From Lotus japonicus (taxonomy: Eukaryota; Streptophyta; Magnoliopsida; Fabales; Fabaceae), in assembly GCF_012489685.1 (NCBI RefSeq), contig NC_080042.1, positions 42,398,066-42,462,065 on the forward strand: a DNA stretch of 64,000 nt. Direction: 5' to 3'. Each line of letters starts with the position of its first letter. The stretch's first letter is position 1. Positions 1 to 64,000 of the stretch are shown here, in pieces. The position numbers were made by a program, and so were the translations under genes. The notes below the pieces were generated by a model. It did not search any database, was not told the origin of the DNA, and saw only the letters and a list, made by a program, of their open reading frames with translations.

Positions 1-808
1 AATTCGGGACAAACGATGATAGTCTAAGTAATTAGTGTTCTTCTATAGTTAGACGATCCAATTACAAAGAGGAAAAGTCGTCTCTGCAAGGACCGTCTAC
101 ACAAGGGAAATACGAAGTTCAACAAAGCACACTCCATCGTCTGACTCTATGATGACAAGGAAAATCAAGAAGAAAGCAGAAGATCGTATCAAGAGAAGAA
201 AACAGCTACAACAAAGAGATACGATTCTTCAACGAGATGATTTTGAGCAAAGCAGAAAAGAAGACAAGACAGAAGACATCAGAAACCTGTTGAAAGAAGC
301 GTTGTCAGCAGAAGATCAGAAGACCTTCGAGCAGAAAAGCAAGATTGACTTATGGAGAAAGAATGATCATCTGTAGAAGAAACTGAGGACAACTTGCAAA
401 GGAGAATCATTCGTCCAACTCAAGCTGACCAACCAGGAAGAAGCTGTGTTCAGAGAAAGAAAACATCATGTCAAAATGGAAAAGATCTTTGACAACACAA
501 AAGAGAGAGGTCAAAGTGCGAAGAGTACTAGATATTTTTAGACAGACCTCATGAGTTCTAAATTAAAAAGATAATTGTTGTTGAAAAGTACTAGATATTT
601 TTAGCCACTCAGAAGTGATTGTTATATGTGTTTGACAAGTTCGTTAATGTAAGTCCGCAAAGCTCGTTGTACGATCATTGCACGATCGGTGAAAACCGTG
701 TGAAGAAGGGAACTTGGTTAAGAACATGTTCAAGCTCACTAGCGCGCTTTCTAATTTCTTGAGACTTAGGTTTGGTTTGGCTTTCTATCACAGGTAAGGT
801 GAAAAATA
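1..808. other. unassigned sequence with an 18-bp direct repeat
   Basis: No recognisable gene. A purine-rich open frame (149-376, 75 codons, very rich in Lys, Arg, Glu and Gln) has composition-driven character and no motif I recognise. An 18-bp direct repeat, AGTACTAGATATTTTTAG, occurs at 524-541 and 587-604. Given the surroundings this is probably the inside of a decayed retroelement, but nothing assigns it to a family. Confidence 0.4.
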
Positions 809-1528
809 TGTTCCTGCCATGAACATTGAGATAGGGTGTACTACCTATAGTAGAGAGATTGCACTAAGAGAGAAAGTATCTAGAGAGAGTGTGTAACTGC
901 TTAGAGAGAGAAAATAACTGAATCTCAAGTGTGTATTGATCAAATGAGCCAAAAGTCCCTTACAAATTGTAACCGCTCCCTATTTATAGTAGGGGAGCTG
1001 GGCCTAATGCACGTAACTGCCTCTGTTGGGCTGGGCGACCGCCACATGGCGGGTAACCCCTAGGCGTAGGCCCCCTAGGGGCTCGCCCAGTCCACAAGAC
1101 ACCGAGCACGAAGCATGAGGGCTAAGTGTGTCTTTAAAGATCAAAATAATTAACTTAAAGCGCTATGTGTGCAAAAATATTTAGATCGCCGACATGGCGT
1201 TAAAAACAATAAAATTTCACAAGTCCACGAGCACGTGAGCGGATGAGCGGCGATCGCGGAGCATTTGGTCGCTGTGCTTGAGGGGCAGTCGTGGTGAATT
1301 TGGTTTCCTTAGTGTGCCGACACGTCAGCGAAGTGAAAAGGTCAGCGTATCTTTGAAATTCCAACTGCCACCTTCGAAGCGTCACTTCGCGTCATGGAGA
1401 GTATAATTTGAACCAACCCCACGCTTCCAACGCCTTCCAAGGTTGCGTCGTTTGTTTTCCAAAGGAAATCATTCCCTTCTGTCATTATGAGGCGCAACTC
1501 CCGACCTTCTGCATGCAATTAAATGACA
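809..1528 (-). repeat. LTR of a Tat-like element (minus strand)
   Basis: On the minus strand this stretch ends in GGAACA at 809 and carries a TATA box (CTATAAATAG, 980-989) followed by a CT-rich leader. The same order is seen on the plus strand near 41.8-42.67 kb: an AAAGACACACTTAGC block, a TGGACTGGGCGAG block, the TATA box, an AAGGGAC motif and then CT repeats. The two are therefore diverged LTRs of one family in opposite orientation. The upstream edge (about 1528) is set only by a possible TG start and is uncertain. No primer binding site or target duplication is visible, so it may be a solo or truncated LTR. Confidence 0.6.
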
Positions 1529-1863
1529 TCGATGGAAAAATTAAGCAAATTACAAGAATCACATGTTAGTTTTCGAATTTCCAGTTTATGGAAGAAATAG
1601 GATGCTTCCTTTATGTAATTGAACATGGAAATATGCAAATTTTATGTAATTTCATATGCATTGATAGCACTCTTGGAGTTTTTGCAGATAAAGGTAAAAA
1701 AGCAGAAGAGGCATAGGAAGATTTTGACGTTCTACATTTGTGCTTCACCATCTGGGAATCGTATAACCCCTGCTGACACGGCCCTGAGCAATTTTCTCAG
1801 TGTTGTTTCTGTCAAGCCTTATGGACCGGGCGGGCTCCTCACATGCCTATGCCCGCCCGAAAT
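1529..1863. other. left flank of element A, unassigned
   Basis: A 100-codon open frame starts at 1619 but runs into the LTR of element A, so it is not a gene as it stands. Sequence beyond A (from 26086) can be read as a basic peptide, RAKAATRAAKIRSPDKL, but in a different frame. The two flanks might be parts of one pre-existing gene or element. No family is recognised. Confidence 0.3.
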
Positions 1864-2570
1864 TGTAAGACCCAAGTTTTTAAACTTATGCCAAGTGAAT
1901 AAAACTCTTATTCGCGATTAGGGTTGATGTATCGTGAAGGGAAACCTGAATAAGAGTTTACCAAATGAAATAAATTTATGAAGGAGAAAGTTCAGGAAAA
2001 GTCTAAGGATTGTATCAAAATCGGTAAAAGGTATAGCACGATCGATATACACTTAAACCTAGGTCAGAAACCCTAGTAAATAGCTAGTTTTCACTTAAAG
2101 TCACGATGGAAATTAATTCCAAAAATCTTCAGAGAAATGTTAGAACTTCTCTTATTCCTTATACGACAATCGTTTCAAGGCGAAACCCTAGAATCTACGA
2201 ACGTCCGATTCCAATCCTCGGAAGTTTGCCGAAACTAAAACCCTGATAGTTCAAAACCCTAGAATCAACCGACGATGAAGACTTTTTCTATTCGGAGCTT
2301 CAAATGAAGATTCTACACGCGCACATCCATTTCTCTTGATGATTTCAATCTTTCTTCAGAAGGAAGCTTTCTATTCCGGCATTCGATGCAAAAAGTAACT
2401 TATCGGGTAAAATAGTTTTACACCGACTTTGCATTAGTCACCTAAAATACAAGGAAACCTCTTTTGAGTTTTGGATTTATATCGCCAAAACCTATCTTAG
2501 AATTCACGGAGAATGAAGCCGGAAAAATCGGAATCGCGAAACTTTCATTTTCCCGCGTTTTTCCAACCTC

Positions 2571-2579
2571 TATATATAG
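2571..2579 (+). promoter_or_regulatory. TATA box of element A 5' LTR
   Basis: TATATATAG, about 700 bp into the LTR. The 3' LTR has the same box at 22748-22756, and LTRs H, E, I, B and C have a TATA-like box at the equivalent place. Transcription would start roughly 30 bp downstream, leaving more than 3 kb of LTR inside the transcript. Confidence 0.6.
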
Positions 2580-3381
2580 CCAAGAAATGAGAAAAAAACA
2601 CAAAAATCTTACCCATTTTCTCTCTTAAACCCGCGAGCTTCACAAGAGGAGGAGGAGAAGAGATTTTCTTCATTTCTTGCTTGGTCGTTGATTCAACAGT
2701 TGCTGCTTGAAGGTATCGAGGTATAGTCGCTAATCCTTACCTTTGATCGTCTTTTCCGTAACTTTTCTCTATGTCTTTCTGTGCTCATAGTTTTGAGGTT
2801 TTTGCAAAACTATCCTGATAACTTCATTTTTGATTCTAAACATCTTCCCTACGTGCCCAAGAGCATGTTTAGCTAATAATACTGCGCCGATTCTCGAAAA
2901 ACTACCGTCGAGTTTCAATTCTGCTTAAAATACCCATTTTGGGGCAAAGCTTCGTCCTTTGGGCTGAAAACTATCGCCTTAGCTTAGTGCTAGTAGGATT
3001 AGTTGTCATAAACGTCGTTGGTGACGTCCCCATCCAATTTGCTTTTCGAAATTTCAGTTTTGAAATTCTGAGCTAAAATATTGACCAAAATACCCCTACG
3101 ACAGTTTTCGATCCGATAATTTTTCCGAGTTTAGAATACCCTTAGTTACGACTAATAATAACCTAGGAACCAAGTTTGATCGAAGAAAAATCGACCCACC
3201 TAATTACCAATAGTGGCCGAGCACCCTAGGGGGGAGGGAGGAAAATTCCTTTTTCAAAAACTTGTCCTTTCGCGCTAGATTATCGTACCTCGGAGTATAT
3301 ACTACTTCGTGTAACCTTAGTGAGTACTGTTTGCTGAGTTTCTGATTCATTGTGATTGATTTCTGTGGTTTTGCTCTAAAG

Positions 3382-3459
3382 GTGCTTTTGAGGAATTTCC
3401 TGAAGAGCAAGGCATTGATTGTGAAGGAACGCTAGACGGGAACCCTGGAGAATCTTCAG
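3382..3459 (+). other. candidate 78-nt exon in A 5' LTR
   Basis: Lies between an acceptor-like CTCTAAAG and a donor-like GTGAGGGC. Read with two leading bases left for a phase-1 junction it is open and acidic (begins SFEE- or AFEE-like). The same segment with the same length occurs in every giant LTR of the window. Confidence 0.55.
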
Positions 3460-4893
3460 GTGAGGGCTACTCACTGAATCCTTAGTTAATGCTTAGGGTC
3501 GATGCTTTCGACATTGATTTACTGTTTATGCACTTGTGTGTGGTTGACTGGAAAAAATGTTTTCTGAGGCTTCGGCTGACAATGTAGATGATTCATCTAC
3601 TAATTGCTTTTGAGATTGAATTACATGGTACGTGCTAAGTGGGTAATCTAGGATGTGTGATGCATGCTTTATATGCTAAGTGCTACGTGATTATTCTAGA
3701 ATGTGTTGATATATGACATGTTTGTTGACTGTGCTGATTTACTTATGTCTTTTCAATGATATCTGTGATTCTGAGTAGTGAGGATAGCGGGCAGGTCATG
3801 CCGTTTTTATTTTGAGATTTTGGGGAAAGTTTGATAGGACGAATGAGATTCGGGCCTTGTTATGGTTATGATGGATCGAGACATTCTCGGGGAGTTTATT
3901 GGGATTGTGGGATGTTGAAAACTCATAAGAATTGCGATAAGACTAAAAGGATATTATTTTGTAAAGAAAACTCATAAGACATTAAACAACCTCTAAATCT
4001 TCAAATAATGATAACAAACTTGAAAGGAAGCTTAGGATTCAAATCCTAGTTTTGGGAAAACGAGAAGTGTCGTCGGATCCAAGTGTTGAGAAAGTTAATA
4101 ATTTGAGTATGTTGATACTCCTTTGCTCGTGGAGCAAGTTGTGTTGTTGGGCTATCCGAGGGATAAGCCAGGAAACAGGTAGTTTCCGAGTATGTTGATA
4201 CTCTTTGCTCGTTGAGCAGTTTCGACCATCGGATGGAGATGAGTCAGATGATTTGGAGATCATCATGAGATAATGTGTTGTTGTGAAGTGTTGTCTTTTG
4301 TCGCAGAATCGACTGTTACCTTAGGGTAAGCTTTTAGAGACATTAATTTAGCTAGAACACGTGGCGACGTGTCGAGTGAGGTCGGAGACGTTGTTTGACT
4401 AATCACTTTGCATTCATGCACCATTAATGAGGTATTAGCACGAGACGGACTTCGGACCTCGGTGGATTCCCAAATGGTCATAAGACCCGGATTTCCGCGT
4501 AAGAGCGCTAGTAGGCGACTCTTAGTAGCAGACCGAAATGGCAGACCTTCGGGTTTACTGCTGATCTGACTACCGTTGTTGTTGGTGTAAGAGGCACGCG
4601 GGCCGAAATGGTCCCACCGTGGCTGGTGTTAGGGCTGATCCGTTGATGTCCATCCCTTCCGGAATGCATTTGGTTAACTGGGTTAACCGTCATTTGCATA
4701 TCATGCAACATGCATACTAATTTAGTTGCTGAGTGTGATTGTTACTTGTTAATCCTATTTGGAACATGTTAATTTTTATTATTGTCGTCATATTCATTGT
4801 GGAATATACAACCCTAGGATGCTATCTCTAGCTATAAGCCTAAGTGGCTAATCTCTTATCTGTATCTATTGGTGATATTATTTACATAATTCT

Positions 4894-5165
4894 TTGGAGT
4901 TGACCCTCGCGTCTTCTGTGTGTGTTTTGGCAGACTACGCCCATTGTCAGATGTCTTTAGCGGACTGGTTCACGATGGTCCACCCTTCGGGGGGGACTAG
5001 ATACGAGATGATAGACCAGGATGACCCCGGTTCGTGGGTGGTAGACCCCGCTAACCATCGCGCGACGTACTCGGGGAGGATCATGGAGGATCGGGTAGAC
5101 AGAGTAGGACACTTGATGGAAGGAGTACTGAGGAGGAGCACTGTCAGTTTCAACTTGCCGCCAGG
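4894..5165 (+). pseudogene. LTR ORF of element A 5' LTR, N-terminal part (interrupted)
   Basis: First part of the protein read intact at 25102-25602 in the 3' LTR. The block from ADW through the GRIMEDR motif to LPPG is present, then element B cuts the frame. The C-terminal part, from VHCGPGLG onward, resumes at 16630-16891. Upstream, the 5' LTR reads GGCAG immediately before the ACTACG block, a potential splice acceptor; in the 3' LTR this AG has become GG. Confidence 0.75.
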
Positions 5166-5612
5166 TGTAACACCCCGATTTCGGTGGCGTCACTTTAGTA
5201 ACCAAAGAAATAACTTAAGCGGAAAAAGGTGAATTATTTTTTTTTGATAATGTAAGTAAAGACAGAAAGAGATGAAACTCTAAAACGAAGATAACAGAAC
5301 TAATATACAATATGATTACAGCCCCCACTGTAAGTTGTAAACCACGTCACGAGTAAACCTCCAGTGACGGAAAGTAAAAGAGAGTAATGCCCGTAGGCAA
5401 AAGTACAAACCAAGGTAAAAATACTGTGTCCGCAACACTAAACCTCAAAATCTGAGAACAAGTTGGCCCAGCGGCCTAAGAAAAGACCCCCTAAATCCAA
5501 CCAGCTCTCTGTGATCTCCATAGGAAACCACACAAAAAAAAACTACCGGTAGGAAACTACCCTGTCCCCAAAACTGAAGCATGACGGTCAGAGCATCGAC
5601 ACTACTCCTACA

Positions 5613-5741
5613 CTAATCCCATCTCGAGTAAGTCGCTCGGTGGCCAGCAGGGTCGACCGCCCCTGAACCGTAGTCCTCCTGATCAAGCTTCTTCAACCTA
5701 GTTTCCCCTGAAGGGTGAACCCTCGTGAACCGGTCCGCCAT
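5613..5741 (-). CDS. truncated LTR ORF (42 aa) in B 3' LTR
   Basis: Starts at ATGGCGGAC, the position equivalent to the ADW motif of the longer LTR ORF. It matches the longer protein for about 38 residues (VHPSG, VDPAGHRATYS), then jumps to DNA that lies after the stop codon in A and E, ending at RWD. The proline/acidic linker and C-terminal tail are deleted. Identical architecture occurs at 13488-13616 and 58601-58729. Whether a 42-aa peptide is made is unknown. Confidence 0.5.
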   Translation of the reverse strand: MADRFTRVHPSGETRLKKLDQEDYGSGAVDPAGHRATYSRWD

Positions 5742-7185
5742 ACTCAACTGACAATGGCGTAGTCCGCCCAAACACACACAGAAGACGCGAGGGTCAACTC
5801 CAAAGAATTATATAAATAATAAAACCAGATATATAGGGTAATAATTATTTAGCCTCTCAGGCTTATAAGTTTAGGGATAACATCCTAGGGTTGCATATTT
5901 CACAATGAATATAAAAGATCATAATAACAAGTAGCATGCCTCAAATAGGATAAACAGGTACCAATCACACTCAGCAGCTAAGTCAGCATGTATGTTGCAT
6001 GAAATGCAATGTTGGGTAACAAAATGCATTCCGGAAGAAGGATGGACACCATCGAGTCAGCCCTAACACCGGCCAAAGTGGGACCATTCCGCTCGGGCGT
6101 CTCTTACACCACACAAAAGTAGTCAGATCAGCAGTGAACCCGTAGGTCTGCCATTCCGTCTGCTACTGAGGACCACCGTAGTGTCCTAAATATGGAAATC
6201 CGGGTCTTATGACCATTTTGGAATCCACCGAGGTCCGGTAATCCGCCGTGTATTAACCTCAAAATGAGTGCATGAATGCAAGTGATTAGCCAAACAACGT
6301 CTCCGACCTCACTCGACACGTCGTCACGTGTTCTAGCTAACTTATTGTCTCTAAAAAGCCTACCCTAAGGCAAACGTCGATTCTGCGACAAAATGAATTA
6401 ATCAAAAAGAAGAAGAATGTACTTTGGAACTCATGGTTCCCGGCTAAACTTTAGATAGCCAATCAATAAACTGCTCATCGAGCGAAAAGGTACCGAAGTA
6501 CTTGGAAACTTATAGTCTCCGGCTAAACTTTAGATAGCCAAACATTAAACTGCTCATCGAGCGAAAAGAGTATCAACATACTCGAAAACTTGTAAGTTCC
6601 TCAAAACTTGGACTCGACGACACTTATCATATCTCCAAGACTAATATTCAGGCTCTAAGCTCTTATCTAAAGTTGTTATCATTGTTCAAGGGGTTTAGAG
6701 ATTGATTAATGTCTTATGAATTTTCTTTGAGAAAATAGATTTCGTTTAGTCTTATGATACTTCCTATGAGTTTCAGGGATCCCCTAATCCCAATTAATTT
6801 CTGAGAAGGTCTCGATCCATTAAAATATAACAAGGTCCGAACTTCGTTCGTCCTTTCAAACTCTCTCAAAATCTCATAAAAATTCGCCATGACTTGCCCG
6901 TAATCCTCACTTTCCAGAAACATAGGCACGAGTGGAATAGCATCAATGAAACAGCTCAACCAATAGGCATAAACAGCATATTCCAACACATCCTAAGTTA
7001 GCCATGTAGCACATAGCATGTGAATCATTTAGCACACAATATCATGGCATCAAGTACTCAACAAGTGCGGCCGAAGCCTCAGAAATCATTTCAGACATTT
7101 AGCAATTAGGTGCATAACACATAAATCAAGTCGAATTTCATCGACACCTAAAGCATTATCTAGTAATTCAGAGAGTAGCCCTCAC

Positions 7186-7263
7186 CTGTTGGTTTTCCAG
7201 CTCGCTCCTTGGACTTTCCTTCACAATCTTCCTCCTCAAGTCCTCCGAATTCCTCAAACGAAC
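7186..7263 (-). other. candidate 78-nt exon in B 3' LTR
   Basis: Exactly 78 nt between CTTTAAG and GTGAGGGC on the minus strand. It is open in the same phase as in A and encodes an acidic stretch (SFEEFGG, then EEEDCEG). Confidence 0.55.
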
Positions 7264-8747
7264 CTTAAAGCAATTTCACAGAAATCAATCACAATGAGTC
7301 AGAAACTCAGCAAACAATAAGTCCTAGGGTCACACGGAACACTACAACTCCGTGGTACGACAATCTAACGCGTTAGGACAAGTTTTCGAAAAAGTCGGAT
7401 TTCCTCCCCCCTTGGTATAGCTCTCGGCCACTTTCCTTAATTGGGAGGGTCGATTTTTCTTCGATCAAACTTGGTTCCTAGGTTAACATAAGCCGTAACT
7501 AAGACGGTTCTAGGCTCGGAAAAATTTTCGGATCGAAAACTGATATAGGGGCAGTTTGGTCATTATTTTTAGCTCAGAATTTCAAAATTGGATTTTTGAA
7601 AAACAAATTGGATGGGGACGTCCACAACGACGTTTATGACGACAAATCCTACTAGCACTAAGCCAAGTCGATAGATTAGAGCGTAAAGGTTGCGACTTTG
7701 CCGAAAAATGGGTATTTAGGGTAGAAATTGATCCCGGCGGCATTTCGTCGACATTTGACAAAATCTAATCCGCAGAACACGCTCAGGAGCATGCAGGGAA
7801 GAAGTTTAGACGCTGAAATCAGCTGATTTGAACAGTTTTTCAAAAACCTCAAAATTTTGAACTCAGAAAGTCGCAGGAGAAATGGACAGAAACGACGATT
7901 CGAAGGAGAGTATAGATTACCTACCTCGAGGTCTTCGATTAGTGACGATCGGTGAAGCAAACGGGCAAGAAACGACGAAGATCCGGATCTCTCTCTCTCT
8001 CTAGGAACTCGCGGTTTTGGGGGTGGGGAAAATGGGTTTTTTTGCAAAAAATCTAATTTTTCAAGCTATTTATAGGTTTTGGAAAAAACGGAAAAATGAT
8101 TTTTTTGCGATTCCGATTTTTCCTGCGCGTTCCTCTGCGCATTCTAAGATAGGTTCTGGCGACAGAATTCCAGAACTCAAAACAGGATTCTTGGAATTAA
8201 ACCAAAAGATCCAAAATCGGCATAAGTCGGTGTAAGTCGGTTTATCCCGAAAAACTACTTTTTGCAGTGATCGTCGGATGAGAAAACTTCCTTCTGAAGA
8301 AAGATTAGGAATGACGAGAGAAATAGGGGAACGCGGGTGGAATCTTCATTTGCAGCTCCCAATAGAAAAAGTCTTCATCGTCTGTCGATCTTAGGTTTCT
8401 CGAACTATCAGGGATTCTGTTTCGGCAAACTTCCGAGAATTGGAATTTGACGTTCGTACTTTCCAGAATTTCGCATCGAAATAATTGTTTAAGGACGGAA
8501 AAGAGAAGTTCTAACATTTCTCTGAGGATTTTTGGAATTAGTTTCCATCGTGTCCTAAAGCGTAAATTAACTATTCACTAATACCTTTGACCTAGGATTA
8601 GGCGTATGTTAGTCGTGCTATAACTCTTTCGGTTTTTCGATAAATTCTTGGACTTTTCCTGAACCTTTTTCCTTCCCAAATTTATCTTAATCAAATAACT
8701 CTTTTATTTTATTCACTTATCCAAAGCGTTAAAACTTGGGCCTTACA

Positions 8748-8765
8748 TTACTACCCTCCAAAAAG
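8748..8765 (-). other. polypurine tract of element B
   Basis: On the minus strand, TTTTTGGAGGGTAGTAA directly precedes the 3' LTR. Elements A (22024-22040) and C (61743-61760) have the same sequence. This is the expected plus-strand primer position. Confidence 0.8.
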
Positions 8766-8784
8766 AAAGTTTCGACCTCGAAAC

Positions 8785-10463
8785 TTATGGTTCAGTAAAA
8801 AGTTCTGGGTACTGTTCCTTGATCTTTTCCTTCAGCTCCCACGTCGCATCGCCGGTGTCCTTGTTCCAAATAACCTTCACTAACTCGATCTCTTTACCCC
8901 TCAACTGCTTTATCCTTGTGTCACCAATGCTGATTGGCGGTGTCTCGAAAGACAAGTTATCCTTCAACTCAATGTCATCCAGCTCGATAACATGTGTCGG
9001 ATCAGCAATATACTTCCTCAGTTGTGTCGCATGGAATACATCGTGAATGTTTGATAGAAAAGGCGGTAGTGCGATCTGATAAACTACCGGTCCTACACGA
9101 CGAGTAATCTGATAAGGTCCAATGAACTTTGGCGTAAGCTTTCTTGATTTGATTGCTCGACCAACTCCTGTAGTCTGAGTAACTCGCAGAAACACATGAT
9201 CTCCCTCTTCAAATTCCAGGGTTCTGCGCCTTTGATCTGCATAGCTCTTCTGTCTACTCTGAGAAGCCTTCATCTTCTCTCTGATCTGTTTAATCTTCTC
9301 AGTTGTCTGTTGCAGAAGTTCCGGTCCTACTAACAAATTCTCTCCATCTTGATACCAACATAAAGGTGTTCTACACTTGCGGCCATACAAAGCCTCATAC
9401 GGTGCCATACCTATGGTCGTATGAAAACTGTTGTTATATGTGAATTCAATCAGTGGCAATAGGGTATCCCAACTGCCCTTGTTGTCTAACACGCAAGCTC
9501 GTAGCAAATCCTCCAATGATTGGATAGTTCTCTCAGTTTGCCCATCAGTCTGTGGATGATAAGCAGAACTTAGTCTCAGCCTCGTTCCCAAAGCATTATG
9601 AATAGCTCCCCACAAATGTGAAGTAAACTTCGGGTCTCTATCGGAAACGATACTTGTTGGCACTCCATGAAGTCACACAATCTCAGCTATATAAATCTCT
9701 GATAGCTTATCCACGTTGTACGTAGTTCTCACAGGTATGAAATGAGCCGACTTAGTCAATCGATCCACGACTACCCAAATCGAATCATATCCTTTTTGAG
9801 TTCTTGGCAACGCCACGACAAAATCCATCGATATGCTATCCCATTTCCATTGAGGTACATCCAAACTTTGTAGCATACCCGAAGATTTCTGATGTTCCAC
9901 CTTCGCCTTTTGACAGATTAAACATGCAGCTACATATTCTGCCACTTGTCTCTTCATCCCTGGCCACCAAAATTCACCTTCAAGTCCTGATACATCTTTT
10001 TCATTCCAGGGTGAATGCTCAACTTGCTTTTGTGACCTTCGTCCATAATCAACCTCCTTAAGTCAGGGTTGTTAGGTACGCACACTCTATCCTTGCATCG
10101 CAGGATATTGTCACTCCCTACCTTGAATTCCGGTCCTTACCCTGAATTACTAAATTCTTATTTTCCGAGTAAAAATTCATCTTGTAACTGTTGGTCTCGG
10201 ATTTCTTCCATCAATCCATTGGTGATCTTGATCATCCCAAACTTCAGTTCTCCCTCAGATGCTCTCACATCTAAGCTCAAATCCCAAAACTGTTCCAGCA
10301 GTTGCAGCTCCTTAACCATCATTGATGAGATATGCATCTTCCTGCTCAATGCATCAGTAACGACATTAGCCTTTCCAGGATGGTATTGTAAGGTAAAATC
10401 GTAATCCTTGAGAAATTCCATCCAGTGTCGTTGTCTCATGTTCAACTCCTTCTGGTCAAACAA
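8785..10463 (-). pseudogene. pol remnant of B: end of RNase H, integrase, chromodomain
   Basis: Read from 10463 down: the C-terminal part of RNase H (DALSRK motif, with Thr before it where A has Ala), then the HHCC zinc-binding region, the integrase core, the GPY/F module ([10 protein letters not shown]) and a chromodomain-like end ([11 protein letters not shown] then TWELKEKI). Compared with the intact copy in element C, a single-base loss near 10131 and another near 9972 shift the frame, and a TGA lies at about 9670-9672 between the first and second catalytic aspartates. The last 292 codons (8785-9663) are open. RT and the first RNase H residues are absent altogether, replaced by unrelated-looking DNA. 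Confidence 0.9.
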
Positions 10464-12006
10464 GTACTTTAAGCTCTATGTCGTCCTGCTCGACCACTCG
10501 TGTCGGTTCTATGTTGGAAATAACATTGGTTGACGCTACGTGCAATTGCACAACCTTAACCACTTGATCCTTTACTTTTGTTCGTCCAAAAATTCTGCTT
10601 AAACTCAGTACACCTCTGGCATTCCAGAGTGAATGTTCAACCTGTCCTCGTGATCTCCACTCATGATTCAAAACTTAACTCGATCGCTCTATAGCTCATA
10701 GACGAACTATTCCCTTGGAATCTACTAGTCCATTAACGTCGATTCCAACTTCGTAACTATCCTCATTCGCACCATGAAATCAATCTTCTACTTAGTCATC
10801 ACTCAAAGTAAAACTCGACGTGAGTCTTAATACCTTGTGCATCGCTAGACCCAGTCCCCTTTTAACCTCCATTCATCAGCACTTATAAGCTAATCATCAT
10901 CTTAATATCTTACAATCCATCGTTGTCATCTCCCCTTTTTCGAGACTTCCCTTACTCGAACCATAAAACCAACCTTCACTTATTCACAACCCACTTTACA
11001 ATCACCTAAAATCCTTAACACTTCCCCCAAATCCGAACTTATTCCCTAGAAGATCAAACCATAGCTGTACCTCAGGAAACTTAACTAGTCATTTTATCAT
11101 CCGATCCCTCAACATTCGGAGGTTTAACTACAATCATTAATGCCAACACCACTAAATCTCTGATTCGAACATGATTTTCACCTCCCAAGGTCAATCTTAA
11201 CCCTTAAATCCTCACTTAACTTAGTGAAATTCACTTGCTAACCCCAGCATGCAATATCGGAATCCATAACCAAGTTCCATTCACTCTTAGACTCTAAGAA
11301 ATTTGTCCACATATAACAACCTCAAGTATTAATCTTGATACTAACTCTTTATTTCCGTAACTAGATCGTCCTCCCATCAATCCGATACTTAGTCTCTCGA
11401 TCAAAACCTGACAAACCTTGAGTCCTACGCACTTAAGACAAGAATTCATAGACTTAAAACCTAAACTTTCACCACGTTTGGACCTCAAATGTCCTTTAAT
11501 TCTTCAATACTTCTTAAATGAATATCCATTTCTTAAACTATAACTCCTCCCCAAGGAAATCAATTACTTAACAAAAACTTTACTTCCCGACTCCACTAAT
11601 CCTCGATCCAATCAAATTAATCTTACCAATCCATCTATCAAAGTCCATTGCCAGTTCTGATTCCGAATATCACCCCCTCAATATTAAGTTGATCAGGCCT
11701 AATACATCGAAGGTGAAGATTTAGAAAAACCCACTGGAACAGTCGATGAGTTCCTAACATCCAGTAGTCACAGAGATCTTGATATTAAATCCTCAATGAT
11801 GCCGCTACGGAACTACACGCTCTCGACATCATACATATACTATCCACACGGAATCTCCCTGAGATTCATCCTTCAGCTTCTAGCTTCTTGTTAAACGCAT
11901 CGGTGCAAAACTACTTTCTAGGCTTAACGTATTATTCTAAACCTCGTGTAACTTCTATAGTTTAAACACGAGCAACGGTCAAATAAAGTATTATTAGGCG
12001 TAATAA
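10464..12006 (-). other. replacement DNA in place of RT/protease in the B family
   Basis: About 1.5 kb that sits where element A has protease, RT and most of RNase H. It has no long frame. Its first 200 bp contain degenerate pol-like pieces: on the minus strand a DHEDRLNIHSGMPEVY-like string recalls the integrase zinc-finger region, and [14 protein letters not shown] recalls the pre-chromodomain linker. They stand in an order not found in an intact pol. Element C begins with the same sequence (63460-64000), so the replacement was fixed in the family before both copies inserted. Confidence 0.7.
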
Positions 12007-12843
12007 CTATAAAGTCAAAGCTCGACAGTAAAGGCAAGTTAGGTGTGTTGCACACGTTACGAGAGTATTGAAGCGTATTATACCGGAATGAGAAAGAATA
12101 GTTAGAAGGTTACCATCGTTATTGCGCTCTCCTCTGACTAGTCGACCAGCTCCCTCGCCGCACGAGATATAGACTCCTCCCCGTGCAGCAGGATGTCTTC
12201 CTCTTACCGTAGGCACAGATGGCTCAACCCTGGTTACATTGCAATCCTTGGCTTGATGCCCCGGGCGATTGCAGTTAAAACATAGAGGTCTCCCGTCTGG
12301 ACACTTGTTAGAGTGGTGCCCCACCTTCTTGCACCTGTAACACGTTACTTGCTTCCTCGCCCCTTTAGATATGGCAGGAAGTTTACCCTTCATCTTGTTG
12401 TCAGACGGTCCCGCTTGGAACGTCCTACAGTTCACGGCCAAATGTCCACGTTGTTTGCACTTGAAGCATTGTGGTCCAGTCACTGAGCACTGAAAGGCGT
12501 AGTGTCCAAGTCTCCCACAACGGTAGCATGTCACAGCCTCCTGGAAATTAGTTGCGGTCGTTAACTTGCGTGATCCTGGGGTAGGGTCTCTTCCCTCGGG
12601 ATGCTGGTATGGCTTCCACTGCCGGTACTCCTGTGGATCTGACCTCACTGGTCCTCCAGCTCCAGCTCGATCCAATCCACTATGCTGGTACTTGGACGCC
12701 TCGATTAGCGGTTGAGGTCGTTCACGTGCAGCCTCCTCAGCGCGTCTGTAAGCGTCCTCAGCAGCCTGATTCATCATTGCCTCAATCATGGTAGCTATTG
12801 CCTTTGCCATCCTGTCAGGGCTTACCATCCTATGCTTAGTCAA
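12007..12843 (-). pseudogene. gag remnant of B: nucleocapsid with four CCHC knuckles, no capsid
   Basis: 278 codons. Residues 1-50 match the start of a chromovirus gag (an Ala/Glu-rich helix). The capsid domain seen in element A is missing. Four CX2CX4HX4C zinc knuckles follow at residues 106-119, 126-139, 168-181 and 188-201, against two in A. After the knuckles comes the protease region, but the usual D-[ST]-G-A catalytic motif is not there: the matching stretch reads ILSHSGIIRFN. The product could in principle bind nucleic acid but not assemble a particle or cut a polyprotein. Position next to the primer binding site supports the assignment. Confidence 0.82.
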
Positions 12844-13024
12844 ACAAACAGTTAGTACTCATCATCGGATAGCATCTAACATACTATACAATATGATCAA
12901 GCAATAACTTCAATCAATTCTAAGCGAGAAATCGCTTGGCAGACAATCAATTTTTTCTCTTTGTAGAGTCACACAACCTAGCACAGAAGACCTATTCCCC
13001 AAAGACTCCCGAAAGACTCGACAA

Positions 13025-13036
13025 GCTCTGATACCA
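13025..13036 (-). other. primer binding site of element B
   Basis: On the minus strand TGGTATCAGAGC follows the 5' LTR by three bases; it complements the 3' end of initiator tRNA-Met, the usual primer of this class. Confidence 0.85.
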
Positions 13037-13487
13037 CAATGTAACACCCCGATTTCGGTGGCGTCACTTTAGTAACCAAAGAAATAACTTAAGCGGAAAA
13101 AGGTGAATTATTTTTTTTTGATAATGTAAGTAAAGACAGAAAGAGATGAAACTCTAAAACGAAGATAACAGAACTAATATACAATATGATTACAGCCCCC
13201 ACTGTAAGTTGTAAACCACGTCACGAGTAAACCTCCAGTGACGGAAAGTAAAAGAGAGTAATGCCCGTAGGCAAAAGTACAAACCAAGGTAAAAATACTG
13301 TGTCCGCAACACTAAACCTCAAAATCTGAGAACAAGTTGGCCCAGCGGCCTAAGAAAAGACCCCCTAAATCCAACCAGCTCTCTGTGATCTCCATAGGAA
13401 ACCACACAAAAAAAAAACTACCGGTAGGAAACTACCCTGTCCCCAAAACTGAAGCATGACGGTCAGAGCATCGACACTACTCCTACA

Positions 13488-13616
13488 CTAATCCCATCTC
13501 GAGTAAGTCGCTCGGTGGCCAGCAGGGTCGACCGCCCCTGAACCGTAGTCCTCCTGATCAAGCTTCTTCAACCTAGTTTCCCCTGAAGGGTGAACCCTCG
13601 TGAACCGGTCCGCCAT
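13488..13616 (-). CDS. truncated LTR ORF (42 aa) in B 5' LTR
   Basis: Same 42-codon frame as at 5613-5741, from ATGGCGGAC to the TAG just after the deletion junction at CTCGAG. See that entry for the comparison. Confidence 0.5.
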   Translation of the reverse strand: MADRFTRVHPSGETRLKKLDQEDYGSGAVDPAGHRATYSRWD

Positions 13617-15060
13617 ACTCAACTGACAATGGCGTAGTCCGCCCAAACACACACAGAAGACGCGAGGGTCAACTCCAAAGAATTATATAAATAATAAAAC
13701 CAGATATATAGGGTAATAATTATTTAGCCTCTCAGGCTTATAAGTTTAGGGATAACATCCTAGGGTTGCATATTTCACAATGAATATAAAAGATCATAAT
13801 AACAAGTAGCATGCCTCAAATAGGATAAACAGGTACCAATCACACTCAGCAGCTAAGTCAGCATGTATGTTGCATGAAATGCAATGTTGGGTAACAAAAT
13901 GCATTCCGGAAGAAGGATGGACACCATCGAGTCAGCCCTAACACCGGCCAAAGTGGGACCATTCCGCTCGGGCGTCTCTTACACCACACAAAAGTAGTCA
14001 GATCAGCAGTGAACCCGTAGGTCTGCCATTCCGTCTGCTACTGAGGACCACCGTAGTGTCCTAAATATGGAAATCCGGGTCTTATGACCATTTTGGAATC
14101 CACCGAGGTCCGGTAATCCGCCGTGTATTAACCTCAAAATGAGTGCATGAATGCAAGTGATTAGCCAAACAACGTCTCCGACCTCACTCGACACGTCGTC
14201 ACGTGTTCTAGCTAACTTATTGTCTCTAAAAAGCCTACCCTAAGGCAAACGTCGATTCTGCGACAAAATGAATTAATCAAAAAGAAGAAGAATGTACTTT
14301 GGAACTCATGGTTCCCGGCTAAACTTTAGATAGCCAATCAATAAACTGCTCATCGAGCGAAAAGGTACCGAAGTACTTGGAAACTTATAGTCTCCGGCTA
14401 AACTTTAGATAGCCAAACATTAAACTGCTCATCGAGCGAAAAGAGTATCAACATACTCGAAAACTTGTAAGTTCCTCAAAACTTGGACTCGACGACACTT
14501 ATCATATCTCCAAGACTAATATTCAGGCTCTAAGCTCTTATCTAAAGTTGTTATCATTGTTCAAGGGGTTTAGAGATTGATTAATGTCTTATGAATTTTC
14601 TTTGAGAAAATAGATTTCGTTTAGTCTTATGATACTTCCTATGAGTTTCAGGGATCCCCTAATCCCAATTAATTTCTGAGAAGGTCTCGATCCATTAAAA
14701 TATAACAAGGTCCGAACTTCGTTCGTCCTTTCAAACTCTCTCAAAATCTCATAAAAATTCGGCATGACTTGCCCGTAATCCTCACTTTCCAGAAACATAG
14801 GCACGAGTGGAATAGCATCAATGAAACAGCTCAACCAATAGGCATAAACAGCATATTCCAACACATCCTAAGTTAACCATGTAGCACATAGCATGTGAAT
14901 CATTTAGCACACAATATCATGGCATCAAGTACTCAACAAGTGCGGCCGAAGCCTCAGAAATCATTTCAGACATTTAGCAATTAGGTGCATAACACATAAA
15001 TCAAGTCGAATTTCATCGACACCTAAAGCATTATTTAGTAATTCAGAGAGTAGCCCTCAC

Positions 15061-15138
15061 CTGTTGGTTTTCCAGCTCGCTCCTTGGACTTTCCTTCACA
15101 ATCTTCCTCCTCAAGTCCTCCGAATTCCTCAAACGAAC
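15061..15138 (-). other. candidate 78-nt exon in B 5' LTR
   Basis: Same as 7186-7263, flanked by AG and GTGAG on the minus strand. Confidence 0.55.
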
Positions 15139-15941
15139 CTTAAAGCAATTTCACAGAAATCAATCACAATGAGTCAGAAACTCAGCAAACAATAAGTCCT
15201 AGGGTCACACGGAACACTACAACTCCGTGGTACGACAATCTAACGCGTTAGGACAAGTTTTCGAAAAAGTCGGATTTCCTCCCCCCTTGGTATAGCTCTC
15301 GGCCACTTTCCTTAATTGGGAGGGTCGATTTTTCTTCGATCAAACTTGGTTCCTAGGTTAACATAAGCCGTAACTAAGACGGTTCTAGGCTCGGAAAAAT
15401 TTTCGGATCGAAAACTGATATAGGGGCAGTTTGGTCATTATTTTTAGCTCAGAATTTCAAAATTGGATTTTTGAAAAACAAATTGGATGGGGACGTCCAA
15501 AACGACGTTTATGACGACAAATCCTACTAGCACTAAGCCAAGTCGATAGATTAGAGCGTAAAGGTTGCGACTTTGCCGAAAAATGGGTATTTAGGGTAGA
15601 AATTGATCCCGGCGGCATTTCGTCGACATTTGACAAAATCTAATCCGCAGAACACGCTCAGGAGCATGCAGGGAAGAAGTTTAGACGCTGAAATCAGCTG
15701 ATTTGAACAGTTTTTCAAAAACCTCAAAATTTTGAACTCAGAAAGTCGCAGGAGAAATGGACAGAAACGACGATTCGAAGGAGAGTATAGATTACCTACC
15801 TCGAGGTCTTCGATTAGTGACGATCGGTGAAGCAAACGGGCAAGAAACGACGAAGATCCGGATCTCTCTCTCTCTCTAGGAACTCGCGGTTTTGGGGGTG
15901 GGGAAAATGGGTTTTTTTTGCAAAAAATCTAATTTTTCAAG

Positions 15942-15951
15942 CTATTTATAG
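15942..15951 (-). promoter_or_regulatory. TATA box of element B 5' LTR
   Basis: CTATAAATAG on the minus strand, the 5' LTR copy and so the one that would drive B. A purine/CT-rich leader and a donor-like GAG/GTAGGT (about 15800) follow. Confidence 0.55.
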
Positions 15952-16624
15952 GTTTTGGAAAAAACGGAAAAATGATTTTTTTTGCGATTCCGATTTTTCC
16001 TGCGCGTTCCTCTGCGCATTCTAAGATAGGTTCTGGCGACAGAATTCCAGAACTCAAAACAGGATTCTTGGAATTAAACCAAAAGATCCAAAATCGGCAT
16101 AAGTCGGTGTAAGTCGGTTTATCCCGAAAAACTACTTTTTGCAGTGATCGTCGGATGAGAAAACTTCCTTCTGAAGAAAGATTAGGAATGACGAGAGAAA
16201 TAGGGGTACGCGGGTGGAATCTTCATTTGCAGCTCCCAATAGAAAAAGTCTTCATCGTCTGTCGATCTTAGGTTTCTCGAACTATCAGGGATTCTGTTTC
16301 GGCAAACTTCCGAGAATTGGAATTTGACGTTCGTACTTTCCAGAATTTCGCATCGAAATAATTGTTTAAGGACGGAAAAGAGAAGTTCTAACATTTCTCT
16401 GAGGATTTTTGGAATTAGTTTCCATCGTGTCCTAAAGCGTAAATTAACTATTCACTAATACCTTTGACCTAGGATTAGGCGTATGTTAGTCGTGCTATAA
16501 CTCTTTCGGTTTTTCGATAAATTCTTGGACTTTTCCTGAACCTTTTTCCTTCCCAAATTTATCTTAATCAAATAACTCTTTTATTTTATTCACTTATCCA
16601 AAGCGTTAAAACTTGGGCCTTACA

Positions 16625-17374
16625 CCAGGAGTACACTGCGGACCAGGATTAGGAGCACCGCCACCACCGTCATCTTCGGATGATGAGGACCCCTCAAAGG
16701 AGGAGCCTGTGGGAGTGCATTCTTTAGAGTCCAGCACACCCACCGTTGCTATCATTGATGATCATGGTTCGGGCCCAAAGCCCGTGAGTCCAGCACCGGA
16801 GCGCATCGCGGTTGCGAGGGGAGGACAGATAGTGTTTATAGACTTGGTCGTTCTGGATTCAGATTCAGACGACGATCATGCTAGCATGTAGGTTTTAGTT
16901 CTGGTGTGAGCTCCTCGAGATAGGATTAGTGTAGGAGTAGAGTCTTAGCTCTGAACATCATTTGTTACTTGGGGACAGGGTAGTTTCCCACCTATAGCTT
17001 TTTGTGTGGTTTCTTTACGGGAATCACAAAGAGTTGGTTGGACTTAGGAGGTCTTGTTTTCAGGCCGATTGGGCTAACTTATTCTCGTTTTTGAGGTTTG
17101 TGTCGAGGACACTTAACCTTTACTTTCAGTTTGTATATTTTGCCTACGAGCGTTACACTTTTCTTCTTTCCGTCACTGGAGGTTACTCGTGACGAGGTTG
17201 CTACTTACAGCGGGGGCTGTTATATATATTGTATATTAGTTCTGTTGTCTTTCGCATTGGGTTTTATTTCTTTCAGTCTTGTTTACATTTTCGACGAAAA
17301 AAAATATTCACGTTTTTCCTCATTAAGTTTATTTTTGGTTACTAAAGTGACGCCACCGAAATCGGGGTGTTACA
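16625..17374 (+). repeat. 5' LTR of element A, second part
   Basis: Resumes with the second copy of CCAGG (16625-16629) and continues collinear with 25341-26085, ending GGGGTGTTACA. It carries the C-terminal part of the LTR ORF up to the stop after DHASM (16891) and about 480 bp of 3' LTR sequence. Confidence 0.92.
16630..16891 (+). pseudogene. LTR ORF of element A 5' LTR, C-terminal part
   Basis: Continues the frame cut at 5165. It encodes GAPPPPSSSDDE, a Ser/Thr-rich linker and the tail IVFIDLVVLDSDSDDD, a hydrophobic core followed by acidic residues. It ends at TAG. Intact counterpart: 25102-25602. Confidence 0.75.
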
Positions 17375-17377
17375 TTG

Positions 17378-17389
17378 TGGTATTAGAGC
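17378..17389 (+). other. primer binding site of element A
   Basis: TGGTATTAGAGC, three bases after the LTR end. It differs at one position from the initiator tRNA-Met complement present in B, a C-to-T type change. Confidence 0.8.
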
Positions 17390-17585
17390 ACGGTTGAGTC
17401 TTTCGGGAGTTGTTGGGGAATAGGTCTTCTGTGCTAGGTTGTGTGACTCTGCAAAGAGTGAAAATTGATTGTCTGCAAGCGATTTTTCGCTTAGAATTGA
17501 TTGAAGTTATTGCTTAATTATATTGTATAGTTTGCTAGATCCTATCTTATGATAAGTACTAACTGTTTGTTTCACTTAACAGAAC

Positions 17586-18958
17586 ATGGTGAATACTAAC
17601 CAGTTAGCTGAGATGATGGCCACTATGACCCAAGCTGTGACAACGCAAGCAAACGATAATGCTATGAGGCGTGCTGCTGAAGAAGCACGTGATCAGCATC
17701 AACGCCAGAGGGAAGTAACTCTTGACCAGAACAAAGGCCTGAATGATTTCAGGAGGCAAAATCCACCAAAGTTCTCGGGTGGTACTGACCCAGACAAAGC
17801 GGATCTCTGGATCCAGGAGGTTGAGAAGATATTCGGCGTTCTGCAGACTGTTGAGGGTGCCAAAGTGGGCATGGCGACTTATCTACTGCTCGGTGATGCT
17901 GAGTACTGGTGGAAGGGCACCAGGGGGATCATGGAAGCCAACCATGAAGAGATCAACTGGAATCTTTCCGGACCGCGTTCTTGGAAAAGTATTTTCCAAC
18001 AAGTGCCCGGGATGAGCGGGAGGCACAGTTTCTGACACTCCGTCAAGGAGGTATGTCTGTACCAGAATTTGCTTCGAAGCTGGAGTCTTTGGCGAAGCAT
18101 TTTCAATTCTTTAATGATCATGTCGATGAGCGCTACATGTGCAAGCGTTTTGTTAATGGACTGAGGCCTGATATTGAGGACTCAGTGAGGCCTCTAGGAA
18201 TCATGCGTTTCTAGTCCTTGATTGAGAAAGCCACGGAAGTGGAACTGATGAAGAACCGGAGGATGAACCGTGCTGGAACTGGAGGGCCGATGAGGTCGGG
18301 CTCTCAAAACTTTCAAGGCAGAGGGAAAATTCAGAACCGGAGGCCGTATCAACGTCCTGCTGGGAGAGGGTTTGCTTCAGGATCTTACAGACCCATGACG
18401 GGTGCTGCTAGTGGTTCTGGAGATCAGACTCAGAACAGGGAGTTGACTTGCTTCAAGTGTGGGAAGCCGAGGCATTTTGCTCGTGCTTGTCCCGACACGA
18501 GACCCCAATGCTTCAATTGTAACAAATTGGGGCATACTGCTGCACAGTGCAGGGCACCCAAGACGGAACCAACCGTCAACACCGCTCGTGGAAAGCGTCC
18601 TGCTGCAAAGGCGAGAGTCTACACCATGGATGGTGAAGATGCTGAAGGGGTCGATGGGCTGATTAGAGGAGACTGCGAGATTGACGATAATCTCCTATCC
18701 GTACTTTTTGATTTCGGTGCAACGCATTCATTTATCTCTAGAGAATGTGCGACCAGATTAAGACTTCCTATTACTGCTTTGAGCTTCGATCTTATAGTTA
18801 CCACTCCTGCCAAGACTCTACTTGCTAACACGACATGTATGTACTGTCCGATAACATATAACAATAGAGTCTACCATGCTAACCTAGTATGCCTAACTCT
18901 TAAGAACCTAGATGTTATCCTAGGAATGGAATGGTTGTCCCACTATCATTGTCTTTAG
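17586..18958 (+). pseudogene. gag-protease region of element A (broken)
   Basis: Begins at ATG 17586 with an Ala/Arg/Gln-rich helix, then the capsid region (NPPKFSGG, about 17756; ADLWIQEVEKIF, about 17800) and a basic linker. Two CCHC knuckles follow (CFKCGKPRHFARAC at 18449 and CFNCNKLGHTAAQC at 18509). The aspartic protease follows with catalytic-loop sequence LFDFGATHSF, where most relatives have Ser or Thr after the Asp, and ILGMEW near the end. Breaks: a one-base loss near 17964 ends the first frame at 18035, a TAG lies at about 18212-18214 and another at 18956-18958. An intact gag would give the particle shell and package RNA; this copy cannot. Confidence 0.9.
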
Positions 18959-18976
18959 GACTGCAACCGAAAGAGA

Positions 18977-21900
18977 GTGGTATTTCCTGATTCGGATCTT
19001 TCCGAGTATCTATCTGCCAATCACATTAGCGTCTCTTTGAACGAGGGATCTCAAGAGTATTCCGTTTTGCTGAGCTTGGAGAGTAAAGGGAATCCAGAAG
19101 TTTATAATATTTCAGTGGTGAGAGACTTCACGGATGTTTTTCCTGGCGATGTACCTAGATTGCCGCCTGTACGCGACATTGAGTTTGCTATTGACATCGT
19201 ACCGGGAACAGGGCCGATTTCGATTGCACCATATCGTATGGCACCTGCGGAGCTAGTGGAATTGAAGTCCCAACTAGAAGATCTTTTGTCGAAGGGATTT
19301 ATCCGACCAAGCGTTTCACCTTGGGGAGCGCCAGTCTTGTTGGTGAAGAAGAAGGACGGGAAATCGAGATTGTGTGTCGACTACCGACAACTGAACAAGG
19401 TAACCGTCAAGAATAGGTATCCGTTACCTAGAATTGATGATTTGATGGATCAACTGCGAGGAGCTGCGATATTCTCAAAGATCGATTTGAAGTCGGGTTA
19501 TCATCAAATCAGGGTCAAGACTGAGGATATCCAGAAGACGGCATTCAGAACCCGTTATGGACACTATGAGTACTTAGTGATGCCATTTGGGGTGACAAAT
19601 GCACCTGCCATATTCATGGATTACATGAATAGGACTTTCCATACATTCTTGGATCGATTCGTCGTGGTGTTTATCGACGATATTCTGATCTACTCAAAGA
19701 ATGCTGAGGACCATGAGGGGCACTTGCGACAAGTCTTACAAGTGCAGAGGGAGAAGGAGTTGTACGCCAATCCTTCTAAGTGCGAATTTTGGCTCGAAGA
19801 GGTAAAATTCTTAGGCCATGTGATCTCTAAGGAGGGTATAGCTGTGGATCCAGCAAAGATAGAGACCGTATTGTCATGGGAACGGCCGAGAACAGTGACT
19901 GAGATCAGGAGTTTCGTTGGTTTGGCGGGATATTATCGTCGTTTCATCGAAAATTTCGCCAAGATTGTTGGACCATTGACACAACTTACGAGGAAGGATC
20001 AACCTTTTGCATGGACCGAAGCGTGCGAAACTAGTTTTCAGACGATGAAGGAACGTTTGACGACGTCACCTGTACTCGTTCTACCGCAACCAGAGGAACC
20101 TTATGAGGTGTATTGTGACGCTTCGCATCAAGGTTTGGGATGTGTGTTGATGCAACATCGGAAGGTAGTTGCTTATGCTTCAAGACAACTGAAGGTTCAT
20201 GAGAAAAATTATCCAACTCATGACTTAGAGCTAGCTGCCATCGTATTTGCGCTGAAGATTTGGAGACATCACTTATATGGATGCAATTTCACCATATTCA
20301 GTGATCATAAGAGCTTGAAGTACTTGTTTGAGCAGAAGGAGCTGAACATGAGACAACGTCGGTGGATGGAATTCCTCAAAGATTATGAGTTTACTCTACA
20401 ATATCATCCTGGAAAGGCGAATGTTGTCGCTGATGCCTTGAGCAGGAAGATGCACATCTCGTCAATGATGGTTAAAGAGCTGCAACTGCTGGAACAATTT
20501 CGAGATTTGAGCTTGGAAGTGAGATTATCCGAGGGAGAACTGAAGTTCGGAATGATCAGAATTACCAATGGATTGATGGAAGAAATCCGAGACCAACAGT
20601 TACAAGATGAGTTTCTGCTCGGGAAAAAGAATTTGGTAAGTCAAGGTAAAGACCCGGAATTCAAGGTAGGAAGTGACAATATCCTACGGTGTAAGGATAG
20701 GGTTTGCGTACCTAACAACCCTGACCTGAGGAGGTTGATTATGGATGAAGGTCACAAGAGCAAGTTGAGCATTCATCCTGGAATGAAAAAGATGTATTAG
20801 GACTTGAAGGTAAATTTTTGGTGGCCAGGAATGAAAAGACAAGTTGCTGAGTATGTAGCTGCATGTTTGACATGTCAGAAGGCAAAGGTGGAACATCAGA
20901 AATCTTCAGGTATGCTACAAAGCTTAGATGTACCAGAATGGAAATGAGATAGCATATCAATGGATTTCGTCGTGGCTTTGCCAAGAACTCAAAAGGGATA
21001 TGATTCTATTTGGGTAATAGTGGATCGATTGACTAAGTCGGCTCATTTTATACCTGTGAGGACTACGTACAACGTGGAGAAACTATCAGAGATATATATA
21101 GCTGAGATTGTACGACTTCATGGGGTACCGACCAGTATTGTTTCCGATCGAGATCCAAAGTTTACCTCACATTTTTGGGGAGCTCTTCAAGAGGCTTTGG
21201 GAACGAGGCTGAGACTAAGTTCTGCTTATCATCCACAGACTGATGGACAGACTGAGAGAACTATCCAATCATTGGAGGATTTGCTACGAGCTTGCATGTT
21301 AGATAACAAGGGCAGTTGGGATAACTTATTGCCATTGATTGAGTTCACATACAACAACAGTTTTCATACCAGCATAGGTATGGCACCGTATGAGGCTTTG
21401 TATGGCCACAAGTGTAGGACACCTTTGTGTTGGTATCAAAATGGAGAGAATCTATTAGTAGGACCAGAACTTCTGCAACAAACAACCGAGAAGATCAAGC
21501 AGATCAGAGAGAAAATGAAGACTTCTCAAAGTAGACAGAAGAGTTATGCAGATCAAAGGCGCAGAACTCTGGAATTCGAAGAAGGAGACCATGTGTTTCT
21601 GAGAGTTACTCAGACTACGGGAGTTGGTCGAGCAATCAAGTCAAAGAAGTTTACGCCCAAGTTCATTGGACCTTATCAGATCACTCGTCGAATAGGACCA
21701 GTCGCTTATCAGATTGCACTACCTCCATTTCTATCGAACATTCATGACGTATTCCACGTGTCACAATTGAGGAAATATATTGCGGATCCGACACATGTTA
21801 TTGAGCTGGATGACATTGAGCTGAAGGATGATCTGTCTTTCGAGACACCGCCAATTAGCATTGGTGACACCAGGATAAAGCAGTTGAGGGGAAAAGAGAT

Positions 21901-22003
21901 CGAGTTAGTGAAAGTCATTTGGAATAAAGACACCGGTGATGCGACATGAGAGCTGAAGGAGAAGATTCAAGAACAGTATCCAGAACTTTTTACTGACCCT
22001 TAA
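18977..22003 (+). pseudogene. pol of element A: RT, RNase H, integrase, chromodomain (broken by stops)
   Basis: The first open part (18977-20800, 607 codons) holds RT with Asp at residue 170 (KIDLKSGYH) and FIDD at 232-235, then RNase H with its acidic residues in place (CDASH 380-384, LELA 417-420, SDHKSL 442-447, ADALSR 485-490). Integrase starts with the HHCC zinc finger but is cut by TAG at 20798-20800 and TGA at 20945-20947. The core is open again from 20960 (MDFV, SDRDP, then the Glu of QTERT), followed by GPYQITRR and a chromodomain-like end. A TGA at 21947-21949 falls inside the chromodomain. Reading ends at TAA 22001-22003. These domains would copy and insert the element; the chromodomain would steer integration to heterochromatin. 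Confidence 0.93.
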
Positions 22004-22023
22004 GTTTCGAGGTCGAAACTTTC

Positions 22024-22040
22024 TTTTTGGAGGGTAGTAA
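22024..22040 (+). other. polypurine tract of element A
   Basis: TTTTTGGAGGGTAGTAA immediately before the 3' LTR, shared with B and C. Confidence 0.8.
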
Positions 22041-23558
22041 TGTAAGACCCAAGTTTTTAAACTTATGCCAAGTGAATAAAACTCTTATTCACGATTAGGG
22101 TTGATGTATCGTGAAGGGAAACCTGAACAAGAGTTTACCAAATGAAATAAATTTATGAAGGAGAAAGTTCAGGAAAAGTCTAAGGATTGTATCAAAATCG
22201 GTAAAAGGTATAGCACGATCGATATACGCTTAAACCTAGGTCAGAAACCCTAGTAAATAGCTAGTTTTCACTTAAAGTCACGATGGAAATTAATTCCAAA
22301 AATCTTCAGAGAAATGTTAGAACTTCTCTTATTCCTTATACGACAATCGTTTCGAGGAGAAACCCTAGAATCTACGAACGTCCGATTCCAATCCTCGGAA
22401 CTTTGCCGAAACTAAAACCCTGATAGTTCAAAACCCTAGAATCAACCGACGATGAAGACTTTTTCTATTCGGAGCTTCAAATGAAGATTCTACACGCGTA
22501 CACCCATTTCTCTTGATGATTTCAATCTTTCTTCAGAAGGAAGCTTTCTATTCCGACATTCGATTCAAAAAGTAACTTATCGGGTAAAATAGTTTTACGC
22601 CGACTTTGCATTAGTCACCTAAAATACAAGGAAACCTCTTTTGAGTTTTGGATTTATATCGCCAAAACCTATCTTAGAATTCACGGAGAATGAAGCCGGA
22701 AAAATCGGAATCGCGAAACTTTCATTTTCCCGCGTTTTTCCAACCTCTATATATAGCCAAGAAATGAGAAAAAAACACAAAAATCTTACCCATTTTCTCT
22801 CTTAAACCCGCGAGCTTCACAAGAGGAGGAGGAGAAGAGATTTTCTTCATTTCTTGCTTGGTCGTTGATTCAACAGTTGCTGCTTGAAGGTATCGAGGTA
22901 TAGTCGCTAATCCTTACCTCTGATCGTCTTTTCCGTAACTTTTCTCTATGTCTTTTTGTGCTCATAGTTTTGAGGCTTTTGCAAAACTATCCTGATAACT
23001 TCATTTTTGATTCTAAACATCTTTCCTACGTGCCCAAGAGCATGTTTAGCTAATAATACTGCGCCGATTCTCGAAAAACTACCGTCGAGTTTCAATTCTG
23101 CTTAAAATACCCATTTTGGGGCAAAGCTTCGTCCTTTGGGCTGAAAACTATCGCCTTAGCTTAGTGCTAGTAGGATTAGTTGTCATAAACGTCGTTGGTG
23201 ACGTCCCCATCCAATTTGCTTTTCAAAATTTCAGTTTTGAAATTCTGAGCTAAAATATTGACCAAAATACCCCTACGACAGTTTTCGATCCGATAATTTT
23301 TCCGAGTTTAGAATACCCTTAGTTACGACTAATAATAACCTAGGAACCAAGTTTGATCGAAGAAAAATCGACCCACCTAATTACCAATAGTGGCCGAGCA
23401 CCCTAGGGGGGAGGGAGGAAAATTCCTTTTTCAAAAACTTGTCCTTTCGCGCTAGATTATCGTACCTCGGAGTATATACTACTTCGTGTAACCTTAGTGA
23501 GTATTGTTTGCTGAGTTTCTGATTCATTGTGATTGATTTCTGTGGTTTTGCTCTAAAG

Positions 23559-23636
23559 GTACTTTTGAGGAATTTCCTGAAGAGCAAGGCATTGATTGTG
23601 AAGGAACGCTAGACGGGAACCCTGGAGAATCTTCAG
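23559..23636 (+). other. candidate 78-nt exon in A 3' LTR
   Basis: Same 78-nt segment as 3382-3459 with one visible substitution near its start, flanked by CTCTAAAG and GTGAGGGC. Confidence 0.55.
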
Positions 23637-25101
23637 GTGAGGGCTACTCACTGAATCCTTAGTTAATGCTTAGGGTCGATGCTTTCGACATTGATTTACT
23701 GTTTATACACTTGTGTGTGGTTGACTGGAAAAAATGTTTTCTGAGGCTTCGGCTGACAATGTAGATGATTCATCTACTAATTGCTTTTGAGATTGAATTA
23801 CATGGTACGTGCTAAGTGGGTAATCTAGGATGTGTGATGCATGCTTTATATGCTAAGTGCTACGTGATTATTCTAGAATGTGTTGATATATGACATGTTT
23901 GTTGACTGTGCTGATTTACTTATGTCTTTTCAATGATATCTGTGATTCTGAGTAGTGAGGATAGCGGGCAGGTCATGCCATTTTTATTTTGAGATTTTGG
24001 GGTAAGTTTGATAGGACGAATGAGATTCGGGCCTTGTTATGGTTATGATGGATCGAGACATTCTCGGGGAGTTTATTGGGATTGTGGGATGTTGAAAACT
24101 CATAAGAATTGCGATAAGACTAAAAGGATATTATTTTGTAAAGAAAACTCATAAGACATTAAACAACCTCTAAATCTTCAAATAATGATAACAAACTTGA
24201 AAGGAAGCTTAGGATTCAAATCCTAGTTTTGGGAAAACGAGAAGTGTCGTCGGATCCAAGTGTTGAGAAAGTTAATAATTTGAGTATGTTGATACTCCTT
24301 TGCTCGTGGAGCAAGTTGTGTTGTTGGGCTATCCGAGGGATAAGCCGGGAAACAGGTAGTTTCCGAGTATGTTGATACTCTTTGCTCGTTGAGCAGTTTC
24401 GACCATCGGATGGAGATGAGTCAGATGATTTGGAGATCATCATGAGATAATGTGTTGTTGTGAAGTGTTGTCTTTTGTCGCAGAATCGACTGTTACCTTA
24501 GGGTAAGCTTTTAGAGACATTAATTTAGCTAGAACACGTGGCGACGTGTCGAGTGAGGTCGGAGACGTTGTTTGACTAATCACTTTGCATTCATGCACCA
24601 TTAATGAGGTATTAGCACGAGACGGACTTCGGACCTCGGTGGATTCCCAAATGGTCATAAGACCCGGATTTCCGCGTAAGAGCGCTAGTAGGCGACTCTT
24701 AGTAGCAGACCGAAATGGCAGACCTTCGGGTTTACTGCTGATCTGACTACCGTTGTTATTGGTGTAAGAGGCACGCGGGCCGAAATGGTCCCACCGTGGC
24801 TGGTGTTAGGGCTGATCCGTTGATGTCCATCCCTTCCGGAATGCATTTGGTTAACTGGGTTAACCGTCATTTGCATATCATGCAACATGCATACTAATTT
24901 AGTTGCTGAGTGTGATTGTTACTTGTTAATCCTATTTTGAACATGTTAATTGTTATTATTGTCGTCATATTCATTGTGGAATATACAACCCTAGGATGCT
25001 ATCTCTAGCTATAAGCCTAAGTGGCTAATCTCTTATCTGTATCTATTGGTGATATTATTTACATAATTCTTTGGAGTTGACCCTCGCGTCTTCTGTGTGT
25101 T

Positions 25102-25602
25102 TTGGCGGACTACGCCCATTGTCAGATGTCTTTAGCGGACTGGTTCACGATGGTCCACCCTTCGGGGGGGACTAGATACGAGATGATAGACCAGGATGAC
25201 CCCGGTTCGTGGGTGGTAGACCCCGCTAACCATCGCGCGACGTACTCGGGGAGGATCATGGAGGATCGGGTAGACAGAGTAGGACACTTGATGGAAGGAG
25301 TACTGAGGAGGAGCACTGTCAGTTTCAACTTGCCGCCAGGAGTACACTGCGGACCAGGATTAGGAGCACCGCCACCACCGTCATCTTCGGATGATGAGGA
25401 ACCCTCAGATGAGGAGCCTGTGGGAGTGCATTCTTCAGAGTCCAGCACACCCACCGTTGCTATCATTGATGATCATGGTTCGGGCCCAAAGCCCGTGAGT
25501 CCAGCACCGGAGCGCATCGCAGTTGCGAGGGGAGGACGGATAGTGTTTATAGACTTGGTCGTTCTGGATTCAGATTCAGACGACGATCATGCTAGCATGT
25601 AG
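25102..25602 (+). CDS. intact ORF inside the LTR of element A (166 aa, unknown protein)
   Basis: I do not recognise a family. The N-terminal block (residues 10-75) contains SLADWF, SGGTRYEMIDQD, SWVVDPANHRATYSGRIMEDR and SFNLPPG. A proline run (PPPPSSSDDEE, about 90-100) opens an acidic Ser/Thr-rich linker. The C-terminus is IVFIDLVVLDSDSDDD (147-162), hydrophobic residues then Asp/Ser, resembling a SUMO-interacting motif. E encodes a 160-aa relative with the same three parts, so the frame is kept between diverged LTRs. No signal peptide or membrane segment. The track start lacks a Met-rich context; a splice junction or the Met near the ADW motif may be the true beginning. It is neither gag nor pol and would be made from an LTR transcript. 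Confidence 0.6.
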   Translation: MADYAHCQMSLADWFTMVHPSGGTRYEMIDQDDPGSWVVDPANHRATYSGRIMEDRVDRVGHLMEGVLRRSTVSFNLPPGVHCGPGLGAPPPPSSSDDEEPSDEEPVGVHSSESSTPTVAIIDDHGSGPKPVSPAPERIAVARGGRIVFIDLVVLDSDSDDDHASM

Positions 25603-26085
25603 GTTTTAGTGCTGGTGTGAGCTCCTCGAGATAGGATTAGTGTAGGATTAGAGTCTTAGCTCTGAACATCATTTGTTACTTGGGGACAGGGTAGTTTCCC
25701 ACCTATAGCTTTTTGTGTGGTTTCTTTACGGGAATCACAGAGAGTTGGTTGGACTTAGGAGGTCTTGTTTTCAGGCCGATTGGGCTAACTTATTCTCGTT
25801 TTTGAGGTTTGTGTCGAGGACACTTAACCTTTACTTTCAGTTTGTATATTTTGCCTACGGGCGTTACACTTTTCTTCTTTCCGTCACTGGAGGTTACTCG
25901 TGACGAGGTTGCTACTTACAGCGGGGGCTGTTATATATATTGTATATTAGTTCTGTTGTCTTTCGCATTGGGTTTTATTTCTTTCAGTCTTGTTTACATT
26001 TTCGACGAAAAAAATTATTCACGTTTTTCCGCATTAAGTTTATTTTTGGTTACTAAAGTGACGCCACCGAAATCGGGGTGTTACA

Positions 26086-26900
26086 GAAAGTCAGAAATCA
26101 TGCACGAAGGATTATGGATAGAGCAAAGGCAGCTACAAGGGCGGCAAAGATACGCTCGCCTGATAAGTTGATGCCAAACTGGGCGACCACTAGGGCAGCG
26201 AATGGCCGCATGCCTGAAATGTGGACCTGAGCCTATTTTGTCTTATTTGTATTGGAGCCCAAATCCAATAATCTTCTAGATAACGACTACACCCACTATG
26301 TAAGGGGGTCCATCATTGTACTACACACCTTTTGATAATTAATGAGAGAATTTCCTTATTTTACATCATCTTTTCATTTATACTCTGCTAGCGTTTACTT
26401 GAATATTCCGTTATTCATCAAGTAGACCTTAGTACGGAACACCTTACAATTGTGTCATTGATGTCGTTGAATTGTGGTTCCAATTGGGATGGATTGTAGT
26501 TACAATCACGTCATGAAAAAAAATGAAACTTGGACAACGTTGATACTTGGATAAAAATCTTCATTCTCACTTTGTGTCTTTTTTCATCATTAATAAAATT
26601 TGTAATGCTGACATGTATAGGCCATAGGGTATTTTGGGGTAATTGATTCAAACGATAAACATTGTATAATAAAAATAACAATTGGACTGTTGATGCACCA
26701 TAATTGTGATAACGTGATTGGAGAGACTCTAAGACCTTAGAATTATAGCTACAACTGTGAGTGCGAGCTCCAATTTTGAACATTGATCATACATTTCAAT
26801 TTGGGGCATTACACAGGCATTGCATACTACACTAGTCCACCAGAGTCTTTCATATAACACGAGCATAAATCAAATCCCGTTTTCCTAGTGAAAATGGTTT
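26086..26900. other. right flank of element A, no gene recognised
   Basis: Starts with the second target pentamer (GAAAG). A basic peptide frame (about 26090-26228) and an AT-rich stretch follow. The run from about 26270 to 26370 looks like the end of some LTR, but no paired repeat is in the window. Confidence 0.3.
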
Positions 26901-26903
26901 GTT

Positions 26904-27290
26904 TTGTTATTTAATTTTTCTGGCCTGAATTTCAATTTTCGATATGTTGTAACGCAGAATTTTGAAGAATTTTGGATGAAGAAAGTTGAGGAAAAACGCA
27001 AGTCTAATGTGTGTTTCCCTCCATCTGTTGATGTGCTGAAGTTTAATGTAGACGAGTCTTCTAGAGGTTTCCCATGCTTGAGTGGGATTAGTGGGGTGAT
27101 ATTAGAGGCACTAATGTTTTGCTGCCGCATAATATTAGTGTCATTTGATGAGTAAAAGTGATTCGTCTCTGCGGTGGGGTGAGTCAACATCAAGATTAAT
27201 AGACCAAGAAAACTTCTCCAAGAGTTGAATTCAATTAATTATCTTAGGTCCAAAGTTGATTGTATTGGGGGTAAATGGTCATCTTGGTCC
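26904..27290 (+). pseudogene. LINE-type RNase H fragment
   Basis: The frame at 26904-27155 reads WMKKVEEK, then PPSVDVLKFNVDESSRG and SGISGVILE. This matches the start of the RNase H domain found at the C-terminus of plant LINE ORF2 or of stand-alone RNase H-like proteins (KFNVDGSSRG-type core with the first catalytic Asp). The frame stops at 27155 and continues only as broken frames. Host RNase H-like gene debris is the alternative. Confidence 0.45.
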
Positions 27291-27544
27291 TTAAAAGTGT
27301 CATATGCTCACAAGGTGGTGCCTAAACTATCCAAATGCACCCCATTGTTCCTGAAAGTGACAAACCTCAGTTCAGTTTGTCCTTCCATTAGTTCTGGTTA
27401 ACTGATTCAAACTTAGAACTTGGCGGTGGCAAAACAAGTACTTTGCAAGTTGAGCCAAGCGATCAAATGATAAAAATGTGAACTTAGTAATAATTATTTT
27501 ACTTCTAGCGGTTAAATTGAAACGTTAAATTTAACATTTAACAA
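27291..27544. other. no feature recognised
   Basis: Intergenic-looking sequence without a long frame or a repeat partner elsewhere in the window. Confidence 0.4.
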
Positions 27545-27690
27545 ATAGGGGAAGGGAGGATTGGAACCTCCTTGGGGTGGCAAAACACACTTATTGCCAA
27601 TTAAGCTAAGCGCGGGATTCGAACCCCCAACTTGAGGATGCTAAAACACACTTATTGTCAGCTAATTCAAGGTCTCAACTTGTTTATATG
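27545..27690 (-). repeat. two tandem tRNA-like (SINE-head-like) units
   Basis: On the minus strand two units each carry a box A-like TTAGCTTAATTGGCAA or TTAGCTGACAATAAG and a box B-like GGTTCCAATCC or GGTTCGAATCC, about 65-70 bp apart, with a shared AATAAGTGTGTTTT between the boxes. This is the layout of a Pol III promoter of a tRNA-derived SINE. A third partial copy lies at 29003-29060. No poly-A tail or target duplication was found, and neither unit folds convincingly as a real tRNA by eye. Confidence 0.4.
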
Positions 27691-29301
27691 TTAAAGGAGT
27701 TATATTCAGTGTTATCAGACTCGGACCGGTAATCGACTCGGTCGAGGCACTGGGTCAATGAGTCAATGGTTCAACCACTGGGTCACTGGTTGAACCGTTT
27801 GACTCGGTTGACAATAAAAAAAAATTCTAAATACCATAATAGAATACCATAACAAAATATCACAAAAACAAAAAGAAATGTTTTACCACAACAAAGACAT
27901 ACAGTGTGATTTAGAGAAAATTTAACTGAAATAGAGAAAAATACAATACAACTATCCAAGAGATAAACTGACAATGTATTTACTGATTTAAGAAACAATC
28001 AACAATATATTTGATTTCAGAAACCAAGTATTCAAATTTCAATCATGCATCTGTTTGGCTGTTACAAATGAAATTAGCAAAAGAAACCAACACTGTATAT
28101 CCAGGCTTCATCAACAATATACAACATGAACGTGAATCAGAAATTAAAATAGCAACAATATAAAAAGCTCAAAATATAGCATGAACGTGAATTAGAGAAA
28201 AGAGAAGAAACTCAAAAATAGAAACAGGAAATTAGGAAATAACCAAGAAAGGAGAAGAAGCTAACCAGGAAGAAGAAGCGGTGAACCGTGAGCAAGGCCT
28301 GGTGGAGCGGCGACGGGCCACGGCTACACGGTGGAGCGCGGCGGCGGCTTGAATTGGACGGAATCGTGAAGAGGAAGAAGGAAGTGTGGTGACTGAACAA
28401 GCGTGAAGGCGTGAACGGGAATGAGTTTGAAACCCTACTCCTAAAACGACACCGTTTGCTCTGTTTTACGTTTTGAGTTTTCTGTTTTTTTTTTTTTTAA
28501 ATAGCGAACCGGTCCAACCGTAAGGACCGAGTCACCGGTTTTTTGACTGAACCGACCGGTTTTTTTTGGTTCGCTACGGGTTGATTGCTTAGCCGATCCG
28601 ATGCTCGGCTCGAACCGGCCTAGGGTCCGGTTCCCGGCTCAACCAGTCGAACCGGCCGGTTCGAGCCGAGTTTTACAACACTGGTTATATTTATGACCTG
28701 GTAAAATTGGTATATAGAGAAATGAAACTCATAATTATATTTGTATTTAAATTCAACATATTTAAAATAAAATTTTAAAGAGTATTTTTAATAAGTTAAC
28801 TTTTAGTACAAATTTAAATAAGTTTAATTTTAATTTGTTGAATTTTATATTAAGAAAAGATAACATCATAAAATTATAAATATTAAAATAAAATTATATT
28901 TTGTAAAAAAAAGTAAAAATATTAATGTAACATTATATTTTGTAATAAAAAAGTCAAAAGTGCTTGTTTTGCCACAGCCAAGTTCAAATTAAAAAAATAA
29001 ATCAACTTGAGGATGCTAAAACACACTTATTGTCAGCTAATTCAAGGTCTCAACTTGTTTATATGTTAAAGGAGTTATATATATGACTTGGTAAATTTTT
29101 TTATTTTTTTGAAACTGATCTGGTAAAATTGGTATATAGAGATCTGATACTCATAATTATATTTGTAATTAAATTCAACATATTTAAAATAAAATTATAA
29201 AGTGTATCTTTAATAAGTTAACTTTTAGTACAAATTTAAATATGTTCAATTTTAATTTGTTGAATTTTATATTAATAAATATAACATCATAAAACTATAA
29301 A
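27627..29301 (+). repeat. tandem duplication, copies interrupted by hAT and LINE
   Basis: Copy 1 is 27627-27706 plus 28684-29002 (with the hAT element between). Copy 2 is 29003-29301 and continues at 37610 to about 37690 after the LINE. Shared landmarks include GGATGCTAAAACACACTTAT, TGGTATATAGAGA, TTGAATTTTATATTAA and CCAAGTTCAAATT. Both copies have diverged by substitutions and small indels, so the duplication is old. Confidence 0.82.
27707..28683. mobile_element. 977-bp hAT-type non-autonomous DNA transposon
   Basis: Ends are imperfect inverted repeats: CAGTGTTATCAGACTCGG at the left and, reverse-complemented, CAGTGTTGTAAAACTCGG at the right. It is flanked by perfect 8-bp direct repeats GTTATATT (27699-27706 and 28684-28691), the hAT target length. 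The subterminal regions are full of GGTTCAACC/CCGGTT motifs. It has no transposase; interior open frames are short. A paralogous site without the insertion lies at about 29075-29085, confirming the boundaries. Confidence 0.88.
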
Positions 29302-30169
29302 TTTTTTTTTTGTTCCATCGGAAAATTAGACAAGCAAAACAAACTAACTACAAGAAAACGAGTCCCTCAGGGTAAAAGGTTCAACTTCCGCCGGAGGTCT
29401 CTCAAAAAACTTAACGCCTACAGAATCCCAACCCATACCCAGTGTAAGACCCAAGTTTTTAAGTTTTGGATAAGGGAATAAAATACAAGAGTTTATTGGA
29501 TGAAATAAATTTATGAAAGAGAAGGTTCAGGAAAAGTCCAAGGATTATATCAAAACCGATAAAAGTTATAGCACGACTAACGTTCGCCTAATCTTAGGTC
29601 GAAGACCCTAGTGAATAGTTAATTTATACTTTAGGACACGATCGAAACTAATTCCAAAAAAACCTCAGAGAAATATTAGAATTTCTCTTATTCGTCTATA
29701 AACAAGTATTTCGACGCGAAACCCTGGAACGTACGAACGTCAAATTCCAATTCTCGGAAGTTTGCCGAAACGGAATCCCTGATAGTTCGAGAAACCTAAG
29801 ATTGACGGACGATGAAGACTTTTTCTATTCGGAGCTTCAAATGAAGATTCCACCCGCGTTCGCCTATTTCTCTCGTTATTTCTAATCTTTCTTCAGAAGG
29901 AAGTTTTCTCATCCGACATCCACTGCAAAAAGTAACTTATCGGGTAAAATAGTTTTACACCGACTTTGCGTTAGTCACCTAAAATACAAGGAAACCTCTG
30001 TTGAGTTTTGGAATTCTGTCGCCAAAACCTATCTTAGAACTCACGGAGAATGAAGCCGGAAAAATAGGAATCATTCTTATATTTTTATTTTAACTCTATG
30101 AGTTAAATCCTCCGGTATCTAAACTAATCTGTACCGGTTTACAAAATATCTTCTCAAAATATCTCCCTA

Positions 30170-30375
30170 AAATATCTATTCGTTCTTATCCAGTCTTTGA
30201 TAAATATCTATTCATTCTTATCCAATCTTTGATAAATATCTATTCGTTCTTATCCAATCTTTGATAAATATCTATTCGTTCTTATCCAATCTTTGATAAA
30301 TATCTATTCGTTCTTATCCAATTTCTGATAAATATCTATTCAACCTTATCCGATCCTTGATAAATATCTACTCAT
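30170..30375 (+). repeat. 32-bp minisatellite upstream of the TATA box of LTR E
   Basis: About six copies of a unit containing GATAAATATCTATTCGTTC followed by TTATCCAATC. LTR I has the same type of array (about 55575-55690) with a slightly different unit. A, B, C and H lack it. It sits just before the TATA box, where a copy-number change could alter promoter strength. Confidence 0.85.
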
Positions 30376-30509
30376 CCTTATCTAATCTCTACAAAATATC
30401 TTTACAAAATATCTTTACCAAAATATCTTCTCAAAAATATCTATCCATCCTTATCCATCCACCAATGCATCCTTATCCAAACTTTGCAAAATATCTCCAT
30501 TTCCTTCAC

Positions 30510-30518
30510 TATATATAG
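30510..30518 (+). promoter_or_regulatory. TATA box of LTR E
   Basis: TATATATAG shortly after the minisatellite. A purine-rich leader (about 30585-30600) and a donor-like GAG/GTAGGT (about 30664) follow. Confidence 0.55.
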
Positions 30519-31328
30519 GTTATAAGCTAGAAAATGAAAATTTTGCAAAACTCACCCATTTCTTTCCCCAAAACCGCGGCCAAGAGAGGAGAAGGGGAGG
30601 AAGTTGATCTTCGCGAATTCTTGCCCGTTTGCTTCACCGATCGTTGCTAATCGAAGACCTTGAGGTAGGTAAACTATATCTCTCTTCTGATCGTCGTTTC
30701 TGTCGACTTCTCCTAAGTCTTTATGTGTCCAAAGTTTTGAGGTTTTTGGAAAATTGTCCAAATAGCTTGATTTCTTTGTCTAAACATCTTCCCTACGTGC
30801 TCAGGAGCACTTCTGTCGGATTAGTTTTTTCGTAATGTCGCCGGAATTCCGCCGGAATCAATTCTACCTCAAATACCCATTTTGGGGCAAAGTCTCAATC
30901 TTTTAGCTTAGAACTCTCGACTTGGCTTAGTGCTAGTAGGATTAGTTGTCATAAACGTCGTTGTTAACGTCTCCATCCAATTTGTTTTTCAAAAATCCAG
31001 TTTTGAAATTCTGAGTTTAAAATAATGACCAAACTACCCCTATGTCAGTTTTCGATCCGAAAATTTTTCCGAGCTTAGAACCGTCTTAGTTACGGCTTAT
31101 GTTAACCTAGGAACCAAGTTTGATCGAAGAAAAATCGACCCTCCCAATTAAAGGAAGTGGCCGAGAGCTATATCAAGGGGGGGGGGGGAAGAATCCGATT
31201 TTTCGAAAACTTGTCTTAACGCGTTAGATTGTCGTACCACGAAGTTTGTAGTGTACCGTGTAACCCTAGGACTCTTTGATTGCTGAGTTTCTGACTCTTG
31301 GTGTTGATTTCTGTGAATTTTGCTTAAG

Positions 31329-31406
31329 GTTCTTTTGAGGAGGTTCCTGGAGAACCAGGAGAAGAGCGTGAAGGACACTTTGAGGAGGAAGCTGGAAGAC
31401 CCACCG
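31329..31406 (+). other. candidate 78-nt exon in LTR E
   Basis: Between TGCTTAAG and GTGAGGGC. It encodes SFEEVPGEPGEEREG and on, open in the shared phase. Its middle differs clearly from A, yet the length is identical. Confidence 0.55.
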
Positions 31407-32184
31407 GTGAGGGCTACTCTCTGAATTACTAGATAATGCTTTAGGTGTCGACGAATTCGACTTGATTTATGTGTTATGCACTTAATTGCTAAATGTCTGA
31501 AATGATTTCTGAGGCTTCGGCCGATCTTGTTGAGTACTTGATGCCATGATATTGTGTGCTAAATTATTCACATGTTATGTGCTAAATGGTTAATCTAGGA
31601 TGTGTTGGAATATGCTGTTTATGTTTATTGATTGAGCTGATTTATTTATGTTACTCCACTTATATCTGCTATGCTTCAGAGTGAGGATAACGGGCATGTC
31701 ATGCCGATTTTATTTTGAGATTTTGGGAAAGTTTGATGGGACGGACCGAGGTTCGTACCCTGTTATTGTTTTTTTTTTTTTTTTTGGATCAAGACCTTCT
31801 CAAGGAAAATGAGTTTGAAAATGATATTGGAAAAACCCCATTTGAATTCACGTAAGAACTTGGGTTGTTCTGTCTAAGGCAAGAAGGGCTTTTAATGAGG
31901 CATTGTGCCCGGCCAGCTTACCTGGGAACTTCTCGGGCCATTACTTGGGTGATGATGGACCTTTTGTTTTGAGACCATCACCAGGGAATCATTGGAATTA
32001 TGGGATCTTTGGAACTAATAGGATTAGAGACGAAACTTAAACAATTTCATAATGAACCTCCATAATGTATTAAACAACCTCAAAACCCTTAATATAATGA
32101 TAAAAGACTCAGACGAAAGTTTAGGGCTTGAACATAAGTGTTTTGAAAATGAGAAGTGTCGGCAAATCCAAGATTAGGAGAAAC

Positions 32185-32420
32185 TCATAAGTTTCCGAGT
32201 ATGCTTATACTCTTCGCTCGATGAGCAGTTTATTGTTTGGCTATCTAAAGTTTAGCCGGAGACTATAAGTTTCCAAGTACTTCAGTACCTTTTCGCTCGA
32301 TGAGCAGTTTATTGTTTGGCTATCTAAAGTTTAGCCGGAGACTATAAGTTTCCAAGTACTTCAGTACCTTTTCGCTCGATGAGCAGTTTATTGATTGGCT
32401 ATCTAAAGTTTAGCCGGGAA
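32185..32420 (+). repeat. three 79-bp hairpin repeats in LTR E
   Basis: Unit starts at 32216, 32295 and 32374. Each begins with the inverted repeat GCTCGATGAGC and contains GGCTATCTAAAGTTTAGCC, also self-complementary. Minus-strand relatives lie in B (about 6470-6570), the B 5' LTR and C (about 59455-59560). Confidence 0.85.
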
Positions 32421-33076
32421 CCATGAGTTCCAAAGTACATTCTTCTTCTTTTGATTAATTCATTTTGTCGCAGAATCGACGTTTGCCTTAGGGTAGGCTT
32501 TTTAGAGACAATAAGTTAGCTAGAACACGTGACGACGTGTCGAGTGAGGTCGGAGACGTTGTTTGGCTAATCACTTGCATTCATGCACTCATTTTGAGGT
32601 TAATACACGGCGGATACCGGACCTCGGTGGATTCCAAAATGGTCATAAGACCCGGATTTCCATATTTAGGACACTACGGTGGTCCTCAGTAGCAGACGGA
32701 ATGGCAGACCTACGAGTTTACTGCTGATCTGACTACTTTTGTGTGGTGTAAGAGGCGCCCGAGCGGAATGGTCCCACTTTGGCCGGTGTTAGGGCTGACT
32801 CGATGGTGTCCATCCTTCTTCCGGAATGCATTTTGTTACCCAGCATTGCATTTCATGCAACATACATGCTGACTTAGTTGCTGAGTGTGATTGGTACCTG
32901 TTTATCCTACTTGAGGCATGCTAATTGTTATTATGATCTTTATATTCATTGTGATATATGCAACCCTAGGATGTTATCCCTAAACGTATAAGCCTGAGAG
33001 GCTAAATAATTATTACCCTATATATCTGGTTTTATTATTTATATAATTCTTTGGAGTTGACCCTCGCGTCTTCTGT

Positions 33077-33559
33077 GTGTGTTTGGGCGGACTACGCCAT
33101 TGTCAGTTGAGTATGGCGGACTGGTACGAGACGGTCGTCCCTTCGGGGGGGACCAGGTTTGAGATGTTGGACCAAGACACCCCAAGCTCATGGGTGGTCG
33201 ACCCCGCCGGCCACCGAGCTATCTATTCAGGGCGAATAATGGAGGATCGCATTGACCGGATGCCAAGCCTGACGCACGGAGTCTGGAGGCACTACACTAT
33301 CAGCTTCAACTTGCCACCGGGTGTACACTGCGGACCTGGACTGGGAGTGCCACCACCACCGTCGCCTTCGGACGACGAGTACCCCTCGGAGGAGGTGCCT
33401 GTGGGAGGGACTTCTTCAGGCACTAGTTCACCCACTGTCGCGGCTGCTATAGACTTGGGATCGGGTGCAGAACCCGCTCGACCAGCTGTGGAGACCGATG
33501 CAGTCATCGACATAGTCGTCTTGGATTTAGATTCAGACGACGATCTTGGGGATGCATAG
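33077..33559 (+). CDS. intact ORF inside LTR E (160 aa), homologue of the A LTR ORF
   Basis: Relative of 25102-25602 with matching order: SMADWYETVVPSGGTR, then SWVVDPAGHRAIYSGRIMEDR, then SFNLPPGVHCGPGLG, a PPPPSPSDDE linker and the tail IDIVVLDLDSDDD. Two starts are possible: 33077, or the ATG at 33113 directly before GCGGACTGG, which B and C share and which I prefer unless the transcript is spliced. Many differences from A change the third codon base or substitute similar residues, and no stop has arisen over 160 codons. Function unknown. Confidence 0.6.
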   Translation: MCLGGLRHCQLSMADWYETVVPSGGTRFEMLDQDTPSSWVVDPAGHRAIYSGRIMEDRIDRMPSLTHGVWRHYTISFNLPPGVHCGPGLGVPPPPSPSDDEYPSEEVPVGGTSSGTSSPTVAAAIDLGSGAEPARPAVETDAVIDIVVLDLDSDDDLGDA

Positions 33560-34019
33560 TTGGGATTAGTGTAGGAGTAGCGTCTTGGCTCTGATGTTCA
33601 GTCTTTCGTTTTGGGCAGGCTAGGTCCCCGACTTTTAGCTTTTCTTGTGGTTCTCTTTACGGAAATCACTGAGAGTTGGTTGGACTAGGGGGTCTTGTTT
33701 TAGGCCATCTGGGCTGACTTATTCTCATTTTGAGGGTTTGTGTTGCAGACACTTAACCTTTTCTTTTGGATTGTACCTTTTGCCTTCGGGCGTTACTCTA
33801 TTTTGCTGTCCGTCACTGGAGGGTTACTCGTGACGTGGTTTACTACTTACAGCGGGGGCTGTAACTATTATTGTATATTAGTTTTGTTATCTTCTGTTGT
33901 CAAGCTCTATTTCTTTCAGTTTTAATTTTGTATTATCGAGAAAAAAAATATTCACGTTTTTCCGCATTAAGTATTTCTTTTGGTTACGAAAGTGACGCCA
34001 CCGAAATCGGGGTGTTACA

Positions 34020-34678
34020 CCCAGCTTTGCTAAACAGTCCGCTGCTGCGTTGCTATCCCTGGGAACCCATCTAAGACTAACTTGCCATGAAGCATGCAGA
34101 AGAGTTGCTATATCTCCCAGAATTGGACAAAAATTGTGAGTATCTGCATTGTTCAATGCTTGTAGTACCTCTTTACTATCAACCTCTGCTATGATATTCC
34201 AGTAGCCATTGACCCAAGCCATTCGCAGTCCATCTCTCAGAGCTTCCACTTCTGCCATGAAAGCACTCTCCCCATTCCTTCTGGACCAAAAGCCAATCAG
34301 CCAAACACCATCCGCGCCACGGAGTAGGCCGCCACCGCCACTATAGGCACTGCCTTGTATCCAACTCCCGTCCGTATTGAGCTTTATCATCCCAGGAGGT
34401 GGAGGGTGCCAAACATCACTAAGAAGAGCACTAGTATTTTCTAGTTGTTCAGGATTCAAGCTGTACATTATATCATCGTGTTCGTGTGCCATCCGACGCC
34501 ACGCGTCATCCAAACTCCAACTCTCTTCCTCAAAGACGGCGTTATTCCGCCATTTCCATATGCCCCAAATTCCTGACAGAAAGATGGTTCCACGATCTCC
34601 ACAAGCTTGCGATTGGATCCAATGGGAGACGTTGTCCGTCAAAAATTGTTCCAACCCAGAGCCCCGACACGAAGCCAT
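34020..34678 (-). pseudogene. LINE RNase H domain
   Basis: Contains the RNase H series: LNTDGSW, AEVEALRDGL, EVDSKEV and RDSNAAADCLAKLG, all four acidic positions present. It lies in a different frame from the preceding RT/zinc region (shift near 34640-34680). The frame runs into LTR E at 34019, splitting ORF2 close to its end. Confidence 0.88.
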
Positions 34679-37410
34679 ATCTCTCTCGCATGCGGACAGT
34701 CTCTAAGGCAATGAAGCACACTCTCAATCGGCTCCGAGCAACGAGGACACGCAGGGGAATGAGCCATTTTGCATCTGAACCGGTACTCATTTACTTGGAG
34801 AGAATTGTGTAATGCAATCCAAACAAAGAACTTTATTTTTTCTGGAGCTTTCAACTTCCAGAGCCATTTCCAGTAGCCTGTTTCTCCGTCTCCTGTCAAC
34901 GTCCCATGCAACCAGTTATAAGCATCACGCACAGTGTAGTACCCTGTCGGGCTATGCTTCCAAATCCAGTTATCCCTGCGATCAGGAGTCAGGATTGGGG
35001 AAATCTTCGACAATTGCTCAGCAATCGCTGGCGGAGTAATAGTATAAAGACCATTTAAGTTCCAAGTGCCATTACGAATAACATCCCGTAATGAGAGATT
35101 GGTATCCGAGATATGTACAAAAGGTAACTGAGGAGCCCACGCACCCTGGCCAGACCAGTCTGCATACCACATCGAGGTCTCTCCCGAACCTAGCTTGAAC
35201 TCAAAACCTTGGTGAAGGACGTCTCTCGCGCGAAGTATCCCTCGCCAAACCGGAGAGTCGTGAGGACGAGATTCAACCTGGAGGATTGAAGAATTCCGCA
35301 GGTACTTTTGTCTCATAATCTGAACCCACAACTTTTGGGGTTTATGAATCATACACCAAACTGCCTTGCCCAAAAGAGCCGTATTTGCCAACGAGAGATC
35401 ACGAACACCCAGGCCCCCCTCATCCTTAGACTTCATGACTGTGTTCCAGTTGATTAAATGCCACCCTCTCTTGTTGTTGCCCTTGGCCCACATAAACGTT
35501 CTAATAGTTTGCTCCATACGCTTGAGTAACGTCCTCGGAAGCCAAAAAACTTGCATAACATAGGTGGGAATGGCTGCCATCACTGATTTGATGAGACACG
35601 TTCTTCCTGCTCCATTTAAAAGATTTGTTCTCCAAGATGCCAACTTACGTTGGATATTTTCCAGCAAAAAATTAAAGGTTTGAGTTCGCACCCTCCCCCC
35701 ATTCAAGGGAAAACCCAAATACTTGCCAAGGTGTGACACGAACGGTATAGGAGCGATGTTGGTTATCTCTTCCCTAACTGCCGCACGCACACCCTTGGAA
35801 GCGATAGCTTTGGATTTATGAATGTTTACTTTCAACCCAGAACTATCGCAGAAGAGCTTAAGGGCCGCAGCTACAATATTCACTTGGGAGGGAGTGGCCT
35901 TACAAAACAGGAGAACATCGTCGACAAAGAACATGTGTGAAATTGGAGTGCCATCCTTTGTTAAGCGAATAGGGTTCCAACTACCTGCATCCACTAGCTA
36001 TTGAATGAGGAGCGAAAATCGTTCCATGCAGAGAACAAAAAGATATGGAGAGATTGGGTCTCCTTGGCGAAGACCTCTTCCTGGTTTGAATGGTTGTAGT
36101 CTTTCCCCATTCCAAAGTAGAGTTAATTGTGAAGACGTCACACAACACATGATTAGATTAATTATTTGAGATGGAAAGCCATAGAGAATTAAAGTTTCCC
36201 TAAGAAAGTCCCAAGAGATGCTGGCATACGCCTTTTCCAAGTCGATTTTAAAGGCCAAACTTCCCTTGGCTGTAGTTGATCGGTCCATGAAATGAACAAT
36301 CTCTTGTGCAAGAAACGCATTGTCCATTGTCCCTCTTCCCGGCAAGAAACTGCTTTGCATAGGTCCCACAATATCATCCAGAAAGGGTCGAAGGCGATTC
36401 ACCAACACTTTAGTGACTAGTTTGAAAGTGACATTACACAAACTTATGGGCCGGAACTCCTTGATGGTGCTAGGGTGATCCACCTTGGGTATTAGAACCA
36501 CCAAGATCTCTAATAATTGTTCATCTACCTTGCCTTCAGCTAGAGCCTTCCTCACAAGATGCCAAAGATCATCTCCAACCTGATCCCAGAATTTTTTGTA
36601 GAAAAACGGTTGAAAGCCATCGGGTCCAGGCGCCGTAAATGACTTCATCGACATCAGGGCACTCCGCACCTCCTCCTTTTCAACCTCATGGGATAGCAAG
36701 ACTTGGGCTACGTCTGAGAGCCTGGGAATCGCAACCTGGGGGAGATTGGTTTGAGGCATATTGGTGTCACGAGCGAATAGGTTCACAAAGTAATCTTGTG
36801 CAATCCCACCCAGCATGGTTTTGTCTGAACACCAAGAACCATCCTCAAGCTTAAGCCTATGAACCATGTTTTTCTTTCTGCGAATCACTACCTGAGTATG
36901 AAAGTAGGCCGTGTTGCGATCACCCAATCTAATCCTGTTATCTCTAGCTTTCTGAAACCAAGTAAGCTCTTCTTGTTTAAGAATGCTCCTGTATTCACGC
37001 TGTAGATCCTTCTCGAATTGAACTAGGTCAGAGGTGATCTTCTTGTTCAGTTCCCTCTGTACTCCTTTCAAACGAGCTTCAATTCGGCGTTTTCTCCTAA
37101 ATATATTACCAAACACATTCTGATTGAAGTCTACTGCATCCTGACGCACTCGTGCCAATTTCACCTGGATGGACTCCTCTGATTGTCTCCACGCATTATT
37201 CACCAAAGGGGCAAAGGCCGGATGATCAACCCAGGCAGCCATGAATTTGAAGGGACGATTCTGACTTCTCTGAGTGGGTGCTCCACAGTGGATTAACAAG
37301 GGACAGTGATCAGAATGGATCCTGTGGAGAATGTCAACAAAAGCATCTGGGAAATCCATCCTCCAGTTTATATCACCCACGGCTCTATCAAGCCTCTTGG
37401 ATAGAATCAC
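34639..37410 (-). pseudogene. LINE ORF2: end of endonuclease, RT, zinc-knuckle region
   Basis: From 37410 it reads SKRLDRAVGD and SDHCPLL (end of the apurinic-type endonuclease), then RT with FTAPGPDGFQPFFYK, IPKVDHP, RPISLCN, FLPGRGTMDNAF, FKIDLEKAY, GLRQGDPISPYLF and the catalytic FVDD (MFFVDDVLLF), followed by a C-rich CPRCSEPIESVLHCLRDC zinc-binding-like region. A single TAG at about 35995-35998 interrupts an otherwise continuous frame just before the FVDD box. ORF2 drives target-primed reverse transcription in L1-type elements. Confidence 0.92.
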
Positions 37411-37609
37411 TTTGTTGTTCGCCTTTCAAAACCATGTGAAGCGGCCTCCCACTGCCCCAAGGTCAATCATTCTACACGCATCCAGAACGGAAGAGAAACG
37501 AAAGGCCCTGTTAGGAAGAAAGGCCCCCCCACAGACTTCAGAGGGTAAGGTGATTTCATTGAAGTCTCCTACCATGAGCCAAGGAACTGTCAGCTCCGCC
37601 CGAAGTTCT
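37411..37609 (-). pseudogene. LINE endonuclease fragment, truncation point
   Basis: On the minus strand it encodes a GDFNEI motif, typical of LINE endonuclease, then GGRFTWF followed by an in-frame stop near 37425. The LINE ends abruptly at about 37609, where target DNA resumes: 5' truncation, as is common for LINE insertions. Confidence 0.8.
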
Positions 37610-38100
37610 ATTAATGTAACTTTATATTTTGTAACAAAAAAAACTCAAAAGTGGTTGTTTTGCCTCAGCCAAGTTCAAATTAAAAAAATAAATTAGATGG
37701 AACCAATTAAAGAAAAGTGGAGTAACTGCAACTACATTAAACGTTTCAATTACACCCGTTTTCTTTAAACAATTCCATTTAATATACTATTAGTTTGCAT
37801 AAAATCCACAATAATATAAACCATTGTAGTGATCATAACCTATTCAATGTGGGACTTATGTTTGAACGGTTTTTTCCGTTTCTTATCTTAGTATCTAAAT
37901 TTCATGTTTGGATTTTATTTAATATGCATGTTCCTAGAAGAGAATCCTTTCCTTCGCTCATTTAATTATTCATTTATTCCTTCATTTATCTGTTTGTGTC
38001 GTGACGATTTACTAACTCGATTATTTGTTTGCTCGTATGATTCATAATGATGCACGTTAAAACAATTCAGGAAACACAAATTTTATTCAAATATTTGACT
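37610..38100. other. end of duplication copy 2, then unassigned AT-rich DNA
   Basis: 37610 to about 37690 continues the tandem duplication after the LINE. From 37700 nothing is recognisable apart from low-complexity AT-rich sequence. Confidence 0.6.
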
Positions 38101-38108
38101 TTATACAT

Positions 38109-38498
38109 TCAAAAGGGAGGATCTCTTCTCATTTTCCTACTTTCTTTGCGTTGCTCTGTCCTCTCATGCTCCAAACGGTATTGCCTGTACTTTAGGTTGC
38201 ACAGTCTTCGGCTCAGCTCCAGCTTCTCAAGACCTTCTTCCGCCGTCTCCAGAGCTGTTTTCACTGCTCCTATCTCCTCCAGCAGATCCAGCTCTCGCCG
38301 GCAGAGCTCTTGAATCTCTTCCACAAAGCAGAGGAAATTTCTGAGGATAGCGTCCATCTTTGGACTCAAATCCATTCCCAGCAGCTTGTTGGTCAGGTCT
38401 TAAACGTTGGGATCCTCCGGATGCCTAACGTTGATGAAGAGATCTTCATCAAAAGCTTTCTTTCTGAGCTCTTCCAAACAGGCAATGTAGGATGCCAT
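38109..38498 (-). pseudogene. small coiled-coil antisense ORF in the Tat-type fragment
   Basis: From ATG at 38498 the frame reads MASYIACLEEL, then a TAA at 38400-38402, then continues open to 38109 with a heptad-rich Leu/Glu/Arg region (residues after MDAILRNFLCFVEEI) typical of a coiled coil. A TATA-like box lies about 55 bp upstream, so it looks like a small gene with its own promoter that has taken one stop. I recognise no domain. Its reading direction matches the larger antisense ORF. Confidence 0.55.
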
Positions 38499-38551
38499 TT
38501 CCTTGAAGTTTTAGAAAGAAGATGAGATGTGAAGTTTGTTGCGTTTTGGTT

Positions 38552-38563
38552 CTTATTTATAAG
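38552..38563 (-). promoter_or_regulatory. TATA-like box upstream of the small antisense ORF
   Basis: CTTATAAATAAG on the minus strand, about 55 bp before the ATG at 38498 and in a plausible spacing for a 5' UTR of some 25-30 nt. Confidence 0.5.
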
Positions 38564-40159
38564 CCCGGTTCAGTCTCCGGAAGTTATTGCTGGAGCAGTT
38601 TCTCGATGAGTTTTTCTTAGAAAAGGAGCGACTTGCAATAAAGACTTGAGCGTTCGTGGCCGGTGGTCAACAGTAAACCGTTGGAACGTGGAAAAAAAGC
38701 ACTTGGGCAGACGTTTGAAATTCCCTAAGAGGAACGCTCCGCATAGTTTATCTCCCAGCGGGAGGCGTACAATTAAGACTCATAGAAAAAGCAGTAAAAA
38801 CTTGGGGTTCTCATTAAAAAGAAGAAAAAAAAGGAGACCTTCGGTACAAAGATAACAAAGATAATCTAAGGACTCCTAACATTTTGAGTTGGCTCTACGT
38901 GTTCTTCCGTCACGAAACGCTCGGCGACGAAGCCTGGAGGATCGTCGGGCCCGACCAATCCTGTGGGTGTAACCCTCTTAAATTCCCCCATCTGGCTGAG
39001 ATCAATCAGAGGATGGAGATGTTTGACTTGGGCTTTGGCGAGGAAGAAGCCTCAGCCGCGTTCAGAAACGGCAACAACAGCAGCCTCTGACCTCAATCTT
39101 TCTTCTAAGGCCTTCGCGTCAAGATGGGCTTGAGTCTTCCCTGAGGATAGAAGATCATCTTTCTTCGGCAGGTCAAATCGAAGGATTTCAAGGTCGGCCT
39201 CCGTCAAAGCTATTTGGTCTGTTTTCGCGCTCGATTCTAGTTGCGCCTCCTACCGCAGCTCTGCAAGAATTTTCTCCAATTCAAAAATCCTCCTATCTCG
39301 AAACTCTAAGCTAACTTCAGCACGAGAGGACTGCTCGGCTAGCTCTTTGGAAAAGGAGTTTTCCTTGGCGATCAGTTGAGCGGCGAGCACTTCGCGATCC
39401 TCAGCAAGTTGAGAATTGATAGCGCGGAGGCGCGCCACTTCAGATCGTAATTCGTCAGCATCCTTTGCGGAGCGCCTGTAGTAGTGGAACGCGTGGAGCA
39501 CTCCCGCCACAGCCCCTTCAGAGACATTATCCAAACCACGCTGCTTAACAACTTCATCCATTCACGCAATTTGGGCTGATGTCAAAGTTAAAGAATACGG
39601 GAATCCCTGACTCACAGACCCTGAGGAAGGGGTGGAAGTATGAGCAGATGGAGGAGGGGCATTGGCGGAAGACGTCAGGTTTGGACCAAGCGGCGACGAG
39701 ATAACTATCGGACGGGAAAGTGAGTCGTCGACAAGACCGTGTTGGGCTGGAATCGTCCCTGAAGGCTCGCTGGAATTCAACCTTTTCCGGGAAGGGCGAG
39801 GATCCTCCTCGCCAAGGGGCCGTTTTCCGCTCGCCTGGATTCTCAACAAAGACGCCTTGTCGCCTTTCAAATTTATTCGAGGGGGAAAGGAGACGTTATT
39901 TTTCTTCTCAAAGGCCGCCAGAAGCTCCTTATCGGCACGGTGAGTTTGCCCTAAAAAAAAAAGGAAAAGGTAAGCTGGTAGAAAATAGAAAGAACAAGAG
40001 GGGTAGAAGAGGAAGATTTACCAATCACGCGAGAGCAGTCTGAAACGGCGAGACGGGCCAGAAAGTCGATGACAACCTTGTGTTCAGGAGTGAGGGAGTC
40101 CTCAGATGGGTCAATTATTTGGCGCGCGCCCTGAGTCCAGTAGAAAGGAAATCGAGCGG

Positions 40160-40907
40160 TGTGACGCCTTGAGCTGACGAGGGCGAGGATTGATCACCTT
40201 CTATGTGGAGGGACGCACTACACCCGAACAAGAGGTATTCCGAGACTGTGTAGGGATGGACTATACAGTTGAGGAAGGCATATATGATTTGATTGTACTA
40301 CCCATAACAACAAGTTGCAACTTCTTTTCGGGAGCCCAACTCATAAGAACTCCATGGTTAAGTGTGCTATCCTTGGAGCAATATTATGATGGGTGACCTC
40401 CTGGGAAGTTTTCCCGGGAAGCGCGCGAGTGAGGACAAAGCACGCTGAAAAGACTCGTGTTGTTACCGTGAGGCCAGTCGTCAAGTCAGGATGTTACAAT
40501 TGGTATCAGAGCCGACCTCTCCCAGTACGGTATAGTTCGAGGACGAACCAAGCGGAAGTTGGTGGGCCTGTGACGCCTTGAGCTGACGAGGGCGAGGATT
40601 GATCGCCTTCTATGTGGAGGGACGCACCACACCCGAACAAGAGGTATTCCGAGACTGTGTAGGGATGGACTATACAGTTGAGGAAGGCATATATGATTAG
40701 ATTGTACTACCCATAACAACAAGTTGCAACTTCTTTTCGGGAGCCCAACTCATAAGAACTCCATGGTTAAGTGTGCTAGCCTTGGAGCAATATTATGATG
40801 GGTGACCTCCTGGGAAGTTTTCCCGGGAAGCGCGCGAGTGAGGACAAAGCGTGCTGAAAAGACTCGTGTTGTTACCGTGAGGCCAGTCGTCAAGTCAGGA
40901 TGTTACA
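40160..40907 (+). mobile_element. Cassandra-type TRIM with 5S rRNA-like LTRs
   Basis: Two 339-bp LTRs (40160-40498 and 40569-40907) flank a 70-bp centre, bounded by perfect target duplications AGCGG (40155-40159 and 40908-40912). LTRs start TGTGACGCC and end GATGTTACA. The primer binding site TGGTATCAGAGC lies at 40501-40512 and a purine-rich tract at about 40549-40568. Each LTR contains a 5S rRNA-like stretch with the internal control region. There is no coding capacity, as expected of Cassandra, which depends on other elements for movement. The two LTRs differ at only a few positions. Confidence 0.95.
40335..40413 (+). other. 5S rRNA-like region in Cassandra 5' LTR
   Basis: Contains a box A-like GGTTAAGTGTGC (40356-40367) and a box C-like GATGGGTGACCTCCTGGGAAG (40388-40408), spaced as in plant 5S genes. 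The second LTR has them at 40765-40776 and 40797-40817. It is not a functional 5S gene, because its ends do not match, but it could act as a Pol III promoter. Confidence 0.88.
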
Positions 40908-41749
40908 AGCGGTGTCATCTCTGTGTGTGAAAACCTCAGGATATTCGTGGGACACCACAATCCTGAAGAATTTCCGGGCTAAATTGACGGTGATGCTAGG
41001 CCAGATAGGGTTGAAGCGCTGACGACCAGTCCTAGCTTCCAGGGAAACCCAGCTGCGCTGCGGGGAGGGCTGGACAGATACGCGATAGAAATAAAAGAAG
41101 GTTGAAGGTTCAGGTTCCTGGTGAATCGCGTCGCAGAGAATTTCGAAACACCGGAGGAAGGCCCAACTGTTGGGATGAAGTTGACTAGGAGCCACATTGA
41201 TATTTTGAAGAACGGAGCAGATAAAAAGGGAAAAAAGGAAATTTAATCTTCAAATTTGTGAACATATACCCATACACGTAAAAGAAGTGAGGAGCACCCA
41301 CGAAGTCGTCTTTGGGACGAAGCCAAGGGCGTTCAAGGGGTGAGCAGGCACTGACATACAGAAGCTTGTCAAGAGGTTTCTCATGACAAAATCCGTCGGA
41401 TTCTGTGGAAATCTCCCAAATGGACGATTCTTTTTCCAAACTTGACCGTTGGTTAGGCATTGTCTCGGCGGGCAAAGCCCTCGCGGCGGGAGCACTTAAA
41501 GATTTCCAAGTCCTCGTTCGGAAGGCAATGACGTCTTTTTCTTCAAGAGGAACGCCTCCTAGAGGGGGCGGGAGAACAGGAGGAACGCACCGGAGAGGGG
41601 TGGCAGCGAAGGCATTACGTTTGGAACTTTTGGTCTGGCGCTTTGGAGTCATTGCAGAGGGATTGCAAGGAATAAAGGTAATTTTGACACTGGACAAGTT
41701 TGTGTAAGGGTGAAGAAGCAAAGGTTCGTAATCGTAAAGGAACGAAAGG

Positions 41750-42674
41750 GGTTAGTGAGATAATGCTGTTATAAGCGGGGAGTGACGTGCAGAAAGGAAC
41801 GTGTAGGAAGAAGTTGTGGACGGTTACCGAGAGATGTGGAGAAAAAAGAGAGGTTGTGCCCCATGACGTCAGGAAATGACATGATTGCAGTTGCGAAATT
41901 CTAGGGAGTGAGAAAGACGCACTAAATGAAAAGCTGCAACGGTTGCTGCTGATTGGTTAAAATTCAAATTGTCAAAGTTGTGACGTGACTCGAAGGGACA
42001 TGTCAAGGGTAGCGGTTGAGATTCTGTGGATTCACTGACCCTGGCGTTACTTCAAGGCTCGACGCGTGGGATGGACACAACACGCGACAGAGTGTCACGA
42101 TTCAAGGCACGTGCATAACTATGCTGAGGCAGGTAGACTAAAAGCCGCCGCCACAAGCCTGCTTGTGGACTGGGGTCGCCCGGAAGAAGAGGGCGCAACT
42201 GAAGGTCCAAAGTGTCGATTGCAAAAGGCTTTATTTATCAGGCCATGTTGGCCATCGTTTTTCACTTCTAGATTTTAAGTTTTTAAGTTTTAGTCGGCAT
42301 CCTTAGGGCTATCGCCTTGTTTCTTGCTTAAAGACACACTTAGCTCTCATGCTTCGAGCTCGGTGTCTTGTAGACTTGTGGACTGGGCGAGACCCCATGG
42401 CCCCTGACCCAGGAGACCTGACCTTGGGCCTCCCTTCCCGAAGCCCAACTGACCCATTTAGACAGACTAAAGGCGCCAAAGCCCAACTCCACCTCTATAA
42501 ATAGGAGGGGAATACCAATTGTAAGGGACTCTTAGCTCATTTGAGAAATAATAGCATTGAAATTCAGTTATATCTTTTCTCTCTAAGCGGTTAGAGTTTC
42601 TCTCTCTAAGCATTCACATCACTTTCCTCACACTTTGGGTACTACATTTCCTCTCTATGTTCTAGCACGGAACA
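41750..42674 (+). repeat. 3' LTR of the Tat-type fragment
   Basis: Holds the AAAGACACACTTAGC block (about 42331), TATA box (42495-42504), a CT-repeat leader and the end GGAACA. The left edge is only approximate. Homologous in reverse to 809-1528. Confidence 0.6.
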
Positions 42675-43476
42675 AAACTATTGAAGTTAGCATGAAACTT
42701 CCTAATAGTTGCAAAGTAAAATTATCTTACATGTCAATTTAAACATTTTTTACTTTAAAAATAATAAAAGGAAATGAAAGATGATTCTGTTGTACAAGTG
42801 AGCACTTACTCACGTTAATGGAAGTTTCTTGTAGGATATAAAATAACCCTCTAGACAAAATTGGTGACAAATGGAGTAAGACAAAGACTAGACTCCAAAA
42901 TACTTTTCTAACTGACCTAGTTCATCAAATTCTTTTTCCCATTTCTATATGACTAGTTTTAGTTTACAATCATTCTCAATGAGATATATTCTTTATGATT
43001 CTCAATGGACACCAAATCAAGTTTTCTATATGAAATACCCATGATAATGAATTTTTTTTATCAGGATGTTTATGAGATAAGAAAAGAAAAAAATCAATAT
43101 TTAAACCATTTTTCAGCTATATCCAAAGAGATATAAGAGGAAGAAATAGAAAATATTAAATATTAAGTAAAGAAGAATGATATAAGAATAGAACAATAGC
43201 TTTTAATGCATATGTATATAATTTTTCCGTATGCGTAATTCATTATTATCAATATTATTATTAAATTTTCCATATGGATTAACATTCCATATTATATTTC
43301 AAAAAAAAAAATTTCATATTATTAAATTTTAATATGGATTAATTTTCCATATGCACATATATTGATAATTTATTAAATATATATTATTAATAATTAATTA
43401 ATTTTTTCTGGAATACTTTTTTAATAATTAATTAATAAAAAAGGCGAAATTTGAGAAAAATTTAATTTCTTATTTT
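42675..43476. other. AT-rich DNA, no feature recognised
   Basis: Long A/T runs and no open frame of note. It could include the missing body of the CACTA element that ends at 43836, but no left CACTA terminus was found. Confidence 0.4.
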
Positions 43477-43836
43477 ACGTCGGTCGAAACCGACGCAATA
43501 TACGAGTATGCTCAATTACAACGGTTGTGCATCTACAACCGCTGCTATATGTTAACAATTACGTTGGTTTTGACCGACGTAATATACGACATGAGAAAAT
43601 TAATATGAGAATATTGTGACGTTTTAAGCCGATGTTTTGTGCCAATAATACCCGCCATTTTATATATTGCATAATACGCCGGATGTGGTGGCGGTTACCG
43701 TTAACCGTCATTTTATACCTTACGTCGGAGCCGATTATGTCAGTTTCTCAAACCGACGTTTATGTAAATTACGTCGGTCGAAACCGGCGTAGTTATCACA
43801 AATCGACCGACGTAATTTACACAATTGTTTGTAGTG
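43477..43836 (-). mobile_element. CACTA-type transposon end with ACGTCGGT subterminal repeats
   Basis: Read on the minus strand it begins CACTACAAACAATTG at 43836, a typical CACTA terminus, and is followed by many copies of ACGTCGGT/ACCGACGT in both orientations over 350 bp. Such subterminal repeats are where the CACTA transposase binds. Only one end is recognisable in the window, so it is a truncated copy or a very diverged non-autonomous one. Confidence 0.65.
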
Positions 43837-44114
43837 ATCCTTCTAATCCAAGTGCAGTATTTGTGAGGGGAAATTAATTCACTAGTTGAGAACAACCCCA
43901 CATCCACTAAAAGCATATTTTTCAAGGAGATTACCTCGGCTGGGGACGCTTTTGCAAAGAATGGGTTGTCCTTACTTATGACGATGAAGATTTATGTAAG
44001 ACCCGAAATTTAATAGACCGTTTAATTATTTAATTTCCTTATTTTACGACAACACGTTTTACTTATTGATTATTTTTGCTAAATATTATTCGCGCCTCGA
44101 CGGCGGGAATACCT
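43837..44114 (+). other. possible RNase H debris and an LTR fragment
   Basis: From 43900 a short frame (EITSAGDAFAKNGLSLL) recalls the end of a LINE-type RNase H. At 43995 a TGTAAGACCCGAAATTT start resembles the 5' end of another gypsy LTR, running 120 bp until LTR I begins. Both are too short for certainty. Confidence 0.35.
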
Positions 44115-44699
44115 AGTAAGACCCAAGTTTTTAAGCTTAGAATAAGTGGAAGAGATTTCCTTTTACGATTAGGCTTGACGTATCGTGAAGGAAAAACCTG
44201 AACAAGAGTTGTAACACCCCGATTTCGGTGGCGTCACTTTAGTAACCAAAAATAAACTTAATGCGGAAAAACGTGAATATTTTTTTTTCGATAATAATAT
44301 AGACTAGACTGAATTAAATAAAACGCAAATGCGAAGACAACAGAACTAATATACAATATAGATTACAGCCCCCGCTGTAAGTAGCTAACCACGTAACGAG
44401 TAAACCTCCAGTGACGGGAAGTGAGAAAAGTAGCGCCCGTAGGCAAAATGTACAGACCAAAGTAAAGGTTAAGTGTTCGCAACACAACCCTAAAAAATGA
44501 GAACGAATCAGCCCAGATGGCCTAAAACAAGACCTCCTAGCCCAACCAACTCTCTGTAATTCCAGTAGAGGAACCACACAAAAAGCTATAGGTGGGAAAC
44601 TACCCTGTCCCCAAAGAAACAAATGATGTTCAGAGCTAAGACTCTACTCCTACACTAATCCCATCTCGAGGAGCTCACACCAGCACTAAAACCTACATG

Positions 44700-44842
44700 C
44701 TAGCATGATCGTCGTCCGAATTCGAAATCCAGAACGACCTAGTCTATGTACACCATCCGTCCTCCGCTCGCGACCGCGATGCGCTCTTGTTCCAGCATCT
44801 CAACCCTAGTCCCCCCCGAAGGGTGAACCATCATGAACCAGC
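44700..44842 (-). pseudogene. LTR ORF remnant in H
   Basis: On the minus strand the frame reads WFMMVHPSGGTRVEMLEQ and then joins directly to ERIAVASGGRMVYID, followed by TAG. The whole region between EM(I/L)(D/E)Q and ERIAV (about 105 residues in A) is deleted in frame, and the acidic tail is lost by the stop. Element G interrupts it just upstream of this point. Confidence 0.65.
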
Positions 44843-45898
44843 TGATCGAGGCCGTACCCGATACAAATAATTAAATTAGAAAACTGTAGTAAACTAGGAA
44901 GTGACTCCTAGGTCGTTTCCCAAGGATTATCGTTTCAACAAAGACTCAATATTAATACTAACAAACGCACACACACACTGGGGGGGGGGGTTTGTGATTC
45001 AGTTTAAAAATAATAACAGAAAGTAAAAGCAGATTAATATGATAAGTAAAGACGGACGAATCCCTTCGTTCAGTATATCGCTGCTCAATCACGGGTATCT
45101 AAAGATCAATTCTTGTTATTAGTTTCCTAGTTCGTGAGAATTAATTAACTAAGCGATAACTAATTCACAAATTCCTAAACTAAGCGATTAAGAATCCTTT
45201 ACGCCCTAATATGAACTAAGCGAACATACATCATCTTCTAATTTGTGAACCTAAGGAATTAAGCAAACCTAAGCCATAATTAGAGATGAAGAAAACTAAT
45301 CAGTTGAATTCTATTAAGCACTATACCTCAAGAGCGCGATATACTTTACAAAGGAATTCGTTCGAAGGAAATTAGCCTTCCATGGATGGGGCGAATTCAA
45401 CAATTATATTGGAGAAGAGACTAGGGATTAAAAGCATAAACCCTAGCAGAACTCTAATAATTACTGAAATTCGAAATTGCATAAAATAATAATGTAGAAG
45501 GTAAAGGTTCTTGTTTCTCTCAGCACAAACCCTTAAATAGGAGCTGAGATCACAAATCCTAATCAAAATCAAATCCTAAAAGATATCAAAATCAAATCCT
45601 AAAGATAGAGTTTTAAAATAACAACCTAAATAAGTTTGAATCTGAAAGATATCAAACTTAATTTATTTCGAAATTAAATCCTAATATTTCCTAAAATACA
45701 ATCTTCACTCCAGCACAATCAAATCTTCATTCCGCAATTCCCCAAAATGCCCTTGATGTCAAATAAAACCTGAAAATAAGAATAAACGTAATTAGACCAA
45801 ATAATAGAAATCTCTGTCAAGCAAGGTCAATTAATTACGAATAATCATTAATAATGACAAATTAAGGCTATATAAAATGGGTTAAATATTGCTCATCA
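44843..45898 (-). repeat. 3' LTR of element G
   Basis: 1,056 bp, with a CA repeat and a G run (about 44970-44990) and a TATTTAAGG box on the minus strand near 45530. A purine-rich tract (AAGTGTGGGGGTATT, 45899-45913) lies just before it in element orientation. Confidence 0.92.
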
Positions 45899-47318
45899 AA
45901 TACCCCCACACTTAGCCTTTTGCACTCCTGGGCAAAATAAAGAATTAAGAACATGAAAACCAATTTGTAACTGGAAGTGAATCATGCAATAACCTAAAAG
46001 ATCACATACTTAACAATGAATCCTAGGAAATGTAGAGAAATGGGAAAAATCAAGTGAAGAATCAAAGAGACAAGAAATCCATGAATATCATCCAAACATC
46101 CAAGCATGTAAAGTAACCCATCAAACCAAAAGGCGAGAACAAAGATGATAGAACCTCACAAGTTATGCTCTCAAAGTGTTTACACTCAAGTGTTTAAGGT
46201 TTGTGTTTACGCTCAAGGCACTTCATGAGAACAAACACTACCATAGGCTTGACAAGACGCTAACATCAACAATCAAAAACACATGCACATAAAGATCAAA
46301 AAGGGCTTTTAAAGGTTGTAATGGGGCCAAGGACAAGGTAGGATAAAATATGGGATACGTAGCTAGAACCTTAGGAAATAGAGGAGCAATGGGGAATAAG
46401 TAAAAAGTAAGTCAAGATCAACCCAATTTCAAAGCATAAGATTTGCAATTCTTCAACTTTTCATCCTTCATCCTTTCATTCATTTTTTTTTCTTCCTCTT
46501 GGCCTTCTCTTTTTTTCCTTTTCTTTTTTTTTCTTTTTTTTTGTTTTTTTTTTGTGAATAACAAAACTAGTAAGAAAAACAGCACCACCATACTATTTAC
46601 AACAACCAACTAAGCATAACCGAGAATTGGAAGAATTAAAGAACAATGCACCCTTACCCACTTAGTACTTACTCCCAAAACAATTCCAAAGCTCCAAAAT
46701 TCCCTAAGATTAGGTCAATCATGGTTTTTCACTTATAAGCTTGTAATGAGCTAAAGAAAAGAAGGGTAAAAAGGCTCAAAGTGGCTATCAAAGGATAATT
46801 CATTCAAGGTAGGCTTATATGGCTAGTGGCTTATTAATTAAAAGAAGAAAATGCCTAAAATCACTTCAATATGTGCATGTGAGTATCAAGTAGAAAAAAA
46901 ACGTCAAGTCAAGTTCTAGAGTGCAAGTAATCAAGAGTGCAATCACACAAGAAAAAGATTAGAGATGGCATACAGTTGACCACCTACAGTTAAGGCTAAA
47001 AAACTCTCACAGGGGAATTAAGTCTATCATAATTGTTTCAACCCCTCAATTTTCAAAAGTAACTTGACAACAAGAACGCATGGATTCACATCACAAGATA
47101 TCATGACTCAGCTCAAAGAAAGAAAATGCCCATAATCTAAACAAGACCTAAGAATTCAAAGAAAGCATGGATCAACCTAATTTATTCAAATACAAAATAT
47201 TCTACCTACGGTAATCTCCCCCCCACACTTAAACTACACATTGTCCCAATGAAGCATAACAAATATGGAATTGAACAAGTGCAATAAAAGTAAAGAAGGA
47301 GAAAGAAAACTCCCTGAT
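45899..47318 (-). other. non-coding interior of G between truncated pol and 3' LTR
   Basis: No pol domain is recognisable in 1.4 kb. A pyrimidine-rich run lies at about 46483-46553 (purine-rich in element orientation). The sequence around 47210-47235 contains CCCCCCCACACTTAAAC, similar to the tract beside the LTR, perhaps a second polypurine-like site. Confidence 0.6.
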
Positions 47319-50174
47319 TCATGGCGGGCGGAGGATGGAAACAACCAAGGAAACATTTTCCATGGTAATATCCACAAGAGAAGGATCCTTGAAGGGCAAA
47401 TGAAAGTGATCCTTTCTAGTTGCTTGATTGAGCCTCCAACTGTTTTGCACTCGAGTAGGGATAAGCTCGTTTCTCTCATTCTTCACTACAGTAAGTCCTG
47501 TCTTCCTAGGGACCACTTGAACTGGGCTCACCCAAGGGCTGTCAGAGATCGGATATATAATTCCAGCTTGTAGCAACTTGGTGATCTCCTTCTTCACAAC
47601 ATCAAGTATCACTGGGTTGAGTCTCCTTTGTGGTTGTCTCACTGGCTTCGCTCCTTCTTCCAAGAGTATTCTATGCATGCACATGGATGGACTAATACCA
47701 GGAATGTCAGCTAAGGTCCAACCAATAGCTTTCTTGTGCTTCTTTAGTACTTGCAGCAACTTTTCCTCTTGATTTTCATGAAGCGTTGAGGAAACAATGA
47801 CAGGGAGCTTCTTATCATCCTCCAAGTAAGCATACTTGAGGTTATCTGGTAAGGGCTTAAGCTCCAATACGGGTGCCTGCAAAACAGATGGAACCAAACT
47901 AGCAGATACAGTTTCTGCAGCCTGCACTTCAACAACTGGGTTAGTACAATCAGATTTCTTAACATCTGAGTCAACAACAACAGTGTCCAAAAATTGATCA
48001 ATGCAAGAATCACTCATTTCAGTAGCAGTACATGTATGACAAGTGTATGACTCAGTTAGGGAAGGATAATCAGAATCATGTAGGAAATCAGATTCATGTT
48101 CATCAAGCATATCATCAAGCAGTTCATCAAGCAAATCAATATGAAACACAGAATAATCTTCAGGTGGATGTTTCATAGCATCAAAAATGTTTATCCTAAC
48201 CACAATATCACCGAATTCCATAGTCAATGTACCAGCATAAACATCTATCTTGGTTCGGGCTGTCTTTAAAAATGGTCTCCCCAAAATGATAGGAACTGTA
48301 TTACGGGGAGATCCTTTTTCCATTTCAAGCACATAAAAATCAACAGGGAAGACAAGTTCACCAACCCTAACCAAAACATCCTCTACCCATCCAGCAGGGT
48401 GTGCCGTGCTCCTATTTGCTAATTGGATGACAACACCCGTAGGTTTCAAAGGTCCAAGTGAAAGTGATTTAAAAATAGACATAGGCATCACATTAATTGA
48501 AGCTCCTAGATCTAGCATGGCATTTTCAAATTTAGTATCACCTATGACACAAGGAACAGAAAACGTACCTGGATCCTCACACTTTTCAGGAACATCAGAA
48601 ACAGGAGCAGGTTTACCAGCTTTACCTATGATTGCAGAAACGTTTCTCCCCATGCGAACTCTTTCATTTCCTTTCAGCTTCCTTTTCTGAGTGCATAATT
48701 CTTTCAGAAACTTTGCATATCTTGGAATTTGCTTGAGTGCATCAAGTAGAGGTATGTTCACCTCCACTTTCTTGAATATCTCCAAGATTCCTTTATCTAC
48801 CTCTTCCTTCTTTTTGCTTGGCATAGCTTTCGGAGGGAATGGAAGAGGAATGGAAGGTGGTTGTACTTGGAAGGTTCTTGTGGCAGTGGTCTCTGTCTCC
48901 TTTTCAGGTTCAGGCTCTGGTCCATGATCTGCATCAATTTGCTTCCCCGACCGTAAGGTGATGGCACTCACATTTCTTGGATTGACAACCGTCTGAGAGG
49001 ACAGCTTATCAGAATTATGGGACTGTAGCTGGTTTATTGAAGTAGCCATCTGTCCTATCTGGGTGGTCAGATTCTGAATGGAGGATCTGGTGTCTTGTTG
49101 GAACTGTATGTTTTGGGCTGTCATCTGCTTCAACATATCCTCCAATGAAGATTCTTTAGATTGCGGTGGTGCAGCAGGGTTGTTAGCCTGTTGTTGCATT
49201 GGAGGAGGAACATATGGTCTAGGTTGTGACTGATCAGACCATCTAAGATTTGGATGATTTCTCCAGCCAGGATTATATCTGTTAGATGACAGATCATAAT
49301 TTTGCTGAGGTCGATTATTGAAAATGTTGGCAGCATATGCTTCAGGATTCTCATCCGTAGGTTCCTGCAGAGAAGGACAAATGCCACAAACCTTTGCCTG
49401 TTGTGAAGGTTTATTCTGGTTCATGGCCAATTGAGTAACCAAGCTGGCAATGGTTTCCATCCTCTTCTCAAGCTTGTCCATCCTTGGATCTGTCCCAATC
49501 TCATTAACAGTTTTAACAGCATCATTACTCCTTGTGTGAAACTGCTGAGAATTAGCAGCCATCTTCTCAAACAACTGCCTGGCTTCAGTAGGAGTCATGT
49601 CATTCAATGCACCTCCACAAGCAGCATCAATGAGATGTCTTTCCATGTTGAGCAAACCCTCATAGAAATACTGAACTAGGAGCTGCTCGGAAATCTGGTG
49701 ATGGGGGCAGCTCACACATAGTGTCTTGAATCTTTCCCAGTATTCATGTATAGTCTCTCCATGTAGCTGCCTGATTCCTGAGATGTCTTTTCTGATTGAA
49801 GTTGTCCTAGAGGCAGGGAAGAACTTCTCAAGAAACTTTCTTTTCAGGTCGTCCCAGCTTGCAATGGACGAAGGAGGCAGGTTATACAGCCAAGTCTTTG
49901 CAGTTCCCTGAAGAGAATGAGGAAAAGCCTTCAAACAGATATGATCTTTGTCAACTTCAGGAGGCTTCATGGTGGATATGACAGTGCGAAACTCCTTGAT
50001 ATGCATATGAGGATCTTCACCTGCAAGACCACCAAACTTAGGCAATAAATGGATTAGTCCAGTTTTGAGTACACATGGTACATCCTCAGGATACTGGATA
50101 CACAAACTTTCGTAGGTGAAATCAGGTGCAGCCAGCTCCCTTAATGTTCTTTCTCGCGGTCCTTCTTCAGCCAT
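47319..50174 (-). CDS. gag-protease polyprotein of element G, with truncated RT start
   Basis: 951 codons without a break. Residues 30-210 form the retrotransposon gag domain (AFPHSLQGTAKTWLYNLP, WERFKTLCVSCPHH, QYFYEGLL). A zinc-knuckle start (CGIC, 263-266) lacks the later His and Cys, so the knuckle is damaged. Residues 230-390 are Gln-rich with heptad character. The aspartic protease spans about 535-660 with LDLGAS (554-559; Asp 555), the form common in Athila, and ILGRPFLKT. RT begins near 835 (HRILLEEGAKPVRQPQRRLNP) and is cut after HFHLPF (928) by an unrelated 23-residue tail. RNase H and integrase are gone, so movement would need enzymes from another element. Confidence 0.93.
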   Translation of the reverse strand: MAEEGPRERTLRELAAPDFTYESLCIQYPEDVPCVLKTGLIHLLPKFGGLAGEDPHMHIKEFRTVISTMKPPEVDKDHICLKAFPHSLQGTAKTWLYNLPPSSIASWDDLKRKFLEKFFPASRTTSIRKDISGIRQLHGETIHEYWERFKTLCVSCPHHQISEQLLVQYFYEGLLNMERHLIDAACGGALNDMTPTEARQLFEKMAANSQQFHTRSNDAVKTVNEIGTDPRMDKLEKRMETIASLVTQLAMNQNKPSQQAKVCGICPSLQEPTDENPEAYAANIFNNRPQQNYDLSSNRYNPGWRNHPNLRWSDQSQPRPYVPPPMQQQANNPAAPPQSKESSLEDMLKQMTAQNIQFQQDTRSSIQNLTTQIGQMATSINQLQSHNSDKLSSQTVVNPRNVSAITLRSGKQIDADHGPEPEPEKETETTATRTFQVQPPSIPLPFPPKAMPSKKKEEVDKGILEIFKKVEVNIPLLDALKQIPRYAKFLKELCTQKRKLKGNERVRMGRNVSAIIGKAGKPAPVSDVPEKCEDPGTFSVPCVIGDTKFENAMLDLGASINVMPMSIFKSLSLGPLKPTGVVIQLANRSTAHPAGWVEDVLVRVGELVFPVDFYVLEMEKGSPRNTVPIILGRPFLKTARTKIDVYAGTLTMEFGDIVVRINIFDAMKHPPEDYSVFHIDLLDELLDDMLDEHESDFLHDSDYPSLTESYTCHTCTATEMSDSCIDQFLDTVVVDSDVKKSDCTNPVVEVQAAETVSASLVPSVLQAPVLELKPLPDNLKYAYLEDDKKLPVIVSSTLHENQEEKLLQVLKKHKKAIGWTLADIPGISPSMCMHRILLEEGAKPVRQPQRRLNPVILDVVKKEITKLLQAGIIYPISDSPWVSPVQVVPRKTGLTVVKNERNELIPTRVQNSWRLNQATRKDHFHLPFKDPSLVDITMENVSLVVSILRPP

Positions 50175-50396
50175 GTTATCAAAAACCGAAAAGCATATAA
50201 ATTATGTTGAATTCCGAGTTCTGGAGCAAAAGATATGGCCGTTTGAAGTTACAGCCTAATTATCCTTCAAAAATCACTAATCCTTACCTTCACAGTACCT
50301 GCGTCAAAGATCGAACTTGTTAATACTACTAATAATAATACTAATAATACTAATACTACTAATACTAACTCTATTAAACCTTTGGTAAAGACGATA
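50175..50396 (-). other. leader of G with an ACT/AAT microsatellite
   Basis: Lies between the primer binding site and the gag ATG. It holds a trinucleotide-type array (TACTAATAA and similar) at about 50316-50370. Confidence 0.75.
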
Positions 50397-50415
50397 ATCC
50401 CCGGCAACGGCGCCA
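50397..50415 (-). other. primer binding site of G
   Basis: TGGCGCCGTTGCCGGGGAT on the minus strand, four bases after the LTR. Known from Athila-type elements and distinct from the initiator-Met site of A, B and Cassandra. Confidence 0.85.
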
Positions 50416-50419
50416 AATT

Positions 50420-51478
50420 TGATCGAGGCCGTACCCGATACAAATAATTAAATTAGAAAACTGTAGTAAACTAGGAAGTGACTCCTAGGTCGTTTCCCAA
50501 GGATTATCGTTTCAACAAAGATTCAATATTAATACTAACAAACGCACACACACACACTGGGGGGGGGGGGTTTGTGATTCAGTTTAAAAATACTAACAGA
50601 AAGTAAAAGCAGATTAATATGATAAGTAAAGACGGACGAATCCCTTCGTTCAGTATATCGCTGCTCAATCACGGGTATCTAAAGATCAATTCTTGTTATC
50701 AGTTTCCTAGTTCGTGAGAATTAATTAACTAAGCGATAACTAATTCACAGATTCCTAAACTAAGCGATTAAGAATCCTTTACGCCCTAATATGAACTAAG
50801 CGAACATACATCATCTTCTAATTCGTGAACCTAAGGAATTAAGCAAACCTAAGCCAGAATTAGAGATGAAGAAAACTAATCAGTTGAATTCTATTAAGCA
50901 CTATACCTCAAGAGCGCGATATACTTTACAAAGGAATTCGTTCGAAGGAAATTAGCCTTCCATGGATGGGGCGAATTCAACAATTATATTGGAGAAGAGA
51001 CTAGGGATTAAAAGCATAAACCCTAGCAGAACTCTAATAATTACTGAAATTCGAAATTGCATAAAATAATAATGTAGAAGGTAAAGGTTCTTGTTTCTCT
51101 CAGCACAAACCCTTAAATAGGAGCTGAGATCACAAATCGTAATCAAAATCAAATCCTAAAAGATATCAAAATCAAATCCTAAAGATAGAGTTTTAAAATA
51201 ACAACCTAAATAAGTTTGAATCTGAAAGATATCAAACTTAATTTATTTCGAAATTAAATCCTAATATTTCCTAAAATACAATCTTCACTCTAGCACAATC
51301 AAATCTTCATTCCGCAATTCCCCAAAATGCCCTTGATGTCAAATAAAACCTGAAAATAAGAATAAACGTAATTAGACCAAATAATAGAAATCTCTGTCAA
51401 GCAAGGTCAATTAATTACGAATAATCATTAATAATGACAAATTAAGGCTATATAAAATGGGTTAAATATTGCTCATCA
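50420..51478 (-). repeat. 5' LTR of element G
   Basis: 1,059 bp, near-identical to 44843-45898 apart from about eight substitutions and length changes in the CA and G runs. Confidence 0.92.
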
Positions 51479-52179
51479 CCATCCCGCCAAAGATATCTGA
51501 CAAAAGGCGTAGTCCGCCAAAGCACACACAGAAGACGCGAGGGTCAACTCCAAAGAATTATGTAAATAATAGCACCGATAGATACATATAATAGAATAGC
51601 CACTTAGGCTTATAGCTAGGGATAACATCCTAGGGTTGCATATTTCACAATGAGTATAAAAGACGATAATAACAATTAGCATGCATCAAATAGGATTAAC
51701 AATTATCAATCACACTCAGCAACTAAGTCAGTATGCATGTTGCATGACATGATATGACGGTTAACCCAGTTAACCAATGCATTCCGGAAACGGATGGACA
51801 TCAACGGATCTATCCTAGCACCAGCAACGGTGGGACCATTTCCGCCCGCGTGCCTCTTACTCCAACAACAACGGTAGTCAGATCAGCCATAACCCGTAGG
51901 TCTGCCATTTCAGTCTGCTACAAGAGTCGTCTACAAACGCTCTTACACGGAAATCCGGGTCTTATGACCATTTTGGAATCCGACGAAGGTCCGGTAATCA
52001 CGTCGTGTATTAACCTCCTATGTGTGCATGAATGCAATGTGATTAGCCAAACAACGTCTCCGACCTCACTCGACACGTCGCCACGTGTTCTAGCTAACTT
52101 AATGTCTCTATAAAGAATACCCTAAGGTAAAAGTCGATTCTGCGACAAAATACAATAATCATAGAATGAGTGCAAACAC

Positions 52180-52570
52180 TCACGATAACTCTTCGAGTCA
52201 TCAATGCTCTCACGAAGTCTCACGCTTCAGTGAAGTCTCACACATTCACAAAGTCTCACGCTTCAGTGAAGTTTTATGCTTTCACGGGGTCTCACGCCCC
52301 AGTGAATTTACACACTTGCACGAAGTCTCACGCTTCAGTGAAGTTCCATGCTATTCACGAGGTCTCACGCCTCAGTGAAGATCCATGCTTTCCACAAGGT
52401 CTCACGCCTCAGTGGAGTATCCCGCATTCACAAGGTCTCACGCCTCAGTGAAGCTTCATGCTGTTCACGAGGTCTCACGCCTCAGTGAAGATCCATGCTT
52501 TCCACAAGGTCTCTCGCCTCAGTGGAGTATCACGCATCCACAAGGTCTCACGCCTCAGTGAAGCTTCTCG
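52180..52570 (-). repeat. tandem array in LTR H
   Basis: Repeats built from TCTCACGC(C/T)TCAGTGAAG and a CATGCTTTCAC-type spacer, roughly ten copies of irregular length. It occupies the place where E and B have their hairpin repeats, and a single GCTCAAAGAGC hairpin remains beside it (about 52600). Confidence 0.8.
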
Positions 52571-53277
52571 GCTCATCCCTTGGATGGCTAAACAAACTGC
52601 TCAAAGAGCGAAGGAGTATCAACATACTCAGAACTCACCAATCTCCTCAACACTTGGATCCGACGACACTTCTCGTTTTCCAAAACTGATATTTGCATCC
52701 TAAGCTTCCATTCGAGTTTGTTATCATTATTTTGAAGGTTTAGAGGTTGTTTAATGTCTTATGAATTTTCCTTATAAAATAATATCCTTTTAGTCTTATC
52801 GCAAATCTTATAAGTTCTCGGGATCTCCTAATCCCCAAATGACTCCAGAGAATGTCTCGATCCATGAAAAACCACAACAAGGCCCGAATCTCATTCGTCC
52901 TATCAAACTTCCTCAAAACTCTCAAAATAAAATCGGCATGACCTGCCCGCTATTCTCACTACTCAGAATCTCAGATTTCATTTGCAAAAGCATAATTAAC
53001 TCAGCACAATCAACCAACATGTCATATATCAACATATTAAGCGATAACCACGTAGCACTTAGCATATAAGGCATGCATCACACATCCTAAATTACCCACT
53101 TAGCACTTAACATGAAATTCACTCTCAAAAACATTCAGTAGATGAATCATCTACATTGTCAGCCGAAGCCTCAGAAAACATTTTTCCAATCAACCACAAA
53201 CAAGTGCATAAACAGTAAATCAATGTCGAAAGCATCGACCCTAAGCATTAACTAAAGATTCAGTGAGTAGCCCTCAC

Positions 53278-53355
53278 CTGTAGATTCTCCAGGGTTGTCC
53301 TCGAAAGTTCCTTCACAACCAGCTCCTTGTTCTTCAGAGAATTCTTCAAAAGAAC
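53278..53355 (-). other. candidate 78-nt exon in LTR H
   Basis: Minus strand, between TAAAG and GTGAGGGC. It encodes SFEEFSEEQGAGCEG and on, in the shared phase. Confidence 0.55.
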
Positions 53356-55574
53356 CTTTAGAGTAAAACCACAGAATTCCATCAAAAACTATCAGAAACT
53401 CAGTAATCAATACTCACTAAGGTTACACGAAGTAGTACATACTCCGAGGTACGATAATCTAGCGCGAAAGGACAAGTTTTTGAAAAAGAAATTTTCCTCC
53501 TCCCCCTCTATAGCTCTCGGCCACAATTCACAAATAGGTGGGTCGATTTTTCTTCGATCAAACTTGGTTCCTATGCTTTCATTAGCCGTAACTAAGGGTA
53601 TTCTAAACTCGGAAAAATTATCGGATCAAAAACTGTCGCAGGGGTATTTTGGTCAATATTTTAGCTCAGAAATTCAAAACTGAAATTTCGAAAAGCAAAT
53701 TGGATGGGGACGTCACCAACGACGTTTATGACAACTAATCCTACTAGCACTAAGCTAAGGCGATAGTTTTCAGCCCAAAGGACGAAGCTTTGCCCCAAAA
53801 TGGGTATTTTCACCAGAATTGAAACTCGACGGTAGTTTTTTCGAGAATCGGCGAGGTATTATTAGCTAAACATACTCAGGAGAACGTAGGGAAGATGTTT
53901 AGAATAAAAAATGAAGTATTCAGGATAGTTTTGCAAAAACCTCAAAACTATGAGCACAGAAAGACATAGAGAAAAGCTATGGAAAAGACGATCAGAGGTA
54001 AGGATTAGCGACTATACCTCGGTACCTTGAAGTAGCAACTGTTGAATCAACGATCAAGCAAGAAATGAAGAAAATCTCTTCTTCCTCTTCCTTCAATGGA
54101 GCTCGCGGCCTTGGAGAGAAAATGGTGGAGTTTTTGTGATATTTTCTCATTTCTTGGCTATATATAGAGGTTGGAAAAACGCGGTAAAATGAAAGTTTCG
54201 CGAATCTGATTTTTCCAGCTTCATTCTCCGTGAATTCTAAGATAGGTTTTGGCGATATAAATCCAAAACTCAAAAGAGGTTTCCTAGAATTTTAAGTAAC
54301 TAATGCAAAGTCGGTGTAAAACTATTTTACCCGATAAGTTACTTTTTGCATCGGATGTCGGAATAGAAAACTTCCTTCTGAAGAAAGATTGAAATCATCA
54401 AGAGAAATGGGTGTACGCGTGTAGAATCTTCATTTGAAGCTCTGAATAGAAAAAGTCTTCATTGTCGATTGATTTTAGGGTTTTGAAATACCAGGGTTTT
54501 GGTTTCGGCAAACTTCCGATGATTGGAATCGAATGTTCGTAGATCCTATAGTTTCGCCTCGAAACGATTGTCGTATAAGGAATAAGAGAAGTTCTAACAT
54601 TTCTCTGAAGATTTTTGGAATTAGCTTCCATCGTGACTTTAAGTGAAAACTAGCTATATACTAGGGTTTCTGACCTAGGTTTTAAGCGTATATCGATCGT
54701 GCTATACCTTTTATCGACTTTGATGAAATCCTTAAACTTTTCCTGAACTTTCTCCTTCATAAATTTATTCCATTCGATAAACTCTTGTTCAGGTTTTCCT
54801 TCACGATACCTCAAACCTAATCGTGAATAGGATTTTATTCACTTAGCATAAGCTTAAAAACTTGGGTCTTACAAGAGTTTATCGAATGGAATAAATTTAT
54901 GAAGGAGAAAGTTCAGGAAAAGTCTAAGGATTTTATCAAAATCGATAAAATGTATAGCACGATCGATATACGCTTCAACCTAGGGCAGAAACCCTAGTAA
55001 ATAGCTAGTTTACACTTAAAGTCACGATGGAAATTAATTCCAAAAATCTTCAGAGAAATGTTAGAACTTCTCTTATTCCTTATACGACAATCGTTTCGAT
55101 ACGAAACCCTGGAATGTACGAACGTCAAATTCCAATACTCGGAAGTTTGCCGAAACTAAAACCCTGATAGTTCAAGAAACCTATAATGAACGGTTGATGA
55201 AGACTTTTTCTGTTCGGAGCTTCAAATAAAGATTTCATCCATGTGCGCTCACTCTAATCGACGTTCCAAATCTTTCTTCAGAAGGAAGTTTCAGCATCCG
55301 AGGTCAAAACCATAAAGTGCATTTTAAGCCGGTAAACATTAAAAACAAGCCTCGAAAAACCAAAAGTCATGCTGATATTTCTTTGAAGAATTAGAAGATT
55401 CAGCGGGGAGAATATCGTGTCTAAAATACGTTGGAATCAGTAGGAAGAAATCGGAATCACTCTTATATTTTTATCTTAACTCTATGAGTTAAATCCTCCG
55501 ATATCTAAACTAATCTGTACCGGTTTACAAAATATCTTCTCAAAATATCTTTACAAAATATCTTCTCAAAATAT

Positions 55575-55690
55575 CTTTGATAAATATCTATTCATCCTTA
55601 TCCGATCTTTGATAAATATCTATTCATCCTTATCCGATCTTTGATAAATATCTATTCATCCTTATCCGATCTTTGATAAGTATCTTCCAT
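55575..55690 (+). repeat. 32-bp minisatellite in LTR I
   Basis: Three to four copies of a unit containing GATAAATATCTATTCATCC followed by TTATCCGATC, the counterpart of the array in E, just before the TATA box at 55700-55708. Confidence 0.85.
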
Positions 55691-56633
55691 TTCATTCACT
55701 ATATATATGTGTAACTTGAAGAATGAAAAGAAAACAAAAATCTCACCCAAAAACCCACCCAAACCCGCGGCCACAAGAGGAGAAGGAGGAGAAGAGTTTT
55801 TCGCCGATTCTTGCCTGATCGTTCCACAGTTCGTTGCTACGCGTAGGCCTCAAGGTACTGATGCTAATCCTTACTTCTGATCGTAAATTCTGCCGCTTTT
55901 CTCTATGCTTTTCTGTGCTCTAAGTTTTGAGTTTTTTTCAAAACTATCCAAATAACTTCATCTTTCTATCTAAACTTATTCCCTGCGTGCCCATGAGCAT
56001 GTTTAGCGGATTACATTTCACCGATTCTCGCCGAATTGCCGCCGAGTTTCAATTCTGCTCATAATACCCAGTTTTGGCTAAAGTTCCAACCTTTGGGCTT
56101 AAAACCCTCGACTGAGCTTAGCGTTAGTAAGATTAGTCGTCATAATCGTCGTTGGTATCAACCCCATCTAATTTGTTTTTCGAAATTCTGATTTTGAGTT
56201 TCTGAGCTAAAAATATTGACCAAAATACCCCTGCGACAGTTTTCGATTCGATAATTTTTCTGAGAGTTTCCTTGGCCTAGATATCGCCTAAGAATACCTA
56301 GGAATCGATTTAGATCGAAGAAAAAGTTCGGAAACCCTATTTTACATAGTGGCCGAAACCTATTGCTTAGGGTACCGTGTCCAAAAATAATTTTTGGGTC
56401 TCTATGACCTGAGCCATTGCGTAACTCCTTCAATTGTCGAAATTTTGGCGCTGGTTTCGTGTCATTCCGAGTTCTGTAGCTCGAGTTATGCTCGTTTTAG
56501 TGAACGAGGTTCTGTCGTCTATCCATGCTTAAATATTGTACTCTTAAGCTTTTAAAGCTTTGTCTAACGCTAGTTAGTATTGTTTTGACCGAATTGACTT
56601 GTTTTGATTGACTTTCGCTTCGTTTGCTCAAAG

Positions 56634-56711
56634 ATTCGTTTGGAGGAACACTTGGAGCAGGAAAAGAGGATTGTGAAGGAGCCTTGCTTGAACACACTGG
56701 ACGAGTTCGAG
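56634..56711 (+). other. candidate 78-nt exon in LTR I
   Basis: Between CTCAAAG and GTTAGGGC. It is the most diverged copy (begins SFGGTLGAGKEDCEG) but still 78 nt and open in the same phase. Confidence 0.5.
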
Positions 56712-57999
56712 GTTAGGGCAACTTACTTGCTAGCTAATGCTTTGTAGGCGTCGATAAATTCGACTTGAGTTATTGTTTATGCATATGAATTGTCTGGATT
56801 GAAAATGTTTTCTGAAGGCTTCGGCCGAGTGAACTAATTGAGACGTGTGTCTCCGTTTTCTGGGTTTCGGCCGACATGGGAGATTAGGATTTATGGCATT
56901 GATATGTTGATAATTGACTCGCATGCTTAATTGTTAAATGGTTAACTATAGGCTATGTGATTATTTGTTCACATGATATTTGGATTATATTGATTATATT
57001 GTGTCTTTCTATTACGCACTTGAATTGCTGACTATATTGAATATACCGTGCAATTGTGCGAATGAGTGAGGAACGTCAAGATAGTGGATAACGGGTAGTT
57101 ATGCCAGACTCCTGACGAGTTTTTGGATAAAGTTTGATGGGACGGACCGAGGTTCGTACCCTATTATTGTTTTATGGATCGAGACCTTCTCAAAGGAAAA
57201 TTGAGTTTGAAAATGATATTGGAAAAACCCCATTTGAATTCACGTAAGAACTTGAGTTGTTCTGTCTAAGGCAAGAAGGGCTTTTAATGAGGCATTGTGC
57301 CCGGCCAGCTTACCTGGGAACTTCTCGGGCCATTACTTGGGTGATGATGGACCTTTTGTTTTGAGACCTTCTCCAGGGAATCATTGGAATTATGGGATCT
57401 TTGAAACTAATAGGATTAGAGACGAAACTTAAAAAATTTCATAATGAACCTCCATAATGTATTAAACAACCTCAAAACCCTTAATATAATGATAAAAGAC
57501 TCAGACGAAAGTTTAGGGCTTGAACATTAAGTTTTGAAAATGAGAAGTGTCGTCGGATCCAGGTTTCTGGGGAAACCATTGTGCGTTGGTACTTTGCTCG
57601 ATGAGCAAGTTTTATTGGTTGGCCAATCCAAGGGATAAGCCGGGGAACTAGTCAGTTCTGATTATGTTGATACTCTTTTGCTCGTTGAGCAGTTTGTTTG
57701 ACCATCGAGATGGTGAGCCATGGTAAGTTTAAGGATCACTGAGTGCGAGCTGCATTCTTTTGCTCGTTGAGCAGTTTGGTTGGCCATCGAGACGGTGAGC
57801 CCAAGTGACTAGGAAAGTTACCAAATACGATTAGCACTTCCTTGTTTACCTTAGGGTATTGTAGAGACAATGTACTCTAGCTAGACACGCGTGCCTTGGT
57901 GAGGACGATTCGTTGTTTGGCTAACCATATTGCATTCATGCATACATTTCTTGGAAAGTGTGCTGCTTTCCGAAGGACAATCTCAGATCGGACTTCATT

Positions 58000-58153
58000 G
58001 GAGCGAGATGCTTCACAGGAGCGTGCAGCTTCATAGGAGTGAGATGCTTCACATGAGTGTGCTTCTTCACAGGAGCGGTAGCTTCATAGGAGCGAGATGC
58101 TTCACAGGAGTGTGCTACTTCACAGGAGCGAGATGCTTCATAAAAGCGAGATG
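58000..58153 (+). repeat. short tandem repeat in LTR I at the C insertion site
   Basis: Irregular units of GAGATGCTTCACAGGAGCG / GCTTCATAGGAGTGA type, about seven copies. Element C is inserted after AGATG (58149-58153). Confidence 0.8.
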
Positions 58154-58600
58154 TGTAACACCCCGATTTCGGTGGCGTCACTTTAGTAACCAAAGAAATA
58201 ACTTAAGCGGAAAAACGTGAATTATTTTTTTTTTCCGATAATGTAAGTAAAGACAGAAAGAGATGAAACTCTAAAACGAAGATAACAGAACTAATATACA
58301 ATATGATTACAGCCCCCACTGTAAGTTGTAAACCACGTCACGAGTAAACCTCCAGTGACGGAAAGTAAAAGAGAGTAACGCCCGTAGGCAAAAGTACAAA
58401 CCAAGGTAAAAATACTGTGTCCGCAACACTAAACCTCAAAATCTGAGAACAAGTTGGCCCAGCGGCCTAAGAAAAGACCCCCTAAATCCAACCAGCTCTC
58501 TGTGATCTCCATAGGAAACCGCACAAAAAGCTACCGGTAGGAAACTACCCTGTCCCCAAAACTGAAGCATGACGGTCAGAGCATCGACACTACTCCTACA

Positions 58601-58729
58601 CTAATCCCATCTCGAGTAAGTCGCTCGGTGGCCAGCGGGGTCGACCACCCCTGAACCGTAATCCTCTTGATCAAGCTTCTTCAACCTAGTTTCCCCTGAA
58701 GGGTGAACCATCGTGAACCGGTCCGCCAT
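58601..58729 (-). CDS. truncated LTR ORF (42 aa) in C LTR
   Basis: Same start ATGGCGGAC, same length of 129 nt and same deletion junction at CTCGAG as in B, with a few substitutions and no stop gained. Confidence 0.5.
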   Translation of the reverse strand: MADRFTMVHPSGETRLKKLDQEDYGSGVVDPAGHRATYSRWD

Positions 58730-60176
58730 ACTCAACTGACAATGGCGTAGTCCGCCCAAACACACACAGAAGACGCGAGGGTCAACCCCAAAGAATTATA
58801 TAAATAATAAAACCAGATATATATAGGGTAATAATTATTTAGCCTCTCAGGCTTATACGTTTAGGGATAACATCCTAGGGTTGCATATATCACAATGAGT
58901 ATAAAGATCATAATAACAATTAGCATGCCTCAAGTAGGATAAACAGGTACCAATCACACTCAGCAACTAAGTCAGCATGTATGTTGCATGAAATGCAATG
59001 CTGGGTAACAAAATGCATTCCGGAAGAAGGATGGACACCATCGAGTCAGCCCTAACACCGGCCAAAGTGGGACCATTCCGCTCGGGCGTCTCTTACACCA
59101 CACAAAAGTAGTCAGATCAGCAGTGAACCCGTAGGTCTGCCATTCCGTCTGCTACTGAGGACCACCGTAGTGTCCTAAATATGGAAATCCGGGTCTTATG
59201 ACCATTTTGGAATCCACCGAGGTCCGGTAATCCGCCGTGTATTAACCTCAAAATGAGTGCATGAATGCAAGTGATTAGCCAAACAACGTCTCCGACCTCA
59301 CTCGACACGTCGTCACGTGTTCTGGCTAACTTATTGTCTCTAAAAAGCCTACCCTAAGGCAAATGTCGATTCTGCGACAAAATGAATTAATCAAAAAGAA
59401 GAAGAATGTACTTTGGAACTCATGGTTCCCGGCTAAACTTTAGATAGCCAATCAATAAACTGCTCATCGAGCGAAAAGGTACCGAAGTACTTGGAAACTT
59501 ATAGTCTCCGGCTGAACTTTAGATAGCCAAACATTAAACTGCTCATCGAGCGAAAAAGTATAAGCATACTCGGAAACTTGTAAGTTTCCTCAAGACTTGG
59601 ACTCGACGACACTTCTCATATTTCCCAAACTAATATTCAGGCTCTAAGCTCTTATCTAAGGGTATCATTATTGTTCAAAGGATTTAGAAATTGATTAATG
59701 TCTTATGAGTTTTCCGTGATAAAATAGTTTTCATTTTAATCTTATAATACTTCCTAAGAGTTTTTAGAGATCCCATAATCTCAAATAATTCCCTGAGAAG
59801 GTCTCGATCCATTAAAACATAACAAGGTCCGAACTCCGTTCGTCCTTTAAAACTCTCTCAAAATCTCATAAAAATTTGGCATGACCTGCCCGTAATCCTC
59901 ACTCCTCAGAATCTCAGGTACAAGTGGAATAGCATAAATAAAACAGCTCAGTCAAAAGCATAAACAACATATTCCAACACATCCTAAGTTAACCATGTAG
60001 CACGTAGCATGTGAATCATTTAGCACACAATATCATGGCATCAAGTACTCAACAAGTTCGGCCGAAGCCTCAGAAATCATTTCAGACATTTAGCAATTAG
60101 GTGCATAACACATAAATCAAGTCGAATTTCATCGACACCTAAAGCATTATCTAGTAATTCAGAGAGTAGCCCTCAC

Positions 60177-60254
60177 CTGTAACTCCTCCAGCGTTTTCCT
60201 CACAACCTCCTTCACGTTCCTCGCCTTGATCTCCAGGAAACTCCTCAAAAGAAC
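60177..60254 (-). other. candidate 78-nt exon in C LTR
   Basis: Minus strand, between CTTAAG and GTGAGGGC. It encodes SFEEFPGDQGEEREG and on, closer to E than to B in this segment. Confidence 0.55.
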
Positions 60255-61779
60255 CTTAAGCCAAAATCACAGAAATCAACACATTGAGTCAGAAACTCAG
60301 CAAGCAATAAGTCCTAGGGTTACACGGTACATTACAAACTCTGTGGTACGACAATCTAACGCGTTAAGACAAGTTTTCGAAAAAGTCGGATTTCCTCCCC
60401 CCTTGGTATAGCTCTCGGCCACTTTCCTTAATTGGGAGGGTCGATTTTTCTTCGATCAAACTTGGTTCCTAGGTTAACATACGCCGTAACTAAGACGGTT
60501 CTAAGCTCGGAAAAATTTTCGGATCGAAAACTGATATAGGGGTAGTTTGGTCATTATTTTTAGCTCAAAATTTCAAAATTGGATTTTTGAAAAACAGATT
60601 GGATGGAGACGTCCACAACGACGTTTATGACAACAAATCCTACTAGCACTAAGCCAAGTCGATAGATTAGAGCTTAAAGGTTGCGACTTTACCGAAAAAT
60701 GGGTATTTAAGGTAGAAATTGATCCCGGCGGCATTTCGTCGACATTCGACAAAATCTAATCCGCAGAACACGCTCAGGAGCATGCAGGGAAGAAGTTTAG
60801 ACACTGAAATCAAGCTATTTGGACAATTTTACAAAAAGCTCCAAACTTTGAGCTCAGAAAAACATAGAAAAAGTCGACAGATCTGACGATCAGAAGTGAG
60901 ATATAGTTTACCTACCTCAAGGTCTTCGATTAGCAACGATCGGTGAAGAAAACGGGCAAAGATTCGCGAAAATCCGGATCCTCTCTTTCTCTCTAGCTGC
61001 TCACGGTTTTTGGGGGAGGGAATGGGTGATTTTTTTGGCAAAAATCTAATTTTCAAGCTATTTATAGGTTTTGGAAAAAAACGGAAAAAAGATTTTTTTG
61101 CGATTCCGATTTTTCCTGCGCGTTCCTCTGCGCATTCTAAGATAGGTTCTGGCGACAGAATTCCAGAACTCAAAACAGGATTCTTGGAATTAAACCAAAA
61201 GATCCAAAATCGGCATAAGTCGGTGTAAGTCGGATTATCCCGAAAAACTACTTTTTGCAGTGATCGTCGGATGAGAAAACTTCCTTCTGAAGAAAGATTA
61301 GGAATGATGAGAGAAATAGGAGAACGCGGGTGGAATCTTCATTTGCAGCTCCGAATAGAAAAAGTCTTCATCGTCTGTCGATCTTAGGTTTCTCGAACTA
61401 TCAGGGATTCCGTTTCGGCAAACTTCCGAGAATTGAAATTTGACGTTCGTACTTTCCAGGATTTCGCATCGAAATAATTGTTTAAGGACGGAAAAGAGAA
61501 GTTCTAACATTTCTCTGAGGATTTTTGGAATTAGTTTCCATCGTGTCCTAAAGCGTAAATTAACTATTCACTAATACCTTTGACCTAGGATTAAGCGTAT
61601 GTTAGTCGTGCTATAACTCTTATCGGTTTTTCGATAAATTCTTGGACTTTTCCTGAACCTTTTTCCTTCCCAAATTTAACTTAATCAAATAAAATCTTTT
61701 ATTTTATTCACTTATCCAAAGCGTTAAAACTTGGGCCTTACATTACTACCCTCCAAAAAGAAAGTTTCGACCTCGAAAC

Positions 61780-63177
61780 TTATGGTTCAGTAAAAAGTTC
61801 TGGGTACTGTTCCTTGATCTTTTCCTTCAGCTCCCACGTCGCATCGCCGGTGTCCTTGTTCCAAATAACCTTCACTAACTCGATCTCTTTACCCCTCAAC
61901 TGCTTTATCCTTGTGTCACCAATGCTGATTGGCGGTGTCTCGAAAGACAAGTTATCCTTCAACTCAATGTCATCCAGCTCGATAACATGTGTCGGATCAG
62001 CAATATACTTCCTCAGTTGTGTCGCATGGAATACATCGTGAATGTTTGATAGAAAAGGCGGTAGTGCGATCTGATAAACTACCGGTCCTACACGACGAGT
62101 AATCTGATAAGGTCCAATGAACTTTGGCGTAAGCTTTCTTGATTTGATTGCTCGACCAACTCCTGTAGTCTGAGTAACTCGCAGAAACACATGATCTCCC
62201 TCTTCAAATTCCAGGGTTCTGCGCCTTTGATCTGCATAGCTCTTCTGTCTACTCTGAGAAGCCTTCATCTTCTCTCTGATCTGTTTAATCTTCTCAGTCA
62301 TCTGTTGCAGAAGTTCCGGTCCTACTAACAAATTCTCTCCATCTTGACACCAACATAAAGGTGTTCTACACTTGCGGCCATACAAAGCCTCATACGGTGC
62401 CATACCTATGGTCGTATGAAAACTGTTGTTGTATGTGAATTCAATCAGTGGCAATAGGGTATCCCAACTGCCCTTGTTGTCTAACACGCAAGCTCGTAGC
62501 AAATCCTCCAATGATTGGATAGTTCTCTCAGTTTGCCCATCGGTCTGTGGATGATAAGCAGAACTTAATCTCAGCCTCGTTCCCAAAGCCTCATGAATAG
62601 CTCCCCACAAATGTGAAGTAAACTTCGGGTCTCTATCGGAAACGATACTTGTTGGCACTCCATGAAGTCGCACAATCTCAGCTATATAAATCTCTGATAG
62701 CTTCTCCACGTTGTACGTGGTCCTCACAGGTATGAAATGAGCCGACTTAGTCAGTCGATCCACGATTACCCAAATCGAATCATATCCTTTTTGAGTTCTT
62801 GGCGACGCCACGACAAAATCCATCGATATGCTATCCCATTTCCATTGAGGTACATCCAAACTTTGTAGCATACCCGAAGATTTCTGATGTTCCACCTTCG
62901 CCTTTTGACAGATTAAACATGCAGCTACATATCCTGCCACTTGTCTCTTCATCCCTGGCCACCAAAAATTCACCTTCAAGTCCTGATACATCTTTTTCCT
63001 TCCAGGGTGAATGCTCAACTTGCTTTTGTGACCTTCGTCCATAGTCAACCTCCTTAAGTCAGGGTTGTTAGGTACGCACACTCTATCCTTGCATCGCAGG
63101 ATATTGTCACTCCCTACCTTGAATTCCGGGTCCTTACCCTGAATTACTAAATTCTTATTTTCCGAGTAAAAATTCAT
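61780..63177 (-). CDS. intact integrase with chromodomain, element C
   Basis: 465 codons without a break. The zinc finger is complete (His 50, His 57, Cys 87, Cys 90). The catalytic triad is Asp 120 (SMDFVV), Asp 181 (SDRDP) and Glu 217 (QTERT) with exactly 35 residues between the last two. The GPY/F module ([10 protein letters not shown]) and a chromodomain-like end ([35 protein letters not shown]) follow. The N-terminal start is simply the first Met of the frame, since upstream pol is broken, so the protein may not be translated as such. Integrase joins cDNA ends to target DNA; the chromodomain is thought to direct insertion to heterochromatin. Confidence 0.88.
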   Translation of the reverse strand: MNFYSENKNLVIQGKDPEFKVGSDNILRCKDRVCVPNNPDLRRLTMDEGHKSKLSIHPGRKKMYQDLKVNFWWPGMKRQVAGYVAACLICQKAKVEHQKSSGMLQSLDVPQWKWDSISMDFVVASPRTQKGYDSIWVIVDRLTKSAHFIPVRTTYNVEKLSEIYIAEIVRLHGVPTSIVSDRDPKFTSHLWGAIHEALGTRLRLSSAYHPQTDGQTERTIQSLEDLLRACVLDNKGSWDTLLPLIEFTYNNSFHTTIGMAPYEALYGRKCRTPLCWCQDGENLLVGPELLQQMTEKIKQIREKMKASQSRQKSYADQRRRTLEFEEGDHVFLRVTQTTGVGRAIKSRKLTPKFIGPYQITRRVGPVVYQIALPPFLSNIHDVFHATQLRKYIADPTHVIELDDIELKDNLSFETPPISIGDTRIKQLRGKEIELVKVIWNKDTGDATWELKEKIKEQYPELFTEP

Positions 63178-63460
63178 CTTGTAACTGTTGGTCTCGGATT
63201 TCTTCCATCAATCCATTGGTGATCTTGATCGTCCCAAACTTCAGTTCTCCCTCAGATGCTCTCACATCTAAGCTCAAATCTCAAAATTGTTCCAGCAGTT
63301 GCAGCTCCTTAACCATCATTGATGAGATATGCATCTTCCTGCTCAATGCATCACTAACGACATTAGCCTTTCCAGGATGGTATTGTAAGGTAAAATCGTA
63401 ATCCTTGAGAATTCCATCCAGCGTCGTTGTCTCATGTTCAACTCCTTCTGGTCAAACAAG
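63178..63460 (-). pseudogene. RNase H end of element C
   Basis: Remnant of the same C-terminal RNase H piece as in B (10158-10463). It is split into short frames, with one base less than B in the run near 63410, and stops before the replacement DNA. Confidence 0.8.
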
Positions 63461-64000
63461 TACTTTAAGCTCTATGTCGTCCTGCTCGACCACTCGTGTC
63501 GGTTCTATGTTGAAAATAACATTGGTTGACGCTACGTGCAATTGCACAACCTTAACCACTTGATCCTTTACTTTTGTTCGTCCAAAAATTCTGCTTAAAC
63601 TCAGTACACCTTTGGCATTCCAGAGTGAATGTTCAACCTGTCCTCGTGATCTCCACTCATGATTCAAAACTTAACTCGATCGCTCTATAACTCATAGACG
63701 AACTATTCCCTTGGAATCTACTAGTCCATTAACGTCGATTCCAACTTCGTAACTATCCTCATTCGCACCATGAAATCAATCTTCTACTTAGTCATCACTC
63801 AAAGTAAAACTCGACGTGAGTCTTAATACCTTGTGCATCGCTAGACCCAATCCCTTTTAACATCCATTCATCAGCAACTTATAAGCTAATCACCATTTAA
63901 TATCTTACAATCCATTATTGTCATCTCCCCTTTTTCGAGACTTCCCTTACTTGAACCATAAAACCAACCTTCACTTATTCACAACCCACTTTACAATTAC
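63461..64000 (-). other. replacement DNA of the B/C family (partial)
   Basis: Near-identical to 10464-11010, including the degenerate pol-like pieces ([14 protein letters not shown]). The window ends within it. Confidence 0.85.

Follow-up and report, generated by a model that had tools for sequence, protein, structure and literature searches.

The window, a 64-kb stretch of Lotus japonicus DNA, contains Ty3/gypsy elements with long terminal repeats (LTRs) of ~4 kb. The Ty3/gypsy type is indicated by paired LTRs and by matches to RVP_2, RVT_1, RT_RNaseH, Integrase_H2C2 and SH3_Tf2-1, scanned as domains of separate ORFs from different elements; rve was matched only below its cut-off. The tail of the region at 61783–63177 presumably resembles the integrase C-terminus of a Tekay chromovirus, and no Pfam match to a chromodomain, the mark of Tekay at that terminus, was found in this region. 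Eight LTR copies, labeled A to H, are present. Copies A and D are the 5′ and 3′ LTRs of one element (A/D) and copies B and C are the two LTRs of another (B/C), so that the eight copies represent only six lineages. Element B/C (5166–16624) is nested at position 5166 in the open reading frame carried by the LTR of copy A (the LTR ORF), with CCAGG as the target repeat, and copy H is nested in copy G. Copy E is a solo LTR (29443–34019) with the 5-bp direct repeat CCCAG on both sides. This solo LTR retains the TATA, the exons described below and an intact LTR ORF, and it is adjoined by opposite-strand ORFs that may encode a LINE reverse transcriptase.

Each of the eight LTRs has exactly 78 nt between an AG and a GT, and the initial annotation had placed this segment correctly in every copy. 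The segment, referred to here as exon 2, lies at 3382–3459 in copy A (forward strand; free of ATG, with a TAG in phase 0), 7186–7263 in copy B (reverse strand), 15061–15138 in copy C (reverse strand; identical to B over the 78 nt), 23559–23636 in copy D (forward strand; one difference from A), 31329–31406 in copy E (forward strand), 53278–53355 in copy F (reverse strand), 56634–56711 in copy G (forward strand) and 60177–60254 in copy H (reverse strand). The donor context is GTGAGGGC in seven of the eight copies, including A, and GTTAGGGC in copy G. As had also been claimed, no indel is present: the eight-row alignment has zero gaps within the 78 nt. Taken alone, a constant distance from a conserved AG to a conserved GT is not striking. 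Nine gap-free pairs of AG and GT separated by 30–300 nt are conserved in all six lineages, this segment included, and four of them have lengths that are multiples of three; 284 of 1,435 other 78-column windows of the LTR alignment are also gap-free. The gap-free state at such divergence is less usual, by what is a soft test. None of the 112 windows that are at least as divergent as the segment in the six lineages is gap-free, these windows being overlapping and non-independent, and 23 of 162 are gap-free when the most distant lineage, G, is left out. The segment also differs in composition from its surroundings, with a T content of 18–26% relative to 36–45% in the flanks. A role for RNA structure within the 78 nt was rejected, as folding of the segment alone in six copies gave no greater stability than that of shuffled sequences (z of −0.91 to 0.62).

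Three queries were used to search the host genome, namely copy A, the intron next to B and the intron next to E, and the best 40 scored of 4,101 (A-type), 2,003 (B-type) and 1,806 (E-type) candidates were considered. The A- and B-type rows include the window's own copies, and the E-type set consists of 39 fetched loci of the 40 listed plus copy E. Across these three subfamilies, the segment is exactly 78 nt long in 108 of 110 sampled rows, and both the AG and the GT ends are kept in 109. All of the best 40 A-type candidates have AG, GT and 78 nt. Among these rows an indel is present in the exon in none, compared with 0, 2, 7 and 2 rows for the neighboring 78-column windows on the left and 3, 12 and 3 rows for those on the right. 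The same AG, GT and 78 nt are found at all 30 B-type loci fetched of the best 40 listed, where the exon has only three sequences, each of the same type as copy B with at most two differences. Of the 40 E-type rows, all keep the AG, 39 keep the GT and 38 keep the length; the two rows of other length have a 1-nt deletion and a deletion that runs through the donor. The depletion of indels proposed from the window copies therefore extends to genomic copies, only two of the 110 rows deviating, which is far from the many indel-bearing copies that would have spoken against it. Continuing hypermutation specific to the exon was considered and rejected, since variability in the exon of recent copies does not exceed that of the flanks: in A-type rows, collected with a query that included the exon, π is 0.037 for the exon and 0.029–0.064 for the flanks.

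Three Lotus protein models, P0003, P0004 and P0006, contain the segment, and in each the GT of the segment is the exact point of its junction with the LTR ORF. The junctions (marked by a slash here and below) are ..RRKLEDPP/MSMADW.. in P0003 and ..TLEELQ/MSMADW.. in P0004, with the join to exon 3 made at CAG/. The segment is read in phase 0 in P0003 and P0004 and, in P0006, in the phase favored by the initial annotation (SFEE phase, after the described beginning of its peptide). These three are among seven named Lotus models seen; P0002 is without exon 2, and P0011–P0013 start at MSM(A/V). The genomic copy that corresponds to P0003 (on C6) encodes 26/26 residues of exon 2 and 158/158 residues of exon 3 in the same LTR, exon 2 ending ..GACCCACCG/GTGAGG and exon 3 starting TTGTCAG/ATGAGT 1.5 kb on. 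For P0006 (on C1), 25/25 residues of exon 2 after AAG/ and 151/151 residues of exon 3 are likewise encoded in one LTR. Because exons 2 and 3 reside together in this way, the idea that P0003 and P0006 are artefactual chimeras was discarded. The genomic codon before ATGAGTATG is CAG at all 10 loci fetched of 150 listed, so that the P of P0003 requires a splice. At the other end, the codons that precede exon 2 (..CTT AAG; ..TAA G) do not yield the M-Q and A-G of the models, a misfit that makes the AG end appear to be a junction as well. The residues with which P0003 and P0006 begin were absent from the 2 kb and 7 kb read, and they are not those of the predicted exon 1 either, which leaves the exon 1–exon 2 junction putative. 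Together, the public protein models, possibly ab initio, and the DNA give strong indirect support to splicing of the 78-nt segment. The internal exon that had been proposed is thus supported, indirectly, by the models, the T contrast and the near-absence of indels, and it is probably real; the coding phase assigned to it has not been established.

Exon 3 carries the LTR ORF. In copy A, exon 3 (4951–5165, forward strand) has its ATG right after ..TTGTCAG/ and is interrupted by element B/C at 5166; an extra CAG ending at 4932 could serve as an acceptor in this copy. The coding part is intact in copy D (25126–25602, forward strand), with 158 codons and a stop (MSLADWF...DSDSDDDHASM). In copy E, the coding part (33107–33559, forward strand) follows ..GTCAG/TTGAGT ATG GCG, with the stop at 33559. 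In copy B (5613–5747, reverse strand) the LTR ORF is short (LSMADRF...YSRWD), with 42 codons from the ATG and a stop. The two LTRs of element B/C are 5 substitutions apart in the aligned part; this near-identity, with an LTR ORF of only 42 codons, suggests that a long LTR ORF is not needed in cis for recent movement. The LTR ORF is a constrained gene: comparison of copies D and E, a single pair, gives a dN of 0.26 and a dS of 1.14 (dN/dS of about 0.23), and no stop is present in 145 of the best-scored 150 genome matches to P0003 (of 9,065 candidates). In A-type copies, exon 3 could be read at 29 of 32 loci (two had no match and one had no exon 3 start); exon 3 opens with the ORF's ATG in 29/29 and the acceptor AG is present in 28/29, and the LTR ORF is intact in only 6/29. 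Relatives of the LTR ORF in Lotus japonicus are 66–84% identical to that of copy D, and one of them equals that of copy E at 134/135 residues. No relatives were found in the viral and bacterial contigs searched, and the structure model of the LTR protein is of low confidence (pLDDT of 44). A more distant LTR-ORF family, consisting of Lotus models P0011–P0013 and environmental P0010 and P0014, has a common LPPSV.CGPGTG core and an acidic tail. The proposed intron 2 (3460–4950) contains a second strong acceptor-like site, TTTTGTCGCAG/AATCGAC, whose AG ends at 4306 in copy A; the site is conserved in seven aligned copies and was not seen in G. A further exon at this site is possible.

Upstream of exon 2, a TATA and a donor-like (G or A)AG/GTA are aligned across the copies. 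In copy A, the putative leader exon 1 is placed at 2602–2720 (forward strand), with its start assumed to lie 32 nt after the TATA start at 2570 and with GAG/GTA as the donor. Exon 1 as predicted is ATG-free in all eight copies. In the six lineages, the predicted exons 1 and 2 have no ATG in 1,188 nt, for which shuffling predicts 20.6, and exon 2 alone has none relative to 10.0; by column permutation, the zero in exon 2 has p = 0.0012 for six exon types and p = 0.0005 for ten. Among genomic rows, an ATG is present in exon 2 of 1/40 A-type and 1/40 E-type rows. The first 500 nt of intron 2, in contrast, is ATG-rich (118 vs 68 by shuffling). Intron 1 is also ATG-poor (32 vs 70 by shuffling), so the scarcity of ATG is not confined to exons. 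Exon 2 is most likely part of the untranslated start of the predicted message rather than the source of an acidic peptide. In both elements with a gag start in the window, TACTAAC, a T-rich tract and an AG are followed by the gag ATG 1 or 3 bases on. At 17580–17588 (forward strand) in one of these elements, AAC separates an acceptor-like CAG from the gag ATG (17586), with a TACTAAC upstream at 17557; element B/C has an acceptor-like AG and the gag ATG at 12826–12831 (reverse strand), after a TACTAAC at 12857. TACTAAC alone is found at 14 places in the window. Perhaps the leader is spliced to gag as well.

The coding potential of the 78 nt was evaluated in ten exon types, a chosen set made up of the six window lineages and four types from the E-type set, in which further close variants exist. 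The initial annotation had described one open phase with an SFEE-like beginning and an acidic product. This phase is open in all eight window copies, but three of them have a peptide that starts AFEE, TFEE or SFGG. Phase 0 provides a second frame that is free of stops in six of the eight and is interrupted by a TAG in the copies at 3382 and 23559. The net charge is −4 to −8 except in the copy at 56634, which is nearly neutral (−1). A coding exon in the SFEE phase would produce a short acidic peptide from a start upstream of, and outside, the predicted exon 1, and the frame would end in overlap with the LTR ORF at the beginning of exon 3. This we regard as unlikely, although the frame is open in 10/10 exon types (p = 0.008, column permutation, best of three frames), a property that a leader role does not require, and a stop interrupts it in only 1/40 A-type and 0/40 E-type rows. 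Its pN/pS is 0.71 in all ten types (p = 0.09) and 0.59 in eight (p = 0.06), the length of 78 nt persists in the L086 type despite differences from L087 at 39/78 positions, and P0006 reads this frame together with an exon further upstream. Against these points, the predicted exons 1 and 2 lack an AUG in all window copies, so that given this exon 1 none of the eight copies offers a same-transcript AUG from which exon 2 could be reached, and the last exon 1 codon in this frame is TGA in E and H. Beyond the junction the frame also departs from the ORF and, in each of the six copies with an exon 3, meets a stop 16–18 codons into that exon; the return of P0006 to the ORF frame depends on a G-run of 9 bases, compared with 7 in copy E. 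A codon-class test of this phase gives p = 0.99 for ten types and p = 0.23 for five lineages. The SFEE-phase coding exon is therefore not established. Reading the segment in phase 0, as in the annotations of P0003 and P0004, would instead extend the LTR protein at its N terminus by a helix-like piece (V-L-L-R..VKE...LE). This frame is free of stops in 8/10 exon types, joins the ORF without a shift and shows slightly more replacement than silent change in three of four close pairs. However, this ORF-joining frame contains a stop in 39/40 copies of the A-type, an amplified family, and in the L086 type, its pN/pS is 0.99 in the ten exon types, and an ATG already opens exon 3 in 29/29 readable A-type copies, which together make a phase-0 coding exon improbable.

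It is also quite unlikely that the segment is not an exon at all and is instead a purine-rich LTR element (a DNA or RNA binding site, for example) whose ends resemble splice sites and which gene prediction has taken up. Conserved gap-free AG...GT pairs are not rare in the LTR, as the nine in six lineages illustrate, the models that favor an exon may be ab initio, and intron 1 shares the scarcity of ATG. A non-exonic element would nevertheless have to accommodate three models at separate gene names that pick the same GT end, the contrast in U content between exon and flanks, and the lack of ATG in exons 1 and 2 next to an ATG-rich start of intron 2. We therefore favor, with reasonable but not high confidence, the explanation that the 78-nt segment is an AUG-free 5′-leader exon of a gene located wholly inside the LTR.

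The divergence of exon 2 among otherwise similar LTRs has its own pattern. When B, E and H are compared, the right intron differs at 0–2 of ~106 sites, the left intron at 11–23 of ~200 sites and the exon at 18–30 of 78, and the exon divergence stops at the GT. Copies D and F show this more weakly (exon 16/78, left intron 23/202, right intron 4/107). Over the four close pairs, the right intron differs by 0–4%, the left intron by 5–12% and the exon at 16–30/78 positions, with the edge at the GT. Rows selected by the E left intron alone carry several exon types, with π of 0.115 in the exon, 0.013 on the left and 0.064 on the right; without four of these rows, the values are 0.063, 0.010 and 0.035. 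One row (L115) has an H-like exon, with 3 differences from H and 17 from E. In L086 and L089, an E-like left intron is followed by a foreign exon and right flank with a G-like donor, the break being ~5 nt upstream of the AG. In the P0006 copy, a B-like exon 2, at 4 differences from B and 27 from E, is combined with an E-like exon 3 (134/135 residues). Such mixed pairings of exon and background call for recombination. Divergence also peaks at exon 1 and the start of intron 1, in mid intron 2 and from exon 3 onward, so the borders of exon 2 are not the sole breakpoints, and recent A- and B-type copies have no excess of divergence in the exon. Between 1864 and 26085, the LTR copies diverge in patches along their entire length, as expected of mosaics. 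Exon 2 as a reassortable module, with exchange bounded by its own splice sites, is a doubtful proposition. Gene conversion by spliced cDNA, or selection on the mature mRNA to escape RNA silencing, would in either case confine change to exons. Positive selection driven by a protein was set aside as an explanation of the exon divergence: over 15 pairs, pN/pS is 1.00 in phase 0 and 0.75 in the SFEE phase, and silent sites having changed about as much overall, no such selection is needed.

As a leader exon, the segment would function as follows. Transcription is proposed to start after the TATA box in the LTR, and leader exon 1, ending GAG/GTA, would be followed in the message by the 78-nt exon 2. 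The start codon of the LTR ORF would lie at the beginning of exon 3 or a few bases into it, and removal of the AUG-rich introns would make the ORF's own AUG the first. In the full-length element, the same leader is probably also spliced to the acceptor just before the gag AUG and would then skip the LTR ORF. Recombination would exchange divergent exon 2 types among LTR backgrounds, such that the length of 78 nt is kept and the sequence varies. The anatomy of the sequence, the lack of AUG, the constraint on the LTR ORF, the mosaic copies and the gene models with these junctions are observed; the splicing itself, the exon 1–exon 2 and gag junctions, and the untranslated status of exon 2 we infer.

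The sag gene of MMTV is an accessory retroviral gene in the LTR (U3) that is reached by splicing, and its leader is not known to form an internal exon in the same LTR. The likeness to the proposed Lotus LTR gene is that of an accessory gene in an LTR reached by splicing; MMTV is an animal retrovirus, and no relation is claimed. Splicing of plant retrotransposon RNAs is already known, as are additional ORFs in such elements. No description of an internal exon within a plant LTR was found in the literature searched, whose coverage leaves most subscription papers outside. In the available portions of the reports on Ogre, BARE1, EVADE and Bagy-2, splicing of element RNA yields extra mRNAs beside the genomic RNA (PMC3735527, PMC12786077, PMC7264820, PMC6317226). 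The likeness is the spliced RNA, which in Lotus is proposed from DNA and protein models. As far as described there, the introns of these elements are located inside the gag, pol and env-like parts or between them, whereas the Lotus LTR itself contains the ORF together with the proposed introns and internal exon. Among the additional ORFs of plant elements, the 5′aORFs of Tekay chromoviruses are conserved within their group and their protein is predicted to be largely disordered, according to the part of the source available (PMC11728184). Compared by description, they and the Lotus LTR ORF are alike in lying 5′ of gag and outside gag-pol, and their predicted disorder is akin to the low-confidence model of the Lotus LTR protein. 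Unlike the Tekay 5′aORFs as described, the Lotus ORF is inside the LTR, so that each element has two copies of it and solo LTRs have it as well.

If confirmed, this arrangement would place an entire spliced gene in each LTR, including solo LTRs, of a large family of plant retrotransposons. An AUG-free leader would bypass kilobases of AUG-rich LTR, which would explain how gag is translated in elements with 3-kb leaders. It would also give the LTR introns a function and explain why LTR copies are annotated as Lotus genes. Finally, the mosaic exon types provide a natural test of how retroelements recombine.
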